Of a DNA stretch of 64,000 nucleotides, positions 1-64,000 are shown in pieces; position 1 is the first letter of the stretch; every line of letters begins with the position of its first letter. The notes below the pieces were generated by a model. The model was not told the DNA's origin. It saw only the letters and a list, made by a program, of their open reading frames with translations, and made no database searches. Source of the stretch: Phototrophicus methaneseepsis (GTDB lineage: Bacteria > Chloroflexota > Anaerolineae > Aggregatilineales > Phototrophicaceae); contig NZ_CP062983.1 in the NCBI RefSeq assembly GCF_015500095.1, forward strand, positions 682,001 through 746,000. The letters are read 5' to 3'. A program made the position numbers and the translations under genes.

Positions 1-1958
1 AACTGTGAGGCGCTGAGGAACGCAAAGGCGATCACTTCATGCCCATCAGGATGCACAAATTCAAAGGCGGAAAGCGCCCCTTCGCGCGGGGAACGCAGGC
101 GATAGAATGCGCCGAACTGCACCGTCTCGCGGATCGCCTTGTATTGGGCGATAAAATCAGCGGTTTGTTCCAGGTCGGCTTCCGGCCATTTCGTCAGGTC
201 TGCACCGATGCCGAGAACGCCCATCATCGCCAGATGGAAGCGGTATTCTAAGGAAGTTGAGCGGCGGCCATTGATCCAGATCGGATCTGTGACCCACATC
301 ATGCGGGTGAGTGGCGCATGGGCCAGCGTGAACCCTTCCTGAATGAACAAATCATCAAAGGGGTCGGTGTTGTCGCTCATCCAGAACTGCTCAGCATAGC
401 GCATCACACCCAGATCAACGCGGCCACCACCTCCTGAGCACGATTCAAAAATCACACCGGGATGTTTCTCGCGCACCTGGCGCAGGACATCATAGACACC
501 CTGTGTATGCCGCACCCAGATTTCACGGTCGCGGCCTGCCGGGGCATCTGCCCAGCCCGGTTCGCTAAAGTGGCGGTTCATATCCCACTTGATGAACTTG
601 ATGTCATTATGGCTCAGCAGATCATCCAGGAAGCCCACCATGAAGGCCTGCACATCTGGACGAGAGACATTCAAGACACTTTGATTGCGTCCGAGGCTGC
701 GCGGGCGGTTCGGGAATTCATAAATCCAATCAGGATGCTCACGGTATAGGTCACTATCCGGGTTCACCATCTCCGGCTCCACCCAAATGCCGAAGTCCAT
801 GCCCAATTCCTTCACCCGCTCGATCAGCGGGCCAAGTCCTTCGGGGAACTTCTGCTTATTGACGTACCAGTCACCCAGGCCAGCGCGGTCATGATTGCGC
901 TCACCAAACCAGCCATCATCCATGACGAATAGTTCCACACCCAGGCGAGCGGCAATTTCCGCCGCTTTAACCTGGTTTTCGTAATGAACGTCGAACTCCG
1001 TCACATACCATGAGTTATAGACAATGGGGCGAGCCTGCTTGACCGTCTCCGCCGGCAGGACATGCGCGATTTCATAGGCATGAAGCAGGCGGCTGGCTTC
1101 GCCATACCCCTTTTCCGTAAAGCCACCGACGAAAATAGGCGTCGAGAACGTCTCGCCTGGTTCCAGCCGCCACAAGAAATCAAAATCGTTGATGCCACCG
1201 CTGACTGTCACTTGCTCGAAAGCAGTCCGCTCGATGACGAACTTCCAGTTACCACTGAATGCCAGCGCCCCAAACCAGACTTCACCCGCGTTCTCGCTGG
1301 TGTGACCATCCGGGGCGAGCGCAAAGAAGGGGTTTGAATCAAAGCCGCTGGCCCCGCGCCGCCGTTCGACAACCTGTTTACCCATCGGCAGTTCAACGCG
1401 CTGAATCTGGAATTCGCCACCCCACTTACCATTCAGGGTCGTTAGCTCGTAGCCATCACGGCGGGGGACTTCCCACACAGCGGAGAGTATCTGCTCAATC
1501 TCGATAGGTTCGTCGCCTGTGTTCGTCAGCACAGCACTGCGCTCGATGAGGTCATAGGCTTCGTAAACGGTGTAGATGAGCTGCACTTGCAGCGGATAGT
1601 ACGGGTCGTTGAACGTCAGCGTCAGCGTATCAACACCCTCACCCTGTTCGATCTTGCTGCCAGCATACGCCAACAGAACAGCGCGCACACCATCAGCAAA
1701 TCGTGCTTTTAAAGCAGGTTCATTGAACTTGTAATCGCCCCAGACGGGGAATTCTTCATGAGAGTAGCGCTCGACATTCATCCGACGCGAATAAGCACCG
1801 GGGGCTTCATAGTCCGCAGGCAGGGGGAGCTTTGTACCCCAGTAGATGTGCTCCAAAAAGCCATCTTCATCAATGCCGAATGCGTACGCAGTGTTACGTG
1901 TATTGAGAATCCAGAGAGGCTGCTGATCCGTAGATTTGGTTGTTTCAAATATTGGCAT
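1..1958 (-). CDS. Alpha-galactosidase, glycoside hydrolase family 36 (C-terminus cut by window edge)
   Basis: GH36 enzymes release alpha-linked galactose by a retaining mechanism and are usually cytoplasmic; no signal peptide is seen here. My own reverse-strand reading is open from ATG at 1958 to the window edge, giving about 652 of the roughly 730 residues usual for the family, so only the C-terminal beta domain is incomplete. The N-terminal beta-sandwich is followed by a TIM barrel containing KWDMNR with the nucleophile Asp459, the SCSGGGGRVDLG motif, and WMSDNTD with the acid/base Asp529. The ribosome-binding site is weak (GGGT before the ATG). It diverges from the giant-protein operon on its other side. 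It may belong with the glycan-degrading genes further right, but its left neighbours are outside the window. The family call is firm; the natural substrate (raffinose-type sugars or galactomannan side chains) is inferred. Confidence 0.93.
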   Translation of the reverse strand, partial: MPIFETTKSTDQQPLWILNTRNTAYAFGIDEDGFLEHIYWGTKLPLPADYEAPGAYSRRMNVERYSHEEFPVWGDYKFNEPALKARFADGVRAVLLAYAGSKIEQGEGVDTLTLTFNDPYYPLQVQLIYTVYEAYDLIERSAVLTNTGDEPIEIEQILSAVWEVPRRDGYELTTLNGKWGGEFQIQRVELPMGKQVVERRRGASGFDSNPFFALAPDGHTSENAGEVWFGALAFSGNWKFVIERTAFEQVTVSGGINDFDFLWRLEPGETFSTPIFVGGFTEKGYGEASRLLHAYEIAHVLPAETVKQARPIVYNSWYVTEFDVHYENQVKAAEIAARLGVELFVMDDGWFGERNHDRAGLGDWYVNKQKFPEGLGPLIERVKELGMDFGIWVEPEMVNPDSDLYREHPDWIYEFPNRPRSLGRNQSVLNVSRPDVQAFMVGFLDDLLSHNDIKFIKWDMNRHFSEPGWADAPAGRDREIWVRHTQGVYDVLRQVREKHPGVIFESCSGGGGRVDLGVMRYAEQFWMSDNTDPFDDLFIQEGFTLAHAPLTRMMWVTDPIWINGRRSTSLEYRFHLAMMGVLGIGADLTKWPEADLEQTADFIAQYKAIRETVQFGAFYRLRSPREGALSAFEFVHPDGHEVIAFAFLSASQ

Positions 1959-2552
1959 GTTAAACCCAGGTTTTCAAAGAGCCTAAGCAGTGAGATAGAG
2001 TATTTTATTATTACGCAAAATGTCATGGAGGATATGATGACGAGAAAATGTTGGTTATTCTTTAAGAAGTCTGCCCATTTCTCTCTAAATCAGTATAAAA
2101 CCATGTCATTTTGTTTAATTTTCTTAAACATACAATTTTCAACATGTTCTGCAAATAGAGAATCTTGCTAAGTGCTGGATTATATTATGATTTTTAGTGG
2201 CTATGTTAAAACTTCGCCCATTGTCTATTCTGTTGAGGCTCACATAGCAAAAGACGTTAATAACCTGGGAAGGTATCATCAAAGTAGCTGAGAAAAACGA
2301 GAGCAAAAGCGGGGAGCAAGTCACATTTTATCGGCCAGAATATCACAATTGTCGTTTATGGAATTGGCAGCGGATTATAGCTCGGCTTAGCGAACACCCC
2401 AACCAGAGAAACGAAAACAGCGGCCTGATGCCTTTATTTTATTAGCACACACAATAACCTGATCAGAACCTTAAATGCACCAGATGCCGATCAGGGCAGC
2501 TTCTACCTGGTACTAAAGTCTCGGACTGGGGATGCGTACCAAAACAAGTCAT
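1959..2552. other. AT-rich intergenic stretch without a recognisable gene
   Basis: About 600 bases lie between the divergent GH36 gene and the promoter of the giant-protein operon. Base composition is clearly more AT-rich than the flanking genes. Short open frames occur on both strands, but none has a convincing ribosome-binding site or recognisable protein. I see no tRNA, terminator or insertion-sequence end. It probably carries the leftward promoter of the GH36 gene, which I could not place. Confidence 0.6.
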
Positions 2553-2592
2553 AAAAAGTCCACAAAAAGTCCACAATATGAAGCAATATAAT
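2553..2592 (+). promoter_or_regulatory. Probable activator-dependent promoter with two 11-bp direct repeats
   Basis: AAAAAGTCCAC occurs twice back to back at 2553-2563 and 2564-2574, with a looser copy just upstream (about 2541-2552). A perfect TATAAT -10 box follows at 2587-2592. The repeats lie where the -35 box should be, and no TTGACA-like sequence is present. OmpR/PhoB-type winged-helix regulators bind 11-bp direct repeats in this position, so this is probably a class II activated promoter for the large gene starting at 2654. The regulator is unknown. Confidence 0.6.
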
Positions 2593-2653
2593 TGATGGAT
2601 TCTCAATTTATGACGATATGCTGTGGAAAGGAGGAGAGAGAGGGACGTGTTTT

Positions 2654-5600
2654 ATGTTCAACCGCGACCTTGAACGTCAACTGGTAAGACGGGTACCGCC
2701 GCTGCGATTACGACTCACACCCAGTGGCCCCACCATCTTACGCCGAGAAGATTTACTCTACTTAAACTTCCGTTTCATAAACCTGCGCATTGTTAAAGGA
2801 CAAACGCGCATCCCACAGCTGCGACGCATCAACCCAGATAGAGAAGCCTTTATTATCATCTCCTTGCAGCCCCAGAGCATCGCAGAAGAAGCCTTTATTG
2901 AAGAAGCCATTCCATCAGACCCACCACCGCCGCCTGTGCGCGCACGGATGGCAGGACCATCACGGCTGGTTTTTACCCTGCCTGAGGGTGTCAATCATAT
3001 TCCTTATACTATCGAAAGTCTGCTCGACTGGACCCAGTTTGAACCTAGCCTAGCGGCGAACGCCCTTCCTCCAAATCCGCCGCTAGGGTTCGCTAACCGT
3101 CCGCGTCCACAGCAGCCCACCGCAACCCAGACCGCCATCGAGTTCCCCTATCGGATGATGCTCTCGCCCAACCACACCGCAGGATGGGCACATGCCCTGC
3201 AGCCCATCACATACGCCGGACGAACAGAACTCTGGCATACGCGGCTTGGCGTGTTAGCAGAAGGCATCATCGACGAAGAAGACGCCAGTACCCGCACCAT
3301 GAGGGCGATCTGGTCGCCGGATTACAACAGTACCGGGGACCCGCCGCTGCCAGAAGGGCTCGACCCTGGCGCTTTCCGCACGACATTGAAGCCAAATTGG
3401 CGACATCAGATCGTGCGCCTATCGTCTGACTTCGGCATCTGGACGGGGCGATTTGTACGGCCAGGGGGCGTTATTACGCCATCGTTTGAGCTAAGCGACA
3501 TCAGCTTCATTGAAGACATCACGCCTGTGATCCCACCGTCACTACGCGATACACATATCGCGCCAGAAGGCCCCATCACACGACGCACCTTGCGCCTGCC
3601 AGATGATGCCATCACGGAGCCTGCACAAATTGACAGCGAACTGGTGAATCGCATCCGACGCAATGGCGATAACCCGCCCATCATCTCACCCACATTGATG
3701 GATGATCTCATCGCAGGCAACCTGGAAATTGACCGGGGCATCCTCGATGACCTGCTGCCCATACTCCAATATTATGATCCTGAACCCATTGACGTCGAAC
3801 AATTTATGCTGACGTCTCAGGGGACCGCCGCCAAACTGCATGGTCAATGGGATGTCGAAGAAATCCCGACATCGCTAGGCCTGGGCCTGGATGTCACCGA
3901 TTGGCGGCACGTCGCTACGCAGGGCCGCGATCATTATGTGCGCGTGGTGCAGTTGGGGTATATCTATCCCTTCGGCCACAAGGCCGTCAAGATCACGATC
4001 ACCGAGCGCAAGTTTGAAGCGCCTAATGGGGGGAACGTCGGCGCATATCTCCGCCAGCGGTCCTTCATCGTCATCAAAGAACGCGACAAGACTTATCGAG
4101 CGAACTCATTTGAACACAATGGGCGAGAGAATCCGTTCCGTCAATTAATTCGCTTTAAGACGCTCATCACACCCAAGCTAGATGCCATCGCATCTGATGA
4201 ATATATCGGCGTCAATGACAGCGGTGCCCACTGGATCGAAGTGGGGAACAAGCCCTTTATCTTCCATCTGCAAGCTCGCGATGTCGAAGGCCAATTGATT
4301 GATTTCCATGCAGGTGGCATCTTCGTGCCTCATGGCATCCTCGGTACAGGGCTGGAAAGCCCGGTATTCAGCGCACTGAGCGCTATCTATACCAGCCATC
4401 CGATCCATGGGGCGACAGCACGGCGCGTCAAAGTGCCTAATCAGCGTGTGGCGTATGCCGAGCGCAACCCCAATAAAGATGGCAATACCCTGCTCGATAC
4501 AGAGGGCCTTTACTTCTTAGCACGAGAAGCCAACGGCGAAGCCCGTTTCCCGTTTGTACCCTTTATGGATGTCGCTGAAGTCCGCATTCCATCAGCAGAT
4601 GCTATCGCAGGCGGCCAAGGCATGCAGACAATCAAGCTGTTCCAGGAATATTTGGACAACCCACAGGGTTTGCTGGATGAGGCGGCTAACGCCGGGGGCG
4701 TCTTCGCGGAACTCGTCGCCAAGAAAGCGATTACGTTCGCTGCTGAGCAAGCAGGTGGCCTGACGACGCCCAATATCAACATGAGTGGCCTCTCCCAGGA
4801 CTTAGGCCCTGTCGCTGGGACGCTCAGTGACATCGCCAGCGGCAGCTTCGACCCGGTTGATTTCTTCAACGGTGTTTCCGCCAAGTTACTGGGCGGCATT
4901 GATCTGTTCGACATCATCCAGGCCGCGGCGGGGGCAGGCTTCAGCGATCAACTGCCCAAGCTCAACGTCAAGCCCATCCCGGAGCCACCCGCTATCCCAC
5001 AGCGGATCGAAGCAACCATGCAGTGGCAACCTGCTGTTAAGCCCTTTGGCCCCTTTGAACCCACAGGCGCGACCCAACTGACAATCGACGTCCTGCTGAC
5101 GCAGTACCTAGATAATCCCGCGACACCACCCTCATCGAAGATTGAAGGGGAACTCACCGCCTTCGATATCAACTTTGCAGACGTCATCACAATTACGTTC
5201 AACCAACTGCGCTTCATCAAAGAAGACAACAAGAAGCTCGATGTCCATGTGGACATCCCACCAGATGGTATCGTCTTTGGCGGCCCGCTTAAGTTCTTGA
5301 ACGAACTGGAAAAATATCTCGATCCAGCCTCGTTCATTGACCCGCCCGTGCTGGATATCAGCCCCTCCGGTGTGACAGTTGGCTATACCTTGCAACTGCC
5401 GCCGCTAGCGATTGGGGTCTTTACACTCAAAGATGTGGGCCTGGGTGCGGCGCTGTCGCTGCCCTTCGGTGGCGGGGTTGAAGATCGTATGCGGGTGCGC
5501 TTCAACCTATCAGAGCGGCAGGCCCCGTTCAATCTGTCGATCATGATATTCGGCGGTGGGGGGTTCTTCGCCATTTCACTCGGCGCAGATGGCCTGGAAG

Positions 5601-6001
5601 TATTAGAGATTGCGCTGGAATTCGGCGGCAGTTTCGCCTTCGACATTGGCGTTGCCAGTGGGGGAGCCAGTGCAATGGCTGGCTTCTACTTCATGCTTGC
5701 CACATCGCCCTACCGCATCGAACTTACGGCTTATCTGCGTATCAACGGCCATCTGTCCGTCCTGGGCATCATCAGCATTTCAGTCGAGTTTTATCTGGAA
5801 TTGTCTTACAAAGAATTCCCAGGCGGCAAATCCAAGCTGACAGGCCGTGCCACCGTGACGGTCAAAGTCGAGGTGCTGTTCTTCAGCGCCAGTGTCAAGC
5901 TGACTGTCGAGCGTAAATTCAGCGGCAATGCCGATGACCCAACCTTCAGCGAAATGCTGGAACCCGGCGATTGGTTCGAGTATGGCGAGGCCTTCGCCTG
6001 A
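2654..6001 (+). CDS. Very large protein of unknown function with C-terminal beta-rich repeat region (first of a pair)
   Basis: I do not recognise a named family. The product is 1115 residues from ATG 2654; an upstream ATG at 2618 is possible, but the purine-rich ribosome-binding stretch (GGAGGAGAGAGAGGG, 2630-2644) lies between the two, favouring 2654. There is no signal peptide. The N-terminal third is proline-rich with alternating beta-type segments and an RTELWHTRLGV stretch. The middle has a GRDHYVRVVQLGYIYPFGHK stretch. From about residue 900 there is a long run of alternating polar and hydrophobic strands rich in Gly, Phe and Ser (for example GGGGFFAISLG and ASGGASAMAGFYF), suggesting a beta-barrel, beta-solenoid or stacked-sheet structure. 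The next gene starts 87 bases downstream and is also giant and signal-less, so the two probably act together. A structural or self-assembling role is inference only. Confidence 0.85.
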   Translation: MFNRDLERQLVRRVPPLRLRLTPSGPTILRREDLLYLNFRFINLRIVKGQTRIPQLRRINPDREAFIIISLQPQSIAEEAFIEEAIPSDPPPPPVRARMAGPSRLVFTLPEGVNHIPYTIESLLDWTQFEPSLAANALPPNPPLGFANRPRPQQPTATQTAIEFPYRMMLSPNHTAGWAHALQPITYAGRTELWHTRLGVLAEGIIDEEDASTRTMRAIWSPDYNSTGDPPLPEGLDPGAFRTTLKPNWRHQIVRLSSDFGIWTGRFVRPGGVITPSFELSDISFIEDITPVIPPSLRDTHIAPEGPITRRTLRLPDDAITEPAQIDSELVNRIRRNGDNPPIISPTLMDDLIAGNLEIDRGILDDLLPILQYYDPEPIDVEQFMLTSQGTAAKLHGQWDVEEIPTSLGLGLDVTDWRHVATQGRDHYVRVVQLGYIYPFGHKAVKITITERKFEAPNGGNVGAYLRQRSFIVIKERDKTYRANSFEHNGRENPFRQLIRFKTLITPKLDAIASDEYIGVNDSGAHWIEVGNKPFIFHLQARDVEGQLIDFHAGGIFVPHGILGTGLESPVFSALSAIYTSHPIHGATARRVKVPNQRVAYAERNPNKDGNTLLDTEGLYFLAREANGEARFPFVPFMDVAEVRIPSADAIAGGQGMQTIKLFQEYLDNPQGLLDEAANAGGVFAELVAKKAITFAAEQAGGLTTPNINMSGLSQDLGPVAGTLSDIASGSFDPVDFFNGVSAKLLGGIDLFDIIQAAAGAGFSDQLPKLNVKPIPEPPAIPQRIEATMQWQPAVKPFGPFEPTGATQLTIDVLLTQYLDNPATPPSSKIEGELTAFDINFADVITITFNQLRFIKEDNKKLDVHVDIPPDGIVFGGPLKFLNELEKYLDPASFIDPPVLDISPSGVTVGYTLQLPPLAIGVFTLKDVGLGAALSLPFGGGVEDRMRVRFNLSERQAPFNLSIMIFGGGGFFAISLGADGLEVLEIALEFGGSFAFDIGVASGGASAMAGFYFMLATSPYRIELTAYLRINGHLSVLGIISISVEFYLELSYKEFPGGKSKLTGRATVTVKVEVLFFSASVKLTVERKFSGNADDPTFSEMLEPGDWFEYGEAFA

Positions 6002-6088
6002 TCAGAACCCGGTACGGCACACTGCAAATGAGATCGCCGCTGGTGCACAGCATCAAAGCAGCGTCAGCGCAGCGAGGGAGATATAAAA

Positions 6089-9000
6089 ATGGCAACAGAA
6101 ACGATTTTATGGACGGCAATACCCAATGGCATCATCACGACAGAGAACGGACGTCGTATCGCGCGTATCTCCGTTGTGGCCTCTCATCGGCTGGAAGCAC
6201 CGGAGGCTGAGGGCGATACACTCAGCCTCTACCGAATCACCCGCCATTGGACGCGCGTTGTGGCAGATATGCTGCAAGGCTTTATCGTACGCATGGATGG
6301 GATTGATATTGAAGCACGACTGATAAATCGGGCGATACTCGGGCCAGAGTGGTGGGAAGGCATGTTCAATGATGACACCTTCGTACGGCCCTATGCTTAC
6401 AATGACCTGACCGATAAGCTCATCATCTCATACCCGACAATACGCATCCGTGAGTACATCAAGAAAATTTATCAGCAGGTCGGCTTTGAATCACCAAATG
6501 AGCTGCCCGATGTCTACGGAAGGCGCAAGCCAGGTTCAACCGGGAACTCGGTATCCTTACCCAGTTTCCCTTTCAACAAAGAGATCGCAGCGGGTATGCG
6601 CGCGGAGATGAAGGCTGCGCTCAATGACACACCGTCCTCACCTTCTGAAAACATCGCCAGTTTGACCGCTGCCCCCGTCACAGGTGATCCTGTGCGCGAT
6701 ATGCAGCAGTTGATGCTCTTTCACTATCCAGCGAATAAGCTGGCGACCACCCTGGAGGAGGATAAAGCCAACGAAACCATCATGGCACCGCCCCTGCCCA
6801 GTACGGAAGAAGACTTCGAGCGATATATGGATTTTCACGAGGTCATCTCCTCCCTGGGCGATTATCCGGTGCTGATGCGCCGCCTGGGGCTGGTGATTGA
6901 TATTGGCTTCCCCATAGAGGACCTGCCCGGTAATCCGTTTGCAATCCAGGTCGCGCCTGTCTGGGGTGAAGATCGTATTGCCGACAACCTGATTTCTGAG
7001 CATCCGCGTACAGTGGTCGACTGGGACCCGCCAACGGGTGTTTTCCGGTCACGTTCAAGAGACGGTATCCCGGCTATACAACGCGGCCAACTAGCCATCA
7101 ATCCCAATGAAACCAACTTTGACCTCGTACAGGTCGATGTAGATGGCGTGGCGATCAAGCTAGCGAACTTCTTCAACGGCGTTCACAATACGGCGAACGA
7201 AAATATGCTCGCTGCCGATAGTCCCCGTAACCAGGGCTTCCCGACGATTCGCTCTGCGGGATTCTCGCTCAACGAAACAGCCCGCGACCTGCTCACCTAT
7301 ATGCACTTTAACAAGACGAAGTCCGACAATGACCAGCTCATAGCAGGCGGGGGTATGGACCTCCTTCTCTATGCAGAGGATTTACTGCGTGGCTATCGTG
7401 TCGACATTTGGGATACCCTCACTCGTGACTGGCATTCACTATGCCGCCGCATCGGCAGTTATGTAATCGAAGGTACCGATCTGGTCATGGAAGATGTGGC
7501 CGATGAAGGCTTCGCACAAATGGCGATGTCCCAACCTGCGGAGACTGAAGAAGGGCAGCCACCTGCCACCGACGATATTTATCTCCATGAATCTATGTTC
7601 CGGTGGGATGGTTGGAGCCTTGTCGCGCCACGCCCTGGCAAGACCATTGGCGAGCAGGGCGACGGTAGTCCTGCTGTTGATCCTGAACCACAGCCGATGA
7701 TGCCCTTCAAGCTGATTACCCAGTTCCGGGCAGCGCCGCGCAGCCTGCCCCGCCTGCGCTTCGGCGCAGGTTACCGGATGCGCGTCCGTGTCGCGGATCT
7801 CGCCGGGAACAGCGTTTCGCTCAACGACGCAGCCAACGACTTATCGGCCCCCTCCGCACCGGATAAGCCAGAAGTCTACTATCGTTATGAGCCGCTCAGC
7901 CCGCCTTCTATCTTCCCACTGGCAGCAATCACGGAAGATGACCCCGGTGAATCTGTGCGGCATATGGTCATCCGCAGCTTTAATCAGTCGCCAGAACTGG
8001 ATAACGTAACCAGCGCCGATGTCAACGAGCGACATATCGCGGCACCACCCGCCAGCGTCCTCATGGCGGAGATACACGGTGCATTCGATGATCTACAGGG
8101 CCGCCTCAAAAACGACCCGGCGACCTATAATCTCATCTCAAGCCGCGATAACCCCGTAAATGTCGATGAAACCAGCACGCCTATCATCCCCGATGCACAA
8201 ATGATCCTGAATTACCTGCCGGACCCGCTGGCAATGGGTGCTGCTATCCGTGATTTACCCGGTACGACCAATAAAACATGGGGCAAAGTCGATGACGCGG
8301 GCCAGCTCCTCTATGAAGATGTTCCCGGCGTGCTGCCGCGTGAAGGAACGACAACCCACATTCCCTTCTTACCGACCGAAGACCCGGTTTATCCTGATGG
8401 ATTGATCGCACTATACACCTTTGAAGATGGCGAAGGCGATGTCGTCCATGATGTCTCTGGCAGTGCCAACCCGGTCAATTTGACCATCGCTGACCCGGCC
8501 AATGTGACATGGGGCAGCCATGCTCTGACTATTGACGCGCCCACAATCATCAGTACTGGCAGCGCCCCCACAAGCCTGATGGCTGCATTACAAACGACCC
8601 ATGAAGTCAGCGTGGAAATGTGGGTACAGCCCGCCAGCGACAGTCAGTCTGGCCCGGCGCGCCTGATGTCGCTCTCAGCGGATACGAGTAATCGTAACCT
8701 GATGGTAGGACAAAGCCCTGGGGGCGGTGGGGATGCGCGTAGCTATGCAGCTCGCGTCCGCACCACAGCGACAGATGCAAACGGCCTGCCAACGCTGTTC
8801 ACGCCAGATAACATCGCCACCACAAACCTGACGCATATCGTCTTCACACGAGATCAGGCCGGCACACGCACACTCTACATTGATGGGGTAACGGTCGTCA
8901 GCGATACAGTCGGCGGCGATTTCTCGAATTGGGATATGGATTTCCGGCTGGCGCTCGCCAATGAATTCACCGGGGACCGCCCATGGTTGGGCACCTACCA

Positions 9001-10888
9001 CATGCTCGGCATCTATAACCGCGCTTTGCCTGTTGATGAAGTGCTGGCACACTTCAACAATGGCACTTCACTGCCGATGATGCCGCCTGATGCTTTTGAT
9101 CGTCTGCTGGCGAATATGCCCTTCCGCATTGCTATCGCGGAGCACGAAAGCGGGACTTTCGCTCTGCCAGGTTGGGATCATGAAGCCCGCGTGCTGAATA
9201 TCTATCTACCCAAGGCAGAAGACATCCGGCGACCTATCAGCACGTATATGCACGCTGAACATCTCAAGCTCATGGGCGTCTGGGCCTGGATACGCGAACA
9301 CATCGACAAAGAAACCCAGTTGGCTCTTTCCAACCCGGCCCTGCTGGAATCGCTGACGAAGAAAGTTGTCGATTGTGTGCAATATGCGCTGGAAGGCGGC
9401 CATTGGATGATCACCCCTTCCCGCCAATTGGCGATGGTCCACGCGGTACAGCAGCCTATCGGCCAACCTAATATCGTTGCTATGCTTGCACAACGCGATG
9501 TCGACGCGACCAACAGCGAATTCGGCGCAATTATCCAGGTTCATGGCAAAAGCACCCTGACGCTCAATCTGCTGGCCCGATGGACGGAAAATGTGGATGA
9601 TCTCAATGAAGTTGGTCCGACGCTCAAACACGCCTCGGAAGCCGTTGAAGAGATTAAGATCAGTTCCCTAGAAGGGGGCACCCTTAAGAGCACCAAGCTA
9701 AAAAATGGTTTCCCGCAGAATGTAGGGACATATCAGCCTGCTCAGGATTGGGTGCTGCTGCAAAAGGGTATTTCTCCAGAGCATGAATTTGGCGATACCA
9801 AACACCGCGAAGTTGATTATCACATCGTTGCAGGCTCTCGCTTCCGCGAATACTTCCCGGCGAATGTGGAAGGGGGCTTCACGCGGGATACCAACACGGT
9901 CAGCGTACACGTGCCCAGTTCAGCACGACCAGCCGCGCCACGCGTGCGCTACATGCTGCCGACCTATGGCTGGAAGCGCGAAGAAACCACCAATATCATC
10001 GGCAGTTATCGTCAGGGCGGCGGCCTGCGCGTGTATATGGATCGTCCGTGGTTTTCTTCCGGTGATGGCGAACTGCTCGGCGTCGTCTTGTGGCAGGGCT
10101 CCAACCTCAGCAATGCGGACCGCCATACGCTGAAGCGTTATATCACCCAGTGGGGTATTGATCCGATCCATGTCTCGGAGAATATCGCGCCTCTGCCGCA
10201 TATCCATAACTTCCCCAACAGCGTCCGCACAATGAGCGATCTGCATGTGCCGGAACTGGCAGGCATCAACGTCGGCGCGGGCGATAACCCCATAACTGTC
10301 GTTGGCTTCCCGGTTCACTATAACGAGGAGCGCGGCCTATGGTTCTCAGATATTGACATTAACATGGGCGAGCAAGTGCCATATATGCCGTTTGTAAGGC
10401 TGGCACTGGTACGCTTCCAGCCCTGGTCAGTGGAAGGCATGCACCTATCGCCTATCGTGCTGGCAGATTTCGCCCAGATCGCACCAGATCGTTCAGCCAT
10501 CCTCACCTGGGACCCCTATGAGGCAGATATGCTCAATCTGGTGGTCTCCGGTTATACCTATCGTCAATCAGCCGCCTATAATCACGTTGGGTTTGATGGC
10601 AATCAACCTATCACAGTACCCATAAATGATGGTACGGAAATTGTCGTGCAGGTTCAGGAGCGCGATCCAGACCTGGATGATGAACTGGCATGGAGCAACA
10701 TCAGCACAGCTATCAATGTGCTGCAAACCAATGCCAGCCAGAATGTGCTCTGGCAGGGGCGCATCCGCCTGCCAGCCGACCGTGAACCGGGGCAGTATCG
10801 TGTCGTCATCACGGAGCTGGAACGCCTTTATACGCATTCCGGCACGCGCCAACCGCGCCTCGTGTATGCTGATACAATCGAAGTTTAA
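6089..10888 (+). CDS. Giant LamG-containing protein of unknown function (second of a pair)
   Basis: This 1599-residue protein follows the 1115-residue protein after 87 bases, with a GGGAG-type ribosome-binding site (6075-6080) before the ATG. No signal peptide or membrane segment is visible. Residues about 768-990 form a concanavalin-A-like LamG domain, running from GLIALYTFEDGEGDVVHDVS through LYIDGV to LGIYNRALPVDEVLAHFNNG; such domains bind glycans or mediate protein contacts. The N-terminal part (1-760) and the C-terminal part (990-1599) are unassigned. The latter includes the distinctive stretch GGGLRVYMDRPWFSSGDGEL and looks like several beta-sandwich modules. A strong terminator 38 bases after the stop closes the two-gene unit. 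It could be a large structural, adhesive or tail-like component, but nothing in the sequence shows secretion or catalysis. Confidence 0.87.
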   Translation: MATETILWTAIPNGIITTENGRRIARISVVASHRLEAPEAEGDTLSLYRITRHWTRVVADMLQGFIVRMDGIDIEARLINRAILGPEWWEGMFNDDTFVRPYAYNDLTDKLIISYPTIRIREYIKKIYQQVGFESPNELPDVYGRRKPGSTGNSVSLPSFPFNKEIAAGMRAEMKAALNDTPSSPSENIASLTAAPVTGDPVRDMQQLMLFHYPANKLATTLEEDKANETIMAPPLPSTEEDFERYMDFHEVISSLGDYPVLMRRLGLVIDIGFPIEDLPGNPFAIQVAPVWGEDRIADNLISEHPRTVVDWDPPTGVFRSRSRDGIPAIQRGQLAINPNETNFDLVQVDVDGVAIKLANFFNGVHNTANENMLAADSPRNQGFPTIRSAGFSLNETARDLLTYMHFNKTKSDNDQLIAGGGMDLLLYAEDLLRGYRVDIWDTLTRDWHSLCRRIGSYVIEGTDLVMEDVADEGFAQMAMSQPAETEEGQPPATDDIYLHESMFRWDGWSLVAPRPGKTIGEQGDGSPAVDPEPQPMMPFKLITQFRAAPRSLPRLRFGAGYRMRVRVADLAGNSVSLNDAANDLSAPSAPDKPEVYYRYEPLSPPSIFPLAAITEDDPGESVRHMVIRSFNQSPELDNVTSADVNERHIAAPPASVLMAEIHGAFDDLQGRLKNDPATYNLISSRDNPVNVDETSTPIIPDAQMILNYLPDPLAMGAAIRDLPGTTNKTWGKVDDAGQLLYEDVPGVLPREGTTTHIPFLPTEDPVYPDGLIALYTFEDGEGDVVHDVSGSANPVNLTIADPANVTWGSHALTIDAPTIISTGSAPTSLMAALQTTHEVSVEMWVQPASDSQSGPARLMSLSADTSNRNLMVGQSPGGGGDARSYAARVRTTATDANGLPTLFTPDNIATTNLTHIVFTRDQAGTRTLYIDGVTVVSDTVGGDFSNWDMDFRLALANEFTGDRPWLGTYHMLGIYNRALPVDEVLAHFNNGTSLPMMPPDAFDRLLANMPFRIAIAEHESGTFALPGWDHEARVLNIYLPKAEDIRRPISTYMHAEHLKLMGVWAWIREHIDKETQLALSNPALLESLTKKVVDCVQYALEGGHWMITPSRQLAMVHAVQQPIGQPNIVAMLAQRDVDATNSEFGAIIQVHGKSTLTLNLLARWTENVDDLNEVGPTLKHASEAVEEIKISSLEGGTLKSTKLKNGFPQNVGTYQPAQDWVLLQKGISPEHEFGDTKHREVDYHIVAGSRFREYFPANVEGGFTRDTNTVSVHVPSSARPAAPRVRYMLPTYGWKREETTNIIGSYRQGGGLRVYMDRPWFSSGDGELLGVVLWQGSNLSNADRHTLKRYITQWGIDPIHVSENIAPLPHIHNFPNSVRTMSDLHVPELAGINVGAGDNPITVVGFPVHYNEERGLWFSDIDINMGEQVPYMPFVRLALVRFQPWSVEGMHLSPIVLADFAQIAPDRSAILTWDPYEADMLNLVVSGYTYRQSAAYNHVGFDGNQPITVPINDGTEIVVQVQERDPDLDDELAWSNISTAINVLQTNASQNVLWQGRIRLPADREPGQYRVVITELERLYTHSGTRQPRLVYADTIEV

Positions 10889-10925
10889 ACAGCGGTTCAT
10901 TTTTCACAATCATGGCTATATCGCC

Positions 10926-10954
10926 AAAGGCTCTCATCTAATGAGAGCCTTTTT
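10926..10954 (+). terminator. Rho-independent terminator of the giant-protein operon
   Basis: AAAGGCTCTCAT (10926-10937) pairs perfectly with ATGAGAGCCTTT (10941-10952) across a 3-base loop and runs into a T tract. Because the stem begins with As, it can also serve the convergent UspA-like gene. Confidence 0.9.
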
Positions 10955-11006
10955 ATTGTCGCAAAACGATGCGGCTCATCCGTCGGCAGTTCACGCGGTA
11001 GCAACT

Positions 11007-11516
11007 TTATGGGACTTCGACAGGGGATGGCTTTTCCGCTGTATGAGCAGCTTCCGGCACCTTGACGCGCGCAGGCACCCAATCGATGCTCCGCGTGGTT
11101 TCATCAACCAGATAAAGCGGGCAATCGGCTGTCTGCACAGCCTTCATCAGCCACCACGCGTTCATTTGATTCCACCAGCCATAGCGGCTATCCGGCTTCT
11201 TGGCGAAGATCGCGCATGCATTAAGGTTCACACGCACCTGCTGAAGCGCTGCCCTGTAAGTCACATATTGCATTTGATGCAAAGAACAGTCGACGCCGTA
11301 ATCTTCACAAATCAAGCTATATTCATAAATCTGGGCACACTGCTGAGAAGAAAGAGGCGGGGTCGCCACCTCTGAACCGAGCAAACCGGGATTACGCGCC
11401 AAGTTTAAAGACAGTAAAACAATACGTGACCGGGTATGACGTGCCAGGGCTGATGCCAGATGTAGCGCTTGAGTGGTCCATCTGGGTTCCTCTAATTGAA
11501 CCACGATATTTCTCAT
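11007..11516 (-). CDS. UspA-like (universal stress protein) single-domain protein
   Basis: The 169-residue product starts MRNIVVQLEEPRWTTQALHLA, the beta-strand plus helix opening of universal stress proteins, followed by SRIVLLSLN as the second strand. No signal peptide or membrane span is present. The usual C-terminal ATP-binding glycine motif is not evident; instead a CPLYLVDETT strand ends the fold, so nucleotide binding is doubtful. It is transcribed away from the regulator and KimA-like transporter genes next to it. KdpD sensor kinases normally contain a Usp domain, which the nearby KdpD-like kinase lacks; this protein might supply that function in trans (inference). Assignment to the Usp fold is moderately sure, the role is not. 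Confidence 0.7.
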   Translation of the reverse strand: MRNIVVQLEEPRWTTQALHLASALARHTRSRIVLLSLNLARNPGLLGSEVATPPLSSQQCAQIYEYSLICEDYGVDCSLHQMQYVTYRAALQQVRVNLNACAIFAKKPDSRYGWWNQMNAWWLMKAVQTADCPLYLVDETTRSIDWVPARVKVPEAAHTAEKPSPVEVP

Positions 11517-11663
11517 TGAAACCTACCTGATCGATACGATGATCCTGATTGCACTGTACGCCAACAGCTATCAATGGAGAAACAGGGCTTCCGGGCATTG
11601 CCGTAAAGATTCTATAAGGCTTCTACCGAGCGATAAGGCCGCCTCTAAATACCCCACAAAAAG

Positions 11664-11680
11664 TTGACGGAATCTTGACC
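11664..11680. promoter_or_regulatory. TTGAC direct repeat with 11-bp period (possible response-regulator site)
   Basis: TTGACGGAATC is followed immediately by TTGACC, so TTGAC recurs at 11664 and 11675, exactly one helical turn apart. The site lies in the divergent gap between the UspA-like gene and the small membrane-protein gene, next to an OmpR-family regulator gene. Binding by that regulator is a guess from spacing alone. Confidence 0.35.
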
Positions 11681-11783
11681 TCGCGACGTTTTACGCTGAC
11701 ACGACCTTGATGGGTTCTTTGATACAGTCATGCTGATATTCGCTGTTCAGACATTGATAGAAACAAAGTCACGTGTAACCCAT

Positions 11784-12050
11784 ATGAAGACGAAGCCTAA
11801 AAACGACCTACAAACAAACAAGCCGATCAATAAGCAACCCTGGTGGCTGTTGATCGTCGTTGGGGGGATGATCCCGCTGACACTGACGCTAGCCCGTACG
11901 TTATCGCTCCCACTTCCTATAACGATCACCATCATCCTGGTGACAGCGCTGATCTTCGGCGCAATGGCCCTATGGTTGCATGCGAATGCCCAGGCAATCG
12001 GGGATGAGTGGTGGCAAGATGACCATGCATCTGGCTGGCGTGGTTATTAA
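11784..12050 (+). CDS. Small two-span membrane protein of unknown function
   Basis: The 88-residue product begins MKTKPKNDLQTNKP, a basic and polar head, followed by two hydrophobic segments (about residues 20-37 and 43-62) and a short acidic and Trp-containing tail (DEWWQDDHASGW). An upstream ATG at 11730 would add 18 residues, but the basic start at 11784 is the more typical one; neither has a strong ribosome-binding site. It sits 58 bases before the OmpR-family regulator and in the same direction, so it may be cotranscribed with the regulator and the transporter. I recognise no family; a small accessory subunit of the transport or sensing module is possible but unsupported. Confidence 0.6.
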   Translation: MKTKPKNDLQTNKPINKQPWWLLIVVGGMIPLTLTLARTLSLPLPITITIILVTALIFGAMALWLHANAQAIGDEWWQDDHASGWRGY

Positions 12051-12108
12051 ATAGCAATCAACAAACGAGCGATAAAACACACGAAAAGTGCAGCACGGAT
12101 AGTAAGCG

Positions 12109-12864
12109 ATGGTCTACGAAGAACTGAATCAGATAGCGAATGCAACGGATGCCTATAAAGCACGCGCTCTGGTCATTGATACCGAACAGGGCATCCGGCG
12201 GCAGTTGAAGATCGTGCTGAGGTCACAGGGATTCGATGTGGTCGAAGCACAAACGGCACAGGGCGGCCTGGATCAGATCGCAGCCGCACGCCCAGACGTC
12301 ATCCTGGCCGATCTCGATCTACCGGATGCGGGCGATGTGCACTTTATCCATGCCATACATGATGTCGCCCATGTGCCCGTGTTGATCCTTTCGTCTGAGG
12401 ATAACGCAATCCAGAAAATTAACGCCCTGGATGCGGGTGCAGAGGATTACATCCTCAAGCCGTTTAGCACAGGCGAATTACTGGCGCGGGTGCGCGTCGC
12501 ACTGCGCCGCACGCGCATGGTGAACTATGTAGATGTCTTCCGTTGTGGTGAGTTGGAAGTCGATTTTATCCATCGTATCGTGCGCATTCAGGGCCACATC
12601 ATCAACCTGACGCTGACTGAATACGACCTGCTACGGTACCTGATTGCCAATGCAGATCAACCCGTCACACATCAATCGCTCTGGGGAGAAATCCGCGGCT
12701 CGTCCGAGCCGTTAGACATTCATACCGTTCGCGTTCATATGAGCAATCTACGGCATAAGCTGGAGCAAGGCCCAGCAACTACAAACCCGATTGTGACCGA
12801 AGTGGGGATCGGTTACAGGTTTCAGACTGAAACACAGCAGGAAACCATTTCCTCACAAACCTAA
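12109..12864 (+). CDS. OmpR/KdpE-family response regulator with altered acidic pocket
   Basis: The 251-residue product has a receiver domain (about residues 18-135) and a winged-helix DNA-binding domain (about 145-238, ending VTEVGIGYRF). The phospho-acceptor is probably Asp68 in VILADLDLPD and the conserved lysine is Lys117 in ILKPF. The usual acidic pair VDDE is IDTE here (Asp24, Thr25), so one magnesium-coordinating acid is replaced; phosphorylation may be weak or atypical. No kinase gene is adjacent on this strand. The KimA-like transporter starts 111 bases downstream, which suggests it regulates or is cotranscribed with potassium uptake. A second KdpE-like regulator with an intact pocket lies beyond the transporter. 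Confidence 0.9.
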   Translation: MVYEELNQIANATDAYKARALVIDTEQGIRRQLKIVLRSQGFDVVEAQTAQGGLDQIAAARPDVILADLDLPDAGDVHFIHAIHDVAHVPVLILSSEDNAIQKINALDAGAEDYILKPFSTGELLARVRVALRRTRMVNYVDVFRCGELEVDFIHRIVRIQGHIINLTLTEYDLLRYLIANADQPVTHQSLWGEIRGSSEPLDIHTVRVHMSNLRHKLEQGPATTNPIVTEVGIGYRFQTETQQETISSQT

Positions 12865-12975
12865 ATCCTCAATTTCACATTGATTCGATCAATTTCGCGG
12901 CTGTGGCAAGCAGTATTTTGCTTCAATGCTTTAGCTTCAGTGCGCACACTGATGATACGGAAGGGTATCAACAAA

Positions 12976-14952
12976 ATGAAGCAGTTCAGCCTTGGCAGGA
13001 CGTTATTCGGCAAACCTTTGGAGACCAAAGACCTGCCTCATCAAGCTATCAACCGCCCCATTGGGCTTGCTGTTTTCGCATCCGATGCGCTTTCCTCAAC
13101 AGCATATGCAACCCAGGAAATGTTGATTATTTTATCGCTGGCTGGTGGTGGGGCCGCCTTATTCGGCATTTCCATCCCCCTGGCGATTGCGATTGCCGTC
13201 TTGCTGACCATCGTCACGGTATCTTATCGTCAGACGATCTATGCTTACCCGAATGGGGGTGGTGCTTACATCGTCGCGCGCGATAACCTGGGCGAGCTCC
13301 CGGCGCAGGTCGCTGGTGCCGCCCTCCTCACGGACTACATTTTGACGGTCGCCGTGAGTATCTCAGCAGGGGTGGAGCAAATCACCTCTGGCTTTCAGTG
13401 GTTACTGCCCTTCAGGGTAGAAATTGCCGTCGCTATCATCATCCTGATGACCATTGTCAACCTGCGGGGCGTCAAGGAAAGTGGCCGCATCTTCGCCATA
13501 CCGACATACTTCTTCCTCGGCATGATGCTCCTGACGCTGGGCGTCGGCTTCTTCCGTTACTTTGCGGGGAACCTCGGCATGGTCACAGGCGTAGAGCCAA
13601 TCCATCACGCCGACCTGGAACCCCTGACGCTGTTCCTCATCTTGAGGGCATTTTCCAGCGGTTGTACAGCACTCACAGGTATTGAAGCCATCTCAAATGG
13701 CATCACAGCCTTTAAAGAACCGCGCAGCCACAATGCCGCCACAACCCTCATGTGGATGAGCGGCATCCTGATTACGCTCTTCCTGGGGATTACCGTCCTC
13801 GGCCATCAGGTCGGCGTGCAACCGAGCGAAGTTGAAACCGTGATCTCTCAAATGGGCCGGACAATCTTCGGCGATGGCAGCCTGTTATGGTATTTGCTGC
13901 TGGCGGGTACGGCGCTCATCCTGTTGATGGCCGCCAACACCAGTTACGCGGATTTCCCACGGCTGGCCGCCCTGCATGCTGGTGATGGCTTCCTGCCGCG
14001 CCAATTGACCTATCGTGGTGGGCGTCTGGTCTTTTCCTGGGGCATAATGGTCCTGGCAGGTACGGCCATTGCTCTGGTCATCGTCGCCGGGGCCAGTACG
14101 ACAGCGCTCATCCCATTGTATGCCGTCGGCGTATTCCTGAGCTTTACTATCTCCCAGACGGGTATGGTCGTCCGCCTGAATAAAATCGGCAAGATGAAGC
14201 CCGGTGAGACGGTTCAAGGCCTGGAAACCATCATCGAGTATGACCCGCACTGGCGCTATAAGCAGATCATCAGCGCGGTAGGTGCGCTGTGTACCTTCGT
14301 CGTGATGGTTATCTTCGCCATTACCAAATTCGCCAGTGGCGCATGGTTCGTCGTCCTGTTGATCCCGGTATTGGTCTTTATCTTCTTCCGCATTCACTAT
14401 CACTATAAAGACGTGGCCCGCCTCTTAAGCCTGGAAGGTGCCCGCCCGGAATTGCAAAAACGCCCGGTGCGCACGCTCATCCTGGTTGATGATGTCCACG
14501 CGGAAACGGCTCGCCTTGTCAACTTTGCCAAATCGCTCGATCACCCCTGGCAAGCGGTACACATAGGCATCCATCCAGAAAAGACGGAGAGCGTCCAGCA
14601 AAAGTGGAAGAATCGCATCGGCGAAGGCGAGTTGGTCATCATTCCGTCACCATATCGCCTGTTAGCAGAGCCTATCCGGGAGTACATTACGCAGCTTCAA
14701 AACGAAGAACCCGGCTGCTTCGTCCATGTCATCCTGGGCCAGTTGGTGATGGATACCTTCTGGGAGCAAGCACTGCACCAGAACAGCGCCTTCATCTTCA
14801 ACCTAGCTTTAGGGCACATGGAACATGTCGTTGTCACCAGCGTACCGTATCAAATTCGCCGTCAGCAAGAGGATGATGCGGAAGAAGCCCTGGCAGAGGA
14901 AGAACCCTCTGATGTGTATCAAGATGAGCCTGTAAGCGATCCCGTTCTATAG
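12976..14952 (+). CDS. KimA-like APC-superfamily permease (probable potassium importer)
   Basis: The 658-residue product, from ATG 12976 (an ATG at 12880 would give an untypical leader), opens with a short cytoplasmic head and then INRPIGLAVFASDALSSTAY, close to the hallmark DALSS-AY-TEE region of the YdaO/KimA family. About twelve hydrophobic spans follow up to roughly residue 485. A soluble C-terminal domain of about 160 residues starts near RPVRTLILVDDVHAE and resembles the Usp-like cytoplasmic domain of KimA; the tail is acidic. KimA proteins are high-affinity potassium importers inhibited by cyclic di-AMP. The flanking KdpE/KdpD-like signalling genes support a potassium role. Amino-acid transport, common in APC proteins, is the main alternative. 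Confidence 0.82.
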   Translation: MKQFSLGRTLFGKPLETKDLPHQAINRPIGLAVFASDALSSTAYATQEMLIILSLAGGGAALFGISIPLAIAIAVLLTIVTVSYRQTIYAYPNGGGAYIVARDNLGELPAQVAGAALLTDYILTVAVSISAGVEQITSGFQWLLPFRVEIAVAIIILMTIVNLRGVKESGRIFAIPTYFFLGMMLLTLGVGFFRYFAGNLGMVTGVEPIHHADLEPLTLFLILRAFSSGCTALTGIEAISNGITAFKEPRSHNAATTLMWMSGILITLFLGITVLGHQVGVQPSEVETVISQMGRTIFGDGSLLWYLLLAGTALILLMAANTSYADFPRLAALHAGDGFLPRQLTYRGGRLVFSWGIMVLAGTAIALVIVAGASTTALIPLYAVGVFLSFTISQTGMVVRLNKIGKMKPGETVQGLETIIEYDPHWRYKQIISAVGALCTFVVMVIFAITKFASGAWFVVLLIPVLVFIFFRIHYHYKDVARLLSLEGARPELQKRPVRTLILVDDVHAETARLVNFAKSLDHPWQAVHIGIHPEKTESVQQKWKNRIGEGELVIIPSPYRLLAEPIREYITQLQNEEPGCFVHVILGQLVMDTFWEQALHQNSAFIFNLALGHMEHVVVTSVPYQIRRQQEDDAEEALAEEEPSDVYQDEPVSDPVL

Positions 14953-14974
14953 GCCGCGACACAGTTGGCAGACC

Positions 14975-15001
14975 AAAAGGCCACCGCCAGGGTGGCCTTT
15001 T
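14975..15001. terminator. Bidirectional terminator between convergent genes
   Basis: AAAAGGCCACC (14975-14985) pairs perfectly with GGTGGCCTTTT (14991-15001) around a 5-base loop. It ends the rightward KimA-like gene and can also end the leftward two-component operon. Confidence 0.9.
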
Positions 15002-15036
15002 GTATTGCCGCCTGGAGAACCTCATAAAAAGGCTAT

Positions 15037-15735
15037 TTATTCAATGTCGACGAAGCGATAGCCAACACCTGGCTCGTTGAGGATATACCGCACGTTCCGC
15101 GCCGGATTTTCTTTCAGTTTTCGGCGCAGTTGATTGATGAAGACCCGCACATAATGGCTCATCTCTGCGTATTCAGGCCCCCAAACCTTCTGCAATATAG
15201 CGCGATGCGTCAGGACTTTGCCGGGGTTGGTCGCCAACAGCCGGAGCAAATTGTACTCCGTCGGCGTCAGATGCACGTCTTCCCCCTGGATCGTCACAAT
15301 ACGCTGTGCCAGGTTCATATACAGGTCCCCCACACGGATTTCCGCCTGGGGATTAGTCCCTGGCGCTGTTGCCATGCGCCGCAAAATAGCCTGAATCCGG
15401 GCTTCAAGCTCCTCCATGCTGAACGGCTTCGTCAGGTAATCATCAGCGCCAATATGCAGCGCCTTCACCTTGAGCTTATCCTCATTGTGGACTGAAAGCA
15501 TGATAATCGGCACTTTGGACCACTCGCGCAGTTGCCGGCAAACTTCAATGCCATCTGGCTCCGAACCCAGCGAAATATCAAGGATGATCATATCGGGCTG
15601 TTGTTGGGCCGCCGTGATCAGCGCTTCCTCACCATTAGAAGCAATCAGCACATCATAACCATAGCCGCTCAGGCCTATCTTAAGCTGTTTACGAATTTGA
15701 GGCTCATCGTCAACAACGAGTATTCTCAACTTCAT
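15037..15735 (-). CDS. KdpE-like OmpR-family response regulator
   Basis: The 232-residue product has an intact receiver domain: acidic pair Asp9-Asp10 (VVDDE), phospho-acceptor Asp53 in MIILDISLG, and Lys103 in LTKPF. A winged-helix effector domain follows (about residues 130-230), ending in the typical GVGYRFVD. Its ATG lies inside the end of the histidine kinase gene (26-base overlap), so the two are translationally coupled and form a cognate pair. The pair resembles KdpDE, which responds to low potassium, but no kdpFABC genes are in the window; the nearest plausible target is the convergent KimA-like transporter. It could regulate genes elsewhere. Confidence 0.92.
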   Translation of the reverse strand: MKLRILVVDDEPQIRKQLKIGLSGYGYDVLIASNGEEALITAAQQQPDMIILDISLGSEPDGIEVCRQLREWSKVPIIMLSVHNEDKLKVKALHIGADDYLTKPFSMEELEARIQAILRRMATAPGTNPQAEIRVGDLYMNLAQRIVTIQGEDVHLTPTEYNLLRLLATNPGKVLTHRAILQKVWGPEYAEMSHYVRVFINQLRRKLKENPARNVRYILNEPGVGYRFVDIE

Positions 15736-17143
15736 GGCGTGTTACATTCTCCAATTTCATCGGTAAGCCGACGACAAACGTCGCGCCACCGCCGGGCGTA
15801 TCTTCGACATCCAGATGCCCATGATGAGCTTCTATAATGCCTTTGGCAATGGGCAGCCCCAGCCCCACATGCCCGCCACCAGGACTGTGATAAAAAGGCT
15901 CCATCATACGCAAACGATCATCTTCTGAAATTGACGCGCCATGATTGATGATCCGTACCAGCACCTCATCAGTTCCGACGCTTCCTTCCAGGCGGATACA
16001 GGAATCTTCCGGCTCATACCGCAGGGAATTATCAATGAGGTTATGCATCGCCTGTAAAAACAGGCCATAATCCAGGGGTACCAGCGGCATATCCTCTGGA
16101 AAAGCAATTTCGACGCGTTCCTGTCCGGTCAACTGCCAGACACGTGCCGCCACATCGCCCGCGACTTCTTCAAGCGAGTTCAGCTCCAGATTGAGCGAGA
16201 GAGCGCCAGCCTGCAAACGAGAAAAATCTAAGAGGTTACCCACAAGGTTATTGAGATGGTCCGCTTCCTGCTCAATCCCTTGGGCAATGTCCGTCCGTTC
16301 CTGAGCAGCCATTTTATGCCCTAATGTCTGTAAATTACTGGCCGATGTCTTGATAATCGTGATCGGCGTACGCAGATCGTGCGAAACAGCGTGCAAAATG
16401 GCCGTTTTCAGGCGGTCTGCTTCTTCATACTGGTGACTGATGCGGGCTTGTTCTGCCAGTTCAATACGATGAACAGCCATCGCGGCCTGCGTCACACAGG
16501 TGTTGACCAACTGTGACTGCTGGTCACTCAGGGCATAAGGGAATATGACGCAAACAGTCCCAAAAATCCGGTTTGCCGCCTGCAACAGCAAATAATACGT
16601 CATCTCGCCCGTTGGCACTGTAGCGGCTGACTGTTGCGTTGGCGGCTCTTTTTCAACGGCCTCTGGCAATATAGAGACAAACCTGGCATTGAGGTCTTCC
16701 AGCAGCACACGATTCAGCGCCTGATGCACTTCTTCAATGGCATTGGTCTGGTTCATAAGGCCCGTTAGCTTATAAAGAATGGTCTGTTCCCTGGCCCGCT
16801 GGCTGGCGACTTCAGCCTGTAAACGCGCCCGCGCGCCCAATTGTCCGGAGAGCGTCGCCACGCCGATGAAAACTAGCAGATCAATCACATCACGCGTATC
16901 TGCCACCAGGAATGTGTAGTAAGGCCGCGTCAGGAAGAAGTTAATCGTCAGGAAGCTGCTAAAAGCGGCAGTCGTGGCGGAGTACGTTCCCAGGCGAATA
17001 GCGACAATCAACACATACAGGATGTACAGCATTGTAAAGTTCGCAAGCGTCAGCGTCTCGCGCAAACTCCAGGCCAGCAGGGTCAGCATCACAAAGCCAA
17101 CCAGAGCGCCCACGTACTTATTCAATCGCCATGTCTTATTCAT
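15710..17143 (-). CDS. KdpD-like sensor histidine kinase, short form
   Basis: The 477-residue membrane kinase starts with four closely packed hydrophobic spans (about residues 10-100), the DUF4118 membrane unit of KdpD. A GAF-like segment (about 125-230) follows, then a HisKA dimerisation helix with His255 in VSHDLRTP and a HATPase domain with NLIDNSLRYEP (N box) and GGGHVGLGLPIAKG (G box). Classical KdpD carries an N-terminal KdpD domain with a Walker motif and a Usp domain, about 400 residues in all; both are absent. It overlaps the downstream KdpE-like regulator by 26 bases. A separate Usp-like protein is encoded nearby. Potassium, turgor or ionic strength sensing is inferred from the family. 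Confidence 0.92.
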   Translation of the reverse strand: MNKTWRLNKYVGALVGFVMLTLLAWSLRETLTLANFTMLYILYVLIVAIRLGTYSATTAAFSSFLTINFFLTRPYYTFLVADTRDVIDLLVFIGVATLSGQLGARARLQAEVASQRAREQTILYKLTGLMNQTNAIEEVHQALNRVLLEDLNARFVSILPEAVEKEPPTQQSAATVPTGEMTYYLLLQAANRIFGTVCVIFPYALSDQQSQLVNTCVTQAAMAVHRIELAEQARISHQYEEADRLKTAILHAVSHDLRTPITIIKTSASNLQTLGHKMAAQERTDIAQGIEQEADHLNNLVGNLLDFSRLQAGALSLNLELNSLEEVAGDVAARVWQLTGQERVEIAFPEDMPLVPLDYGLFLQAMHNLIDNSLRYEPEDSCIRLEGSVGTDEVLVRIINHGASISEDDRLRMMEPFYHSPGGGHVGLGLPIAKGIIEAHHGHLDVEDTPGGGATFVVGLPMKLENVTRHEVENTRC

Positions 17144-17419
17144 GACATTATCGCTTCACAACACCATCAATCATCACATCAGGCATCTATAGGCTACGCT
17201 ATACCCTCTCAATTTTATCGGAATAAGTCGCGACGTATAGCGATCTTGATACTTTCCTGATGCCTTTGGTGCGATCTCTGAGGCTGCAACCATTGAATTA
17301 CACACAGACGACCGCGGCACTATATGTCGGGTCGTCTGATGGGATGGTGGTATTTCTCTATGGAAGGGGTAACAGCAGCGACCCGTTAAATCGCGCGAGA
17401 GCCGCTATTTATCGGCTGT

Positions 17420-18379
17420 TTAATCCGGTTCATGGCCTTCGTGGATGAGCATCCGCCCCAAACTGCGATCCGCCGCATAAGGGATGTAGCCATGCGCCCG
17501 TGATTTTGTATAAGCATCCGCGATGTGCTCCGGGTACAGGCTGTAGTCCACCACAAGGACGAGCTTACCCGCATCCACCCATTCATCGAGCATCGCTTCA
17601 CGTTGTGCAGTCCATGCTGTATCCGAGAGTGCATTATCACGCGGATAACCGTAATGCAAACTCTCTACGAGTATGCCTGTGACGGCTTCCATGTAGCCGG
17701 ATTCCGGGAAGCGCAAAGGAATATCCTCGCCGTTGATGGTGAATACACCAAATTCCGGGGAGCGCGTGCGGGCATGTTCCGTGATCGCCATCACGAAATC
17801 GACCATCTCAGCATAGGCTGTTTCACGGCCTTGTTCCTCGTAATAGGTCGCCGCATCGACACGATCCAACAGCACACCATCGAAGCCCATATCAATAATG
17901 CGGTCCAGATAGGCATCCGCCCCCGTCAGGATGATTTCCTGCCATTGGGGGTCCCAATAGTGAACCCAAATATCGCCTGCCCACATACCATCTGGCTCAT
18001 CGGCCCAATCAGGGAACTGCTCGCTATCGCGCCGCCATTCTGGCTGCCAGTAATATTGGAAGGTCGCCGCCTGCCCAATACTCATGTAAGCAACGACGAG
18101 CTTATCACCACCTTCACTATGACGCAGAGCCTCAATATTTTCTGGGCTGTTGCCTGCGAGGGCGATATCCGCAATCACCAGGTCATAAGCCGTCGGTGCC
18201 AGACGCTCCGCCCGTGCTCGCTGCAATTGAATAATATAATCATTAACCGCTTGCCAATCGCGTTCTGGCGGGGAGGATGGCGTATCTTCCTGCGCGACAA
18301 TGTGCACCGAGAACAGTCCTACGCAAATGACACTGAACAAGACGACTATGCGCCGTAGTTTCTTCAAGCGTAACGTCAT
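17420..18379 (-). CDS. Secreted GH114-like glycosidase (endo-alpha-1,4-polygalactosaminidase family)
   Basis: The 319-residue product starts at ATG 18379, preceded by GGGAGGTG; a longer frame to 18430 lacks such a site. The first 28 residues are a signal peptide ending HIVA-QED. The mature protein has the TIM-barrel pattern of the TM1410/MJ1477-type GH114 family: YDLVIADI near the start, VVAYMSIGQAA, then MGFDGVLLDRVDAATYY and VLVVDYSL. GH114 enzymes cut alpha-1,4-linked galactosamine polymers. It is the last gene of a leftward operon, 11 bases after a sugar ABC permease, and that operon is divergent from tagatose-pathway genes. The extracytoplasmic enzyme would provide oligosaccharides to the importer. 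The family is fairly sure; the substrate is inferred partly from the neighbours. Confidence 0.78.
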   Translation of the reverse strand: MTLRLKKLRRIVVLFSVICVGLFSVHIVAQEDTPSSPPERDWQAVNDYIIQLQRARAERLAPTAYDLVIADIALAGNSPENIEALRHSEGGDKLVVAYMSIGQAATFQYYWQPEWRRDSEQFPDWADEPDGMWAGDIWVHYWDPQWQEIILTGADAYLDRIIDMGFDGVLLDRVDAATYYEEQGRETAYAEMVDFVMAITEHARTRSPEFGVFTINGEDIPLRFPESGYMEAVTGILVESLHYGYPRDNALSDTAWTAQREAMLDEWVDAGKLVLVVDYSLYPEHIADAYTKSRAHGYIPYAADRSLGRMLIHEGHEPD

Positions 18380-18390
18380 CAGGCACCTCC

Positions 18391-19284
18391 CTACTTCAGG
18401 CCGGACATCGTAAAACCACGGACAATCCACCGCTGTAAGAAGAGGTAAACCACCAGGATAGGCATGACAATGAGCACGGAAGCGGCCATCTGCAAACCCA
18501 GGTTGGATGTGTGGCGGTCGTTATACCACGTCAGGATGATAGGCAATGTGCGCACGTCCACATCACGCAAAACAATCAGGGGCCACAAATAAGCATTCCA
18601 ATTGCTGATGAAGACCAGCGTGCCATAAGTCGCCATAGCTGGCATGATTTGTGGCAGCACAATTCTGAAGTAAATGCGCCACTCAGAAGCACCATCGACG
18701 CGCGCAGCATCCAATAGATCATCGGGGATACTGGCGATAAACTGCCGCATCAGGAAGATACCAAACGCATCAAACCAGCTCAGCGCCACCATGCCGATGA
18801 TATTATTCGTCAGGTTGAACTCCAACAAGATGAGATAAGACGGGATCATCGTCAGTTGGAACGGAATCATCATCGTCGCCAGGATATAAACATATAGCGC
18901 GCGCTTATAGCGAAAGTTGAACTTCGCAAAGACATAGCCAAAGATCGAGCTGGTGATGGACAAAGTAATGACGTTACCCACGGCGATGAAGGCACTGTTG
19001 AAGTAAAAGCGCCCAAGAGGGAGTGTCTCATCAGAGAGGATAGTCTCATAATTTTCTGTGGTGAATTCCCTGGGTAAAAAAGTCGTCTCTGCGGGGTTGA
19101 TGATCTCCGCATGGGTCTTGAACGAAGCGAGAATCGTCCAGATGAAAGGGATCAGCGTAATCAAACATCCCACCGTCAGGATGATGTAGACAATGAGATT
19201 TTCGCCAGAGAGAAGCCGCTTGCGATGGCGTACCGGCGTCACAGTTTGCTCAATCATGGGGTTATACAAAGAATCTGCTGACAT
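18391..19284 (-). CDS. ABC sugar importer, inner-membrane permease (MalG type)
   Basis: The 297-residue product has six hydrophobic spans and the cytoplasmic EAA loop DAARVDGASEWRIYFRIVLP that docks the ATPase. The start is set at ATG 19284 with TTGGGAG upstream; an in-frame TTG five codons earlier would overlap the stop of the preceding gene. Its stop-to-start gap to the partner permease is two bases, so the two are coupled. The short polar N-terminus (about 25 residues) and the C-terminal GFTMSGLK are typical of carbohydrate-uptake family 1 permeases. It works with the upstream permease and binding protein. No ATPase gene is in the window, which is common for this family when one MsmX-type ATPase serves several importers. 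Confidence 0.93.
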   Translation of the reverse strand: MSADSLYNPMIEQTVTPVRHRKRLLSGENLIVYIILTVGCLITLIPFIWTILASFKTHAEIINPAETTFLPREFTTENYETILSDETLPLGRFYFNSAFIAVGNVITLSITSSIFGYVFAKFNFRYKRALYVYILATMMIPFQLTMIPSYLILLEFNLTNNIIGMVALSWFDAFGIFLMRQFIASIPDDLLDAARVDGASEWRIYFRIVLPQIMPAMATYGTLVFISNWNAYLWPLIVLRDVDVRTLPIILTWYNDRHTSNLGLQMAASVLIVMPILVVYLFLQRWIVRGFTMSGLK

Positions 19285-19286
19285 GA

Positions 19287-20516
19287 TTAATACTCCCAAT
19301 CAGTCCGTAGGACCCGTGATTGAATAAAAGTAATGACCGCGATGAAGCCAAACATCACCACCGATATAGCCGCTGCCCAGCCCATGTTCTCGAACCGGAA
19401 GGCATTCTCATAAATATCCAGGACGAGAACCCGCGTCGGGCTGCTATCCGGCCTACCGGGGCCACCCTGCGTCATCACCTGGATGATGTCAAAGACCTGG
19501 AATGAAGAAATCACGGTCAGCACAGAAGTCAGCAGGATAGTGGGGCGTAAAAGCGGCAGTGTGATGTGCCAGAAAATCTGCAAAGAACTAGCCCCGTCGA
19601 CCCTGGCCGCCTCTTTAAAACTTTCTGAGATGCCCTGGAGGGCGGCAATGAAAATAACGAGGTTGTAGCCAAAGTCCTGCCATAAATATGCGATGACAAC
19701 AGCAAATAACGCCGCCGGGAACCCTAGAACCGTTGCTCGTTGGTCCTGTAACCACGCCACCGGGGCCAAGCCAATCTCACTAAAGACATTGTTTAATAAG
19801 CCATATTGAGCATGGAAGATATAGCCCCACATCACGGCCACCCCCACGCTAGAAGTCACGACAGGCAGGAAGTAGATTGTCCTAAAGACGGGTTTTAAGA
19901 GCCGATGCACAGATTCAATCATCACGGCGAGGGGGACCGTAATCATCAGGTTGAGCGGCAGCACCAGCGCCGTAAATGCCAGTGTATTCCCCATGCTATT
20001 ACGGAACGTCCGGCCATCACGGGTAGCGCTCAACATCGTCTGGAAGTGCTCCAGGCCAACGAAGGGATTGTTCCCCCCAAGCCCCAATATCGGCCCGCCA
20101 ATTTCGCGCGGGCTATAATCGAAAAATGCCAGAATAAACGCCCATAACAAGGGGAAAACGCTCAATATGAGCAAGTAGAACATTAACGGGGTAACGGTCC
20201 CTGCGACGAAGCCACGGTGTTGAATATGGGTCTTATCTGCTGCAGGTATCAGGAACCATAAAGGAATGAGCAGCACAAGCCCGCCAAGCATACTGGCCCA
20301 CGTAGCCAGGTTGGGCATGGGCCCATATAGTACCCACAGCAAGCCATAACCAAAGATCTGCCCAGAAGCCACCCCCACGACCAATCCCGTGACGGCCCCC
20401 CACCAGGGGTTGCGATTCCGGCGATCAAAAATCAGTGGGGTAATGCCACTTCCGACTACTGCCCAGATCATGAGCCAATACAGGCGAAATGCATGTAGGT
20501 CAATCCCATCCATCAT
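19287..20516 (-). CDS. ABC sugar importer permease (MalF type) with extra N-terminal membrane region
   Basis: The 409-residue product carries a normal MalF-like permease from about residue 105 onwards, with the EAA loop EAARVDGASSLQIFWHITLP and a typical end, FIQSRVLRTDWEY. Ahead of it are about 100 residues with three further hydrophobic segments (LYWLMIWAVVGSG, TGLVVGVASGQIFGYGLLWV, MLGGLVLLIPLWFLI) that most family members lack; these look like a small membrane module fused to the front. It follows the binding protein gene by about 200 bases and is coupled to the second permease. The function as importer subunit is sure, the role of the extension is unknown. Confidence 0.9.
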   Translation of the reverse strand: MMDGIDLHAFRLYWLMIWAVVGSGITPLIFDRRNRNPWWGAVTGLVVGVASGQIFGYGLLWVLYGPMPNLATWASMLGGLVLLIPLWFLIPAADKTHIQHRGFVAGTVTPLMFYLLILSVFPLLWAFILAFFDYSPREIGGPILGLGGNNPFVGLEHFQTMLSATRDGRTFRNSMGNTLAFTALVLPLNLMITVPLAVMIESVHRLLKPVFRTIYFLPVVTSSVGVAVMWGYIFHAQYGLLNNVFSEIGLAPVAWLQDQRATVLGFPAALFAVVIAYLWQDFGYNLVIFIAALQGISESFKEAARVDGASSLQIFWHITLPLLRPTILLTSVLTVISSFQVFDIIQVMTQGGPGRPDSSPTRVLVLDIYENAFRFENMGWAAAISVVMFGFIAVITFIQSRVLRTDWEY

Positions 20517-20719
20517 CGTTTACTTTTCCGTTCCGCAGCATTCACATCACGAGAGTGGATCAGACGGGAAGATGACAAACATACTGCCATGCAGCTCACC
20601 TTCCCCTGATTGGTGGTACCGGCTTGTTCGCGCTTTTTGGATAAGCGCTGGCCCGCTCTTGTGGGTTGAACCCGCCTGAGCAGACCAGCCTACTTTGTCC
20701 AAGGTGTCGTCTTTAATGC

Positions 20720-21979
20720 CTATTCAAAAGAAGCGTTCGCATCTTCTTCGATGTAGATCAGGGCATCTTCGACGCTCAGCATCCCTTGCAGTGTATCGAG
20801 AATAGTTGGGTAGATAATGTCGTAGAAAACCAGGTCACGATCTGGCATCTCGCCAATGTATTGGCCGTATTCCAATTCAGGCAGGACAGCCTCTAACCAG
20901 GGTAGTTCACTTAAGAGCTGGCTGGTGTAGTCTTCATTTTCGACGAGTTCGCGCAGGGCCGGGATTGTGCCAGAGCCAATATTCCATTGCAGGGCGTTTT
21001 CAGCATTGGTTGTGGCAAACTGGACGAAATCCCAGGCGACATCGGCATTGCTGCTATTCTGGGAAACGCTCAGCCCCCAGCCGGAATCCGCAGCAAAAAC
21101 AGGTTCCTCGCCGAAGCTCGGCAAAGCCACATAATCAAACTCACCAAAATCGGGGAAATCCGCCAGACCATACTGCACGGCCCAAGGGCCAATCAGCACC
21201 ATAGAAGCCTGATCCGTAAAGAAGGCGCTGCCGCCCCAATTGGCGGAATCATTGAATAACACGGGGTCAACAATACCGGCCTCGACCATATTCACCATGT
21301 GCTGCAAAGAAGCCTGCGCTTCTGGCGTATTGAAGGTGAATGCGCTCATGTCTTCGTTCCAGTAGCTGCCGCCATTCTGCAAAATACCCGCCAGGAAGGC
21401 GAACGTAATGGCGTCTGCATTGGTGAAGTGATACCCCGTCACCGTCATCGCGCCATCTTCGCCCGTCTGGGTAAGGGCTTGAGCATCACTGAGGAAGGCA
21501 TCCCAGGTTTCCCAGGTGGGCGGGTAGGCCAGCCCTGCGGCCTCGAACATAGCCTGATTCGTCAGAACAGCACCATATTCGAGATTAAATTCCTGCGGCA
21601 AGCCATAGACAGCATCACCACATGTATAGCCGTCCATTGGCGCTTCGAAGAACACCGACGTATCCACCAGCCCATCAGGCATCGGGGCGAGGCGTTCCGA
21701 ATAGCTGCATACCCAGGAGCCAAACAGGCCCAGGATATCGGCTTCGTCACCAGCAGGCATGGCCGTCTGCAACGTCTGAATGTATAGATCGTATTCAAAC
21801 GTCTCCATTTCGATGGTGACATTGGGGTTTTCCGCCATGTAGGCGTCAATCAATGCCTGTGTTGCGGCGTTAAATGCCCCTTCCTGATGTGCCCATAAAC
21901 GTAATGTGATCTCATCCTGTGCGGAGACGCCAAAACTCAAAACCAGCAGTGCGAGCAGCAAACCTGTAAGTTTTTTCAT
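20720..21979 (-). CDS. Sugar-binding protein of an ABC importer
   Basis: The 419-residue product has a signal peptide ending LSFGVSA-QDE with no lipobox cysteine, then the two-lobed fold of family 1 solute-binding proteins (ITLRLWAHQEG; NPNVTIEMETF; YGLPQEFNLEYGAVLTNQAMFEAAG; PPTWETWDAFLSDAQAL). A strong AAGGAGG ribosome-binding site precedes the ATG. Without a lipid anchor, the protein must be held by its N-terminal hydrophobic segment or be free in a periplasm-like space. It leads the operon of two permeases and the GH114-like enzyme and probably binds the oligosaccharides released by that enzyme; aromatic residues such as Trp in LRLWAH and SGWGLS would suit sugar stacking. Confidence 0.92.
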   Translation of the reverse strand: MKKLTGLLLALLVLSFGVSAQDEITLRLWAHQEGAFNAATQALIDAYMAENPNVTIEMETFEYDLYIQTLQTAMPAGDEADILGLFGSWVCSYSERLAPMPDGLVDTSVFFEAPMDGYTCGDAVYGLPQEFNLEYGAVLTNQAMFEAAGLAYPPTWETWDAFLSDAQALTQTGEDGAMTVTGYHFTNADAITFAFLAGILQNGGSYWNEDMSAFTFNTPEAQASLQHMVNMVEAGIVDPVLFNDSANWGGSAFFTDQASMVLIGPWAVQYGLADFPDFGEFDYVALPSFGEEPVFAADSGWGLSVSQNSSNADVAWDFVQFATTNAENALQWNIGSGTIPALRELVENEDYTSQLLSELPWLEAVLPELEYGQYIGEMPDRDLVFYDIIYPTILDTLQGMLSVEDALIYIEEDANASFE

Positions 21980-22113
21980 GGTTTTTCCTCCTTAATTAGA
22001 TAGGGATTGGGTATTCGGTCGGGGCAACTGTCAATAAAAGCCTCCATCTGGCAAGTGATTAAGTGATTATCAAAGCACCTTCAAACGTCGTCATTCAAAC
22101 GCCCTCAGGTGGC

Positions 22114-23148
22114 TTATCCCAATGAAACGCCGTCCTGCAAATGCACCACAGACGCAAGGTTACGCGGCTGATCGGGGTTCAGGTTCTTTTGAGCGGCGCG
22201 GGAGAAAGCAAGCCACTGTATAAGCGGCATATACTGCACCATGTGCGGTGTCGAGTGTTCCAGGTTGATTCGGTAATCTGCTTCAGCATGTGGTGCAATA
22301 CACAGGGTGGTTGCACCCAGGCCAGCCATCTGTATCAGCACTTCTTTCCCTGCTTGATAGTCGTTTTCCCCGAATAAGCCAACGACGAGGGTCTGTTCAT
22401 CAACCATAGACATAGGGCCATGCCGGAACTCTAGCGGGTGATAAGCTTCTGCATGGGTGAGTGACATTTCCTTCATCTTCAACATGGCTTCTGACGCGAT
22501 GCCAAACTGAGGGCCGCTCCCCAGGTAAAAGTATTGGTTGAATTTTTCCGGGTTGCTATAAGGGCTCGCAAAGGCATGTAGATTTTCGATTGCGTCATGG
22601 GTCAGTGCATATGTGACCGACTCGATAGGGGCCCCACTCAGGATATTGATCATACCCTCCACGAGTACCAGCATGGATGAGAACGACCGCGTCTGAGCGA
22701 CGCTCTCTTCCTGGCCTGCTGGTGCGACAAGTACCAGGCTCGCCAGATCATTGAGCGGGCGATTGTCATAACACGTGATGGCGACGATGTGATCGCCGTA
22801 ACGCTTCTGGAAGTCGCGCGCAGCCAGAACTGTCTCTGTCGTCTCCGCGGAGCGCGAGATTGTGATGAGCAGCGGGCGTTTTCCTTCTATATAGACGCTG
22901 CCCGGATTGAGGAGTAACTCCGAAGCGGGCACAGCGCGCGACAACACACCGAGCTTTGTCTGCATCAGGTTCGCTGCTGTCAACGAGAGGTAATGAGTCG
23001 AACCACAGCCAGTAAAAATAATGTAATCGTATGGGTTGCCCTGCCAGAAATCTTGAATAGCACCTTGTTGTTGATGCAACGTCTGGAGTGCATTATTCCA
23101 GGCATCCAACTGAGTGGCGATTTCTTTCTGCGTATAGCTTGCTGGCAT
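22114..23148 (-). CDS. SIS-domain sugar-phosphate isomerase/deaminase (AgaS-like)
   Basis: The 344-residue product starts at ATG 23148 behind AGGAAGG; an upstream ATG in the same frame lacks a site. It contains two SIS domains (about residues 25-170 and 190-335), with sugar-phosphate-binding serines in TGCGSTHYLS and ITISRSAETTETV and the catalytic-type motif EFRHGPMSMVD. The same pattern occurs in the isomerase half of GlmS and in AgaS, which converts galactosamine 6-phosphate to tagatose 6-phosphate with release of ammonia. It heads the leftward arm and faces the GH4, kinase and aldolase genes across a shared promoter region. A glucosamine 6-phosphate, fructosamine or sulfoquinovose isomerase activity is possible; the LacC/LacD partners favour tagatose 6-phosphate as product. 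Confidence 0.82.
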   Translation of the reverse strand: MPASYTQKEIATQLDAWNNALQTLHQQQGAIQDFWQGNPYDYIIFTGCGSTHYLSLTAANLMQTKLGVLSRAVPASELLLNPGSVYIEGKRPLLITISRSAETTETVLAARDFQKRYGDHIVAITCYDNRPLNDLASLVLVAPAGQEESVAQTRSFSSMLVLVEGMINILSGAPIESVTYALTHDAIENLHAFASPYSNPEKFNQYFYLGSGPQFGIASEAMLKMKEMSLTHAEAYHPLEFRHGPMSMVDEQTLVVGLFGENDYQAGKEVLIQMAGLGATTLCIAPHAEADYRINLEHSTPHMVQYMPLIQWLAFSRAAQKNLNPDQPRNLASVVHLQDGVSLG

Positions 23149-23191
23149 TATAACCTTCCTGAATAGGTAAGCGCTCACAAACGCGCGCGCT

Positions 23192-23274
23192 ATTTGATTG
23201 TTTTTATTAAATTAGCATTATTTTCATTGACTTTCAATCATTATATCGATAATATTGATCGAAAACAATCAAAT
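23192..23274. promoter_or_regulatory. Back-to-back divergent promoters with mirrored 13-bp operator halves
   Basis: ATTTGATTGTTTT at 23192-23204 and its exact reverse complement AAAACAATCAAAT at 23262-23274 flank two promoters. Rightward: TTGACT (23227-23232), 17 bases, TAATAT (23250-23255). Leftward: TTGAAA (complement of 23232-23237), 17 bases, TAATTT (complement of 23209-23214). Each 13-bp copy falls just after a -10 box, at the expected transcription start, where a repressor would block initiation. The DeoR-family protein of this cluster is the obvious candidate. Confidence 0.65.
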
Positions 23275-23308
23275 TTGCTCAAAAAACGCTCGTCAAGGTG
23301 TGTGCAAT

Positions 23309-24619
23309 ATGACCAAAATCGCCTTTGTTGGTGCAGGAAGTGCTGTCTTTACGTATGAAATCATGACGGACATCTTGCAAACCCCCGGCCTCGACACCGG
23401 TACGATCGCATTGGTTGATATTGATGCTGAACGGCTTGAGCTTGCGCATCAAATTACGGAGAAAGTCGTCGCACTCAGCGGCAGGCAGTGGACGGTCGAA
23501 GCATCGGTAGACCGGACCCAAGTCATCCAGGATACGAATTATCTCATTAACACAATTGAGGTCGCTGGTTTAGAGAACGTCCGCCATGACTTCGATATTC
23601 CGATGAAATACGGGGTCAATCAGTGTATTGGTGATACGATCGGCCCAGGGGGCATTTTCAAGGCATTGCGCACCCTCCCGGCATGGATTGACATTCTGCA
23701 TGATACGGAGCGTCTGGCACCGGATGCGCTCGTCATGAATTACACCAACCCCATGTCACTGACCTGTTTAACGGGGGTGCGGGCCTCATCGCTGCCAATT
23801 GTCGGCCTGTGCCATTCCATTCAGCACACATCGGAACAACTCGCGGAGTATCTAGGCATCCCACACCAGGAGCTGAAGTATCGAGCAGCCGGGGTCAATC
23901 ATCTGGCGTGGCTGGTGGATCTCACTCATAATGGCGAGGATATGTATCCCCTCCTGAGAGAGAAGGCCAAGGACCCCGCTATCTATGAACAGGATCCGAT
24001 TCGCTTTGAGATGATGCTGCATCTGGGGGCCTTTGTGACAGAAAGCAGCGGTCATTCTTCAGAATATACCCCTTACTTCCGTAAGCGCCCGGACCTCGTA
24101 GAAAAATATACGCGCCCGGAATACCTGGGTGAAACGGGCTTCTATGCCAACAATTGGCCCACATGGCGCCAGGAATCCGATGATTGGATCCGGCAGATGC
24201 TGGCCGGGGAAGAAGAAATCGAGTTGGAGCGCGGCCCCGAATATGCTTCCTATATCATCGAAGCGATGGAATTCGATAAGCCGACGGTGATTTATGGCAA
24301 CGTACCCAATACCGACCTGGTAACTAATTTACCGCGTGATGGTGTCGTTGAAGTGGCCTGCCTTGTGAACCAGAATGGCATTCAGCCGACGCACTTTGGC
24401 GAATTACCGACCCAATTAGCCGCTCTGGATCAGGCCCATATGGCTGTGCATGATCTGGTCGCACAGGCCGTCCTGGAACAGAACCGTGAAGCAGCCTTTT
24501 ATGCACTCATGCTCGATCCGTTAACAGCGGCAGTCTGCTCCCCTGCTGAAATCCGGCAGATGTTCGATGAAATGTCCGTTGCCGAAGCCCCTTACCTACC
24601 AGAATGGATGCAGCAGTAA
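23309..24619 (+). CDS. Glycoside hydrolase family 4 (NAD- and Mn-dependent alpha-glycosidase)
   Basis: The 436-residue product begins MTKIAFVGAGSAVFTYE, the NAD-binding Rossmann loop of GH4, from ATG 23309 with AAGGTG upstream. Metal-binding residues are in GLCHS (Cys168, His169) and GVNHLAW (Asn197, His198), and NPMS follows the family pattern, as in AglA and MelA. GH4 enzymes oxidise C3 of the sugar to allow elimination of the glycosidic bond, so they can cut unusual alpha- and beta-linked substrates. It is intracellular (no signal peptide) and leads the rightward arm opposite the SIS gene. In this context it would split imported galactosamine oligosaccharides. Alpha-galactosidase, alpha-glucosidase or NAD-dependent sulfoquinovosidase (GH188-related) are alternatives. 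Confidence 0.9.
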   Translation: MTKIAFVGAGSAVFTYEIMTDILQTPGLDTGTIALVDIDAERLELAHQITEKVVALSGRQWTVEASVDRTQVIQDTNYLINTIEVAGLENVRHDFDIPMKYGVNQCIGDTIGPGGIFKALRTLPAWIDILHDTERLAPDALVMNYTNPMSLTCLTGVRASSLPIVGLCHSIQHTSEQLAEYLGIPHQELKYRAAGVNHLAWLVDLTHNGEDMYPLLREKAKDPAIYEQDPIRFEMMLHLGAFVTESSGHSSEYTPYFRKRPDLVEKYTRPEYLGETGFYANNWPTWRQESDDWIRQMLAGEEEIELERGPEYASYIIEAMEFDKPTVIYGNVPNTDLVTNLPRDGVVEVACLVNQNGIQPTHFGELPTQLAALDQAHMAVHDLVAQAVLEQNREAAFYALMLDPLTAAVCSPAEIRQMFDEMSVAEAPYLPEWMQQ

Positions 24620-24644
24620 GGGCAGCAGTAAAGGGGAGCGTTCA

Positions 24645-25571
24645 ATGGGTAAAATCCTGGTTGCGGGTGAGCTGAACGTCGATCTGGTGATGTCTGGCTT
24701 GCCCCATAGCCCCATACTCGGTCGTGAGCTAATTGGCACAGGCTTTCAACAAGTGCTCGGCAGTTCATCTGCCATTACAGCGGCCCGCCTCTCGATGCTT
24801 GGCGCGGATGTTGATTTTTACGGCCTCGTTGGCGGGGACGACTTCGGCGTATTTGTGCTGCGCCAATTAGCCGACTTTGGCGTCCATACAGGGCACATCC
24901 AAACCGTAGACACGCCAACAGGCGTTACGATTGCGCTGACATACAGCCAGGATCGTGCTTTGCTCACATATCCGGGTACGATAGACCAGTACGCGGGCCA
25001 GGACCTGACCTCCGATGTCCTGCGCCCTTATACTCATCTGCACGTTGGTTCGTTCTTCTTGCAGACGAGCCTCCAGCCAAAGCTGGCTTGCATCTTCGAG
25101 CAAGCGCGTGCGCTGGGCCTGACAACCTCGCTTGACATCGGATGGGACCCCACAGAAACCTGGTTTGATAATCCCTATCTGGCCCCGACACTAGCTCATA
25201 CGGATTATTTTCTGCCGAATGAGGACGAAGTGACGGCATTGGCTGGGGGTGATTATATGCCGCAGCGCGTTGCCGTACATGTCGCCGGGGCGCTGATCGT
25301 CAAACGCGGCAGTCGCGGGGCGGCTGCGTATCAGGCCAATGGCGAGGAAATTGCATCCGTGCCCTCCCTGCCGGTAACGGTCATTGATACAACCGGGGCT
25401 GGCGATGCTTTCAACGCTGGCTTCATTTATGCGACCAAAATTCTAAATCATGCCCTACCGGAAGCGCTGCGTTTTGCGGCGGCCTGTGGGGCGCAAGCTG
25501 TCACACAGCTTGGCGGGGCGACGAACGCGCCCGCTGCTGAATCCATCTTTGCATTACTGAATCAGGTGTAA
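24645..25571 (+). CDS. PfkB/ribokinase-family sugar kinase
   Basis: The 308-residue product starts at ATG 24645, preceded by AAGGGGAG, 25 bases after the GH4 stop. It has the N-terminal GELNVDLVMSG segment and the C-terminal signature DTTGAGDAFNAGF with the catalytic aspartate, and a short lid sequence near residues 10-40. The expected N-terminal glycine pair is replaced by LGSSSAITAARLS, a feature of some PfkB subgroups. The family phosphorylates sugars such as ribose, fructose, 2-keto-3-deoxygluconate or inosine. In this operon, which already has a LacC-type kinase for tagatose 6-phosphate, it is a good candidate for making a hexosamine 6-phosphate from the free sugar (inference). Confidence 0.87.
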   Translation: MGKILVAGELNVDLVMSGLPHSPILGRELIGTGFQQVLGSSSAITAARLSMLGADVDFYGLVGGDDFGVFVLRQLADFGVHTGHIQTVDTPTGVTIALTYSQDRALLTYPGTIDQYAGQDLTSDVLRPYTHLHVGSFFLQTSLQPKLACIFEQARALGLTTSLDIGWDPTETWFDNPYLAPTLAHTDYFLPNEDEVTALAGGDYMPQRVAVHVAGALIVKRGSRGAAAYQANGEEIASVPSLPVTVIDTTGAGDAFNAGFIYATKILNHALPEALRFAAACGAQAVTQLGGATNAPAAESIFALLNQV

Positions 25572-25576
25572 ATCTC

Positions 25577-26542
25577 ATGACGACAACGCTCTCCCCTGGT
25601 AAATGGCGGGGTTTAATGACCACCGCGACCGCCTCGCAAACATTCGCCATTCTCGCTTTCGACCAGCGCGGCAATTACCGCCAACTGCTGCCCGAAGATG
25701 CCACCTTCGCTGATGCGGTCCAAATCAAACAACAGGTCGTGAGCGCGCTGTCGCCCCATGCGTCTGCGGTGCTTCTCGATCCTGTTTATGGCCTGGGAGC
25801 AGCGCAGCATATGGCTGGCAGTTCCGGCTTGTTGATGGCTATTGAAAAGACGGGCTATAGTGGCAAAGCGACCGCCCGCCGGGTTGATTTCATCGAAGGA
25901 TGGGACGTGGGTAAAATTAAGCAGATGGGTGCATCTGCTGCCAAGGTCCTCGTCTATTATCACCCGGACGCAGGCGAAGCCACGCAGCATATTGAAGATG
26001 TCGTGCGCGAGCTCGCCGCACAGTGCCGCCAGCATGACATCACCTTCTTCGTCGAGCCTGTGACTTACAGCCCTGACGAAGCCCTCCCCAAAGACAGCCC
26101 CGAGTTCGCCAGCCAGCGGCCAGAGATCATCCAGGAGACGGTGCGACGCCTTGGTGAAGCGGGCGCGGATGTGCTGAAAATTGAATTCCCTATTGATGTC
26201 AAGTACGAAACAAATCATGATGTCTGGCGTGCGGCCTGCGAAGCCGTGAGCGATGCCTGCCCGGTTCCCTGGGCGCTACTCAGCGCAGGCGTTGATTTCG
26301 ATGTGTTCTTGCAGCAGGTGCAGGTCGCCTGTGAGGGGGGCGCAAGTGGTTTCGTCGGTGGGCGTGCAATCTGGAAAGATGCTATCCCGCTGGACGAAGC
26401 AGCCCGTACGGAATTCTTAGCATCGGTGGCTGTGGAACGGCTCAAAAAGCTGCGGGCCGTTGTCGAAAAAGACGGCAAGCCCTGGACAGACTTTTACACG
26501 CCCATCCCCACCGTCGAAGCATGGTTCCATCAATATACATAA
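25577..26542 (+). CDS. lacD: Tagatose 1,6-bisphosphate aldolase (LacD-type class I aldolase)
   Basis: The 321-residue product starts five bases after the kinase. It matches the LacD/YihT class I aldolase fold: AILAFDQRGNYRQ near the start, Lys123 in SAAKVLVYYHP, Glu160 in FFVEPVTY and the probable Schiff-base Lys201 in DVLKIEFPID, corresponding to Lys125, Glu163 and Lys205 of LacD. It would split tagatose 1,6-bisphosphate into dihydroxyacetone phosphate and glyceraldehyde 3-phosphate. It lies between a PfkB kinase and further catabolic genes, with a LacC-like kinase downstream, so a full tagatose 6-phosphate pathway is present. Sulfofructose-phosphate aldolase (YihT) is the related alternative. 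Confidence 0.87.
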   Translation: MTTTLSPGKWRGLMTTATASQTFAILAFDQRGNYRQLLPEDATFADAVQIKQQVVSALSPHASAVLLDPVYGLGAAQHMAGSSGLLMAIEKTGYSGKATARRVDFIEGWDVGKIKQMGASAAKVLVYYHPDAGEATQHIEDVVRELAAQCRQHDITFFVEPVTYSPDEALPKDSPEFASQRPEIIQETVRRLGEAGADVLKIEFPIDVKYETNHDVWRAACEAVSDACPVPWALLSAGVDFDVFLQQVQVACEGGASGFVGGRAIWKDAIPLDEAARTEFLASVAVERLKKLRAVVEKDGKPWTDFYTPIPTVEAWFHQYT

Positions 26543-26598
26543 ACATACATAAATGCAATCAATCGATTTCATGCTAGAAGCGATCTGGATAACATACG

Positions 26599-27474
26599 AT
26601 GAAATTTGGCGTTCAATTACCCAACTTTGGCCCGTTTTCTGAGGTTGACCGTCTGCTGGAGCTTGCCCAATTGGCAGAAAAAGCCGGGTGGGATGGTTTC
26701 TTCTTATGGGATCACGTGGCGATACCGGAGCGCATGGCGGATACCATGACCGTCCTCGCGGCTATTGCGACGGTAACCCAGCGCATCCACATTGGCCCCA
26801 TGGTCACAGCGCCTTCTCGCCGCAGGCCGTGGAAGCTAGCTAGGGAGGCCACCACGCTGGATCATTTATCCGGTGGGCGGCTGATCTTGGGTGTGGGGTT
26901 GGGTGAATCCGAGTATGACTTCAGCCGATGCCACGAAGCAACTGCCCCGAAAACGCGCGCTGAGCGAACTGACGAGGCGCTGGCGATCCTGGATGGATTA
27001 TGGCAGGGGGAGCCGTTCAGCTATGCAGGCCAGCATTTCCAGATTGATGATTTAAATTTCCTGCCACGACCGCTTGGGAGAATCCCCGTCTGGGTCGGGG
27101 GGCAGTGGGATAATAAAGCGCCGATGCGCCGTGCCAGCCGCTGGCAGGGGGCCTTCCCCATCGGGCGCGGCTATACGCTCAGCCCCGATGAATGGCGCGA
27201 CATCATCGCTTTTGTGCAAGACCAGCGCAGCGAGCCGCTCGAAGCATTTGATTTTATCCATTCTGGTGTCAGCCCTAACGATAAAGAGGCAGCCCAAGCG
27301 ATCATCACGCCCTATGCTGAAGCCGGTGTGACGTGGTGGTTGGAGGATATAAGCCCGGTGCGTATGGGGTGGGCGCTTGGTGCGCCCTGGCCGGAACCAT
27401 GGGCTGTCGATCAAATCGTTGAGCGCATCACCTGCGGCCCCTCGATGCCTACGGGCCCTGAAAAGGAACGATAA
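26599..27474 (+). CDS. Luciferase-like (LLM) flavin-dependent oxidoreductase
   Basis: The 291-residue product has the bacterial luciferase-like TIM barrel: MKFGVQLPNFGPFSE, GWDGFFLWDHV, IHIGPMVTAPSRRRPWKLAREATTLDHLSGGRLILGVGLGE and RPLGRIPVWVGGQ. Such enzymes use FMN or F420 and act as monooxygenases or dehydrogenases on varied substrates; the sequence does not tell which. It is the fourth gene of the rightward arm, 56 bases after the aldolase and two bases before the amidohydrolase. Its job in sugar catabolism is unclear. If the pathway substrate were a sulfonated sugar, an alkanesulfonate-type monooxygenase would fit, but that is speculation. Confidence 0.87.
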   Translation: MKFGVQLPNFGPFSEVDRLLELAQLAEKAGWDGFFLWDHVAIPERMADTMTVLAAIATVTQRIHIGPMVTAPSRRRPWKLAREATTLDHLSGGRLILGVGLGESEYDFSRCHEATAPKTRAERTDEALAILDGLWQGEPFSYAGQHFQIDDLNFLPRPLGRIPVWVGGQWDNKAPMRRASRWQGAFPIGRGYTLSPDEWRDIIAFVQDQRSEPLEAFDFIHSGVSPNDKEAAQAIITPYAEAGVTWWLEDISPVRMGWALGAPWPEPWAVDQIVERITCGPSMPTGPEKER

Positions 27475-27476
27475 TC

Positions 27477-28550
27477 GTGACGGATTTTTCAAATATCCGC
27501 TTGGCGGATTTTAAACCAACGCCCAAGCTCGTGACGCCAGCCACCCACGTGGCACAACCGCGCTTCCCGGTGATTGATGCCCATAATCATCTGGGGGAGC
27601 CGTTCGGGGGCGGGTGGGATAAAAAACCGCTGCCGCAATTACTGGACATCCTCGATCAAGCCAATGTCCGTGTTTACGTCGACCTGGACGGCGGCTGGGG
27701 TGAGGACATTCTGGACCAGCATTTGGAACACTTTAAAGCCCCCGCCCCGGAGCGCTTCCGTATATTCGGGGGTGTGGATTGGGCCGCATGGCCTGAACAC
27801 GGTGATAACTTCGGCGAATGGGCGGCCAAACGTCTGCGTGAACAGGTTGCCCGTGGGGCGGAAGGGCTAAAAATCTGGAAGCCCTTTGGCCTGCACGTCA
27901 AAGATCAAAATGATAAGCTCGTCGCCATTGATGACCCGCGCCTTGACCCGCTGTGGCAAACCGCTGGCGAACTGAACTTACCCGTCCTCGCCCATGTTGC
28001 GGACCCCGTTGCTTTCTTTGATCCGATCTCGCAGGCGAATGAACGGATTGAAGAACTGGGCAACCATCCTGATTGGCACTTCCCCAGCCCACCATTCCCG
28101 CCCTTTTTACAGATTATGGAGGCTTTCCGTCGATTGGTGCGCCGCCACCCACAAACGACCTTCATTGGCGCACATGTCGGCTGTTATGCGGAAAATCTGG
28201 GATGGGTAGCTTCAATGCTGGATGAATGCCCGAATTATTATATTGATTTCAGCGCTCGCATCGGCGAACTGGGGCGGCAGCCTTATTCCGCGCGCAAGTT
28301 CTTCATCAAATATGCAGATCGCATTTTGTTCGGCACTGATCTCAGCCCGATTCTAGAAGCTTATCAACTGTATTATCGCTTTTTGGAAACAGACGACGAG
28401 TATTTCAACTATAATCTTTCGCCTGTACCCGGGCAGGGCCGCTGGTATATCTATGGGCTGTATCTCCCCGATGACGTGCTGGAAAAAATCTACTATAAAA
28501 ATGCTGAACGTGTGATACTTCGCCAGCCGAGTGCACCAACGCAAGCATAG
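27477..28550 (+). CDS. Amidohydrolase-2 family metal-dependent hydrolase
   Basis: The 357-residue product starts at GTG 27477 with AAAAGGAACG just upstream and a two-base gap from the preceding gene. It has the metal-binding DAHNHLG motif (His36, His38), a histidine in LAHVADP, a histidine in FIGAHVG and the aspartate in ILFGTDLSP, in the order of the ACMSD/amidohydrolase-2 family. Members hydrolyse or decarboxylate ring and amide compounds; lactonases also occur. The operon lacks a recognisable NagA/AgaA deacetylase, and this protein is not close to those in motif pattern. Its substrate cannot be stated from sequence. Confidence 0.88.
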   Translation: MTDFSNIRLADFKPTPKLVTPATHVAQPRFPVIDAHNHLGEPFGGGWDKKPLPQLLDILDQANVRVYVDLDGGWGEDILDQHLEHFKAPAPERFRIFGGVDWAAWPEHGDNFGEWAAKRLREQVARGAEGLKIWKPFGLHVKDQNDKLVAIDDPRLDPLWQTAGELNLPVLAHVADPVAFFDPISQANERIEELGNHPDWHFPSPPFPPFLQIMEAFRRLVRRHPQTTFIGAHVGCYAENLGWVASMLDECPNYYIDFSARIGELGRQPYSARKFFIKYADRILFGTDLSPILEAYQLYYRFLETDDEYFNYNLSPVPGQGRWYIYGLYLPDDVLEKIYYKNAERVILRQPSAPTQA

Positions 28551-28580
28551 CAGCAGGCATAGAAAGCAGAACGCAAGAGC

Positions 28581-29513
28581 ATGATCATCTGTGTTACATC
28601 GAATGTCGCCATTGACCACACAATGACAGTTCCAGATTACGGCCTGGGCGGCGTGTTCAGGCCGCAGTCTCTGCTGGTCGTCGCCGGGGGTAAAGGGATC
28701 AATGTTGCGCGTGCCATCAAAACCCTGGGCGGGGAACCACTCTGCGCAGGCTTCCTGGGGGGGTATAGCGGGCAATCTGCCGCCCACATGCTCAACGAAG
28801 AAGGGCTGCAAGCACACTGGACCCAACTCCAACAAGGCGAAACGCGCACCTGTGTAATCCTTGTCGACCCACAGCGAGAGCAAACCAGCGTCATCAACCA
28901 GGCCGGGCCACAAGTCACTGACGAAGATTGGCAGCACCTGCGAGATGATTTAAACGCGATCAGTACATCTGCGCAGTATATCTGTTTTTGTGGCAGCCTA
29001 CCGCCAGGAACAACCGAAGCGGCCTTCCGCGAGACCTTAACCGAGCTGGTGCAACATGGGAACGCTGTCTGGGTGGATGGTAGCGGCCTGGCCTTACAGA
29101 TTGCTGCTGCGGTGCCGGGTGTCCATCTCAAGATCAATGACGAAGAAGCAGGCAGCTACCTGCATATGCCCGTTGAGCATGTGGAAGATGTCTTAAAGGC
29201 TGGCGGCGCTTTGTATGAACAAACCGGAGCCTCCGTTATTATCACGATGGGGGCACGTGGCGCTATATATATCGATGCCCAGCAGCGTCTCCTGGTACGC
29301 CCACCACAGGTTGAAGTCGTCAGTGCTGTCGGCAGTGGGGATTCCTTCCTGGCAGGCTGGCTGCATCAGCTGGAAGCAGGTAAAACGCCTGCAGAGGCCC
29401 TGCTTTATGCAGTATCTGTTGGCGCCGCGAATGCGCTTTCAGTCGGGGGCGCGCAGTTTTCTATCACCGATGTAGATGACTTACTACCTCAGGCGCAACT
29501 GCAAAAGTTATGA
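28581..29513 (+). CDS. lacC: Tagatose 6-phosphate / fructose 1-phosphate kinase (LacC/FruK type)
   Basis: The 310-residue product shows the LacC/FruK branch of the PfkB family: ICVTSNVAIDHTMTV at the start, the VVAGGKGINVARAIKTLGG loop, GSLPPG in the middle and the catalytic VGSGDSFLAGW near the C-terminus. These enzymes put a second phosphate on a hexose phosphate. With the LacD-type aldolase three genes upstream and an AgaS-like protein on the divergent arm, tagatose 6-phosphate is the probable substrate. The gap to the upstream gene is 30 bases; the DeoR-type regulator follows after 59 bases. Fructose 1-phosphate kinase is the close alternative. Confidence 0.85.
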   Translation: MIICVTSNVAIDHTMTVPDYGLGGVFRPQSLLVVAGGKGINVARAIKTLGGEPLCAGFLGGYSGQSAAHMLNEEGLQAHWTQLQQGETRTCVILVDPQREQTSVINQAGPQVTDEDWQHLRDDLNAISTSAQYICFCGSLPPGTTEAAFRETLTELVQHGNAVWVDGSGLALQIAAAVPGVHLKINDEEAGSYLHMPVEHVEDVLKAGGALYEQTGASVIITMGARGAIYIDAQQRLLVRPPQVEVVSAVGSGDSFLAGWLHQLEAGKTPAEALLYAVSVGAANALSVGGAQFSITDVDDLLPQAQLQKL

Positions 29514-29572
29514 TACAGTCTTCACTATAATCTTGCTCCTAATCTACCTTGTTCCAAAAAGTTGAGGGCATC

Positions 29573-30352
29573 ATGTCCAATTCCGATTTGATGACGCGCG
29601 AACGCCAGGAACAGATCGTCCAGTTGCTGGACCAAACAGGCCGACTGACCGTCATCGAGATTTGCGACCGCTTTGGCATCAGCGAAGCGACCGCGCGCCG
29701 CGACCTCGCAACCCTGGCAACCCAAAACCTCATCCGCCGCGTGCATGGGGGTGCCATCAAGCGGCAGGTTGTCGCGACGGTAGAAACGCCCATTCTACAG
29801 CGGCAAAGTGAGCAAAGCGGCGCCAAACGCCGCATTGGCGAGGCCACTGCACACCTGATTGGTGATAGTGAAACGCTGCTGCTCATCGGAGGCACAACCG
29901 GGGTCGCTGTTGCTCGTGAACTGCGTCATCACAAGCAGCTCACCATTATCACGGATTCGCTGTTGATTGCGAACGAATTGCTCGACCATCACCGCCACAA
30001 TATCATCATGCTTGGTGGAGTGATTGATCCTGATGAACGGGCTGTACGAGGCACCCTATCGCGGATTGTGTTGCAGCATCTACAGGTTGATAAAGCGATT
30101 ATCGGCACAAAAGCCATTTCATTAGAACGCGGCCTGAGTGTAGAAACGCCGGAAGAAGCGGAATTGTGGCGCGCCTATATTGAGACGGCACACCACATCA
30201 TCGTGGCGACGGATGCCACCAAATTCAATCAATCCGCGCTGGTGCAGGCCTTCCCCATTGATGCAATTCATACCATCGTCAGTGATGACACCCTGGATGA
30301 AAATCACATCGAACAGCTACGCGATAAAGGCATTGATGTCATCATCGCATGA
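29573..30352 (+). CDS. DeoR-family transcriptional repressor
   Basis: The 259-residue product starts at ATG 29573 with GAGGG upstream. The DeoR helix-turn-helix lies at about residues 7-58 (RQEQIVQLLDQTGRLTVIEI, then FGISEATARRDLATL), ending RVHGG. The C-terminal DeoRC domain contains LLIGGTTGVAVAREL and VDKAIIGTKAIS, which in the family bind sugar phosphates such as tagatose or fructose phosphates. It is the last gene of the rightward arm and probably represses both arms through the mirrored sites at 23192-23274, with an intermediate of the pathway as inducer. The autoregulation and inducer are inferred. Confidence 0.92.
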   Translation: MSNSDLMTRERQEQIVQLLDQTGRLTVIEICDRFGISEATARRDLATLATQNLIRRVHGGAIKRQVVATVETPILQRQSEQSGAKRRIGEATAHLIGDSETLLLIGGTTGVAVARELRHHKQLTIITDSLLIANELLDHHRHNIIMLGGVIDPDERAVRGTLSRIVLQHLQVDKAIIGTKAISLERGLSVETPEEAELWRAYIETAHHIIVATDATKFNQSALVQAFPIDAIHTIVSDDTLDENHIEQLRDKGIDVIIA

Positions 30353-30361
30353 TTTATCCTA

Positions 30362-30388
30362 TATAGCCTGTAACATGTGCAGGCTATA
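30362..30388. terminator. Hairpin between convergent genes
   Basis: TATAGCCTG (30362-30370) pairs with CAGGCTATA (30380-30388) around a 9-base loop, between the convergent DeoR and GH2 genes. There is no clear T tract, so it may be a weak or factor-assisted terminator. Confidence 0.5.
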
Positions 30389-30405
30389 CGCGTGTTTGCC
30401 CTCCG

Positions 30406-32691
30406 CTATGGCTCGATGCGCTCCAGACCGTATAAGCCCACATCAATATATTGTTTGAGCGGCCCAACGGGTGGCGCAAAAGAGGGCTGATAGGCGTGCA
30501 CAGCCAGGACATTTTCCCCTATGTGCAGTAACGTGCCGTCGCTGTCGCTCACTGGCAGTTCAACATATCCTGTTGTTGAAAGTGGCAGCCGAGCAATAGA
30601 CACGCCATTGAGGAAAACCTCAGCATCTTCGATATGATGCACGCGCAGATAGAGATCATAAGCCCCGACCTCATCGGCACTCACGGTAAAAATTTGTCGC
30701 AGCCAAATTTGCGGCTGCTGCCATTCCGTCCGAACCATGCTCGATGGCTCTGTCGAGAACCCAAACCCGCCAGCCTGCGAAACCCACGCACCATCGTCAA
30801 ATTCAACATCTGACCAGGACGCATCAGGCATCTCGTTGGTGACCAACCAGTTGACGCCCTCAACCTCCGACGTAGGGACGAAAGTATAGCGCTGTGGGAC
30901 GGGTTCATATAAAGCCTGGTTAACGGACGCCACCGCGTCCACATCCATTTTGATGATGTCACGATCATAGGTCATCATGCCGTTGACCTCGATTTCAACA
31001 TCCGTCGTTTGGGTATATATCGCAGCCGCTAACCCGCGCTTTTCAATGAGTTCTCGTAAATGGCTAATCAGTTCCGTATAGGCCGTCAGCATGGCTTCGG
31101 CGTTGGTATAATCTCGGTAACCCCAATTGGCTTCTGTCTGCCAGGTATGCCCACTGAGCGGCAACCCCAATCCGCCGAATTCGCCCAGGACGCTGGCGCG
31201 GTCAGGGTCTGTTGGCGGCGCATCTGGCCCAGGATAAGCGTGCATATCCAGCACATCGCCTGCACCGGCATCCGTCCAGCCGCTGGCATTATTCACAAGG
31301 CGCGTCGGATCAAGTTCCGCGACCCAATCGCTAATGCGGACGGTATCGTACTGCCCCCAGCCTTCATTAAACGGCACCCACATAACAATAGACGGGTGAT
31401 TGTAGAGGCCCTCTACCATGCGCTGCATTTCCTGCTCAAATTGTGCCGCAGAAGCATCATCATGGCTAAACGGATCGACAGACGTCATAAAAGCACCTGG
31501 CATATCCTGCCAGACGAGGACACCCAACCTATCCGCCCAGTAATACCAGCGCTCTGGCTCGACTTTGACGTGCTTACGAATCGTATTGAAGCCTAACTGC
31601 TTCGTCGCTTCGATGTCATAACGCAGGGCCTCATCCGTAGGGGCCGTATACAGGCCGTCCGGCCAGAAGCCCTGGTCCAGCAAACCATATTGGAACAAGG
31701 GTTCCCCATTGAGGAAGAGCCGCCATTCGTCATTGCCATCACGCTCTAAGGAGATTTTCCGCATGCCGAAGTAGCTAGATACCGTATCCACGACACCACC
31801 ATCCTTGTCGAGCAGGTCTATCTGCACATCGTAGAGGAAGGGGGAGTCCGGCGACCACAACTCCGGCGATTCAATTGGCAGCGATAGCACAAACTGGCCC
31901 GCGTCAGGCTCAGCCGTTTGCGCAGTGGCGACCTCTGTTTCATCGTCCATCACCACAGCCCGCAGACTGCTGCCATCCATGGCCCCAGCAACTTCAACGA
32001 TCACCTCGACGTGGCTATCGTCCAGGTTGGGGGTCAGCTTCAGGGTGTGGATTGCGGTATCGGGCACAGGTTCCAGCCAGACCGTCTGCCAGATGCCCGT
32101 TGTCGGCGTGTACCAGATGCTTTGCGGATCGCGGATTTGCTTACCACGTGGCTGTGCCCCGCTGTCAGTTGGGTCTAGAACGCGCACGATGAGTTCCTGC
32201 TCGCCATCTTCTGCCAGGGCATCCGTAAGATCAAAAGAAAATGCGTCATACCCACCGCGATGTGTCCCCAGTTCAACCCCATTAAGCCAGACAGTCGCTT
32301 CCCAATCGACAGCGCCAAAATGCAGCAGAACATGGTCAGTCCATGTCTCTGGTACTGTGAACGTCCGTCGATACCACAGCGCCTCATCATTTACGCGCGC
32401 CTGCACCCCAGAGAGATAAGACTCTATCGGGAAGGGGACGAGGATGTCGCCCTGATAACTCTCAGGCGTCGCGGCATCCGGGGCTGTGAGGGCATAATCC
32501 CACAGCCCGTTCAGGTTTAGCCAGTCATCACGCACCATCGATGGACGCGGATACTCCGGCAAAGCATGATCCGGCGAGACATCATCGGCCCAGCGCGTCA
32601 CCAGAGGCCCTTCCTGCGCGCTAAGCTGCCCACCAAAGACAGCAATCAATAGAGCAATCCAGAGTACCCACACCATCTGTTTTTTCATCAC
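30406..32691 (-). CDS. Exported glycoside hydrolase family 2 enzyme
   Basis: The 761-residue product has a signal peptide ending GGQLSA-QEG, then the GH2 sugar-binding beta-sandwich (LNLNGLWDYAL, WYRRTFTVPETW), an immunoglobulin-like domain, and a TIM barrel with the acid/base Glu443 in PFNEGWGQ and the nucleophile Glu504 in VLGEFGG. A further C-terminal beta-sandwich module (about residues 625-757, IWLRQIFTV and YDLYLRVHHIEDAEVFLNG) resembles a second sugar-binding domain. It lies last in the leftward operon that starts with an importer, and acts outside the cytoplasm. GH2 covers beta-galactosidase, beta-mannosidase and beta-glucuronidase; the sequence does not settle the specificity. An ATG one codon later is equally possible. 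Confidence 0.92.
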   Translation of the reverse strand: MMKKQMVWVLWIALLIAVFGGQLSAQEGPLVTRWADDVSPDHALPEYPRPSMVRDDWLNLNGLWDYALTAPDAATPESYQGDILVPFPIESYLSGVQARVNDEALWYRRTFTVPETWTDHVLLHFGAVDWEATVWLNGVELGTHRGGYDAFSFDLTDALAEDGEQELIVRVLDPTDSGAQPRGKQIRDPQSIWYTPTTGIWQTVWLEPVPDTAIHTLKLTPNLDDSHVEVIVEVAGAMDGSSLRAVVMDDETEVATAQTAEPDAGQFVLSLPIESPELWSPDSPFLYDVQIDLLDKDGGVVDTVSSYFGMRKISLERDGNDEWRLFLNGEPLFQYGLLDQGFWPDGLYTAPTDEALRYDIEATKQLGFNTIRKHVKVEPERWYYWADRLGVLVWQDMPGAFMTSVDPFSHDDASAAQFEQEMQRMVEGLYNHPSIVMWVPFNEGWGQYDTVRISDWVAELDPTRLVNNASGWTDAGAGDVLDMHAYPGPDAPPTDPDRASVLGEFGGLGLPLSGHTWQTEANWGYRDYTNAEAMLTAYTELISHLRELIEKRGLAAAIYTQTTDVEIEVNGMMTYDRDIIKMDVDAVASVNQALYEPVPQRYTFVPTSEVEGVNWLVTNEMPDASWSDVEFDDGAWVSQAGGFGFSTEPSSMVRTEWQQPQIWLRQIFTVSADEVGAYDLYLRVHHIEDAEVFLNGVSIARLPLSTTGYVELPVSDSDGTLLHIGENVLAVHAYQPSFAPPVGPLKQYIDVGLYGLERIEP

Positions 32692-32722
32692 ATCACCTTA
32701 CTGTGTAACAGCTTTATGAAAC

Positions 32723-34753
32723 TTACTGATTGTTCTTCTGCAACCACTTTTGCCAGATTTCCGGTTTGTACAGCAGCGGCATATACACGCCACCAACAAC
32801 CGGGCGCGCCTGGAAGCCAACTTGCTTACCACTATCGGTATAGTACCAATCGTTGAGCGGAACGCGGCTTTCGGTTTCGTTCATCCATTTATAAACCGGC
32901 TCAATGAATGTCTGGAAGTCCTCGTCTGTTTCGGCAAGGGTCGCCGTCCAGACAATCCAGTCGAGCTTGGTATAGGTGCTGCGATTATCGAGCGGCAGGC
33001 CATAGCGCCCCTGCTTGGTCTTATAGTAGGCGATTTCTTTCTGGGCCACTTCCGCCGGGAACAGGTTCAACCCGAGCAGCTTATCCCAGACGATGTTGTA
33101 CTTCTGGCTCCAGGTATCGGCTTGGTCGAAGGTCAGGCGATAATGATCGCCATTATCGGCCATCTCCTGCCACTGCTGAACCATCTGTTCAGCCTGTGCG
33201 CGATAAGAAGCCGCTTCTTCATTCAGGCCGCGTGCCTCGCATAACCAGGCATAGGCCCCAATGCCCATAATCGCTTTGAGCGACAGGTTGACGTTATGGG
33301 CCAGATGCCCCGCAAAGTCATCCGTGCAGAGCTGGTTTTCAGGGTCAAGGCCCTTTTCGCTGAGGTAAGCTGCCCATCCACTGAGCGCATCCCAATAGCG
33401 TTCTGCATAACCGGTATCACCATCGACCTGGCATATTGCCGTCAGGAGCACGAGCATATTGCCACATTCTTCGATAGGCATCTGGTTGAGTTCGGATTTT
33501 TCACCACCGCCGTAGACCTGCCCGTTCCCAAGCGGGTAACGACCGATATCATGCGGCGCAAAGGGGAATTTCCACCGCGGAGACATCACGTAGTCCATAA
33601 TGGGCGTAAGCTGGCCGCGCAGCAGTTCAGGATTGAACAGTAAGAAGAAGGGGCTGGACGGGTAGAAAATATCGACGGTATCCATGCAGCCATTGCTGAA
33701 GTTCTCTTTAGAGAAGAACAGCGGCGTGCCGTCCAGGTCTGCGGTTAACTTGTGCCCACCAATACATTGCCGGAACGCTAACGCGCCCAGAGCGGCGAAG
33801 GCATCCCCACCAACCGCACGCATATCTGCCATGAGTTCAGCGTCATAGTCCTGGCATACCTGCCGCAGCGTATCCGCTTCGTTGAGCGCGGCTTCTAGCA
33901 TGTCCATCAGGCTCGCGCCATTGCGCCGCCAGTACGGGCGCAGCTTACGATACATATACTCAACCGAGAAAATGTCATCATAAGCGATGATTAACTGCCG
34001 CGTGACAGGCCCTGTTACAGAGCCTAAATCAAAGCCCCACGCAGAGACGACCATCGGCGGGCGATTATCAACCGGGCGCGGCATCTCCGCATCATCCCGG
34101 TTGGGCATCTCGCCCGTGAGGGCAAACTGCGGGCGAGTTTCCGTATCATTACCTAATACCGCCCGATACGCACCGTCGCCGCTGCTCAGGGTATAGAGGT
34201 AACCCCAATCAATGCGCAGATCATCGCCGGATTTACCCAGGATATCCTGCTCTGTTGAGCCCATCCACAGCACATCACGATCATTGAGGCGATGCCGCCC
34301 CCACACGATACGCTGCTCAACAGTGTTCACCACCCAATCGGAGCCAATGTCGAAATACAACGCGACATCATGCGCCTGCCCATCCATAGGTTCGACATCA
34401 AAATCGACATAGGTCACGGGCCGCGACATCACATCGAGATCGTGCGGCAGCAAAGGCGTCACAAAGGTCAGCGCCAGTTGAATCCCTGCCGCTTCGAACT
34501 GGTAAATAGTCCGCGTCGGGAGGACCTCAACGCTCGTCTGCGTCATGGCCGGGATGTCGATACCATAATGCCGGGTGCTCAGGCCCATGAAGCGATACGC
34601 CTGCCCATCAATGCGCAGCATACCGAATAAGGTCTGGCGTGTCCCTGTCCAGTGGGATGTCCAGCGTTCAGTCAATGTATCCGTGGTCGACCACACACTC
34701 ATATAGGGGTCGTTGACGACCAAGGGTACCGCGGGTGGACGTAGTTGATTCAT
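32723..34753 (-). CDS. DUF4965/DUF1793-type glutaminase-like (probable glycan-active) protein
   Basis: The 676-residue product begins LRPPAVPLVVNDPYMSVWST, the typical DUF4964 start, followed by a beta-sandwich (DUF5127-like) and an alpha/alpha barrel (DUF4965/DUF1793) with FPFAPHDIGRYPLGNGQVYG, EECGNMLVLLTAI and QKYNIVWDKLLGLNLFP. Relatives include fungal secreted glutaminase A, but bacterial members sit mostly in glycan-utilisation loci and their activity is poorly known. No signal peptide is present. It lies between two GH2 genes (31-37 bases from each) in one operon, so a glycosidase-type role is more likely than glutamine hydrolysis (inference). Confidence 0.85.
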   Translation of the reverse strand: MNQLRPPAVPLVVNDPYMSVWSTTDTLTERWTSHWTGTRQTLFGMLRIDGQAYRFMGLSTRHYGIDIPAMTQTSVEVLPTRTIYQFEAAGIQLALTFVTPLLPHDLDVMSRPVTYVDFDVEPMDGQAHDVALYFDIGSDWVVNTVEQRIVWGRHRLNDRDVLWMGSTEQDILGKSGDDLRIDWGYLYTLSSGDGAYRAVLGNDTETRPQFALTGEMPNRDDAEMPRPVDNRPPMVVSAWGFDLGSVTGPVTRQLIIAYDDIFSVEYMYRKLRPYWRRNGASLMDMLEAALNEADTLRQVCQDYDAELMADMRAVGGDAFAALGALAFRQCIGGHKLTADLDGTPLFFSKENFSNGCMDTVDIFYPSSPFFLLFNPELLRGQLTPIMDYVMSPRWKFPFAPHDIGRYPLGNGQVYGGGEKSELNQMPIEECGNMLVLLTAICQVDGDTGYAERYWDALSGWAAYLSEKGLDPENQLCTDDFAGHLAHNVNLSLKAIMGIGAYAWLCEARGLNEEAASYRAQAEQMVQQWQEMADNGDHYRLTFDQADTWSQKYNIVWDKLLGLNLFPAEVAQKEIAYYKTKQGRYGLPLDNRSTYTKLDWIVWTATLAETDEDFQTFIEPVYKWMNETESRVPLNDWYYTDSGKQVGFQARPVVGGVYMPLLYKPEIWQKWLQKNNQ

Positions 34754-34790
34754 TACAGGTACTGCCTTTCGTTAAATGAACGAATGCACC

Positions 34791-36581
34791 TTATCGCTCG
34801 ATAGCCGCTGGCTTAATCTGCGCGTTGCGGATGCGGTCCATATCGAACTTCTGGCTGCGATCATACTTATAGATACCATTCTGTTCTTGATAGATGTCCG
34901 TAAGCTGGGTATAGCAATAACCGAACATATTCACATCATCAAGGAGAATCCAACACAGTTTTTCAAAGCGATCATAGAATTCCTCAATGGAAGTGGGTCT
35001 GTTGCCATACCCCCAGGAATCTTCGCCTTCTTTTACATCCGGGTTCCACCAGATACCCCCAAACTCACTGACAAAGTAAGGCTGCCCTTGATACGGTACA
35101 GACCAGCTTATGCTTTTGTCTTCATCATGGCCATTGATATAGGGGTCATCGTTTGCAAGGCCAGCATGACGCGCTGCAAAAGTATCCGGGTCCTGGGTGT
35201 AATCATGGCTATCATACACATCCGCAAAAGGAACACGATGCGAATAGCCGGATGTATCCAGCACAGGGCGGGTCGTATCCATCGCTTTTGCTGCTAGGTA
35301 CATGCCTTGTGTGACGTCATCCAGCATGGTGATACGGTCCGTGATGCGCTGCCAGGTTTCGTTCAGGGGGCACCAACCGATGATACTCGGATGGGAATAA
35401 TCGCGTTCCAGCACTTCTAGCCACTGCGTGATGTAGTCTGCGCCGGGCCTCTGGTGTTCGTCATCTGGCCGGCCCATATGGCTACAGCCCCAATCGCCGA
35501 ACTCACCCCATACGAGGTAGCCCAAGCGATCCGCGTGATACAAGAAGCGCTCTTCAAAGACCTTCTGATGGAGGCGAGCACCGTTAAAGCCAGCGGCCAT
35601 ACTCAATTCAATATCGCTGATGAGGTCTTCGTCGCTGGGTGCCGTCATAATGCCATCAGGGTAATAACCCTGGTCCAGCACCAAACGCTGAAAAACTGGT
35701 TTGCCATTGATCTTGATGGCTTTTCCGTCGATGGCGATGCTGCGCAGGCCCGCATAGCTGGTCACGGTATCCACCACATGACCCTCACCATCAATCAGGC
35801 TGATTTCAATATCATAAAGATGCGGGTCCTCTGTAGACCACAGGCGGCGACGATCCGCAGGAATGGGCAAATCAATACGCGGGGAAAGCTCCACATCAGC
35901 CGCACACTCTGCCGTGACGACTTCGCCATTTTCATCCTTTAGAACGGCTTTCAAGCGGAAGCCGGGGGCGTTGTTGCTCAGAGGCTGCTCCAGGCGGAAG
36001 ACGCTATTGGTGACGTCCGGGGTAATACGCGGACGGCGCAGGGCAACCATCGGCACAGGCTCCAACCAAACCGTCTGCCAGATGCCCGTTGTACGCACAT
36101 AAATCGCACCCTCTGGGCCGAATAGGCGGGCTTGTTTGCCACGTGGCTGTGGCGGAAGATGGCTGTCACGGGCACGGACTGTAATCGTTACTTCGCTGCC
36201 GGGTGTGGCTGCTGCCGTTATATCACACGTAAACGGCGAAAAGCCGCCCCGATGACGCCCGACTTCCACATCATCAACCCATACGGTTGCGTCATAATCC
36301 ACAGCCTGGAAATGCAGCAGCACTCGCTGCTCGGCCCACTGAGAAGGAATCGTCACCGTCCGGCGATACCATACGGCTTCCAGATAGTCGAGATTTTCAA
36401 TACCGGATAATTTGCTCTCTGGTGCGAACGGCACAACGATGTGGCTGTCCAGATCGCGTTGGAGCAAGCCACGTTCAAGGCCACTGTCTCCCTGGTCAAT
36501 CTCAAACTGCCATTCGCCATTCAGGCACAACCAGTCCGATCGTACAAATTGTGGGCGAGGATACTCGCTGCGAGGAATCAT
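34791..36581 (-). CDS. Cytoplasmic glycoside hydrolase family 2 enzyme
   Basis: The 596-residue product starts at ATG 36581, preceded by AAGGAGC; an ATG seven codons earlier has no site. It opens MIPRSEYPRPQFVRSDWLCL and has the sugar-binding, immunoglobulin-like and TIM-barrel domains of GH2, with acid/base Glu408 in CPLNETWQ and nucleophile Glu506 in VSEFGGIWW. No signal peptide is present, unlike the paralogous GH2 enzyme at the end of the same operon, so the two probably act in sequence inside and outside the cell. It follows the binding-protein gene by about 210 bases. Exact sugar specificity is unknown. Confidence 0.92.
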   Translation of the reverse strand: MIPRSEYPRPQFVRSDWLCLNGEWQFEIDQGDSGLERGLLQRDLDSHIVVPFAPESKLSGIENLDYLEAVWYRRTVTIPSQWAEQRVLLHFQAVDYDATVWVDDVEVGRHRGGFSPFTCDITAAATPGSEVTITVRARDSHLPPQPRGKQARLFGPEGAIYVRTTGIWQTVWLEPVPMVALRRPRITPDVTNSVFRLEQPLSNNAPGFRLKAVLKDENGEVVTAECAADVELSPRIDLPIPADRRRLWSTEDPHLYDIEISLIDGEGHVVDTVTSYAGLRSIAIDGKAIKINGKPVFQRLVLDQGYYPDGIMTAPSDEDLISDIELSMAAGFNGARLHQKVFEERFLYHADRLGYLVWGEFGDWGCSHMGRPDDEHQRPGADYITQWLEVLERDYSHPSIIGWCPLNETWQRITDRITMLDDVTQGMYLAAKAMDTTRPVLDTSGYSHRVPFADVYDSHDYTQDPDTFAARHAGLANDDPYINGHDEDKSISWSVPYQGQPYFVSEFGGIWWNPDVKEGEDSWGYGNRPTSIEEFYDRFEKLCWILLDDVNMFGYCYTQLTDIYQEQNGIYKYDRSQKFDMDRIRNAQIKPAAIER

Positions 36582-36791
36582 TCTATGCTCCTTGTTAGGC
36601 ATTCTGGGATTTGTTGTCGATAGAGGGGGTGAATTGCCATTGAGATAACATCAACTTCTGTAAAGATCAACTTCTATCAATGAAAAATGCTTCTTAGCGT
36701 GATTGATCATGATGTGTTTCATCATGAACTATTTCATAAAGAAAAAGGGAACACAGCAACGATCGCTGTGTTCCCCAAAGCGTAACTTTCT

Positions 36792-38102
36792 TTACTGGCC
36801 GAAGGCCGCGAAGTCATCGAAGCGTGACTGTGCATCCGCAAGGGCTTGTTCTGCGGATTTGTCACCCAGTACAGCAGACTGGATTTCTTCGTTCATGATG
36901 TCTTCGAAGGCGGTCACCCAGTTCAGGCGCGGCATCGGGACAGCTTCTGTGCTGAAGTTCGCATATTCGCCGCGATGCGGGATCGCTTCGAAGTCAGCGG
37001 ATTCCAGGAAGCTCTTGTTCACCGGGACGTGACCTGTGTAGGCCCATGCGCTGTTATGTTCGTTCATCCACGACAGGAACTTCATCACGCGATCAATGCG
37101 TTCCGGATCGGGGTTCAGGCCGAGCGGGACAATCATCGCGTGGGTGCTGGACCACGTTGCCGGTTGATCGAAGAACTGCGGGAAGGACGTCACATAGAAG
37201 CGTTCCAGCGGAATATCTGGCGAAGCAGCCTGTGCATCGATGTTGTTAACCTGCCATGTACCTTCGCGCGTGCTGCCGGTCAGGTTGTTGGCGAATGCTT
37301 CAACGCGATCAGTCGCGCCGGTTTCAGATGACATCACGCCATCATAAACAGACAGGATCAGTTCCAGAGCAGCCAGGCCTTCTGGCGTGTTGACAGTCGG
37401 GTTACCAGCATCATCCTGAATGGTGCCACCTTGCTGATAGACAAGTGCCATCCAGTCGCGGGACATATCGGTACCACCCGCCGGGAATTCGAAGAAGGGC
37501 ACGCCTGTCGCATCATAGAAGGTCTGTGCAGCCGCACGCCAGTCATCGACGTTGGTGGGGATAATCGGCATGCCGTTTTCGTCCAGCATACCAGCCTGTT
37601 CCCACAGGTCGAGGTTGATGTAATACAGATGGCCGTGAACATCCAGCGGGATACCGTAAAGCTGGTCTTCATAGCTCACATAAGAGCGGGCTGTATCTGT
37701 GAAGTCATTGATATCAATGCCGTATTGCTCTAAATAAGGATCCAGCGGCGTCAGCAAACCACGGGAAGCATAGTTCGGGATACGAATACCGTGCAGAATC
37801 ATGACGTCCGGGGCATCACCAGCAGCCAGACGTGTATTGAGTTCTGTGTAACCAGGCCAATCCACAACGGTGGTCGTCACAGCGTTGTCAGGATTTTCTG
37901 CGTTATAAGCGTTCGTCATAATCTGGATGATTGAGCATTCACCCGCAAAGTTGCTGGGATCACTCAGATCGGCGATATCGCTGTATTCATCTTCGCATTC
38001 ACCGAAGAAACGCATAAACTCGATAGGTTCCTGTGCCGTTATCGGGCTGATGGCTAATGCGAGTAGCAGCAGCATCGAAAGGAATACGGTTGTTTTTTTC
38101 AT
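36792..38102 (-). CDS. Sugar-binding protein of a second ABC importer
   Basis: The 436-residue product has a signal peptide ending AISPITA-QEP without a lipobox, then a family 1 solute-binding fold: FMRFFGECEDEYSDI, the TRLAAGDAPDVMILHG stretch, ASRGLLTPLDPYLEQYG and YGIPLDVHGHLYYINLDLWEQAG. It is the third gene of a leftward operon after two permeases, followed by a GH2 enzyme, a DUF4965 protein and an exported GH2 enzyme, so it probably binds an oligosaccharide released or further cut by these. The distance to the preceding permease gene is about 104 bases. Confidence 0.92.
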   Translation of the reverse strand: MKKTTVFLSMLLLLALAISPITAQEPIEFMRFFGECEDEYSDIADLSDPSNFAGECSIIQIMTNAYNAENPDNAVTTTVVDWPGYTELNTRLAAGDAPDVMILHGIRIPNYASRGLLTPLDPYLEQYGIDINDFTDTARSYVSYEDQLYGIPLDVHGHLYYINLDLWEQAGMLDENGMPIIPTNVDDWRAAAQTFYDATGVPFFEFPAGGTDMSRDWMALVYQQGGTIQDDAGNPTVNTPEGLAALELILSVYDGVMSSETGATDRVEAFANNLTGSTREGTWQVNNIDAQAASPDIPLERFYVTSFPQFFDQPATWSSTHAMIVPLGLNPDPERIDRVMKFLSWMNEHNSAWAYTGHVPVNKSFLESADFEAIPHRGEYANFSTEAVPMPRLNWVTAFEDIMNEEIQSAVLGDKSAEQALADAQSRFDDFAAFGQ

Positions 38103-38206
38103 TGTAAAATCCTCAAATCGTATTAAATTGCTAAAACAGGTGCTAACTAACAGGAAGTGGCAATAAATTTCTCCTCCCTTATATCGCTTGTTACGAACAA
38201 AGTTTG

Positions 38207-39088
38207 TTATTTAATGCCGCTGTTGAACGAAATACCGCTCAAAATGCGACGCTGGAAAGCGAAGAAGAATAAGACAATCGGCATAGCCCCGACCCAGGCG
38301 GCGGCCATCACTTTGCCGTAGCTATCGGCATAGCCCCATTGTGAAGAAATCAACTTCAAGCCGATGGTAATGGTGCGGACTTCATCCTTCGTGGCAGCAA
38401 CCAGCGGCCACAGATAGTCATTCCAGTTACCCAAGAAGGTGAAAATCGCCAAAGTCGTGAGCGCAGGCAGCGATAGCGGCAGGATGATCTTCCTGAAGAT
38501 CGTCAGCCGGGACGCGCCATCAATATAAGCGGCTTCCTCAAACTCAATCGGGATTTCCTTAAAGAACTGCGTCAGCAAGAAAATCGCAAATGGAGACGCA
38601 ATACCGGGCAGGATCAGCGCCGTATAGGTGTTGAGCAACCCCAGGTTTGAAAACATCAGATAAACCGGAATAAACGTCGCCTGCCCAGGCACCATCAGGC
38701 CAGCGAGCACCAGCGGGTAGACAATCCCCCGGCCCTTAAAAGGAATACGAGCAAACGCATAAGCCGCTGTAGAGCACACGATAAGCTGGAGTGCTGTATG
38801 CGTCACGGCCACAAAGGCACTGTTAAATAACCAGCGGGGGATTTTGCTAGAGCGCAGGACATATTCCCAGTTTTCCGTCGTAAACGGATCCGGGAAGAAG
38901 CGCGCGAGGTCCGCTTGAATAGAAATTTCCGGTCGGAAAGACGTGGTCAGCGTCCAGATGATTGGCAGCATCCAGAACAATGCAAACAGGCTGAGCGCAA
39001 TCATGTACAGGACTTTATTGTACTTCTGGAAAAATGTCTTTTCGTCGCCTACTGCTGGGACAGACGAGGTATTGTTCAGTGTCGTCAT
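38207..39088 (-). CDS. ABC sugar importer permease (MalG type), second system
   Basis: The 293-residue product starts at ATG 39088, which shares its first base with the stop of the preceding permease and has GGGAGGA just upstream; longer upstream frames run into that gene and are not credible. It has six spans and the EAA loop EEAAYIDGASRLTIFRKIIL. The end, FQRRILSGISFNSGIK, is typical of carbohydrate-uptake permeases. It pairs with the MalF-type permease and the binding protein of the same operon. As in the first importer, the ATPase is not encoded here. Confidence 0.93.
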   Translation of the reverse strand: MTTLNNTSSVPAVGDEKTFFQKYNKVLYMIALSLFALFWMLPIIWTLTTSFRPEISIQADLARFFPDPFTTENWEYVLRSSKIPRWLFNSAFVAVTHTALQLIVCSTAAYAFARIPFKGRGIVYPLVLAGLMVPGQATFIPVYLMFSNLGLLNTYTALILPGIASPFAIFLLTQFFKEIPIEFEEAAYIDGASRLTIFRKIILPLSLPALTTLAIFTFLGNWNDYLWPLVAATKDEVRTITIGLKLISSQWGYADSYGKVMAAAWVGAMPIVLFFFAFQRRILSGISFNSGIK

Positions 39089-40011
39089 TAGTTTTCCTCC
39101 CGTAGCCGCAACTGGACGATGGATAGGACGAATAGCAGGATAAACAGCACAAATGCCATTGCGGAGCCATAACCGAGCTGCCAATAATCAAAGGAGCGCT
39201 CGTAGATGTAGTACACAATCGTCCGTGTTGCGCCAGAAGGCCCACCACCGGTAATCACATCGACTTGCCCAAACACCTGGAACGAACCAATGACCTGTAG
39301 CACTGTGACGAATGTCATCGAGCGTCGCAGGCTCGGTAAGGTAATGCGGCGGAAGATTTGCCAGTTGTTCGCCCCATCGACCTTTGCCGCATCATAGAGC
39401 GATTCATCTATGCCTTGTAACCCTGCCAGGAAAACCAATGTATTGAACCCGACCGTCCACCACAACGTCGTTATTGCCAGCACAGGCATGGCTAACCTGG
39501 AATCTAACGTCCATTGGATAGGCTCAATACCCAGCGGTATGAGGACCGCATTGATCAAACCTCGCTGATCTGAAGCGAAAATCCGGGCAAAAATAAGCCC
39601 GACAACGGCAACCGAGAGGATATTCGGCATGTAAAACAAGGTGCGGAAGATGCCCATGCCCCGAATCTTGCGATTCAGCATCAAGGCAAAGAGGAGGCCA
39701 ATGATAACAAGTACCGGGCCAGAGAGAATCACGAACACAATCGTGTGCTCTAACGAACTCCAGAACAATTTGTCATTGAGCAAGCGATTGTAATTGTTCA
39801 ACCCAACGAACTGGATATTTGTACCGACCAGTTCCCAATCATGGAGTGAAATCCAGAAGCCCTGCAAGATAGGATACAGGGTAAAAATCGTGAAGAGAAT
39901 CAAAAAGGGTAGGACAAACGCATAACCAATAAAGGTATCTCGCCACTCTTTTTTCTGGAGAAAAAACTCTTCCGTCTGAATATTATCAGTAAGCTTTGTA
40001 GTATTTTCCAT
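39088..40011 (-). CDS. ABC sugar importer permease (MalF type), second system
   Basis: The 307-residue product starts at ATG 40011 with AGAGGTGG upstream (an in-frame GTG two codons earlier lies inside that site). It has six hydrophobic spans, beginning with FIGYAFVLPFLILFTIFTLY, and the EAA loop YDAAKVDGANNWQIFRRITL. Unlike the MalF-type protein of the first importer it has no added N-terminal membrane module. It is the first gene of the leftward operon and lies downstream of a promoter that overlaps two TGTATATACA-like palindromes, so the hybrid GntR/LacI regulator next door probably controls it. Confidence 0.93.
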   Translation of the reverse strand: MENTTKLTDNIQTEEFFLQKKEWRDTFIGYAFVLPFLILFTIFTLYPILQGFWISLHDWELVGTNIQFVGLNNYNRLLNDKLFWSSLEHTIVFVILSGPVLVIIGLLFALMLNRKIRGMGIFRTLFYMPNILSVAVVGLIFARIFASDQRGLINAVLIPLGIEPIQWTLDSRLAMPVLAITTLWWTVGFNTLVFLAGLQGIDESLYDAAKVDGANNWQIFRRITLPSLRRSMTFVTVLQVIGSFQVFGQVDVITGGGPSGATRTIVYYIYERSFDYWQLGYGSAMAFVLFILLFVLSIVQLRLREEN

Positions 40012-40017
40012 TTCCAC

Positions 40018-40512
40018 CTCTGCTCAATGCGATGCAGCAGACTAACCAGGTTGATTAGACAGCCACGCCCTCGTCAACCAGTGACTTATGGTTGAGTTAC
40101 AGTTGCATCGAAATATTTTGTGGTGGGGAAATAGTCATAAATTTGAACGCAAATGATTTTGATCAAAATTAATTTATGCATTCAAAAAGACAAATCTCAC
40201 CCTTTGTATATTCAAATATCGCACAAATACTAACAATATGTCTATACATTGTCAAGATATTTGGTCACATTATGGTTAAACAAAACTGGGCATTTGGGGG
40301 ATGCTTTTTCAGTAGGGCTTTTGCAGGTGATCAGATCGTGATATTAAGCAACAAATTAAGTCATGAGTAAAGTATTATCAATACATTTCTGCCCTCTTTT
40401 GACGCATAATTGACGCTTGCTGTAAAACTTGACATCTATCTCAACAGAGGGTAGATTTGTATATACATATCATTGTTGCCAACACGGCGTGGCATATTTT
40501 GAAGGAAGCCTT
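40018..40512. promoter_or_regulatory. Divergent regulatory region of the second glycan operon with three palindromic operators
   Basis: Three related 10-bp palindromes occur: TGTATATTCA (40205-40214), TGTCTATACA (40239-40248) and TGTATATACA (40458-40467; the surrounding 16 bp at 40455-40470 are almost fully palindromic). A leftward promoter reads TTGACA (complement of 40250-40255), 17 bases, TAGTAT (complement of 40227-40232), so one palindrome lies in its spacer and one just past its start. A rightward promoter reads TTGACA (40429-40434), 17 bases, TAGATT (40452-40457), with the third palindrome directly after the -10. The local GntR/LacI protein is the likely binder. The rest of the gap is AT-rich with no gene. 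Confidence 0.65.
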
Positions 40513-41670
40513 GTGCCAATCATTGACAAAGATCATGATGAGTCCCTCTATCACCAATTGATCAACCATTTTCGGGCACGCATCCTCGATGGCAGTTTAC
40601 CAGCGGGTTCTCGTCTCCCAACTGAAGTTGAACTGACAAAAGAGCATGACATCAGTCGCGGGACAGTCCGACAGGCCATGACTGAGTTGGTTAATGAAGG
40701 CTTGCTTGAGCGCATTAAAGGGCGCGGGACGTTTGTCCGTTCAAATATCGGGCAACAAACCTCATCCGAAAACCAGCGAGCACAAAAACCTGCTAGCAAA
40801 CGAATCGGGTTACTCCTGAGTTACCTGACGAGCGATCTGGATGTGGATATTCTGCGTGGGGTGGAATACGCCGCCAAATCACGCGGCTATCAGATCAGCT
40901 TTGCCTATACAGAGGAAAATTCAGAGCAGCAGACGCGCGATATTGACCTGCTGCTGGCTGATGGGGTCGCAGGACTGATTATCTATCCACTCAGCAACAT
41001 TGAGTATGATGAAGCGATCTGGAGCCTGCATCAAGAGAATATCCCTTTTGTGCTGGTAGATCGTTACTTCCCTAAGCTCGATTGTGACTATGTTGTCTCT
41101 GACAATTTTAACGGGAGCTACCGTGCAACGGAGCATCTGATTATTCTAGGGCACAAGCGTATTGGGTTTGGGCATTCAGCATTTGGCAACATGGTGACGA
41201 CCACCGTACGCGATCGGTATCGGGGTTATCGGCAAGCCCTCGCGGAATATGGCCTGCCACAGGATGACAAGCTTGTCTTTGAGCGTGCGGCCCTGGTCAA
41301 AGGCGCTCCGAATCCCTTCCTCAAATTTCTGGATAATCCGCAGCGGCCAGATGCCATCGTGGCCTCCAATGATAACGAGGCCATCCTGATGATGGAGGCC
41401 GCTGAGCAGCTTGGGCTGCGTATCCCGGATGATTTTGCCTTGACGGGTTTCGATGACATGCGGCTTGCAGCGCACACCACCCCGCCGTTGACGACTGTCG
41501 CCCAACCCAGCTATGACGTTGGACTGAGAGCGGTTGATGTGCTGATCCGTCGCATTCAGGGTCAAAAAAGTGGGACTTATCAGATTGAGTTACCTACGAA
41601 CCTCGTTGTTCGTGCTTCCTGCGGTGCGAAGACGCACGTTCGGGGATTATTGAAAGAAGATACGACCTGA
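40513..41670 (+). CDS. GntR-LacI hybrid transcriptional repressor (AraR-like architecture)
   Basis: The 385-residue product starts at GTG 40513 behind AAGGAAG; frames further upstream would place the promoter inside the gene. Residues about 10-76 are a GntR winged helix (SLYHQLINHFRARILDGSLP, then PTEVELTKEHDISRGTVRQA and RIKGRGTFVR). From about residue 90 a LacI-type periplasmic-binding domain follows (IGLLLSYLTSDLDVDILRGV; FVLVDRYF; PDAIVASNDNEA; LTGFDDMRLAAHTTPPLTTV). This combination is that of AraR, which binds palindromes and is released by a sugar. It probably regulates itself, the divergent importer/GH2 operon and perhaps the GH38 gene. The inducer is not known. Confidence 0.93.
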   Translation: MPIIDKDHDESLYHQLINHFRARILDGSLPAGSRLPTEVELTKEHDISRGTVRQAMTELVNEGLLERIKGRGTFVRSNIGQQTSSENQRAQKPASKRIGLLLSYLTSDLDVDILRGVEYAAKSRGYQISFAYTEENSEQQTRDIDLLLADGVAGLIIYPLSNIEYDEAIWSLHQENIPFVLVDRYFPKLDCDYVVSDNFNGSYRATEHLIILGHKRIGFGHSAFGNMVTTTVRDRYRGYRQALAEYGLPQDDKLVFERAALVKGAPNPFLKFLDNPQRPDAIVASNDNEAILMMEAAEQLGLRIPDDFALTGFDDMRLAAHTTPPLTTVAQPSYDVGLRAVDVLIRRIQGQKSGTYQIELPTNLVVRASCGAKTHVRGLLKEDTT

Positions 41671-41835
41671 GCCGATCAGAAACCCCTCATTATCCAATTT
41701 ATTTATAAAGCATGTAGTAGAAGCAGAAAACGTCCCGCGTGATATTGCGAGAGGTTCATGCTTGCTACCTGATGCTGCTAGCAGCTTATCAATCGGTTTG
41801 ACGCATAACCGAATAGAGCACACACGGGGTATTTC

Positions 41836-44826
41836 ATGCCTTATCTTCATACGAAATCGAAACCTATGCTCCAATCTGTCCTGAGCCAGATGGAGAAACA
41901 AATTTACACACCCATTAGTGAACTGCGGGCCACAGCCTGGGTCACGCCCGAACCCGTCCCTTTTGAGGAGCGAGAAACCGGCAAGGAAGAGACGATTGCT
42001 ATCGGGCAATCCTGGGGGGCATTGTGGGACTGCGCATGGTTTCACTTTCAAGGTCAGGTCCCTGAATCAGCCCAGGGCCAGGAGATTGTCCTGCTCATTG
42101 ACCTGAGCGGCGAGGGCTGCGTCTTTGACGCGGATGGCAATCCCATCCTGGGGCTGACGACACAAAGCTCCGTGTTTGCCTTTGAACTCGGGCAACCGGG
42201 CAAGCGTGTCGTACCCTTCCTAGAGCGCGCTGCCGGCAATGAAGCGGTTGATTTATGGGTCGAGGCTGGTAATAACGACCTCTTCGGGAATTATCAGGAC
42301 AACGGCGTTCTCAAAGAAGCCCACATCGCCATTTGTAATCGCCCTCTGTTCGATCTTTACCATGATTTTTATGTGCTGCATGATCTGATGACGTGCCTGC
42401 CAGAAGACAGCGCCCGCTATCACAGTATCCTCGTCGCCCTTGCCGCAGTGGCACAACATCTGGCAGATGGTATGCCAGAAGATATTCAACCGCTGCGCGA
42501 TTTGCTCGCACCAGAGCTCGCCAAGCAAGGCGGTACGCCCTCCCTGCAAATTTCGGCTATTGGTCATGCTCATATTGATCTTGCATGGCTTTGGCCCCTG
42601 CGTGAGACGATCCGCAAAGGCGCGCGAACGTTCAGCACCGTGCTGGATATGATGGAGCGCTACCCAGATTACGTCTTCGGGGCCAGCCAACCCCAGCTCT
42701 ATCAGTGGATGAAAGACCACTATCCGGCGTTGTATGAGCGTATCAAAGTTAAGATCGCTGAAGGACGCTGGGAGCCACAGGGCGCAATGTGGGTTGAACC
42801 AGATACCAATGTCCCCAGTGGCGAAGCGCTCATCCGCCAGATTATCTACGGCAAGCGTTTCTTCCAGCAAGAGTTCGATATGGATATACGCGTCCTCTGG
42901 CTGCCGGATGTCTTCGGCTACAGTGGCGCACTACCGCAAATCCTCAAGCGCGCCAATATCGATTACTTCATGACGCAAAAGTTATCCTGGAATGTCTTTA
43001 ACACATTCCCGCATCATACATTCGTGTGGCAGGGCATAGATGGGAGCGAAGTCCTGGCCCATATGCCGCCAGAAGGCACCTATAACAGCGCGGCAGAGCC
43101 GCATTCCCTCCTCGATACAGAGCAGAAATATCTGGACAAAGGGGTTTCTGATGGGTGCCTGGTGCTGTATGGCATCGGTGATGGTGGCGGTGGTCCTGGG
43201 ACCAGCCATCTTGAGGCGCTCAAACGAGAACGCAATCTGGATGGATTGCCCCCTGTGACACAGGAATGGTCCGCGACCTTCTTTGAGCGGCTTGCCCAGA
43301 AGATGGACCGCTATAAAACATGGACCGGGGAACTGTATCTTGAGCGGCATCAAGGCACCTATACGACACAAGCTCGTAACAAGCGCTACAATCGCAAGAT
43401 GGAGTTCGCGCTCCGTGATCTGGAACTGTGGGCGGCACTAACGGGTACGTCCTTACCCAGGCAGGACGTTGATGCGATCTGGCAAGAAATGCTCCTCTAC
43501 CAGTTCCATGACATCTTACCTGGCTCATCCATCACGCGCGTTTACGAGGAATCTGTACTTCGCTATGAGCAAATGTTGGGCCAAGTTGAACAGTTGACCC
43601 GCGATATGCTGGCGACCTTCGCGCAATCGTTGGATACCAGCAGCTTTAACGCACCTGCGTGGGTATCCAACTCGCTCAGTTGGGAGCGCTCAGAGTGGTT
43701 GAAGGTCAACGAAAAGTGGCTCCATGTCACCACCCCGCCGATGAGCTATGCCGTCATAGAAGCGGATGCGCCATCCCCTGTGACCTCACAACCCACAGCC
43801 ACAGCCACCCAACTGGAAAATGATCATTACATCGTTCAATTTGATGAACTGGGCACGCTCGCTTCAATTTATGATAAGACCTTCGAGCGCGAAGTTCTCT
43901 CCAGCACGGGCAACATCCTGGCTGTGTATGAGGATCATGGGGATGCGTGGGATATTCCTTATACATACCGAGAAAACACACCAGCCCGCTTTACACTCAC
44001 GAATAGTGAAAGCGTGGTCGATGGTCCACAGGCCATCATGAAGCAATCCTGGGCCTTTGGGGAATCGACGCTCGAACAGCAAATCATCCTCACGGCAGGC
44101 AGCCGCCGCATCGACTTCGTGACCACCGTCAACTGGCAGGAAGAACATAAAATGCTGCGGACGAGCTTCCCGGTCACGGTGCGCAGCAACGAAGCCATCT
44201 GTGATATCCAGTTCGGGACGATAAGCCGCCCAACACATCGGAATACAAGCTGGGATGTGGCCCGCCATGAAATCTGCGCGCACAAATGGCTAGATCTATC
44301 CCAGCCAGACTATGGTGTTGCGCTGCTCAATGACTGTAAATATGGCTATTATGTCGAGCCGAGCTTACTGGACCTGAACTTGCTCCGCAGCCCCACATAC
44401 CCAGACCCCGTTGCAGATCGCGCATCACATGAATTTACGTATGCGTTGTATCCACATACCGGGGATCATATCGTTGGCAGCGTGATGCAAGCAGCTTATG
44501 ACCTCAATGTCCCGCTGCAGGCACAATCCATCACATCACATGATGGCTCTGCAGCCAGTGACGCGGCTTATCTCACAGTAGATTCGCCCAATATTATCGT
44601 CGAGACCATCAAACCCGCTGAAAATGATCAGGGTCTCATCATCCGGCTGTACGAATCTTCCGGCAGCAGTGTGAAAGCCAGCCTGAACCTGAATCTCTCT
44701 GTGGTTGAGGCATGGCTTACAGATTTGACAGAGGCGACTAGCGACCCGTTAGACGTCAACGACCAGGCCATCAAGCTGACTTTTACCCCCTTCGAGATCA
44801 AGACGATTCGTATCGTCCTCGACTGA
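41836..44826 (+). CDS. Alpha-mannosidase, glycoside hydrolase family 38
   Basis: The 996-residue product is of normal length for bacterial GH38 enzymes and has no signal peptide. An N-terminal beta-rich domain is followed by the catalytic barrel: zinc-binding HAHID (His246, Asp248) in IGHAHIDLAWLWPLRET, the nucleophile Asp358 in LWLPDVFGYSGALPQI, and a C-terminal beta-sandwich half ending TFTPFEIKTIRIVLD. The start at 41836 has GGGG seven bases upstream. It lies 165 bases after the GntR/LacI regulator on the same strand and ends at a strong terminator. Together with the two GH2 enzymes it points to a mannose-containing glycan for this island (for example an N-glycan or mannan type substrate), which is inference. 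Confidence 0.95.
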   Translation: MPYLHTKSKPMLQSVLSQMEKQIYTPISELRATAWVTPEPVPFEERETGKEETIAIGQSWGALWDCAWFHFQGQVPESAQGQEIVLLIDLSGEGCVFDADGNPILGLTTQSSVFAFELGQPGKRVVPFLERAAGNEAVDLWVEAGNNDLFGNYQDNGVLKEAHIAICNRPLFDLYHDFYVLHDLMTCLPEDSARYHSILVALAAVAQHLADGMPEDIQPLRDLLAPELAKQGGTPSLQISAIGHAHIDLAWLWPLRETIRKGARTFSTVLDMMERYPDYVFGASQPQLYQWMKDHYPALYERIKVKIAEGRWEPQGAMWVEPDTNVPSGEALIRQIIYGKRFFQQEFDMDIRVLWLPDVFGYSGALPQILKRANIDYFMTQKLSWNVFNTFPHHTFVWQGIDGSEVLAHMPPEGTYNSAAEPHSLLDTEQKYLDKGVSDGCLVLYGIGDGGGGPGTSHLEALKRERNLDGLPPVTQEWSATFFERLAQKMDRYKTWTGELYLERHQGTYTTQARNKRYNRKMEFALRDLELWAALTGTSLPRQDVDAIWQEMLLYQFHDILPGSSITRVYEESVLRYEQMLGQVEQLTRDMLATFAQSLDTSSFNAPAWVSNSLSWERSEWLKVNEKWLHVTTPPMSYAVIEADAPSPVTSQPTATATQLENDHYIVQFDELGTLASIYDKTFEREVLSSTGNILAVYEDHGDAWDIPYTYRENTPARFTLTNSESVVDGPQAIMKQSWAFGESTLEQQIILTAGSRRIDFVTTVNWQEEHKMLRTSFPVTVRSNEAICDIQFGTISRPTHRNTSWDVARHEICAHKWLDLSQPDYGVALLNDCKYGYYVEPSLLDLNLLRSPTYPDPVADRASHEFTYALYPHTGDHIVGSVMQAAYDLNVPLQAQSITSHDGSAASDAAYLTVDSPNIIVETIKPAENDQGLIIRLYESSGSSVKASLNLNLSVVEAWLTDLTEATSDPLDVNDQAIKLTFTPFEIKTIRIVLD

Positions 44827-44897
44827 GGAAGGGCCTTCCCCTAACAATAGTCGCTCATAAGCGATTCGTGTCGTTTGATAATGCCACATAGTAAAAC

Positions 44898-44929
44898 AAA
44901 AACCGCCTCTAATTTCAGAGGCGGTTTTT
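44898..44929 (+). terminator. Rho-independent terminator after the alpha-mannosidase gene
   Basis: AAAAACCGCCTCT (44898-44910) pairs perfectly with AGAGGCGGTTTTT (44917-44929) over a 6-base loop and ends in a T tract. The remaining bases up to 45186 hold no gene that I can see; they become AT-rich before the next small gene. Confidence 0.92.
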
Positions 44930-45186
44930 ATGTAACGTATTAGCCAAACACAGTAACCAGGCATGTGCATTGCAGCCCTTCGCCAACAGGCCGAAGCTAA
45001 TGATTTTCTTTACAGAATTCCCTATTACTATGCTGACTACTAGCATTCGCAGAAATCCATCATTGCGGGATGTCGTTTGCAAAGGTGGCTTTTTCTCATA
45101 ACAATTAAATGAAGGCTCAATTGAGATTGCTTTATCCAGTACAGCTCGATAGGTTGTGGGCTATATAAAACAAGAGGAAAGTTGGT

Positions 45187-45504
45187 ATGGATATAAAAGA
45201 GTTAACCACCAAAATAGAAGAAATCTCGTGGGCTGAACATGTTAACTTTGAAGTGGGCGACAAATATCCTGAACCAGAACAGGGTGAATTCAAGATTGAA
45301 GAGATGTTACGCCAACTTGGACAACAAATTTCACCAGCAATGCTTGATGAACTTGAGAGTGACTTTGATGGAATAGAATGGTCACTTAGATTGAGTCATT
45401 TTGTAGTAGAAGATGATTCTAAGAAACGAGCCCAACGTTTCATAAACCACAAGAATAAACAAATTCGGTTACGAGCCAGCAGGTTGCTGGCAACAACTAA
45501 ATAG
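45187..45504 (+). CDS. Small AT-rich orphan protein of unknown function
   Basis: The 105-residue product starts at ATG 45187 with AGAGGAAAG upstream. It is acidic in the middle (EPEQGEFKIEEMLRQLG; DELESDFDGIEWSLRLSHFV) and basic at the end (KKRAQRFINHKNKQIRLRAS), with mostly helical character and no signal peptide or membrane span. I recognise no family. Its codon use is much more AT-rich than the flanking genes, and it is enclosed between two terminators as a single-gene unit, both of which suggest recent acquisition. It could be a regulatory or immunity-type protein, but nothing shows this. Confidence 0.65.
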   Translation: MDIKELTTKIEEISWAEHVNFEVGDKYPEPEQGEFKIEEMLRQLGQQISPAMLDELESDFDGIEWSLRLSHFVVEDDSKKRAQRFINHKNKQIRLRASRLLATTK

Positions 45505-45528
45505 CTAAATCTAATGGTGAGCAGTTTG

Positions 45529-45560
45529 AAAAGAGACTTGTTATACGACAAATCTCTTTT
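45529..45560 (+). terminator. Rho-independent terminator after the orphan gene
   Basis: AAAAGAGACTTG (45529-45540) pairs with ACAAATCTCTTTT, with one bulge, and continues into a T tract to 45563. The remaining bases to 45883 carry no recognisable gene; the promoter of the FAS1 gene must lie there, but I could not fix its boxes. Confidence 0.8.
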
Positions 45561-45883
45561 TTTGACCAAAATGGTTCAATAGTCTCTAACTCATCCAACA
45601 ATGCAGACAAACACTCAGGAAGGGCAAGGGGACACAGAACACCAGAAAGTCCTATGTCAACGGTCTCAGCACAATTGCGCCTGTCACTAAAATGCCACGA
45701 TAGGTATTTTCATAGCACTTACCCCCTGGGAAGGTGCTCAGCGGCCTATGAGACAATATATCCCAATGACTTCGTGCAGACTATCCATGCATTTTCAGGT
45801 TCCCATTAGCATTTTATGGCTGTCGATGTCATAATTTGCTGTGGAAGCTTGTCGTTTATTCTATCTCAATAGGAGATTGTTCC

Positions 45884-47176
45884 ATGCGCAAATTTGCTAT
45901 CATGGTCAGCACCCTGGCGCTGCTGCTGTTGGGTGTGCTGCCGTTGGCTGCACAAGACGAAACAGTCGTCGACGTCGCAGCTAGCAACCCCGATTTTACG
46001 ATTTTGACACAGGCGATTCAGGCTGCTGGCCTGACAGAAACCCTCAGCGGAGAAGGTCCCTTTACGGTCTTTGCCCCAACCTCTGAAGCGTTCCTGAGTG
46101 CCATTTCGGAATTAGGTTTTGACCAATCCGCCCTTTTAGAAGATTCTCAACTATTATCTGGTGTTCTCCTTTACCATGTCGTCTCCGGCACGCTGACAAG
46201 CGATCAATTGGAAGATGGCGCAGAGTTGGAAACGCTCAGCGGTGAGACAATCACCGTTTCTGTAACAGATGACGGCGTCGTGCTCAATGGCAGCGTGAAT
46301 GTCGTCTCAGCAGATATTGAAGCCAGCAATGGCGTCATCCACGTTGTGGATGGTGTGCTTCTGCCGCCCAGCCTGACCATAATGGAGCCAGAAGCCACAG
46401 AGGAGGCGACTGAAGAGGCAACTGAAGAAGCAACCGAAGAAGCCACTGAAGAGGCAACTGAAGAAGCGACCGAAGAAGCGACTGAAGAAGCAACCGCGAC
46501 ACCAGAAGCTACGGAAGAAGCTGCTGAAGAAACCATGGAAGCACCCCTGACCGGTACAGCCTATGTGCGCATTGGCAACCTGGCAGGCGATATTGATGCA
46601 GCCGATATTTACCTGGATGGCCAACTGCGCCGTGCTTTCACGGGCTTTGAATATGGCCGCGTGACGGGCTACCTGGCCCTGCCAGAAGGCACACATCAAC
46701 TGCAAATCGTACCCAGTGGCCGTTCTGTGGGCCGCGCTGTCATCGATGAAGAAATCGAACTCAGCGATGAGGACCACCTGACCATTATCGCTTTCGGTAA
46801 CGCATTCAGCACAGGTGTTGATCTGGAAGTGATGGAAGACGACACAGAAACCGTCAGCGAAGGTATCGCGACTGTTACGATCTTCCACGGCATCCCGGAT
46901 GGTCCAGTGGTTGATGTCGTCAACAGCGATGGTGAGTTGGTGGCGGGTCGTATCGGCTACCCCGGCACCCTGACCCTGCCAGATGGCGGCAGCAATGATG
47001 GCGCATTCACCTTCAGCGTGAACGCGGGCACCACCGACCTGATGGTCGTCCCCAATGGTCAGAGTGGCCCGGTCCTGGTGGATCTATCTGACACGACCCT
47101 GGAAGGTGGCATGAGCTACCTGATTACCCTGTACGGCACCGCTGCAAGCCCGATGGTGACCGTCGTAAGCAACTAA
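45884..47176 (+). CDS. Secreted FAS1 (fasciclin) - ATEE-repeat - DUF4397 surface protein
   Basis: The 430-residue product starts at ATG 45884 with AGGAG upstream. A signal peptide ends GVLPLAA-QDE. Residues about 28-165 are a FAS1 domain (VDVAASNPDFTILTQAIQAA; GPFTVFAPTSEAF; LLYHVVSGTLTSDQL; NGVIHVVDGVLLP), an adhesion-type fold. Eight exact Ala-Thr-Glu-Glu repeats follow (about residues 171-202), then two DUF4397 halves (TAYVRIGNLAGDIDAADIYL and IATVTIFHGIPDGPVVDVV) seen in cell-surface proteins. There is no membrane anchor at the C-terminus. It is a single-gene unit closed by a terminator. A role in adhesion or cell-envelope assembly is inferred from the domains. Confidence 0.93.
   Translation: MRKFAIMVSTLALLLLGVLPLAAQDETVVDVAASNPDFTILTQAIQAAGLTETLSGEGPFTVFAPTSEAFLSAISELGFDQSALLEDSQLLSGVLLYHVVSGTLTSDQLEDGAELETLSGETITVSVTDDGVVLNGSVNVVSADIEASNGVIHVVDGVLLPPSLTIMEPEATEEATEEATEEATEEATEEATEEATEEATEEATATPEATEEAAEETMEAPLTGTAYVRIGNLAGDIDAADIYLDGQLRRAFTGFEYGRVTGYLALPEGTHQLQIVPSGRSVGRAVIDEEIELSDEDHLTIIAFGNAFSTGVDLEVMEDDTETVSEGIATVTIFHGIPDGPVVDVVNSDGELVAGRIGYPGTLTLPDGGSNDGAFTFSVNAGTTDLMVVPNGQSGPVLVDLSDTTLEGGMSYLITLYGTAASPMVTVVSN
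46394..46489 (+). repeat. Tandem 12-bp coding repeat, eight units (Ala-Thr-Glu-Glu)
   Basis: Eight in-frame 12-base units within the FAS1 gene each encode Ala-Thr-Glu-Glu. Synonymous positions vary between units (for example GCGACTGAAGAG and GCAACCGAAGAA), so the acidic linker is under protein-level selection rather than a fresh slippage product. Slippage could still change its length between strains. Confidence 0.93.
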
Positions 47177-47225
47177 ATAGACTTTCTATCGCAACACATA
47201 TAGCGCAACAAGAATACGTAACAAC

Positions 47226-47258
47226 AAAGAGGGTCGGTATCGTGCCGCACCCTCTTTT
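47226..47258 (+). terminator. Rho-independent terminator after the FAS1 gene
   Basis: AAAGAGGGT (47226-47234) pairs with ACCCTCTTT (47249-47257), extended inside by CGG/CCG pairing, and ends in TTTT. Confidence 0.85.
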
Positions 47259-47417
47259 GATTCCCATGTTTCTCGGTCTACTTAACCTCGTAACCGTCCA
47301 CAATGATCGGTTAACCTGCGCAAAATACGTCACTTGCAAATAATCTGATATTAATCACCCGCATCTCATGTGTGGCTGTTAAAATAGAGCCTACTGATAG
47401 GCACAGGGGGAGATAGA

Positions 47418-48716
47418 ATGGTAACATCCAATTGGATTCATACGGAACGATTGGCCAATCGAGCGCGTATGCTCAGAGACGGCGAAGAGCCCCTGCGCGC
47501 CATGCTGAACCACTTCCAGGATCGCTTTAAAGAGATTGAACCGCGTATTCAGGCTTTCTTACCGAAAGAAGATCGTTTCCGGCAATTACGAGAAGAAGCC
47601 GCCGAACTGGAAGCCACCTATCCAGATGCGCTAGCTCGTCCGCCACTTTATGGCATCCTCGTCGGCATTAAAGACATTTTCCATGTCGAAGGGTTTGAAA
47701 CCTTTGCAGGGACAGAAGTCCCGCCGGAGGTCTTCGCAGGGCCGGAATCAGCCGTCGTCACCAAACTGAAAGAGGCGGGTGCGCTCATCATGGGTAAAAC
47801 CGTCACGACAGAGTTTGCCTTTCTGGAACCAGGCCCGACACGTAACCCATATGATCTCAAACGCACGCCAGGAGGCAGCAGCAGCGGCTCTGCGGCGGCA
47901 GTTGCAACGGGAATGGTGCCGCTGGCTATTGGCACGCAAACGGTCGGCTCAACGATTCGTCCGGCTGCATACTGCGGTATCGTTGGCTTTAAGCCCTCCT
48001 TCGGGCGGATAGATCCGACGGGCGTGGTCTTTTTCTCTCGCTCAGCGGACCATGTAGGGCTGTTCGCGCAAGATGTGGCAGGAATGCATCTAGCGGCATC
48101 TGCTGTGATTGATAATTGGCAGGAAGAACGGCTCGCACCGGAGAAGCCCGTGCTAGCTGTCCCGGAAGGCGCTTATTTACAACAGGCGAACGCGCTGGAA
48201 GCATTTGAAGCACAGGTACAGGCGCTCATCGCCGCGGGTTATGTCGTGAAGCGCATCCCACTTGAGGTTGATATAGACGCCCTGAAAGAGCTGCACCTGG
48301 ATATGATCGCCGCAGAGGTGGCCCAGGAGCATGCCGGGTGGTTCGGGGAATATGAGCATCTGTATCGGCCTCAGACCGCAGAAATTATCCGGCGTGGGCA
48401 AGGCGTGAGCGAAGAACGACTCGAAGAAGGTCGCAACAACCGTCTGACACTGCGTGAACACCTGGAAAGCTTGATGCGCGACAACGGTATTGATGCCTGG
48501 ATCAGCCCAGCAGCCACCGGCGAAGCCCCACTTGGGCTACATACCACGGGTGATTCTTCGATGAACCTCCCCTGGACCCATGCCGGATTGCCAGCCGTAA
48601 CGGTCCCGGCGGGCGTTGGCGATGCGGGTATGCCGCTTGGCCTGCAAATCTGTGCAGCCTTCAATATGGATGAAGCCCTGCTCCAATGGTCGGAATACAT
48701 CGGCGAAGAATTTTAA
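47418..48716 (+). CDS. Amidase, amidase-signature family
   Basis: The 432-residue product has the complete Ser-cisSer-Lys catalytic set: Lys85 in GILVGIKDIFHV, the serine cluster 154-156 in PGGSSSGSAAAVATG and the nucleophile Ser178 in TVGSTIRPAAYCG. It starts at ATG 47418 with GGGGGAG upstream. There is no signal peptide, so it is cytoplasmic. The family hydrolyses a wide range of amides, including GatA-type, nitrile-pathway and allophanate substrates; no gatB/gatC neighbours exist, so it is not the tRNA amidotransferase subunit. It is a single-gene unit with its own terminator. Substrate not predictable from sequence. Confidence 0.92.
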   Translation: MVTSNWIHTERLANRARMLRDGEEPLRAMLNHFQDRFKEIEPRIQAFLPKEDRFRQLREEAAELEATYPDALARPPLYGILVGIKDIFHVEGFETFAGTEVPPEVFAGPESAVVTKLKEAGALIMGKTVTTEFAFLEPGPTRNPYDLKRTPGGSSSGSAAAVATGMVPLAIGTQTVGSTIRPAAYCGIVGFKPSFGRIDPTGVVFFSRSADHVGLFAQDVAGMHLAASAVIDNWQEERLAPEKPVLAVPEGAYLQQANALEAFEAQVQALIAAGYVVKRIPLEVDIDALKELHLDMIAAEVAQEHAGWFGEYEHLYRPQTAEIIRRGQGVSEERLEEGRNNRLTLREHLESLMRDNGIDAWISPAATGEAPLGLHTTGDSSMNLPWTHAGLPAVTVPAGVGDAGMPLGLQICAAFNMDEALLQWSEYIGEEF

Positions 48717-48763
48717 AACGCCGCCATCCTGATTGTTTCGCAGCAGCCATCATACGCACAACT

Positions 48764-48792
48764 AAGGGCACAAGAGACGTGCCCTTTTTTTT
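48764..48792 (+). terminator. Rho-independent terminator after the amidase gene
   Basis: AAGGGCAC (48764-48771) pairs with GTGCCCTT (48779-48786), followed by a run of eight Ts. Confidence 0.9.
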
Positions 48793-48948
48793 GCTTATTT
48801 CATTGCATCCCGCCGTGAGAATCAGGCGCGCTGGCTACGTAAAAAAGCGGCTCCCGTTGCACAAAAATGCGCCAAACCCCCAATCTTTGAGGGACAGGCA
48901 ATCCCCTACAAACGGTATCCTAACGTTAACTATTTAGGGGGATTGATC

Positions 48949-49170
48949 ATGGAAGTCGAGTTCTTATTAGTGCTCTTTCTTTTGGCGACCCTGATTTTGC
49001 ATCATAAATCATTCCAACCATCGCCTGCCAACACAAACCGCCGCCATCGTACACGCCAAAAGGCGCGCCGAGGCAACCTGTGGCAGCGCTGGTGGCGGGA
49101 GGAAGAATGGCTTGGCCCATGGGATTATTCCGGCTCAGAAGGGGAGCGCTCTCAAGGGTTCTACGACTAG
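48949..49170 (+). CDS. Small single-span membrane protein
   Basis: The 73-residue product starts at ATG 48949 behind GGGGGA. A hydrophobic N-terminal helix (EVEFLLVLFLLATLILHH) is followed by a strongly basic stretch (RRHRTRQKARRG) and a Trp-rich, acidic end (LWQRWWREEEWLGPWDY). No family is recognised. It lies about 100 bases before the membrane-associated Ser/Thr kinase gene on the same strand, so a connection with the kinase is possible but unproven. Confidence 0.62.
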   Translation: MEVEFLLVLFLLATLILHHKSFQPSPANTNRRHRTRQKARRGNLWQRWWREEEWLGPWDYSGSEGERSQGFYD

Positions 49171-49268
49171 TGCTTGTTTTGCCCTGCATATCCACCGTAC
49201 AATAGAGATGTCCTCATCTCTTTCACGGATAGGGGGCCGCACGCAGGTAAGGACGAGGAACGACCAGC

Positions 49269-50885
49269 ATGTCATTACAATCCGGCGATATGATCGGTGC
49301 TTACCGCATTGAGGAAGTCATCGGTCAGGGCGGCATGGCGACAGTCTACCGCGCCCATCATGAACGATTGGCGCGTGATGTGGCTATTAAAATTATGCAT
49401 TCCGCCTTTTTATCCGACGAGACCTTTCTGGCACGCTTCAGCAGAGAAGCGCGCATTGTGGCCCGTCTTGATCACCCGAACATCGTCCCGATCTTCGACT
49501 ATGACGAATACAACGGGCTACCCTATCTGGTCATGCGCTATATTTCCGGGCCAACCCTCAAGCGGAAGTCATTCAAAGCTGGGCTGACACTGCAAGAAAC
49601 CGCCGATCTGTTGGGCCAGGTGGCGACCGGGCTGGATTATGCCCATTCGCAGGGTGTGCTGCACCGCGATATGAAGCCTTCTAACATCCTGATTGAGAAT
49701 GATGGCCGCGTTTATATTACTGACTTCGGGCTGGCACGTATTGCCCAGGCCGGCGAGAGCACAATCAGCCATGATATGATGCTCGGCACGCCTTTTTATA
49801 TTTCACCAGAGCAGGCCCAAGGTGAGCGCGCACTCACGCAGCACACCGATGTGTATTCATTGGGCATTATTCTGTATGAATTGGTGACGGGGCATGTGCC
49901 CTTCGCCGGGGATACACCCTACGCCATTGTGCATGGGCACATCTACACACCACCGCCCTCGCCCCTGGTCTATAATTCTTCGTTGCCAGAAGGCGTGGAA
50001 GCAGTCCTTCTAAAATCACTAGCCAAAAAACCACAGGAGCGTTACGACAGTGCGGGGGCTTTGATGCGCGCTTTTTCAGCGGCTATTGCCCAGGCGGATG
50101 TCTCAACACCTATCAGCGTGATGACGGCGAAACCACCTGAGAAGGCAGCACCACCAAAATCCGCACAGGAACCCGCTCATCAGCCGCCAGCCGTATCACT
50201 GCCACCTGCGACTACGGGGCAGCCCCAGCGCACACGGAAGCGCGATGGACGCCAGATGCAGGTGGAATCCAGCTTTGATCTGGGCAATATCGACATCAGC
50301 AATGTCGACTGGACGCAGCTTGGCAACCGCATCAACAGCGGCATTCGCTCTTTTGCGGAGCTCATTGAGGAACGTATCGACAGTGAGCTGCACGATAGAA
50401 ACAGTGTCCAGGCAGAAGAAGAACGCATCCGCCGTAAAGTCCGCCAACGGTTGAAAGCGCGCCAGGAATTCATCGCCCACCTGACAACCTATTTAAGTAT
50501 TATGGCGCTCTTGTTCGGGATATGGCTTTTCACCTCTGGGCCTTTTAGCTTTCCGTGGCCGTTCATCCCGGCGTTGGGCTGGGGGATCGGCATTGTGGCG
50601 CATGGTATGGACTACTACAGCAAGCATGGCACCGGCGTACAACGGCGCGAAGATGAAATTGAGCGCGAAGTCGCCCGTGAAATGGGGCGCTCAGAGATGC
50701 CTGCCAAGGCCAAGCACAACGCATCTGCCCAACGAGGCAGCGCACGTCGCCAGGAGGCCCAACAAAGACGCGAAACCCGGCGAGATCGGCGCGCGCGGCT
50801 GGTGGATGAGCCGCCCCAGGTGCGATTAAATGCGGATGGCGAGCTGACGGATAGCTTCATCGAAGAATCAGACCAGTATCAATAG
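49269..50885 (+). CDS. Membrane-anchored Ser/Thr protein kinase (PknB type) with C-terminal 2TM domain
   Basis: The 538-residue product has a Hanks-type kinase domain (residues about 10-272): glycine loop VIGQGGMATVYRA, ATP-binding Lys41 in VAIKIM, catalytic Asp134 in VLHRDMKPSNIL and Asp152 in TDFGLAR. A Pro/Ala-rich linker (about 285-330) and an acidic/charged helical stretch follow. At about residues 398-450 there are two closely spaced membrane helices (FIAHLTTYLSIMALLFGIWL; PWPFIPALGWGIGIVAHG), the bacterial 2TM domain, followed by a basic coiled-coil-like tail. Instead of extracellular PASTA repeats, the protein thus ends in the cytoplasm again, so its signal input must come from the membrane or cytoplasm. 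Confidence 0.93.
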   Translation: MSLQSGDMIGAYRIEEVIGQGGMATVYRAHHERLARDVAIKIMHSAFLSDETFLARFSREARIVARLDHPNIVPIFDYDEYNGLPYLVMRYISGPTLKRKSFKAGLTLQETADLLGQVATGLDYAHSQGVLHRDMKPSNILIENDGRVYITDFGLARIAQAGESTISHDMMLGTPFYISPEQAQGERALTQHTDVYSLGIILYELVTGHVPFAGDTPYAIVHGHIYTPPPSPLVYNSSLPEGVEAVLLKSLAKKPQERYDSAGALMRAFSAAIAQADVSTPISVMTAKPPEKAAPPKSAQEPAHQPPAVSLPPATTGQPQRTRKRDGRQMQVESSFDLGNIDISNVDWTQLGNRINSGIRSFAELIEERIDSELHDRNSVQAEEERIRRKVRQRLKARQEFIAHLTTYLSIMALLFGIWLFTSGPFSFPWPFIPALGWGIGIVAHGMDYYSKHGTGVQRREDEIEREVAREMGRSEMPAKAKHNASAQRGSARRQEAQQRRETRRDRRARLVDEPPQVRLNADGELTDSFIEESDQYQ

Positions 50886-51138
50886 CCACCACAGCCTTAG
50901 GGATGCCCTATGCGGCGTTATGTAGTCGTGGGGGAAGCGTCATCTTCGCACAAGGTCATGTTAATGGCACAATCGTATAATGAAATGACATCAAAGCCTG
51001 ACGCTATAGAAGAATTGAAGGCTTCTGTAAGAATTGACTGTTAGACTGGCGGCGTTTGGGTATCAGGCGCTTCGCCAGGATAAAACACAACACAGGGTGC
51101 GCAGCACGCACCAACCCAATAGATGAGGGAAACAAGCT

Positions 51139-52245
51139 ATGTGGACCAGATTATCATGCCTGACGGCTCTCTTTGCTGCTTTCATCCTGGGCGTTTCCGG
51201 GGTGTTTGCCCAGGAGACTGTCGCGGACCCAAGCAGCGAACCAACGCCGGAAAGTGTGCCGACTGAGGAAGCCGTTATTCTGCCGGGGTCCTGGCGGCTG
51301 AACGGCATCAACTTTGAATATCAAAAATGGAATAACTGTGGCCCCGCCACCCTGACCAACGCCCTGACTTACTTCGGCTATACAGATAATCAGGACCGGG
51401 CGGCAATATGGCTCAAGCCAAATGGCGAGGACAAGAATGTCTCGCCGGACCAGATGGTCGCTTTCGTCAATTCACAGGTGCCGGAGTTACAGGTCTTCGC
51501 AGAAGCGCGCTATGGGGGCACCCTAGAAACGCTCAAGATGCTGCTGTTCAATAACTTCCCGGTCATTATCGAAGCTGGCTACGACCCAGAACCCCACGAT
51601 CTGGGCTGGATGGGGCACTATCTGCTGGTGACAGGGTATGATGATGCCCAGGGGATTTTCTACACACACGATAGTTACATCGGTGCGGATAAAACCTACA
51701 CCTACGAGCACGTCCAGGAATTCTGGCAGCACTTCAACTACACCTATATCGTGCTATATACCCTGGACCGTGACGCGGAACTACAGACGATATTGGCCAC
51801 CAACGCAGATGAACGCCAGAATGCCATCAACGCGCTGGAAATCGCCCGCGCGGAAGCCGTCGCAGATCAAGCCAATAAGTGGGCTTGGTTCAACATGGGC
51901 ACCAACTTCGTTGCGCTGGATATGTACGAAGAAGCAGCCACCGCTTATGACAGAGCGTTCAGCTTGGGGATGCCTTTCCGCACCATGTGGTATCAATTCG
52001 GCCCCTTCGAGGCGTACTATCAGACGGGTGATTATGATACCGTCCTGTCTTTGGCCCAATCGAACCTCAATGATGGCGGCGGCCACTTTGTAGAAGAAAC
52101 CTTCTATTATGGCGGCCTCGCCCGCGAAGCCATGGGCGAGACGCAGCGTGCACTCAGCAACTATATGGAAGCCGCTCGCTTTAACCCCAACTTTTCGCCA
52201 GCTATAGAAGCACGTGACCGTTTGCAGCAGGAATTGAACGGCTAG
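51139..52245 (+). CDS. Secreted C39-like cysteine peptidase with TPR repeats
   Basis: The 368-residue product has a signal peptide ending GVSGVFA-QET. After a short Pro/Glu-rich linker comes a papain-like C39_2 domain: Cys67 in WNNCGPATLTNAL, His160 in WMGHYLLVTGYDD and Asp178 in YTHDSY, the expected triad order. The C-terminal third (about residues 235-365) consists of TPR-like helix pairs (WAWFNMGTNFVALDMYEEAA; AMGETQRALSNYMEAARFNP). The start has GAGGGAAAC upstream. It is not linked to an ABC exporter, so it is not a bacteriocin-processing protease; a secreted cell-wall or protein-processing role is inferred. Confidence 0.88.
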   Translation: MWTRLSCLTALFAAFILGVSGVFAQETVADPSSEPTPESVPTEEAVILPGSWRLNGINFEYQKWNNCGPATLTNALTYFGYTDNQDRAAIWLKPNGEDKNVSPDQMVAFVNSQVPELQVFAEARYGGTLETLKMLLFNNFPVIIEAGYDPEPHDLGWMGHYLLVTGYDDAQGIFYTHDSYIGADKTYTYEHVQEFWQHFNYTYIVLYTLDRDAELQTILATNADERQNAINALEIARAEAVADQANKWAWFNMGTNFVALDMYEEAATAYDRAFSLGMPFRTMWYQFGPFEAYYQTGDYDTVLSLAQSNLNDGGGHFVEETFYYGGLAREAMGETQRALSNYMEAARFNPNFSPAIEARDRLQQELNG

Positions 52246-52277
52246 GCCCGTCCACCGATTCACTCAATAGCCATCTG

Positions 52278-52301
52278 CAGGGGCATGACGCCATGCCCCT
52301 G
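52278..52301 (+). terminator. Hairpin after the C39-like gene
   Basis: CAGGGGCATG (52278-52287) pairs perfectly with CATGCCCCTG (52292-52301) around a 4-base loop. No T tract follows, so it may be a stabilising or factor-assisted terminator between convergent genes. Confidence 0.5.
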
Positions 52302-52331
52302 TAACCTACCCCATAGTTACCCTATAAACTT

Positions 52332-52751
52332 TTATGCGTCTTCCTGTCCCTGAGCAAATTCTGCTCGCCACTGATTGAAGAGCGCTTCAGCCTCATCTTC
52401 TGATGCGACAAAATAGACTGTACCATCCCGCGTGGAAAGCGTCTGGCTTGGGCCCAGGCCTAATTCAGCCAGGTCCGGCTGAGGATAGCCAATGACGACA
52501 GCTTTACCACTCATGGCTGGCGTCTGTATCTTGCCGAAGCTGCGTACATGCACAGCAGCACCAGCTGGCATTTTCTCGCGCGTACTGCCGCGCAAGTCAA
52601 TCAGCATATGGACTGGATGTGGCAACCGCAGCATTGAAAAGGTACAGGCACGCGCCACATGATGATAATCGCGCCAATTCCAATCGCCGCCTTCTACGAT
52701 GAGCTGCATCACCGTCTGATCTTCATCTCGCCAGGCAAAACGAAATGGCAT
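52332..52751 (-). CDS. Small STAS/SpoIIAA-like protein
   Basis: The 139-residue product opens MPFRFAWRDEDQTVMQLIVEG and has the alternating strand-helix pattern of the SpoIIAA/STAS group: a strand in VHMLIDLRGS, a later strand KAVVIGYP, and a helix at the end (DEAEALFNQW). No signal peptide is present. Two clearly related-looking small proteins lie at 56823 and 57379 on the same strand. Such proteins often act in partner-switching or as sensors. I do not recognise a precise family; the fold call is tentative. Confidence 0.6.
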   Translation of the reverse strand: MPFRFAWRDEDQTVMQLIVEGGDWNWRDYHHVARACTFSMLRLPHPVHMLIDLRGSTREKMPAGAAVHVRSFGKIQTPAMSGKAVVIGYPQPDLAELGLGPSQTLSTRDGTVYFVASEDEAEALFNQWRAEFAQGQEDA

Positions 52752-52979
52752 TTTAGCCCCCTATTTACGTCATTTTTTACGTCACTTTGATGAACACAAT
52801 GATGGCTAACTCTAATGCTTCTGAGGGGAGATGTCTACGCAGAGGTGCCTGTTGACATGCGTTAACACACCCTGAATGGCTATCTATGGCACGCCGCCGC
52901 TTGATGGCGACTTCTTTAACTACGCCACACTGGTAAAGTATGGTACAGTTCTTAAAAATCGACGTGCACCCATTCCCTC

Positions 52980-53759
52980 ATGACCACAGAAACTGCTTCA
53001 ACGCCTTTATTTGAAGATGACCCCATATTAGGCTCGTTCGTCGCCTACTTCCCCAGCTACCGCCTGCGGCTGATCATCCAGGCTGCTGTCTTATATGCCA
53101 TCCCCGTATTGGCGCTGCAAGTGCTCTTTGCCGAAGTCGACAGCCTGCTCATCCCTATGCTGTATGCAGCGATTGCCTTACTCGTCGGCTGGTATGTGCT
53201 GCACCAATGGAACAGGGAAGTCACGGTCTATGAACGCGGTTTTACGTACCGACAGGGGTCGCAAATCGGGTATTTTCGTTACCCGGATATTATCCGTATT
53301 CATCAAAAAGCGCAGCGCGTCTCGTATTTTGGCCTGTTCCGGCGCGATAGCATCACCTATACGCTGAACACGGAACATGCAGAAGTGCTGAAAGTGAACG
53401 GCATCTACAAAGACGTCAGCAAACTAGGTCTTTTGCTAGAGCGCAAAATCACCGAAGCACGTCAGCCGCTGGTTGATGTGGATCTGCGACAGGGGCGAAC
53501 AGTCGCGTTTGGTGAGGCCGCACTCACCAAAGAGGGCATCCATTATCAGAATACGCACCTGCCCTGGGCAGATTATGACCATTATGCCATCACAGGGGGC
53601 GCATTACGGCTATACAATCAAGCAGATGCTGAATGGGCAGCTATCCCGCTCGATGCGCTGGATAATCTGATGCTGCTCATTTATCTGCTGAAAGCACCGC
53701 CGACAGATGACCTGTCAACGAATCCGCTGCAAACACCCGCCGAGAGCCCTGCTGAATGA
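52980..53759 (+). CDS. Membrane protein with PH-like cytoplasmic part (possibly DUF6585)
   Basis: The 259-residue product has two hydrophobic segments at about residues 32-74 (LIIQAAVLYAIPVLALQVLF and IPMLYAAIALLVGWYVLH), followed by NREVTVYERGFTYRQG, a pattern of bacterial PH-like proteins of the DUF6585 kind, and a second similar unit (GEAALTKEGIHYQNTHLPWA). No ribosome-binding site is obvious before the ATG at 52980, which may be leaderless. Its stop overlaps the start of the next gene by four bases (ATGA), so the two proteins are coupled and may work together. Function unknown. Confidence 0.65.
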   Translation: MTTETASTPLFEDDPILGSFVAYFPSYRLRLIIQAAVLYAIPVLALQVLFAEVDSLLIPMLYAAIALLVGWYVLHQWNREVTVYERGFTYRQGSQIGYFRYPDIIRIHQKAQRVSYFGLFRRDSITYTLNTEHAEVLKVNGIYKDVSKLGLLLERKITEARQPLVDVDLRQGRTVAFGEAALTKEGIHYQNTHLPWADYDHYAITGGALRLYNQADAEWAAIPLDALDNLMLLIYLLKAPPTDDLSTNPLQTPAESPAE

Positions 53760-54229
53760 TCTACGAAATACATCTCTATGTGCCCAAAGCAAGTCGTCTG
53801 ACACCTGCCATGGTGGAGTGGCTCTATCAAAATGGACACAGCGACACAGAACCGGAGCTCTTCTGGCCTGTACGGAAGTTACGCCAGAAAGCCCTGGCCC
53901 GGCATATGCTGCGCCTGGATCCCTCACTAATCCCGACGCAAGGTCCAGGCGGTGATGTGGAGTTACATTACCCAGATGAGCAGATCGGCATTGTGCTCTA
54001 TATTCACGACCGGGGTGTGATCGTCTTCTTCCCCTATATGGCTTACAGCGTCTACTCGCGCGTTGTGTTGGGCATGTGCTATACGTACATTCGTTTTTTG
54101 TACGATGCGGCTGGCTTCTGGAGCTTTGACCCGCAACTCAACATCATCAGCTTTGCCGACGATTTCGTCAGCATTGAAGATACCGCCGCCCTCATGGACC
54201 AGATGCTCCCTAAGCAGTTGCAAGGATAG
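53756..54229 (+). CDS. Uncharacterised protein coupled to the PH-like membrane protein
   Basis: The 157-residue product starts within the stop of the preceding gene (ATGA overlap). It reads MIYEIHLYVPKASRLTPAMV with an alpha/beta pattern, a charged middle (GDVELHYPDEQIGIVLYIHD) and DPQLNIISFADDFVSIEDTA near the end. There is no membrane span or signal peptide. I recognise no family. The translational coupling suggests a cytoplasmic partner of the upstream membrane protein. Confidence 0.7.
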   Translation: MIYEIHLYVPKASRLTPAMVEWLYQNGHSDTEPELFWPVRKLRQKALARHMLRLDPSLIPTQGPGGDVELHYPDEQIGIVLYIHDRGVIVFFPYMAYSVYSRVVLGMCYTYIRFLYDAAGFWSFDPQLNIISFADDFVSIEDTAALMDQMLPKQLQG

Positions 54230-54255
54230 CCCAACTGCTCACCGCCGCACCCGCA

Positions 54256-55545
54256 TTATGCTTCATACCACGAAGTTAAATCCCGCCCGGTATAGGCTTC
54301 TAATGCCTGATTGTGCTCCCGATAATGATCAACGAGCCACTGCCTGATTTCAGGGTCCATGCGTGGCTGTTCTTGCCGCTTAATAGCTGCATTCTCGTGC
54401 AAAACCTGGAAATTGGATTCCGTATAATAATCGATGCCAATGAAGGACTGTAACGCCTGCAAAAACGCCAATGGGTTTTCTTTAAGATCTGAGAAAAACA
54501 TGATTTTGATCTGTTCATCTGGGAAGTAAGCACGATAACGCTCGATTTGTTCGTAATAATAGCCAGAATCGAGGTATGTGCGGTAAGGGCCGCGATCCCA
54601 GGAGTTTTCAAAAGTAGCGTAGTATATGTCCTTGATATCCTCTGCGGTTTGTGTTCGATTCTGCTGGATACGTTCATAATCCACTTTAATTGCATCCTGG
54701 AATTCCAGCTTATCAATCCCACGCGAATACCAATGCCACCAGTGAGAATAGGCACGATCAACCGGATTCCTCACAACAGCAATAATCTTAGCCGCAGGGT
54801 TCAACTGATAAATACGTTCCGCTATATAGGGCAAATACAGGTTACGATGACGTGATTCCCCAAGGTTAGCTTCCCCCGCCCAATGACTGAAATATTTCTG
54901 CTGATAATGGGCCAAACCAAGCTCATACTCATATTCGAAGAAAAAAGGTTCTTTAGGATTCGACATACAAAGAGCCGGTATTTGTGATAAGTATCTATGT
55001 AACGTGGTTGTGCTAGACTTCGCTGCGCCTACGAGAAAAAGATTCGGCAGAAAAGGCTTATTGACTTCATCTGATGTGGGAACGTGCTGATGATCATCAA
55101 TCGTAAGGTGAAAACCTGCCGAACCCCATAAGTGCATATGCAAATGCAGTTCACGATGCTGTCTCAGGTATTTGAGAAGCCTCAAAGCTTCTTGTGCGGC
55201 CTCTGGGGGCGACTTTTTAACGACAGATGTCGTCATATTGACTTCGTTTATATCTGCGGGGAAGTCGGGATTTTGACCCTGTCGATACCCATCAATCGCG
55301 ATATGAAAACCTTCAGAAGCCCATAAGGGTATGCTGACATAAAGCTCACTACGTTGTCTGAGCTGCTTGAGGAGGTTTAGAATTTCTTGACCGGCATCCA
55401 ATTGCGGTTCTGCAGCTATGTCTGCTAGGGTTGCTTCAGGAGAAGACATCTCAGGAGAAGGTGTCTCAGTCGTTGCTTGTTTGTATTGAAAAGTCTGGCG
55501 AAGCTTACGCACGACCTTTCGTGCAAATACCGCAATTTGGCTCAT
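54256..55545 (-). CDS. PAPS-dependent sulfotransferase with duplicated N-terminal module
   Basis: The 429-residue product contains a sulfotransferase domain from about residue 165: the 5'-phosphosulfate loop LVGAAKSSTTTLHRYL (about 171-186) and the 3'-phosphate site VVRNPVDRAYSHW. It transfers sulfate from PAPS to a carbohydrate or similar acceptor. The N-terminal 160 residues hold two copies of a 37-residue unit: QEILNLLKQLRQRSEL...LWASEGFHIAID (53-89) and QEALRLLKYLRQHREL...LWGSAGFHLTID (118-154), about half identical, absent from ordinary sulfotransferases. GAGAAGGAT precedes the ATG. It lies about 80 bases from an SGNH hydrolase on the same strand; the pair may modify an exopolysaccharide. 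Confidence 0.9.
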   Translation of the reverse strand: MSQIAVFARKVVRKLRQTFQYKQATTETPSPEMSSPEATLADIAAEPQLDAGQEILNLLKQLRQRSELYVSIPLWASEGFHIAIDGYRQGQNPDFPADINEVNMTTSVVKKSPPEAAQEALRLLKYLRQHRELHLHMHLWGSAGFHLTIDDHQHVPTSDEVNKPFLPNLFLVGAAKSSTTTLHRYLSQIPALCMSNPKEPFFFEYEYELGLAHYQQKYFSHWAGEANLGESRHRNLYLPYIAERIYQLNPAAKIIAVVRNPVDRAYSHWWHWYSRGIDKLEFQDAIKVDYERIQQNRTQTAEDIKDIYYATFENSWDRGPYRTYLDSGYYYEQIERYRAYFPDEQIKIMFFSDLKENPLAFLQALQSFIGIDYYTESNFQVLHENAAIKRQEQPRMDPEIRQWLVDHYREHNQALEAYTGRDLTSWYEA

Positions 55546-55622
55546 ATTATCCTTCTCTTGGTGAATCGCTATCTACAACTTCAACAGCATCGCTGGAGCG
55601 ACTTACATGTGAGATTACACGA

Positions 55623-56654
55623 TTACCCTTCGTTCGCAAAAAACCGCTGATAGAGCAGCTCGCCCACATAGCGATGAAAAGCCGCACTGGGATGCGCATC
55701 ACGCGGTGAGGCGACAACCTCAGCAGGGTCCCAGGCAGCGACTTCATCATAAAGCGTCATAATGTGATCTGGGCCATAGCCGCGATCTTCAAAGACGAAC
55801 TTCACGCGGTCGACATAGGGTATACTGCCAACCGGGTCCTCCATGTTGGGGAATATGACCACGTACAATTCCGCGTCAATGCTCTCAACGTAATCAATAA
55901 GCGCCTCAATCTGCTGCCGATGAATCTCCCAGATCGTCGCATTATCGTACGTCTCGTACTGCCAATCCCAATAAGAGCCTTCAAAGGTGGTATTGATCGT
56001 TGTCGTCAGTGGGTAGAGCCGCCAATAGATGAAGTTAACCAGATGCGATTCCTGGATGATCCAAGGCAGCGTACGCGGGTCCGGGAATTCCGCATCCCAG
56101 AAGCGGCTGACACTGGCGCTGGCAAGCTCAATGTCATTGAGGAAGTACTGCAACAGGACGATATCCGGCTCTTCAGGTGGGGTCGATTCCAGCGTTGTTA
56201 ATTGCTGCGGGGTCGATTGCCCTGGCTTGGCGTGGTTGATGACGGCATACGCATCGCCTAACAGAGCGGCTAACACATTGCCGAAGCGATCCGCGGGGTC
56301 GTTCACGCCCCATCCGCTGGCAAAGGAATCCCCCAGGATGACAAGCGTCGTCTTGTCTTCCCAATCTTCTGGGGACCACTCACGATCCCGGAAGCCTGAA
56401 CTGTTCGGATGCCAGTATCGCGCCTGCCAGTTCTGGTGCGCCAATGTAAAGCTCCAGCCGGAATCCGCATAGCTATAGCGCAGCACACCTTCCGCAATGA
56501 GCAGCAGCACAGCAATCGTCACATAAGAAACCAACAAGCTGCGGGCAATCGTGCGCACACGCCGCCAACGTCCCTGTACCGCCAGAACAATAAACAATAA
56601 GCCGACAATAAAAAAGCCCGCTGCCAGCGCGCTCAAGGCCGTCGCCAATGACAT
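55623..56654 (-). CDS. Membrane-anchored SGNH/GDSL hydrolase
   Basis: The 343-residue product starts with two hydrophobic helices (about residues 5-27 and 38-57), followed by an SGNH hydrolase domain: catalytic Ser110 in VILGDSFASGWGVND, Asn173 in QYFLNDIE and the Asp319-His321 pair in PRDAHPSAAFH. The domain would lie on the outer side of the membrane. SGNH hydrolases act as esterases and as glycan O-acetyl-esterases or acyltransferase partners. The downstream sulfotransferase suggests a shared role in polysaccharide modification (inference). No close ribosome-binding site is visible before the ATG; an internal start is possible but would cut the first helix. Confidence 0.88.
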   Translation of the reverse strand: MSLATALSALAAGFFIVGLLFIVLAVQGRWRRVRTIARSLLVSYVTIAVLLLIAEGVLRYSYADSGWSFTLAHQNWQARYWHPNSSGFRDREWSPEDWEDKTTLVILGDSFASGWGVNDPADRFGNVLAALLGDAYAVINHAKPGQSTPQQLTTLESTPPEEPDIVLLQYFLNDIELASASVSRFWDAEFPDPRTLPWIIQESHLVNFIYWRLYPLTTTINTTFEGSYWDWQYETYDNATIWEIHRQQIEALIDYVESIDAELYVVIFPNMEDPVGSIPYVDRVKFVFEDRGYGPDHIMTLYDEVAAWDPAEVVASPRDAHPSAAFHRYVGELLYQRFFANEG

Positions 56655-56822
56655 AAGCCAATAAATCTCCTATGTTCGTCCGGCGCACGATCATACTGCC
56701 AAAGCAGCGGGACGCAAAGCCTGTTTTGTTGTTTTGGTTACTTTGGTGCTTTACTGTGGAACAATTTGTCAGCAGGACACATCAAGTTGCAAGCTTAAAA
56801 GCAGGCAACCTAATAGCAAAGG

Positions 56823-57221
56823 TCATCTCTGGCTGATGAATTCATGGTCACGTTGATTCATCCAGGCGTCTGCCTCCACTTCATACTGGAAGATGCGCAA
56901 ATAATCCGTACCCGGAATGCGTTTAACCGTAACCCGAATAAGACTGACAATCGCAGTGTTAGAGGTAAGAGCCGCAACAGAAGCCATCATGTCATTGGGG
57001 AGGCTCTGTGCCAGCATCAATGTCTGAGAGGTGCCGTATGGTGTCGGCAATGCACGATTTTCAAAGTAGTAAATCTGCCGTAAATGCTGATTACGGGCAT
57101 GATAAAGCTGTATTTGTTCAAGCGAGGTCTGGACCCACTCATCAATCGTATCGCGCTTGAAATCTCGAAAATGAAACTCCCAGATACCCTCTGGTCGCTC
57201 AACAACACCAAAACCGCTCAT
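56823..57221 (-). CDS. Small STAS-like protein, paralogue 1
   Basis: The 132-residue product starts at ATG 57221 (MSGFGVVERPEGIWEFHFRD) with GAGGATAT upstream; an upstream ATG 11 codons earlier is less likely because the neighbouring paralogue starts at the same sequence. The product aligns throughout with the next protein: WEFHF.DFKRDT, HLRQIYY, LPTPY, IVSLIRVTVKR.PGTDY.RIF. The fold looks like the STAS/SpoIIAA type. No signal peptide or membrane span. Function unknown. Confidence 0.72.
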   Translation of the reverse strand: MSGFGVVERPEGIWEFHFRDFKRDTIDEWVQTSLEQIQLYHARNQHLRQIYYFENRALPTPYGTSQTLMLAQSLPNDMMASVAALTSNTAIVSLIRVTVKRIPGTDYLRIFQYEVEADAWMNQRDHEFISQR

Positions 57222-57378
57222 ATATCCTCGTTCTTTATCTTTTAGCAGCGTCACATTCTAAAACAGAAATTAGACATTTTGACTTAATTTGGTCATCTTT
57301 CTAATATAACGCTTAATTACAAAACAGCACAAAGACCTGGGAATATGCTCTATAAAGAAGGGCATTTCATAGAGTTAT

Positions 57379-57798
57379 TCATGGTTCTACACGTTGCCCA
57401 GGGAGCTGGCCCACATATTCCTGGTGCCGCTGTTCCAACCAGGCTTCTGCTAGGTCCTCATCCATGAATATACGCATGTAATCCGTACCAGGGACGCGCT
57501 TCACTATAATACGCGCGACACTGACAATGGCGTGATTTGGCACCAGTACAGCCGTCGAGATATGAATATTGGGCGGCATCTTCTGGGCCAGCATAATGGC
57601 CTTTGATGACGCATAAGGGGTAGGCAAAACGCTGGATTCGATGTAGTAAATTTGCCTTAAATGCTCGCCCGTATTGGCATAATGCCGGTTATCTCGCATT
57701 GCCGTTTGAACCCAATCATCTGTTGTATCCCTTTTGAAGTCCTGGAAGTGAAACTCCCAGATGCCATCAGATCGTTCGACAGCACGAAAACCACTCAT
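57379..57798 (-). CDS. Small STAS-like protein, paralogue 2
   Basis: The 139-residue product starts at ATG 57798 with AGGGG upstream and is a clear tandem paralogue of the protein at 56823 (MSGFRAVERSDGIWEFHF; HLRQIYYIES; VKRVPGTDYMRIF). The copies are separated by 157 bases and both are transcribed leftward, each with its own ribosome-binding site. The C-terminus is seven residues longer. Duplication has kept the length and central residues, so both copies probably remain functional. Role unknown; partner-switch or sensory function is a guess from the fold. Confidence 0.72.
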   Translation of the reverse strand: MSGFRAVERSDGIWEFHFQDFKRDTTDDWVQTAMRDNRHYANTGEHLRQIYYIESSVLPTPYASSKAIMLAQKMPPNIHISTAVLVPNHAIVSVARIIVKRVPGTDYMRIFMDEDLAEAWLEQRHQEYVGQLPGQRVEP

Positions 57799-57936
57799 AA
57801 ACAGCCCCTATGCTTATATGCTCAACACGTCATCCCTCTTACGATAGAAAACGCATTGCCAGATTTACTCTGGCCGAAGCTCTCATATACGGTTTAAGTA
57901 CAGGGCTGGTCTGATTGGAGTAGGTTTATCGGAAAC

Positions 57937-57970
57937 AAAAACAGGCACCTCATAGGAGATGCCTGTTTTT
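57937..57970 (-). terminator. Rho-independent terminator of the SH3/CARDB lipoprotein gene
   Basis: AAAAACAGGCA (57937-57947) pairs with TGCCTGTTTTT (57960-57970), with additional CCT/AGG pairing inside the loop. Read leftward it ends in a T run after the lipoprotein gene. Confidence 0.88.
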
Positions 57971-57993
57971 TTGATTGAGCTGTTTTCAGGATG

Positions 57994-59241
57994 TTAGCAA
58001 CTGCCCTGCTTGAGCACATAATCAAACTGGCGGCTGTTGTTGTCCTCGTTCGTCTCCGGGATGGCATTGTCAGGATCAATAACGGCACGGAATGTATGCA
58101 CCTGGGCGAAGTACGTCGAAACGCTGAGGTCAATCGTCACAGTCGTATTCTGCCCTGGCTGTAGAGCCGGAATCGTTGCCGAGCTATTGGCCTGAACTTC
58201 ACCGTTATACAGGTCGCGCAGCACCACATTGGTCTGTGTACTGGCTGAGGTGCCGCTATTCGCGATTGTAATACGCGTCGTCGAAGGCTGATTACAGGTC
58301 GGCTGACCAGGACTTGTCGACCAATCCACAATGCTCAGATCAACCTGAGCCGGGACCGCTGTTGGCTGCGGGGTCGCTGTGGGTGCTGGCGGGGCCGGGT
58401 TTTCTACTGGCAGGCTGGCAATATCACCCGATGTTTCCACAAGGAAAGCCGCAATCCAGCCGGAGGAATTAAAGACCTCAATACGGAACCAGCTTGAATC
58501 CGTGTTACGCGCCAGGATACGACGAGTTTCATTGGCGCCGATGCTACCAAGGGGCGGCTCAAAGGCGGTACTTGGGCCGCTGCGGATATTCGCACCCTGT
58601 ATCGTGGTCGCTGTGGGATAGCTGGGCGTCGCAGTCGCTGGAGGGGGCTGTGTTGCCGGCTCCTCGACAGGCTCTGACGGAATATCCGTCGGCTGCGGGG
58701 TCGCTGTGGCGGGGTCTTCTATCGTCTGTGTATCCACTTCTTCCGTCGGGGTCTCAGGGGTGGTGTCTTCCTGGGCTTCTTCCGTCGGCTCTTCTGTCGC
58801 TTCATCCTCGCCCTGTGGGTTGATGCTATCCTGCACGTTGAACGTCACAGAGGCAGGTTCGCTGGCGGTGCCATCTTCGCGCGTTGCGATGACTTCCAGC
58901 GTATACGTGCCGGGGACCGTGGCAGGCCAGCCTGTTTCTACGGAGAATGCCGCCGCGGTCTGGCTGCTGGCGTCGGTGGTGCCGATGTTGACGCCATTGA
59001 TTGACAACGCAACTGTGGCGACATCCGGGCCTGCATTTTCAATCCGTGTAGAAATCACAACCGAGGCATCTTTAAGATAGGTCGCATTCGGCGCTGGCGA
59101 AATAATGCGCACAACAGGTGGCCCTTCAAAAGCGATGGGCTCGTTTTCCGGTTCGTCTGTTGGGGAGCAAGCTGCCAATAATGACAATGCGACCAACAGC
59201 AACAAATATCTGAAGCCGCGCCGATACATCGGGTTTTCCAT
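57994..59241 (-). CDS. Multi-domain lipoprotein with Ig-like, SH3 and CARDB-type domains
   Basis: The 415-residue product has a lipoprotein signal peptide (LLLLVALSLLAACSPTDEP, lipobox cysteine at about residue 25). A bacterial Ig-like domain (about 42-137, VVRIISPAPNATYLKDASV) is followed by a Pro/Thr/Glu-rich linker, an SH3-type domain (about 206-262, IQGANIRSGPSTAFEPPLGS and WFRIEVFNSSGWIAAFL), another TATPQPTAVP linker, and a CARDB-like domain (about 297-412, VDLSIVDWSTSPGQ; NEDNNSR). It probably sits on the outer cell surface and binds peptidoglycan or polysaccharide through the SH3 domain. Such linkers are typical of Chloroflexota surface proteins. Confidence 0.92.
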   Translation of the reverse strand: MENPMYRRGFRYLLLLVALSLLAACSPTDEPENEPIAFEGPPVVRIISPAPNATYLKDASVVISTRIENAGPDVATVALSINGVNIGTTDASSQTAAAFSVETGWPATVPGTYTLEVIATREDGTASEPASVTFNVQDSINPQGEDEATEEPTEEAQEDTTPETPTEEVDTQTIEDPATATPQPTDIPSEPVEEPATQPPPATATPSYPTATTIQGANIRSGPSTAFEPPLGSIGANETRRILARNTDSSWFRIEVFNSSGWIAAFLVETSGDIASLPVENPAPPAPTATPQPTAVPAQVDLSIVDWSTSPGQPTCNQPSTTRITIANSGTSASTQTNVVLRDLYNGEVQANSSATIPALQPGQNTTVTIDLSVSTYFAQVHTFRAVIDPDNAIPETNEDNNSRQFDYVLKQGSC

Positions 59242-59457
59242 AGGCGTCTCCTACCTGTGTTCGTGCCGGGGCTGGTCACCCCAACACGCCGATTACCCGC
59301 CGGGGCGTTACCCGGTTCGGGAAGATAACTTAACAAAATTTATAATGTAGACTGTAGCGCATCGTGAGGATTTAGGCGAGGGTGGGTCATGCTTCGGCCC
59401 AGCGATGCCCGTTAGAGTGGGGGAATCGTCAGGATGCCAGGGGCAAAGTGGCCGGAT

Positions 59458-60450
59458 TTAACCTATTTCTTGCGTGAACAACCAATCGTGGATGATCTCT
59501 GCAGAATGCCGATAGCTGGCTTCGGTCATCAAATTATGGCCTGAGTTGGGTATGACAGCGTGTGTAGCGCCATAGAGCGCGGCTGTGCTGCGATGCCCTT
59601 GTAAGCTGCAAACCGCGTCTCTTTCGCCAGAGAGCAGCAGCATAGGCGTCCTGACATTGTGCGGCGGGTACCAGAAAGGCGGGTTGTGCTGGTACACAGC
59701 CAAGGCCGATTCATTATCCAGGCACGCGTGCAATTCCTCCGGCGTCATACGGGCATTCTCTGTAATGAGGGCCTCGGCGGCATGACGTGGGCTGCGCACC
59801 CAATTGCCTGCGCTCCATTCCAGGGACGTGAGCGGCACGACCAGCGGGTCCCGCTTAACGAGCAGGGGCAGCCCCTCGTAGAAGGAGCTGCGCGCCGTCC
59901 ACGGCGCAACCAGGACCACAGCCGGCAGGTCATCCCCAACATACTTGAGGTACCACTGCGCCAGTGCCCCGCCCATGCTGTGCCCCATCAGGATGGGCTT
60001 ATGCGGCATGCGCTCGATCTCATCCATCAAAAAGCGCAGGTAATAATCCAGCGTACACAGCCAGATAGGGCGTTGAGGCAAAGACCTGGCATGCCCTGGT
60101 AAACTGTGCGCGTGAGATTCCCAACCCCAGGTGGCTAAGAGTGCCTGCCACGCATCCCAACACCAGGCACCATGCCACATACCATGCTGCATGATAATCG
60201 GCGTTTCGTAGCGGCGTTCATGGGGCGTATAAGTGATACGCTCAATGCCATTTTCAATGCGATGATGAACGGTATAAGATTCATAACGTACAGTCTGTTC
60301 GTGGAGGAGCGCCTTTGAAGATGCCAGATTGCGGCTCTGGGAAATCGTCGCTTTGACGTCGCGCGATGCCAGATACCCCAGGGCGAACGCTTGCTGACCC
60401 AGGGCATACAAGGCCGCGACCTTCAGTAATCTGCTGATTTCTTTTGCCAT
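59458..60450 (-). CDS. Alpha/beta hydrolase
   Basis: The 330-residue product starts at ATG 60450; a frame to 60489 exists but would reach into the preceding terminator. It shows the full triad: Ser158 in ILMGHSMGGALAQW, Asp278 in LLLSGERDAV and His305 in IPNSGHNLMTE, with the HGMWHGAWCWDAW oxyanion-loop region at about 89-101. A hydrophobic N-terminus (VAALYALGQQAFALGYLA) may associate it with the membrane. Substrates in this family (esters, lipids, haloalkanes) cannot be told apart from sequence. It lies just downstream of the 85-residue protein gene but behind a terminator. Confidence 0.9.
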   Translation of the reverse strand: MAKEISRLLKVAALYALGQQAFALGYLASRDVKATISQSRNLASSKALLHEQTVRYESYTVHHRIENGIERITYTPHERRYETPIIMQHGMWHGAWCWDAWQALLATWGWESHAHSLPGHARSLPQRPIWLCTLDYYLRFLMDEIERMPHKPILMGHSMGGALAQWYLKYVGDDLPAVVLVAPWTARSSFYEGLPLLVKRDPLVVPLTSLEWSAGNWVRSPRHAAEALITENARMTPEELHACLDNESALAVYQHNPPFWYPPHNVRTPMLLLSGERDAVCSLQGHRSTAALYGATHAVIPNSGHNLMTEASYRHSAEIIHDWLFTQEIG

Positions 60451-60472
60451 ACATAGCCCCACAGGCGCTATC

Positions 60473-60500
60473 AAAAAGGCACAGATCACTGTGCCTTTTT
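60473..60500 (-). terminator. Rho-independent terminator after the 85-residue protein gene
   Basis: AAAAAGGCACAG (60473-60484) pairs perfectly with CTGTGCCTTTTT (60489-60500) around a 4-base loop. Read leftward it ends the small gene and separates it from the hydrolase gene. Confidence 0.9.
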
Positions 60501-60519
60501 GCGTACGTCTTTTATTGCG

Positions 60520-60777
60520 CTATTGTGCTTCGAAGGTGCCCGTTTGCTGGACGTCAACGCGCTCGCCTTCAAGGTCGCGCGGCAGGACGTCACCTGGGGC
60601 AAGTTGTGATTCCGGCAGCTTCACGACGACCATCACAACAACGGCTGGCGTCTCTGTATAAACACCATTTTTCATCGCCAGCCCCACGCCCGTGCCAATC
60701 ACGTTCGGGTAAGTCATCAACTGATCGCTATATTTGGTCTGTAAGCTGGTCAAACGCTTCATGATCTCATCAGACAT
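60520..60777 (-). CDS. Small conserved-looking protein, peptidase-prodomain-like
   Basis: The 85-residue product starts at ATG 60777 with GGAGGG upstream. It reads MSDEIMKRLTSLQTKYSDQL, then PNVIGTGVGLAMKNGVYTE, VVVMVVVKLPESQLAPGDVL and a C-terminal strand with VDVQQTGTFEAQ. The PNVIGTGVG and ...GVPVDVQETG-type pattern resembles the N-terminal part of trypsin-like peptidases, but here nothing catalytic follows. No signal peptide. It may be a stand-alone domain or a remnant of a larger gene; the good ribosome-binding site and terminator favour a real gene. Confidence 0.7.
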   Translation of the reverse strand: MSDEIMKRLTSLQTKYSDQLMTYPNVIGTGVGLAMKNGVYTETPAVVVMVVVKLPESQLAPGDVLPRDLEGERVDVQQTGTFEAQ

Positions 60778-60908
60778 GCAACACCCTCCCTGTCCCGGAT
60801 GCCGGGGCATCCATGGTCACATTCTTAGATCGTCTTTGTTAATATTTTTTGTTCAATAACTTGTCGTCAAATCACTTATTTTAAATAGCCGTTGTTAAAT
60901 GACGGTTG

Positions 60909-61844
60909 TTAAATGGCTTTCTGGGCGAGCAGGGCTTGCGCCTGTTCACGCGTCGGCAGTGCTGGGATTGCACCGCGTTCTGTCGTCGTGATGGCCCCAA
61001 CCGCATTCGCAAAGCGCAGCAGGGCATCATAATCTGGATTATCGCCCATCTCGATCAAACTGACCAGCAGCGCCGCGACAAAAGAGTCGCCAGCCCCGGT
61101 TGTATCGACTGCTGTCACACGATAACCGGGCTGATGATATTGGGCGTCGCGGGTATAGAGCGTCGCGCCAGCAGCCCCCGCCGTTACGACGATGATTTCG
61201 GTCTGATCTCGCCATAGAGCGCGTGGGTCAAACCCGCCCGTCAAAAATTCGACTTCTTCTTCGCTGAGTTTGACGATATGAGCGTATTCAAAGCCGCTCA
61301 ACAATCCCGCGCGGGCTGCATCTTCATCCGGCCAGAGCGCCAGCCGCAGATTAGGGTCATAGGAGATGCGCAGGCCGTGTTCCTGGGCATATTGAACAGC
61401 CGCCAACGTGGCGGAGCGCTCCGGTTCATCAATGAGGGTGATGCTGCCGAAGTGGAAAATTTTGTATTTGTCGATGATGTCGTCAGCAACATCCTGGGGT
61501 GTCATCAGCATATTAGCGCTGGGATGCCGGTAAAATTGGAAGCTGCGCTCGCCATCTGCGGCCAAGGAGACGAACGCCAGCATGGTGCGGGCCTTATCGC
61601 TATAACGCAGCCCGGTCACATCAACGCCTTCAGCTTCGAGCACATCCGCCAGATAATGCCCAAAAGGATCATCGCCAACCTGCCCAATGAAGGCACTCGG
61701 TGCGCCCAAGCGTGCCACGGCGACGGCCACATTGGCCGGTGCGCCCCCTGGCGCTTTCTGGAAGCCAGAAGCTTCCCCTACCGTCACGCCGCTTTCCTGG
61801 GCGACAAAATCAATCAATAATTCTCCCATTGCAACGACGCTCAT
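60909..61844 (-). CDS. Fructokinase-like PfkB sugar kinase
   Basis: The 311-residue product has the fructokinase pattern: MGELLIDFVAQESG, then FQKAPGGAPANVAVAVARLG and IGQVGDDPFGHYLADVL, and the C-terminal signature VDTTGAGDSFVAALL with the catalytic aspartate. GGAGCGAGTTGCA precedes the ATG. It would phosphorylate fructose or a related ketose at O6 (or 2-keto-3-deoxygluconate in related branches). It stands alone between unrelated genes, so no transporter supports the sugar assignment. It is a different branch from the LacC-like and PfkB kinases of the polygalactosamine-type cluster. Confidence 0.9.
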   Translation of the reverse strand: MSVVAMGELLIDFVAQESGVTVGEASGFQKAPGGAPANVAVAVARLGAPSAFIGQVGDDPFGHYLADVLEAEGVDVTGLRYSDKARTMLAFVSLAADGERSFQFYRHPSANMLMTPQDVADDIIDKYKIFHFGSITLIDEPERSATLAAVQYAQEHGLRISYDPNLRLALWPDEDAARAGLLSGFEYAHIVKLSEEEVEFLTGGFDPRALWRDQTEIIVVTAGAAGATLYTRDAQYHQPGYRVTAVDTTGAGDSFVAALLVSLIEMGDNPDYDALLRFANAVGAITTTERGAIPALPTREQAQALLAQKAI

Positions 61845-62000
61845 TGCAACTCGCTCCTAAAAATACAGCCGCAGCACACGGCATGAATAAATCCCCGCAC
61901 CCAGATACCATTTTTGCAGGCGCGGGTATCTTTAAATTGACCATCTTAGCTTCTTCTGTTCTTAGTAGACCTACGAAGAAGCCAATAAAAACGATCGTGG

Positions 62001-62708
62001 CTATTCTTCCGGCCACCAGGGCGTACGGATGAGCAGCAGCAAGAACAGCATCGTAAAGCCCGTGATGATACCCGGTGCTGCCAATGTGATCAGCACACCA
62101 AGCCAGCCTACGAAGATGAAAACGGCACCGGACACGACCAGTGTATACAGCAACGTGAAGAAAACGACCGCGCTAACGATATGAGCCAACACCCATAACC
62201 ATGCAGCACGTGTATACAGGCGCAGCACGAGCGTCTGTAGCAAGCTCATGCCAATAATGGGCAAGCTAAAAATGAGCGTGTTAGAAAGCGCCCAGGTTCG
62301 TATATCAGGCGGGCGCACTTTAACCAGATGGGTGACTTCCGTAATGTACAAACTGGCGGAATCTTTAAGCTGCAAGCCGATGATCACAGAGCCAGCGACA
62401 CCGAGCATAGCACCTAAGATGCTCACGATCACCCACCACCGGAACTCACCGCCAAACTTCATTTGCAACAGCCAGCGCTGCATGCCGCCGATAAGCATAC
62501 CTAAAATAAAGCCGCTGCCAATCACAACCAGCGCCACATAAAACATCAGTTGGCCCTCAGTGCTCACAGGGACCCACGGCGTACTCACCAGGAACCGGGC
62601 CAACAGCGGTAAAATGATCCCTGTTGAAACAACAGAAAGCACCGCGCTGATAACCAGGCCGATGATCCATAATATGATAAAGCGTAGACTCGTCAGGAAA
62701 TAATACAT
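62001..62708 (-). CDS. Polytopic membrane protein of unknown function
   Basis: The 235-residue product starts at ATG 62708 (MYYFLTSLRFIILW); a frame to 62780 would add a non-hydrophobic leader. It has about six hydrophobic spans and two short loops, with a basic/polar segment between spans 3 and 4 (QLKDSASLYITEVTHLVKVR). No motif for transport or catalysis is seen. The gene stands alone. Function unknown. Confidence 0.8.
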   Translation of the reverse strand: MYYFLTSLRFIILWIIGLVISAVLSVVSTGIILPLLARFLVSTPWVPVSTEGQLMFYVALVVIGSGFILGMLIGGMQRWLLQMKFGGEFRWWVIVSILGAMLGVAGSVIIGLQLKDSASLYITEVTHLVKVRPPDIRTWALSNTLIFSLPIIGMSLLQTLVLRLYTRAAWLWVLAHIVSAVVFFTLLYTLVVSGAVFIFVGWLGVLITLAAPGIITGFTMLFLLLLIRTPWWPEE

Positions 62709-62780
62709 GGGGCTGCCTTTAACGCTAGCAACAACAAAGTCGCCGTGCAGGTCAGGACACAGGTGAGGATAAGCTGCCAA

Positions 62781-63138
62781 GCCGCAATATAATTTCTGAT
62801 TACTTTTTGGGTGGCGTCAGATAAAGCCACTTACTCCCTTTACTATACCATAGTTAGGCCGCCAAAGATACTGCCTCATACGAAAACATGCGATTTTTGA
62901 TTTCAGATGATCCGGCAAAAACGACGTTTGGCCTATTCGGTTCGCTTGGTGCTTTTGCAGTTTTTCCGTTCTGGATTATGATGTGTTTGAACAAGCCGTG
63001 TCACAAGGATACGAGAAGTAACAACGCTGACGAGTTTGGCAATTAGGCGCATAATAGAGATCATGATATAGATCGTGATATTGGCTCGCCATTCAGCGTC
63101 TATAACTACACATACCACAACCTGACGGAAACCCCCTG
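62781..63138. other. Intergenic stretch without a recognisable gene
   Basis: About 360 bases separate the divergent membrane-protein and GNAT genes. An open frame on the minus strand crosses into the GNAT gene but has no credible start or composition. I see a few AT-rich segments that may hold promoters, but no tRNA, hairpin terminator or repeat. Confidence 0.55.
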
Positions 63139-63660
63139 ATGGATTACCAACTTGTGCCCTTTTATTTTGATTCACCCCTGTTAATCGCGGCGGTGAAGGT
63201 CTATACACACGTCTGGACGTATCGCCTGTTTGGCGAGAGTGTGGAGTTCTTCCAGAGTAATGCGCTGCGGCCAGATTTTTATGGGTATGTGATCCAGGCA
63301 GCAGGCCAGACCGTTGGCATGGGCTTCGGGACAAAATCCGAGCCGGGCCAATGGTGGCATAACAAAGTCGCGGAAAAAGTCGGCAGCCAACACCCGGCCC
63401 TACAAAACGCGTGGGTCCTGGTGGAGCTTGCCATCTTGCCAAAGTACCGTGACCGTGGGTTGGGGCTGCGCGTACAGAACGCCCTCCTAGACGCTCAGCC
63501 GTACCCTAACGCCTTACTTTCTACCCAGACGGATAACGAAGGTGCACGCCGCTTTTATGAGCGTCATGGCTGGACGTACCTGCACCCAGGGTTCGCCTTC
63601 TTCGACGGGCACCCCGCCTTCTGCATCATGCATAAGCACCTGCCTGAAAAAGTAACCTGA
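63139..63660 (+). CDS. GNAT-family N-acetyltransferase
   Basis: The 173-residue product has a GNAT fold with the acetyl-CoA pyrophosphate-binding motif A in LAILPKYRDRGLGLRVQNAL and motif B in STQTDNEGARRFYERHGWTY. It starts at ATG 63139 with only GGAAA upstream. These enzymes acetylate amines on small molecules or proteins; the target is unknown. It is a stand-alone gene. Confidence 0.9.
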   Translation: MDYQLVPFYFDSPLLIAAVKVYTHVWTYRLFGESVEFFQSNALRPDFYGYVIQAAGQTVGMGFGTKSEPGQWWHNKVAEKVGSQHPALQNAWVLVELAILPKYRDRGLGLRVQNALLDAQPYPNALLSTQTDNEGARRFYERHGWTYLHPGFAFFDGHPAFCIMHKHLPEKVT

Positions 63661-63758
63661 TTCAAAAACATGCGTCAAAAGCAGTGACAAGGGCATCCTG
63701 GCGTCGTTAAAAAAGCTATAATAAGCCTATCAACCCACCATCATGAGGACACTTGCCC

Positions 63759-64000
63759 ATGCCGAGAGAAAGCCGCTTCTGGCGTACGGATGCCAACGGC
63801 AACCTGCTCAATGACGCGAATATCGATTTCATCAAACCACCTTTCGATACCGTCGTTGAGGATGTCGTCGCCACGTATACACGGCATATCGCCGCTGATA
63901 TTCATAGCATCTATGTGATGGCCTCTGTCGCACGGGGGATTGCAGAGGTCGGCAGCAGCGATGTCGATACCTTCGCTGTGCTGGAAGAAATGCTGGATCC
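63759..64000 (+). CDS. Nucleotidyltransferase-like protein (C-terminus beyond window)
   Basis: The reading frame starts at ATG 63759, with TGAGGAC about ten bases upstream and a TATAAT-like -10 box at 63717-63722, and is open to the window edge (about 80 residues). The visible part reads MPRESRFWRTDANGNLLNDA, then SIYVMASVARGIAEVGSSDVDTFAVLEE. The stretch SVARG followed after a few residues by SDVD matches the minimal nucleotidyltransferase motif GS-ARG-x(n)-SDxD, with Ala in place of the first Gly. The rest of the protein is not seen, so whether it is an aminoglycoside-type, toxin/antitoxin MNT or other transferase cannot be said. Confidence 0.65.
   Translation, partial: MPRESRFWRTDANGNLLNDANIDFIKPPFDTVVEDVVATYTRHIAADIHSIYVMASVARGIAEVGSSDVDTFAVLEEMLD

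What the first reader, a model, noticed from the sequence alone, without database searches (positions are those of the whole stretch)
2654..10888. Two-gene operon of giant, signal-less, beta-rich proteins of unknown function
Two adjacent genes on one strand encode 1115 and 1599 residues, with their own promoter and terminator and no other gene in the unit. Neither has a signal peptide or membrane span. The first ends in a long Gly/Phe/Ser-rich alternating-strand region, the second carries a central LamG domain among unassigned modules. Size, pairing and lack of known catalytic motifs suggest a large cytoplasmic assembly, a tail- or shell-like structure, or an unconventional export substrate. 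I know no named system with this pair.
Basis: partly seen in the sequence, partly recalled or inferred. Interest (0 to 1): 0.82.

Follow-up and report, generated by a model that had tools for sequence, protein, structure and literature searches.

The report
Mobile giant-protein pair, often Tat-exported
Two giant bacterial proteins that match no described family are encoded side by side in very different bacteria, and in many of them the first carries an export tag, in a few next to a gene for part of the matching export channel, so the pair probably works outside the cell as one large complex.

Summary
The two genes are real: A, 2654-6001 (1115 aa), and B, 6089-10888 (1599 aa), same strand, ending at a strong terminator. 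Neither has a signal peptide or membrane span; apart from LamG in B, no Pfam, NCBIfam, PHROG, PADLOC or PDB match has E below 0.02. The pair is no local oddity: in 77 of 80 related loci from 13 named phyla B directly follows A, and in the other 3 the contig ends. The 90%-identical relative shares only 2564-10887 with the window, so the pair moves as a two-gene cassette. The main clue lies in relatives: A carries a twin-arginine (Tat) signal in 37 of 87 intact A ORFs (shuffled expectation 0.3), B in 0 of 80. TatA-like genes were found in 7 of 93 loci, each beside the pair; 6 of these loci have a Tat signal on A, the seventh could not be judged. Best reading: in many lineages A and B form a folded complex exported by Tat that works outside the cytoplasm, with variable lectin/Ig modules binding a ligand. 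The window's own copy has no signal, and no TatC was found in its genome, so its route is unknown. Activity unknown.

The parts
2654..6001 (+). gene A, 1115 aa, no signal peptide in this copy
   Evidence: ORF; aligned with 73 relatives; no Pfam/NCBIfam/PADLOC match at E up to 1, PDB best E 0.5
5426..5926 (+). A residues 925-1091: region of alternating amphipathic strands with the GGGGFF block
5972..5998 (+). A residues 1107-1115: conserved C-terminal motif W..Y..AFA after a variable linker, read as a docking helix (inference)
   Evidence: strict pattern in the last 30 residues of 78 of 90 A ORFs
6089..10888 (+). gene B, 1599 aa, no signal peptide
   Evidence: ORF; aligned with 64 relatives
8582..9043 (+). 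LamG (Laminin_G_3) domain of B, residues 832-985, in an insert shared only with the nearest relative
   Evidence: long insert here in 2 of 65 B rows (window and L060)
10926..10952 (+). intrinsic terminator, 12-pair stem
2564..10887 (+). stretch shared with L060 (80% DNA identity), flanks without similarity: the two-gene cassette

Best explanation
A and B are two subunits of one large, horizontally spread protein complex that works outside the cytoplasm. In many lineages A carries a Tat signal. A and B fold and bind each other in the cytoplasm (probably helped by A's conserved C-terminal W..Y..AFA tail), and B rides out with A through the Tat translocase; some lineages encode a TatA of their own next to the pair. 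Outside, the amphipathic beta region of A and the core of B form a scaffold, and exchangeable modules (LamG in the window, Ig-like Big_3_5 in some actinomycetes, a repeat domain in some cyanobacteria) bind a sugar, surface or other ligand, so that the complex acts as an adhesive or ligand-binding coat. The window's lineage has lost, or never had, the Tat signal, and must keep the complex inside or release it by another route. Shown: pairing, Tat motifs, TatA-like genes, modules, conserved tail. Inferred: physical complex, co-export, adhesion.
For: B directly follows A in 77 of 80 loci, the other 3 being contig ends. A and B distances correlate, r 0.87 over 63 loci (best of 1000 permutations 0.22). 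Strict Tat motif in 37 of 87 intact A ORFs (shuffled 0.32) and 0 of 80 B; after dereplication at 70% identity 25 of 61 (shuffled 0.6), against 15 of 940 other ORFs over 300 aa in the same loci. TatA-like genes in 7 of 93 loci, all beside the pair: 13, 13, 40, 44 and 21 bp after B, 228 bp and about 1.1 kb before A; 6 of 42 loci with a Tat signal against 0 of 44 without, p 0.011, relatedness not corrected. LamG and Big_3_5, E 6e-22, modules typical of extracellular proteins (recalled). Conserved A tail.
Against: 44 of 86 loci, the window's among them, show no Tat signal, and 36 of the 42 with one have no TatA-like gene beside the pair. No TatC was found in the window's genome (95.7% complete), although 27 of 27 other carriers tested have one, in one case only a fragment below cut-off; L060's genome has TatC although its A has no signal. 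Only 4 of 10 tested N-termini match TIGR01409, 1 above its cut-off. AB is about 300 kDa, and a Tat review gives cargo up to 150 kDa (PMC6708511, passages), so co-export may exceed what Tat carries. No structure, no proof of A-B binding, no generally recurrent third gene of 90 aa or more.
Confidence: 0.5

Rival explanations
1. Large intracellular assembly (shell, scaffold or tail-like body). Tat signals in some relatives are a secondary use, and the window copy shows the basic, cytoplasmic state.
For: No signal in the window copy or in 44 of 86 loci; some signal-free A start right at the conserved core (L062, L073); no TatC found in the window's genome.
Against: Tat signals are spread over the A tree (at least 6 changes forced by starred branches), some with TatA-like genes beside them. 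Signal-free members still carry LamG or Ig-like modules (window, L067, L095, L106). No shell or tail profile matches.
Confidence: 0.2
2. Two-component secreted antagonistic complex acting on neighbouring or host cells.
For: Sporadic, partly plasmid-borne, horizontally spread pair; giant size; binding-type modules.
Against: No variable toxin end seen: the ends of A and B are conserved in most members. No toxin, protease or pore family among the Pfam matches shown for 64-74 members (lists capped at 25 families). No generally recurrent third gene.
Confidence: 0.12
3. Lipid carrier or bridge: the long one-sided hydrophobic sheet of A forms a groove like that of TamB/AsmA proteins.
For: Strong strand alternation and the highest mean hydrophobicity at A 925-1091 and 925-1008; an amphipathic-helix-like insert in some A (Apolipoprotein match of an L042 stretch, E 0.002, far below its cut-off).
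Against: No profile similarity to TamB or AsmA, but the test is blind: TamB and AsmA do not find each other either.
Confidence: 0.1
4. Cargo or accessory part of an extracellular contractile injection system.
For: gp19-type tube genes in 18 of 40 carrier genomes against 67 of 301 genomes of the window's phylum, p 0.003; a gp19-like ORF, below the family cut-off, beside the pair in L140.
Against: The comparison is confounded by phylum; within the phylum 3 of 8 carriers against 64 of 293, p 0.38. Around both gp19 hits of the window's genome I saw no injection-system cluster, by eye. The L140 gp19-like protein has no second copy among the locus ORFs; the loci were not otherwise searched for injection-system genes.
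Confidence: 0.05

Closest known systems
Tat 'hitchhiker' complexes (e.g. PaoABC; PMC4273604, start of abstract seen in a listing)
   Same: One partner bears the twin-arginine signal, its co-encoded partner has none
   Different: Those are redox enzymes (recalled); here neither protein matches an enzyme family and the pair is about 300 kDa or more
Substrate-linked extra TatA genes (Campylobacter jejuni tatA paralogues, PMC4148689, start of abstract seen; Bacillus phoD-tatAd, recalled)
   Same: A TatA paralogue tied to particular Tat substrates
   Different: Here the TatA-like gene sits beside a giant two-protein unit, and no TatC gene was found in the loci searched
LamG / Big_3_5 extracellular binding proteins
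   Same: Share these modules
   Different: The modules are add-ons of a few lineages; the A and B cores matched no family
DUF6603 (PF20248)
   Same: Large proteins with Gly/Phe-rich hydrophobic strands (by eye)
   Different: No profile relation: hhalign probability 2.7% and 4.2%

Membership tests
Tat substrate: the window's own A | N-terminal twin-arginine motif followed by a hydrophobic stretch | tested here: not met
   no strict motif; not filed as a Tat substrate
Tat substrate: A relatives | N-terminal twin-arginine motif followed by a hydrophobic stretch | tested here: met
   met in 37 of 87 intact A ORFs, 25 of 61 after dereplication; the rest not. TIGR01409 above cut-off in 1 of 10
Tat substrate | TatC in the same genome | tested here: inconclusive
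   27 of 27 other carriers, one (L068's genome) only a fragment below cut-off; 0 in the window's genome, 95.7% complete
Tat substrate | TatC-dependent export shown by experiment | not testable with these tools
   -
Tat hitchhiker complex (Tat-signal loci only) | Signal on one partner only, partners co-encoded | tested here: met
   B 0 of 80 with a Tat motif; 77 of 80 loci paired
Tat hitchhiker complex (Tat-signal loci only) | Physical A-B complex before export | not testable with these tools
Phage tail / contractile injection system part | Match of A or B to tail or injection-system profiles | tested here: not met
Phage tail / contractile injection system part | Location in such a gene cluster | tested here: inconclusive
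   only L140 lies near phage genes (capsid, portal, protease, terminase), separated by other ORFs; the other loci were not searched for such genes beyond
TamB/AsmA lipid-groove proteins | Profile similarity | tested here: inconclusive
   negative; positive control 116 also negative
DUF6603 | Profile similarity | tested here: not met
Anti-phage defence system | PADLOC match | tested here: not met
   best E 0.064

The most novel reading that the evidence does not exclude
The pair is a mobile export module of unusual size: A and B (about 300 kDa together; A alone about 330-360 kDa in S. meliloti, A. vitis and Ruegeria plasmids, at 110 Da per residue) cross the membrane folded through a Tat translocase widened by a private TatA encoded in the same cassette, to build a ligand-binding complex outside the cell. 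That would be well above the cargo size quoted for Tat.
Probability: 0.25. Interest if true: 0.85.

Novelty: categorically new. Interest (0 to 1): 0.66.

Why it matters
A two-gene unit present in 13 named phyla, in two very large proteins, for which I found no family model, structure or paper (searches in Tried and rejected) is an untouched system rather than a stray ORF. If the Tat reading holds, loci with A, B and TatA give a natural test of how large a folded cargo Tat can carry and whether a substrate-specific TatA sets that limit. The signal-free half of the family would pose the reverse question: how the same pair is used without Tat. 'Categorically new' refers to the protein families and the gene system; the export step itself would be a known kind.

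Tried and rejected
PDB by sequence and by profile: nothing of weight. Pfam over the members of the four half-alignments: scattered weak matches, no family in more than 5 members (first 25 families shown). DUF6603, which I recalled as similar: no relation. TamB/AsmA: no relation, but the control fails too. A versus B, and the two halves of B: no relation. Injection-system link: enriched in a confounded comparison, not within the phylum, dropped. A virus origin: the only IMG/VR contig found (L140, fetched again as L141) has capsid, portal, protease and terminase genes at one end and the pair at the other, with other ORFs between, so I read it as DNA flanking a prophage or gene-transfer agent (inference). 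Recurrent neighbour of 90 aa or more among five ORFs on each side: no family in more than 6 loci, mostly close relatives; that screen was too coarse to see the TatA-like genes.

Papers: searches (listings and starts of abstracts) and passages of PMC6708511; none of what I saw describes the pair. One search used a locus tag guessed from memory and has no weight.

Full report
WHAT IS IN THE WINDOW. The window lies at G000:C1:682001-746000 of a one-contig 5.63 Mb genome. Gene A (2654-6001, 1115 aa from the second ATG; 1127 aa from 2618) and gene B (6089-10888, 1599 aa) are the only evident genes between minus-strand ORFs at 3-1958 (651 aa) and 11007-11516. B ends at a terminator with a 12-pair stem at 10926-10952; no promoter-like site above chance was found. 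Neither protein has a membrane span or Tat motif by the tests used. Pfam sees only LamG in B (residues 832-985, E 2e-18); elsewhere in NCBIfam, PHROGs, PADLOC and PDB nothing has E below 0.02 except a PHROG virion protein that matches the LamG region.

THE PAIR IS CONSERVED. In 301 genomes of the window's phylum, A was found in 11 and B in 11 at E <= 0.001. Seven genomes carry substantial parts of both, two of them (G053, G075) with two copies. Of the other A hits, G278 lies on a 3 kb contig, G137 at a contig end, and G111 and G253 are tiny; the four other B hits (G144, G161, G167, G241) lie in the LamG region. One scan of 84,980 genomes with one short peptide pattern returned 115 relatives of A, of which the best 80 were kept, so these numbers are lower bounds. 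In 77 of the 80 an ORF B follows A on the same strand, sometimes cut by the contig end; in the other 3 (L097, L101, L123) the contig ends 94, 85 and 519 bases after A. With mechanical starts most gaps are under 35 bases or overlap. Of the 80 loci 70 could be assigned to a phylum, 13 phyla in all. Plasmids of Streptomyces, Rhizobium, Cupriavidus, Diaphorobacter, Sinorhizobium, Agrobacterium and Ruegeria carry it too (13 records for A, 14 for B of 72,556, two of the B hits in the LamG region only); none of 50,697 phage records matched. Pairwise distances of A and B agree (r 0.872 over 63 loci; best of 1000 permutations 0.218; the nearest relative is the same by A and by B in 41 of 63).

IT MOVES AS A UNIT. 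The nearest relative (L060, an Anaerolineaceae MAG, 90% identity in A) shares DNA with the window only over 2564-10887 (L060 is held with about 10 kb upstream and 5 kb downstream of the pair). Over all loci no third gene of 90 aa or more recurs in more than 6 loci. The A tree mixes phyla (FastTree).

THE TAT SIGNAL. A strict test (S/T/N/D/G-R-R, hydrophobic residues, uncharged hydrophobic stretch) finds a Tat signal in 37 of 87 intact A ORFs, 50 without; shuffled N-termini give 0.32 on average, and B gives 0 of 80 (L043 counts as two ORFs; four ORFs cut by contig ends were set aside; L053-L056 and L017 were left out as duplicates or fragments). A slightly looser test that searches up to the conserved core finds 31 of 71 among the aligned A, 25 of 61 after dereplication at 70% identity and 18 of 39 at 50% (shuffled 0.6 and 0.5), 0 of 80 B and 15 of 940 other ORFs over 300 aa of the same loci. 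Two further plasmid A proteins (L142, L189) start with such signals. The curated TIGR01409 model is less generous: 4 of 10 N-termini match at E up to 0.1, 1 above its cut-off. On the tree the label changes at least 6 times. The window's copy and L060 have none.

TATA BESIDE THE PAIR. S. meliloti L048 has an annotated tatA just after B. I searched the ORFs of 35-200 aa in 93 loci (window, eight plasmid loci L042-L049, L142-L144, L060-L140) with that protein. It gave itself and five more at E up to 0.05: L143 4e-16, L072 3e-7, L066 4e-5, L124 0.006, L068 0.02. A profile of these six, which match it by construction, added one, L125, E 9e-21. All seven lie beside the pair: L068, L124, L125, L048 and L143 at 13, 13, 40, 44 and 21 bases after B, L066 at 228 bases and L072 at about 1.1 kb before A. 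They come from Bacillota, Actinomycetota, Rhizobiaceae plasmids and the L066/L072 clade, so about four lineages. Six of 42 loci with a Tat signal have one, 0 of 44 without (p 0.011, relatedness not corrected). The 42 are the 37 plus L074, L100, L110, L112 and L102, which passed only the hydropathy screen; L143 was not counted because no intact A was found there. No TatC was found among the ORFs of the loci (L142-L144 not included). TatC is present in 27 of 27 other tested carriers (in L068's genome only a fragment below cut-off at a contig edge) and was not found in the window's genome, where a TatA-like gene does exist. L060's genome has TatC although its A has no signal.

ANATOMY. A: variable N-terminus (Tat signal; an extra region of about 300-400 aa without Pfam match in L066 and of similar length in about 20 members, partly an effect of mechanical starts; repeat-like in cyanobacterial L061 and L063, weak Pfam matches), conserved core, a slot after residue 774 that holds 50-210 extra residues in 8 of 74 rows (an L042 stretch there has a weak Apolipoprotein match, E 0.002), a C-terminal region of alternating strands (26-40% of windows above the null at 925-1091), a linker and a conserved end W..Y..AFA (78 of 90 by a strict pattern; of the 12 misses 8 are near variants such as DWxxYCLAYA, 3 are the giant plasmid forms and 1 is L091). 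B: starts at once with a conserved stretch, has no signal, and holds add-on modules: LamG in a slot after residue 761 (window and L060 only, 2 of 65 rows) and Big_3_5 Ig-like domains at the end in L067, L106 and L095 (E 6e-22, 4e-17, 5e-15).

NEIGHBOURS. In three actinomycete loci (L108, L110, L116) a gene of one family follows B on the same strand and its product starts with what I read by eye as a Sec signal. The same holds, by eye, for small proteins after B in L047, L142 and L049. This points outwards again but was not tested with a predictor.

READING. Pairing, Tat signals on A only, TatA-like genes beside some such pairs, and modules of extracellular type make an exported two-subunit complex the best account of the family (0.5). 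The adhesion or ligand-binding role is inferred from the modules only. The size is the weak point: about 300 kDa for A plus B (110 Da per residue, recalled rule), against 'up to 150 kDa' in a Tat review (PMC6708511, passages). Either Tat carries more than that here, or A and B cross separately, or B is not exported. For the window's own copy, no signal and no TatC found mean that the route is unknown; it may stay inside.

WHAT COULD NOT BE DONE. No structure was obtained. Sequence-profile tests against lipid-groove proteins were uninformative because the positive control failed. The counts rest on six-frame ORFs with first-start calls, not on curated gene starts.

Noticed in passing
window 30406-44826: Glycosidase-rich stretch: two GH2 proteins, a glutaminase-A-like (GtaA_6_Hairpin/DUF5127) protein and a GH38 alpha-mannosidase.
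   Followed up: no
G000 whole genome: TatA-like gene at C1:5000250 but no TatC match in a one-contig, 95.7% complete genome.
   Followed up: partly
G000:C1:5596788-5597177 and C1:1988972-1989229: gp19-type tail-tube genes without an evident injection-system cluster around them, by eye.
   Followed up: partly
G000:C1:1433907-1434599: Second protein in the same genome with a domain 39% identical to the LamG part of B; possible donor pool of the insert.
   Followed up: no
L142 22484-30645: Agrobacterium vitis plasmid: the pair lies next to annotated dpdE-dpdH genes.
   Followed up: no
L108, L110, L116, directly after B: Homologous genes of 409-419 aa whose products look secreted follow B in three actinomycetes.
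   Followed up: partly
L049 (Ruegeria plasmid): Largest A seen (3311 aa), with zinc-dependent phospholipase C and M35 peptidase genes nearby.
   Followed up: no
L061, L063 N-terminus of A: Cyanobacterial A carries an extra N-terminal repeat domain with weak Pfam matches (DUF5050 in L061, W_rich_C in both), lectin- or propeller-like by eye.
   Followed up: no
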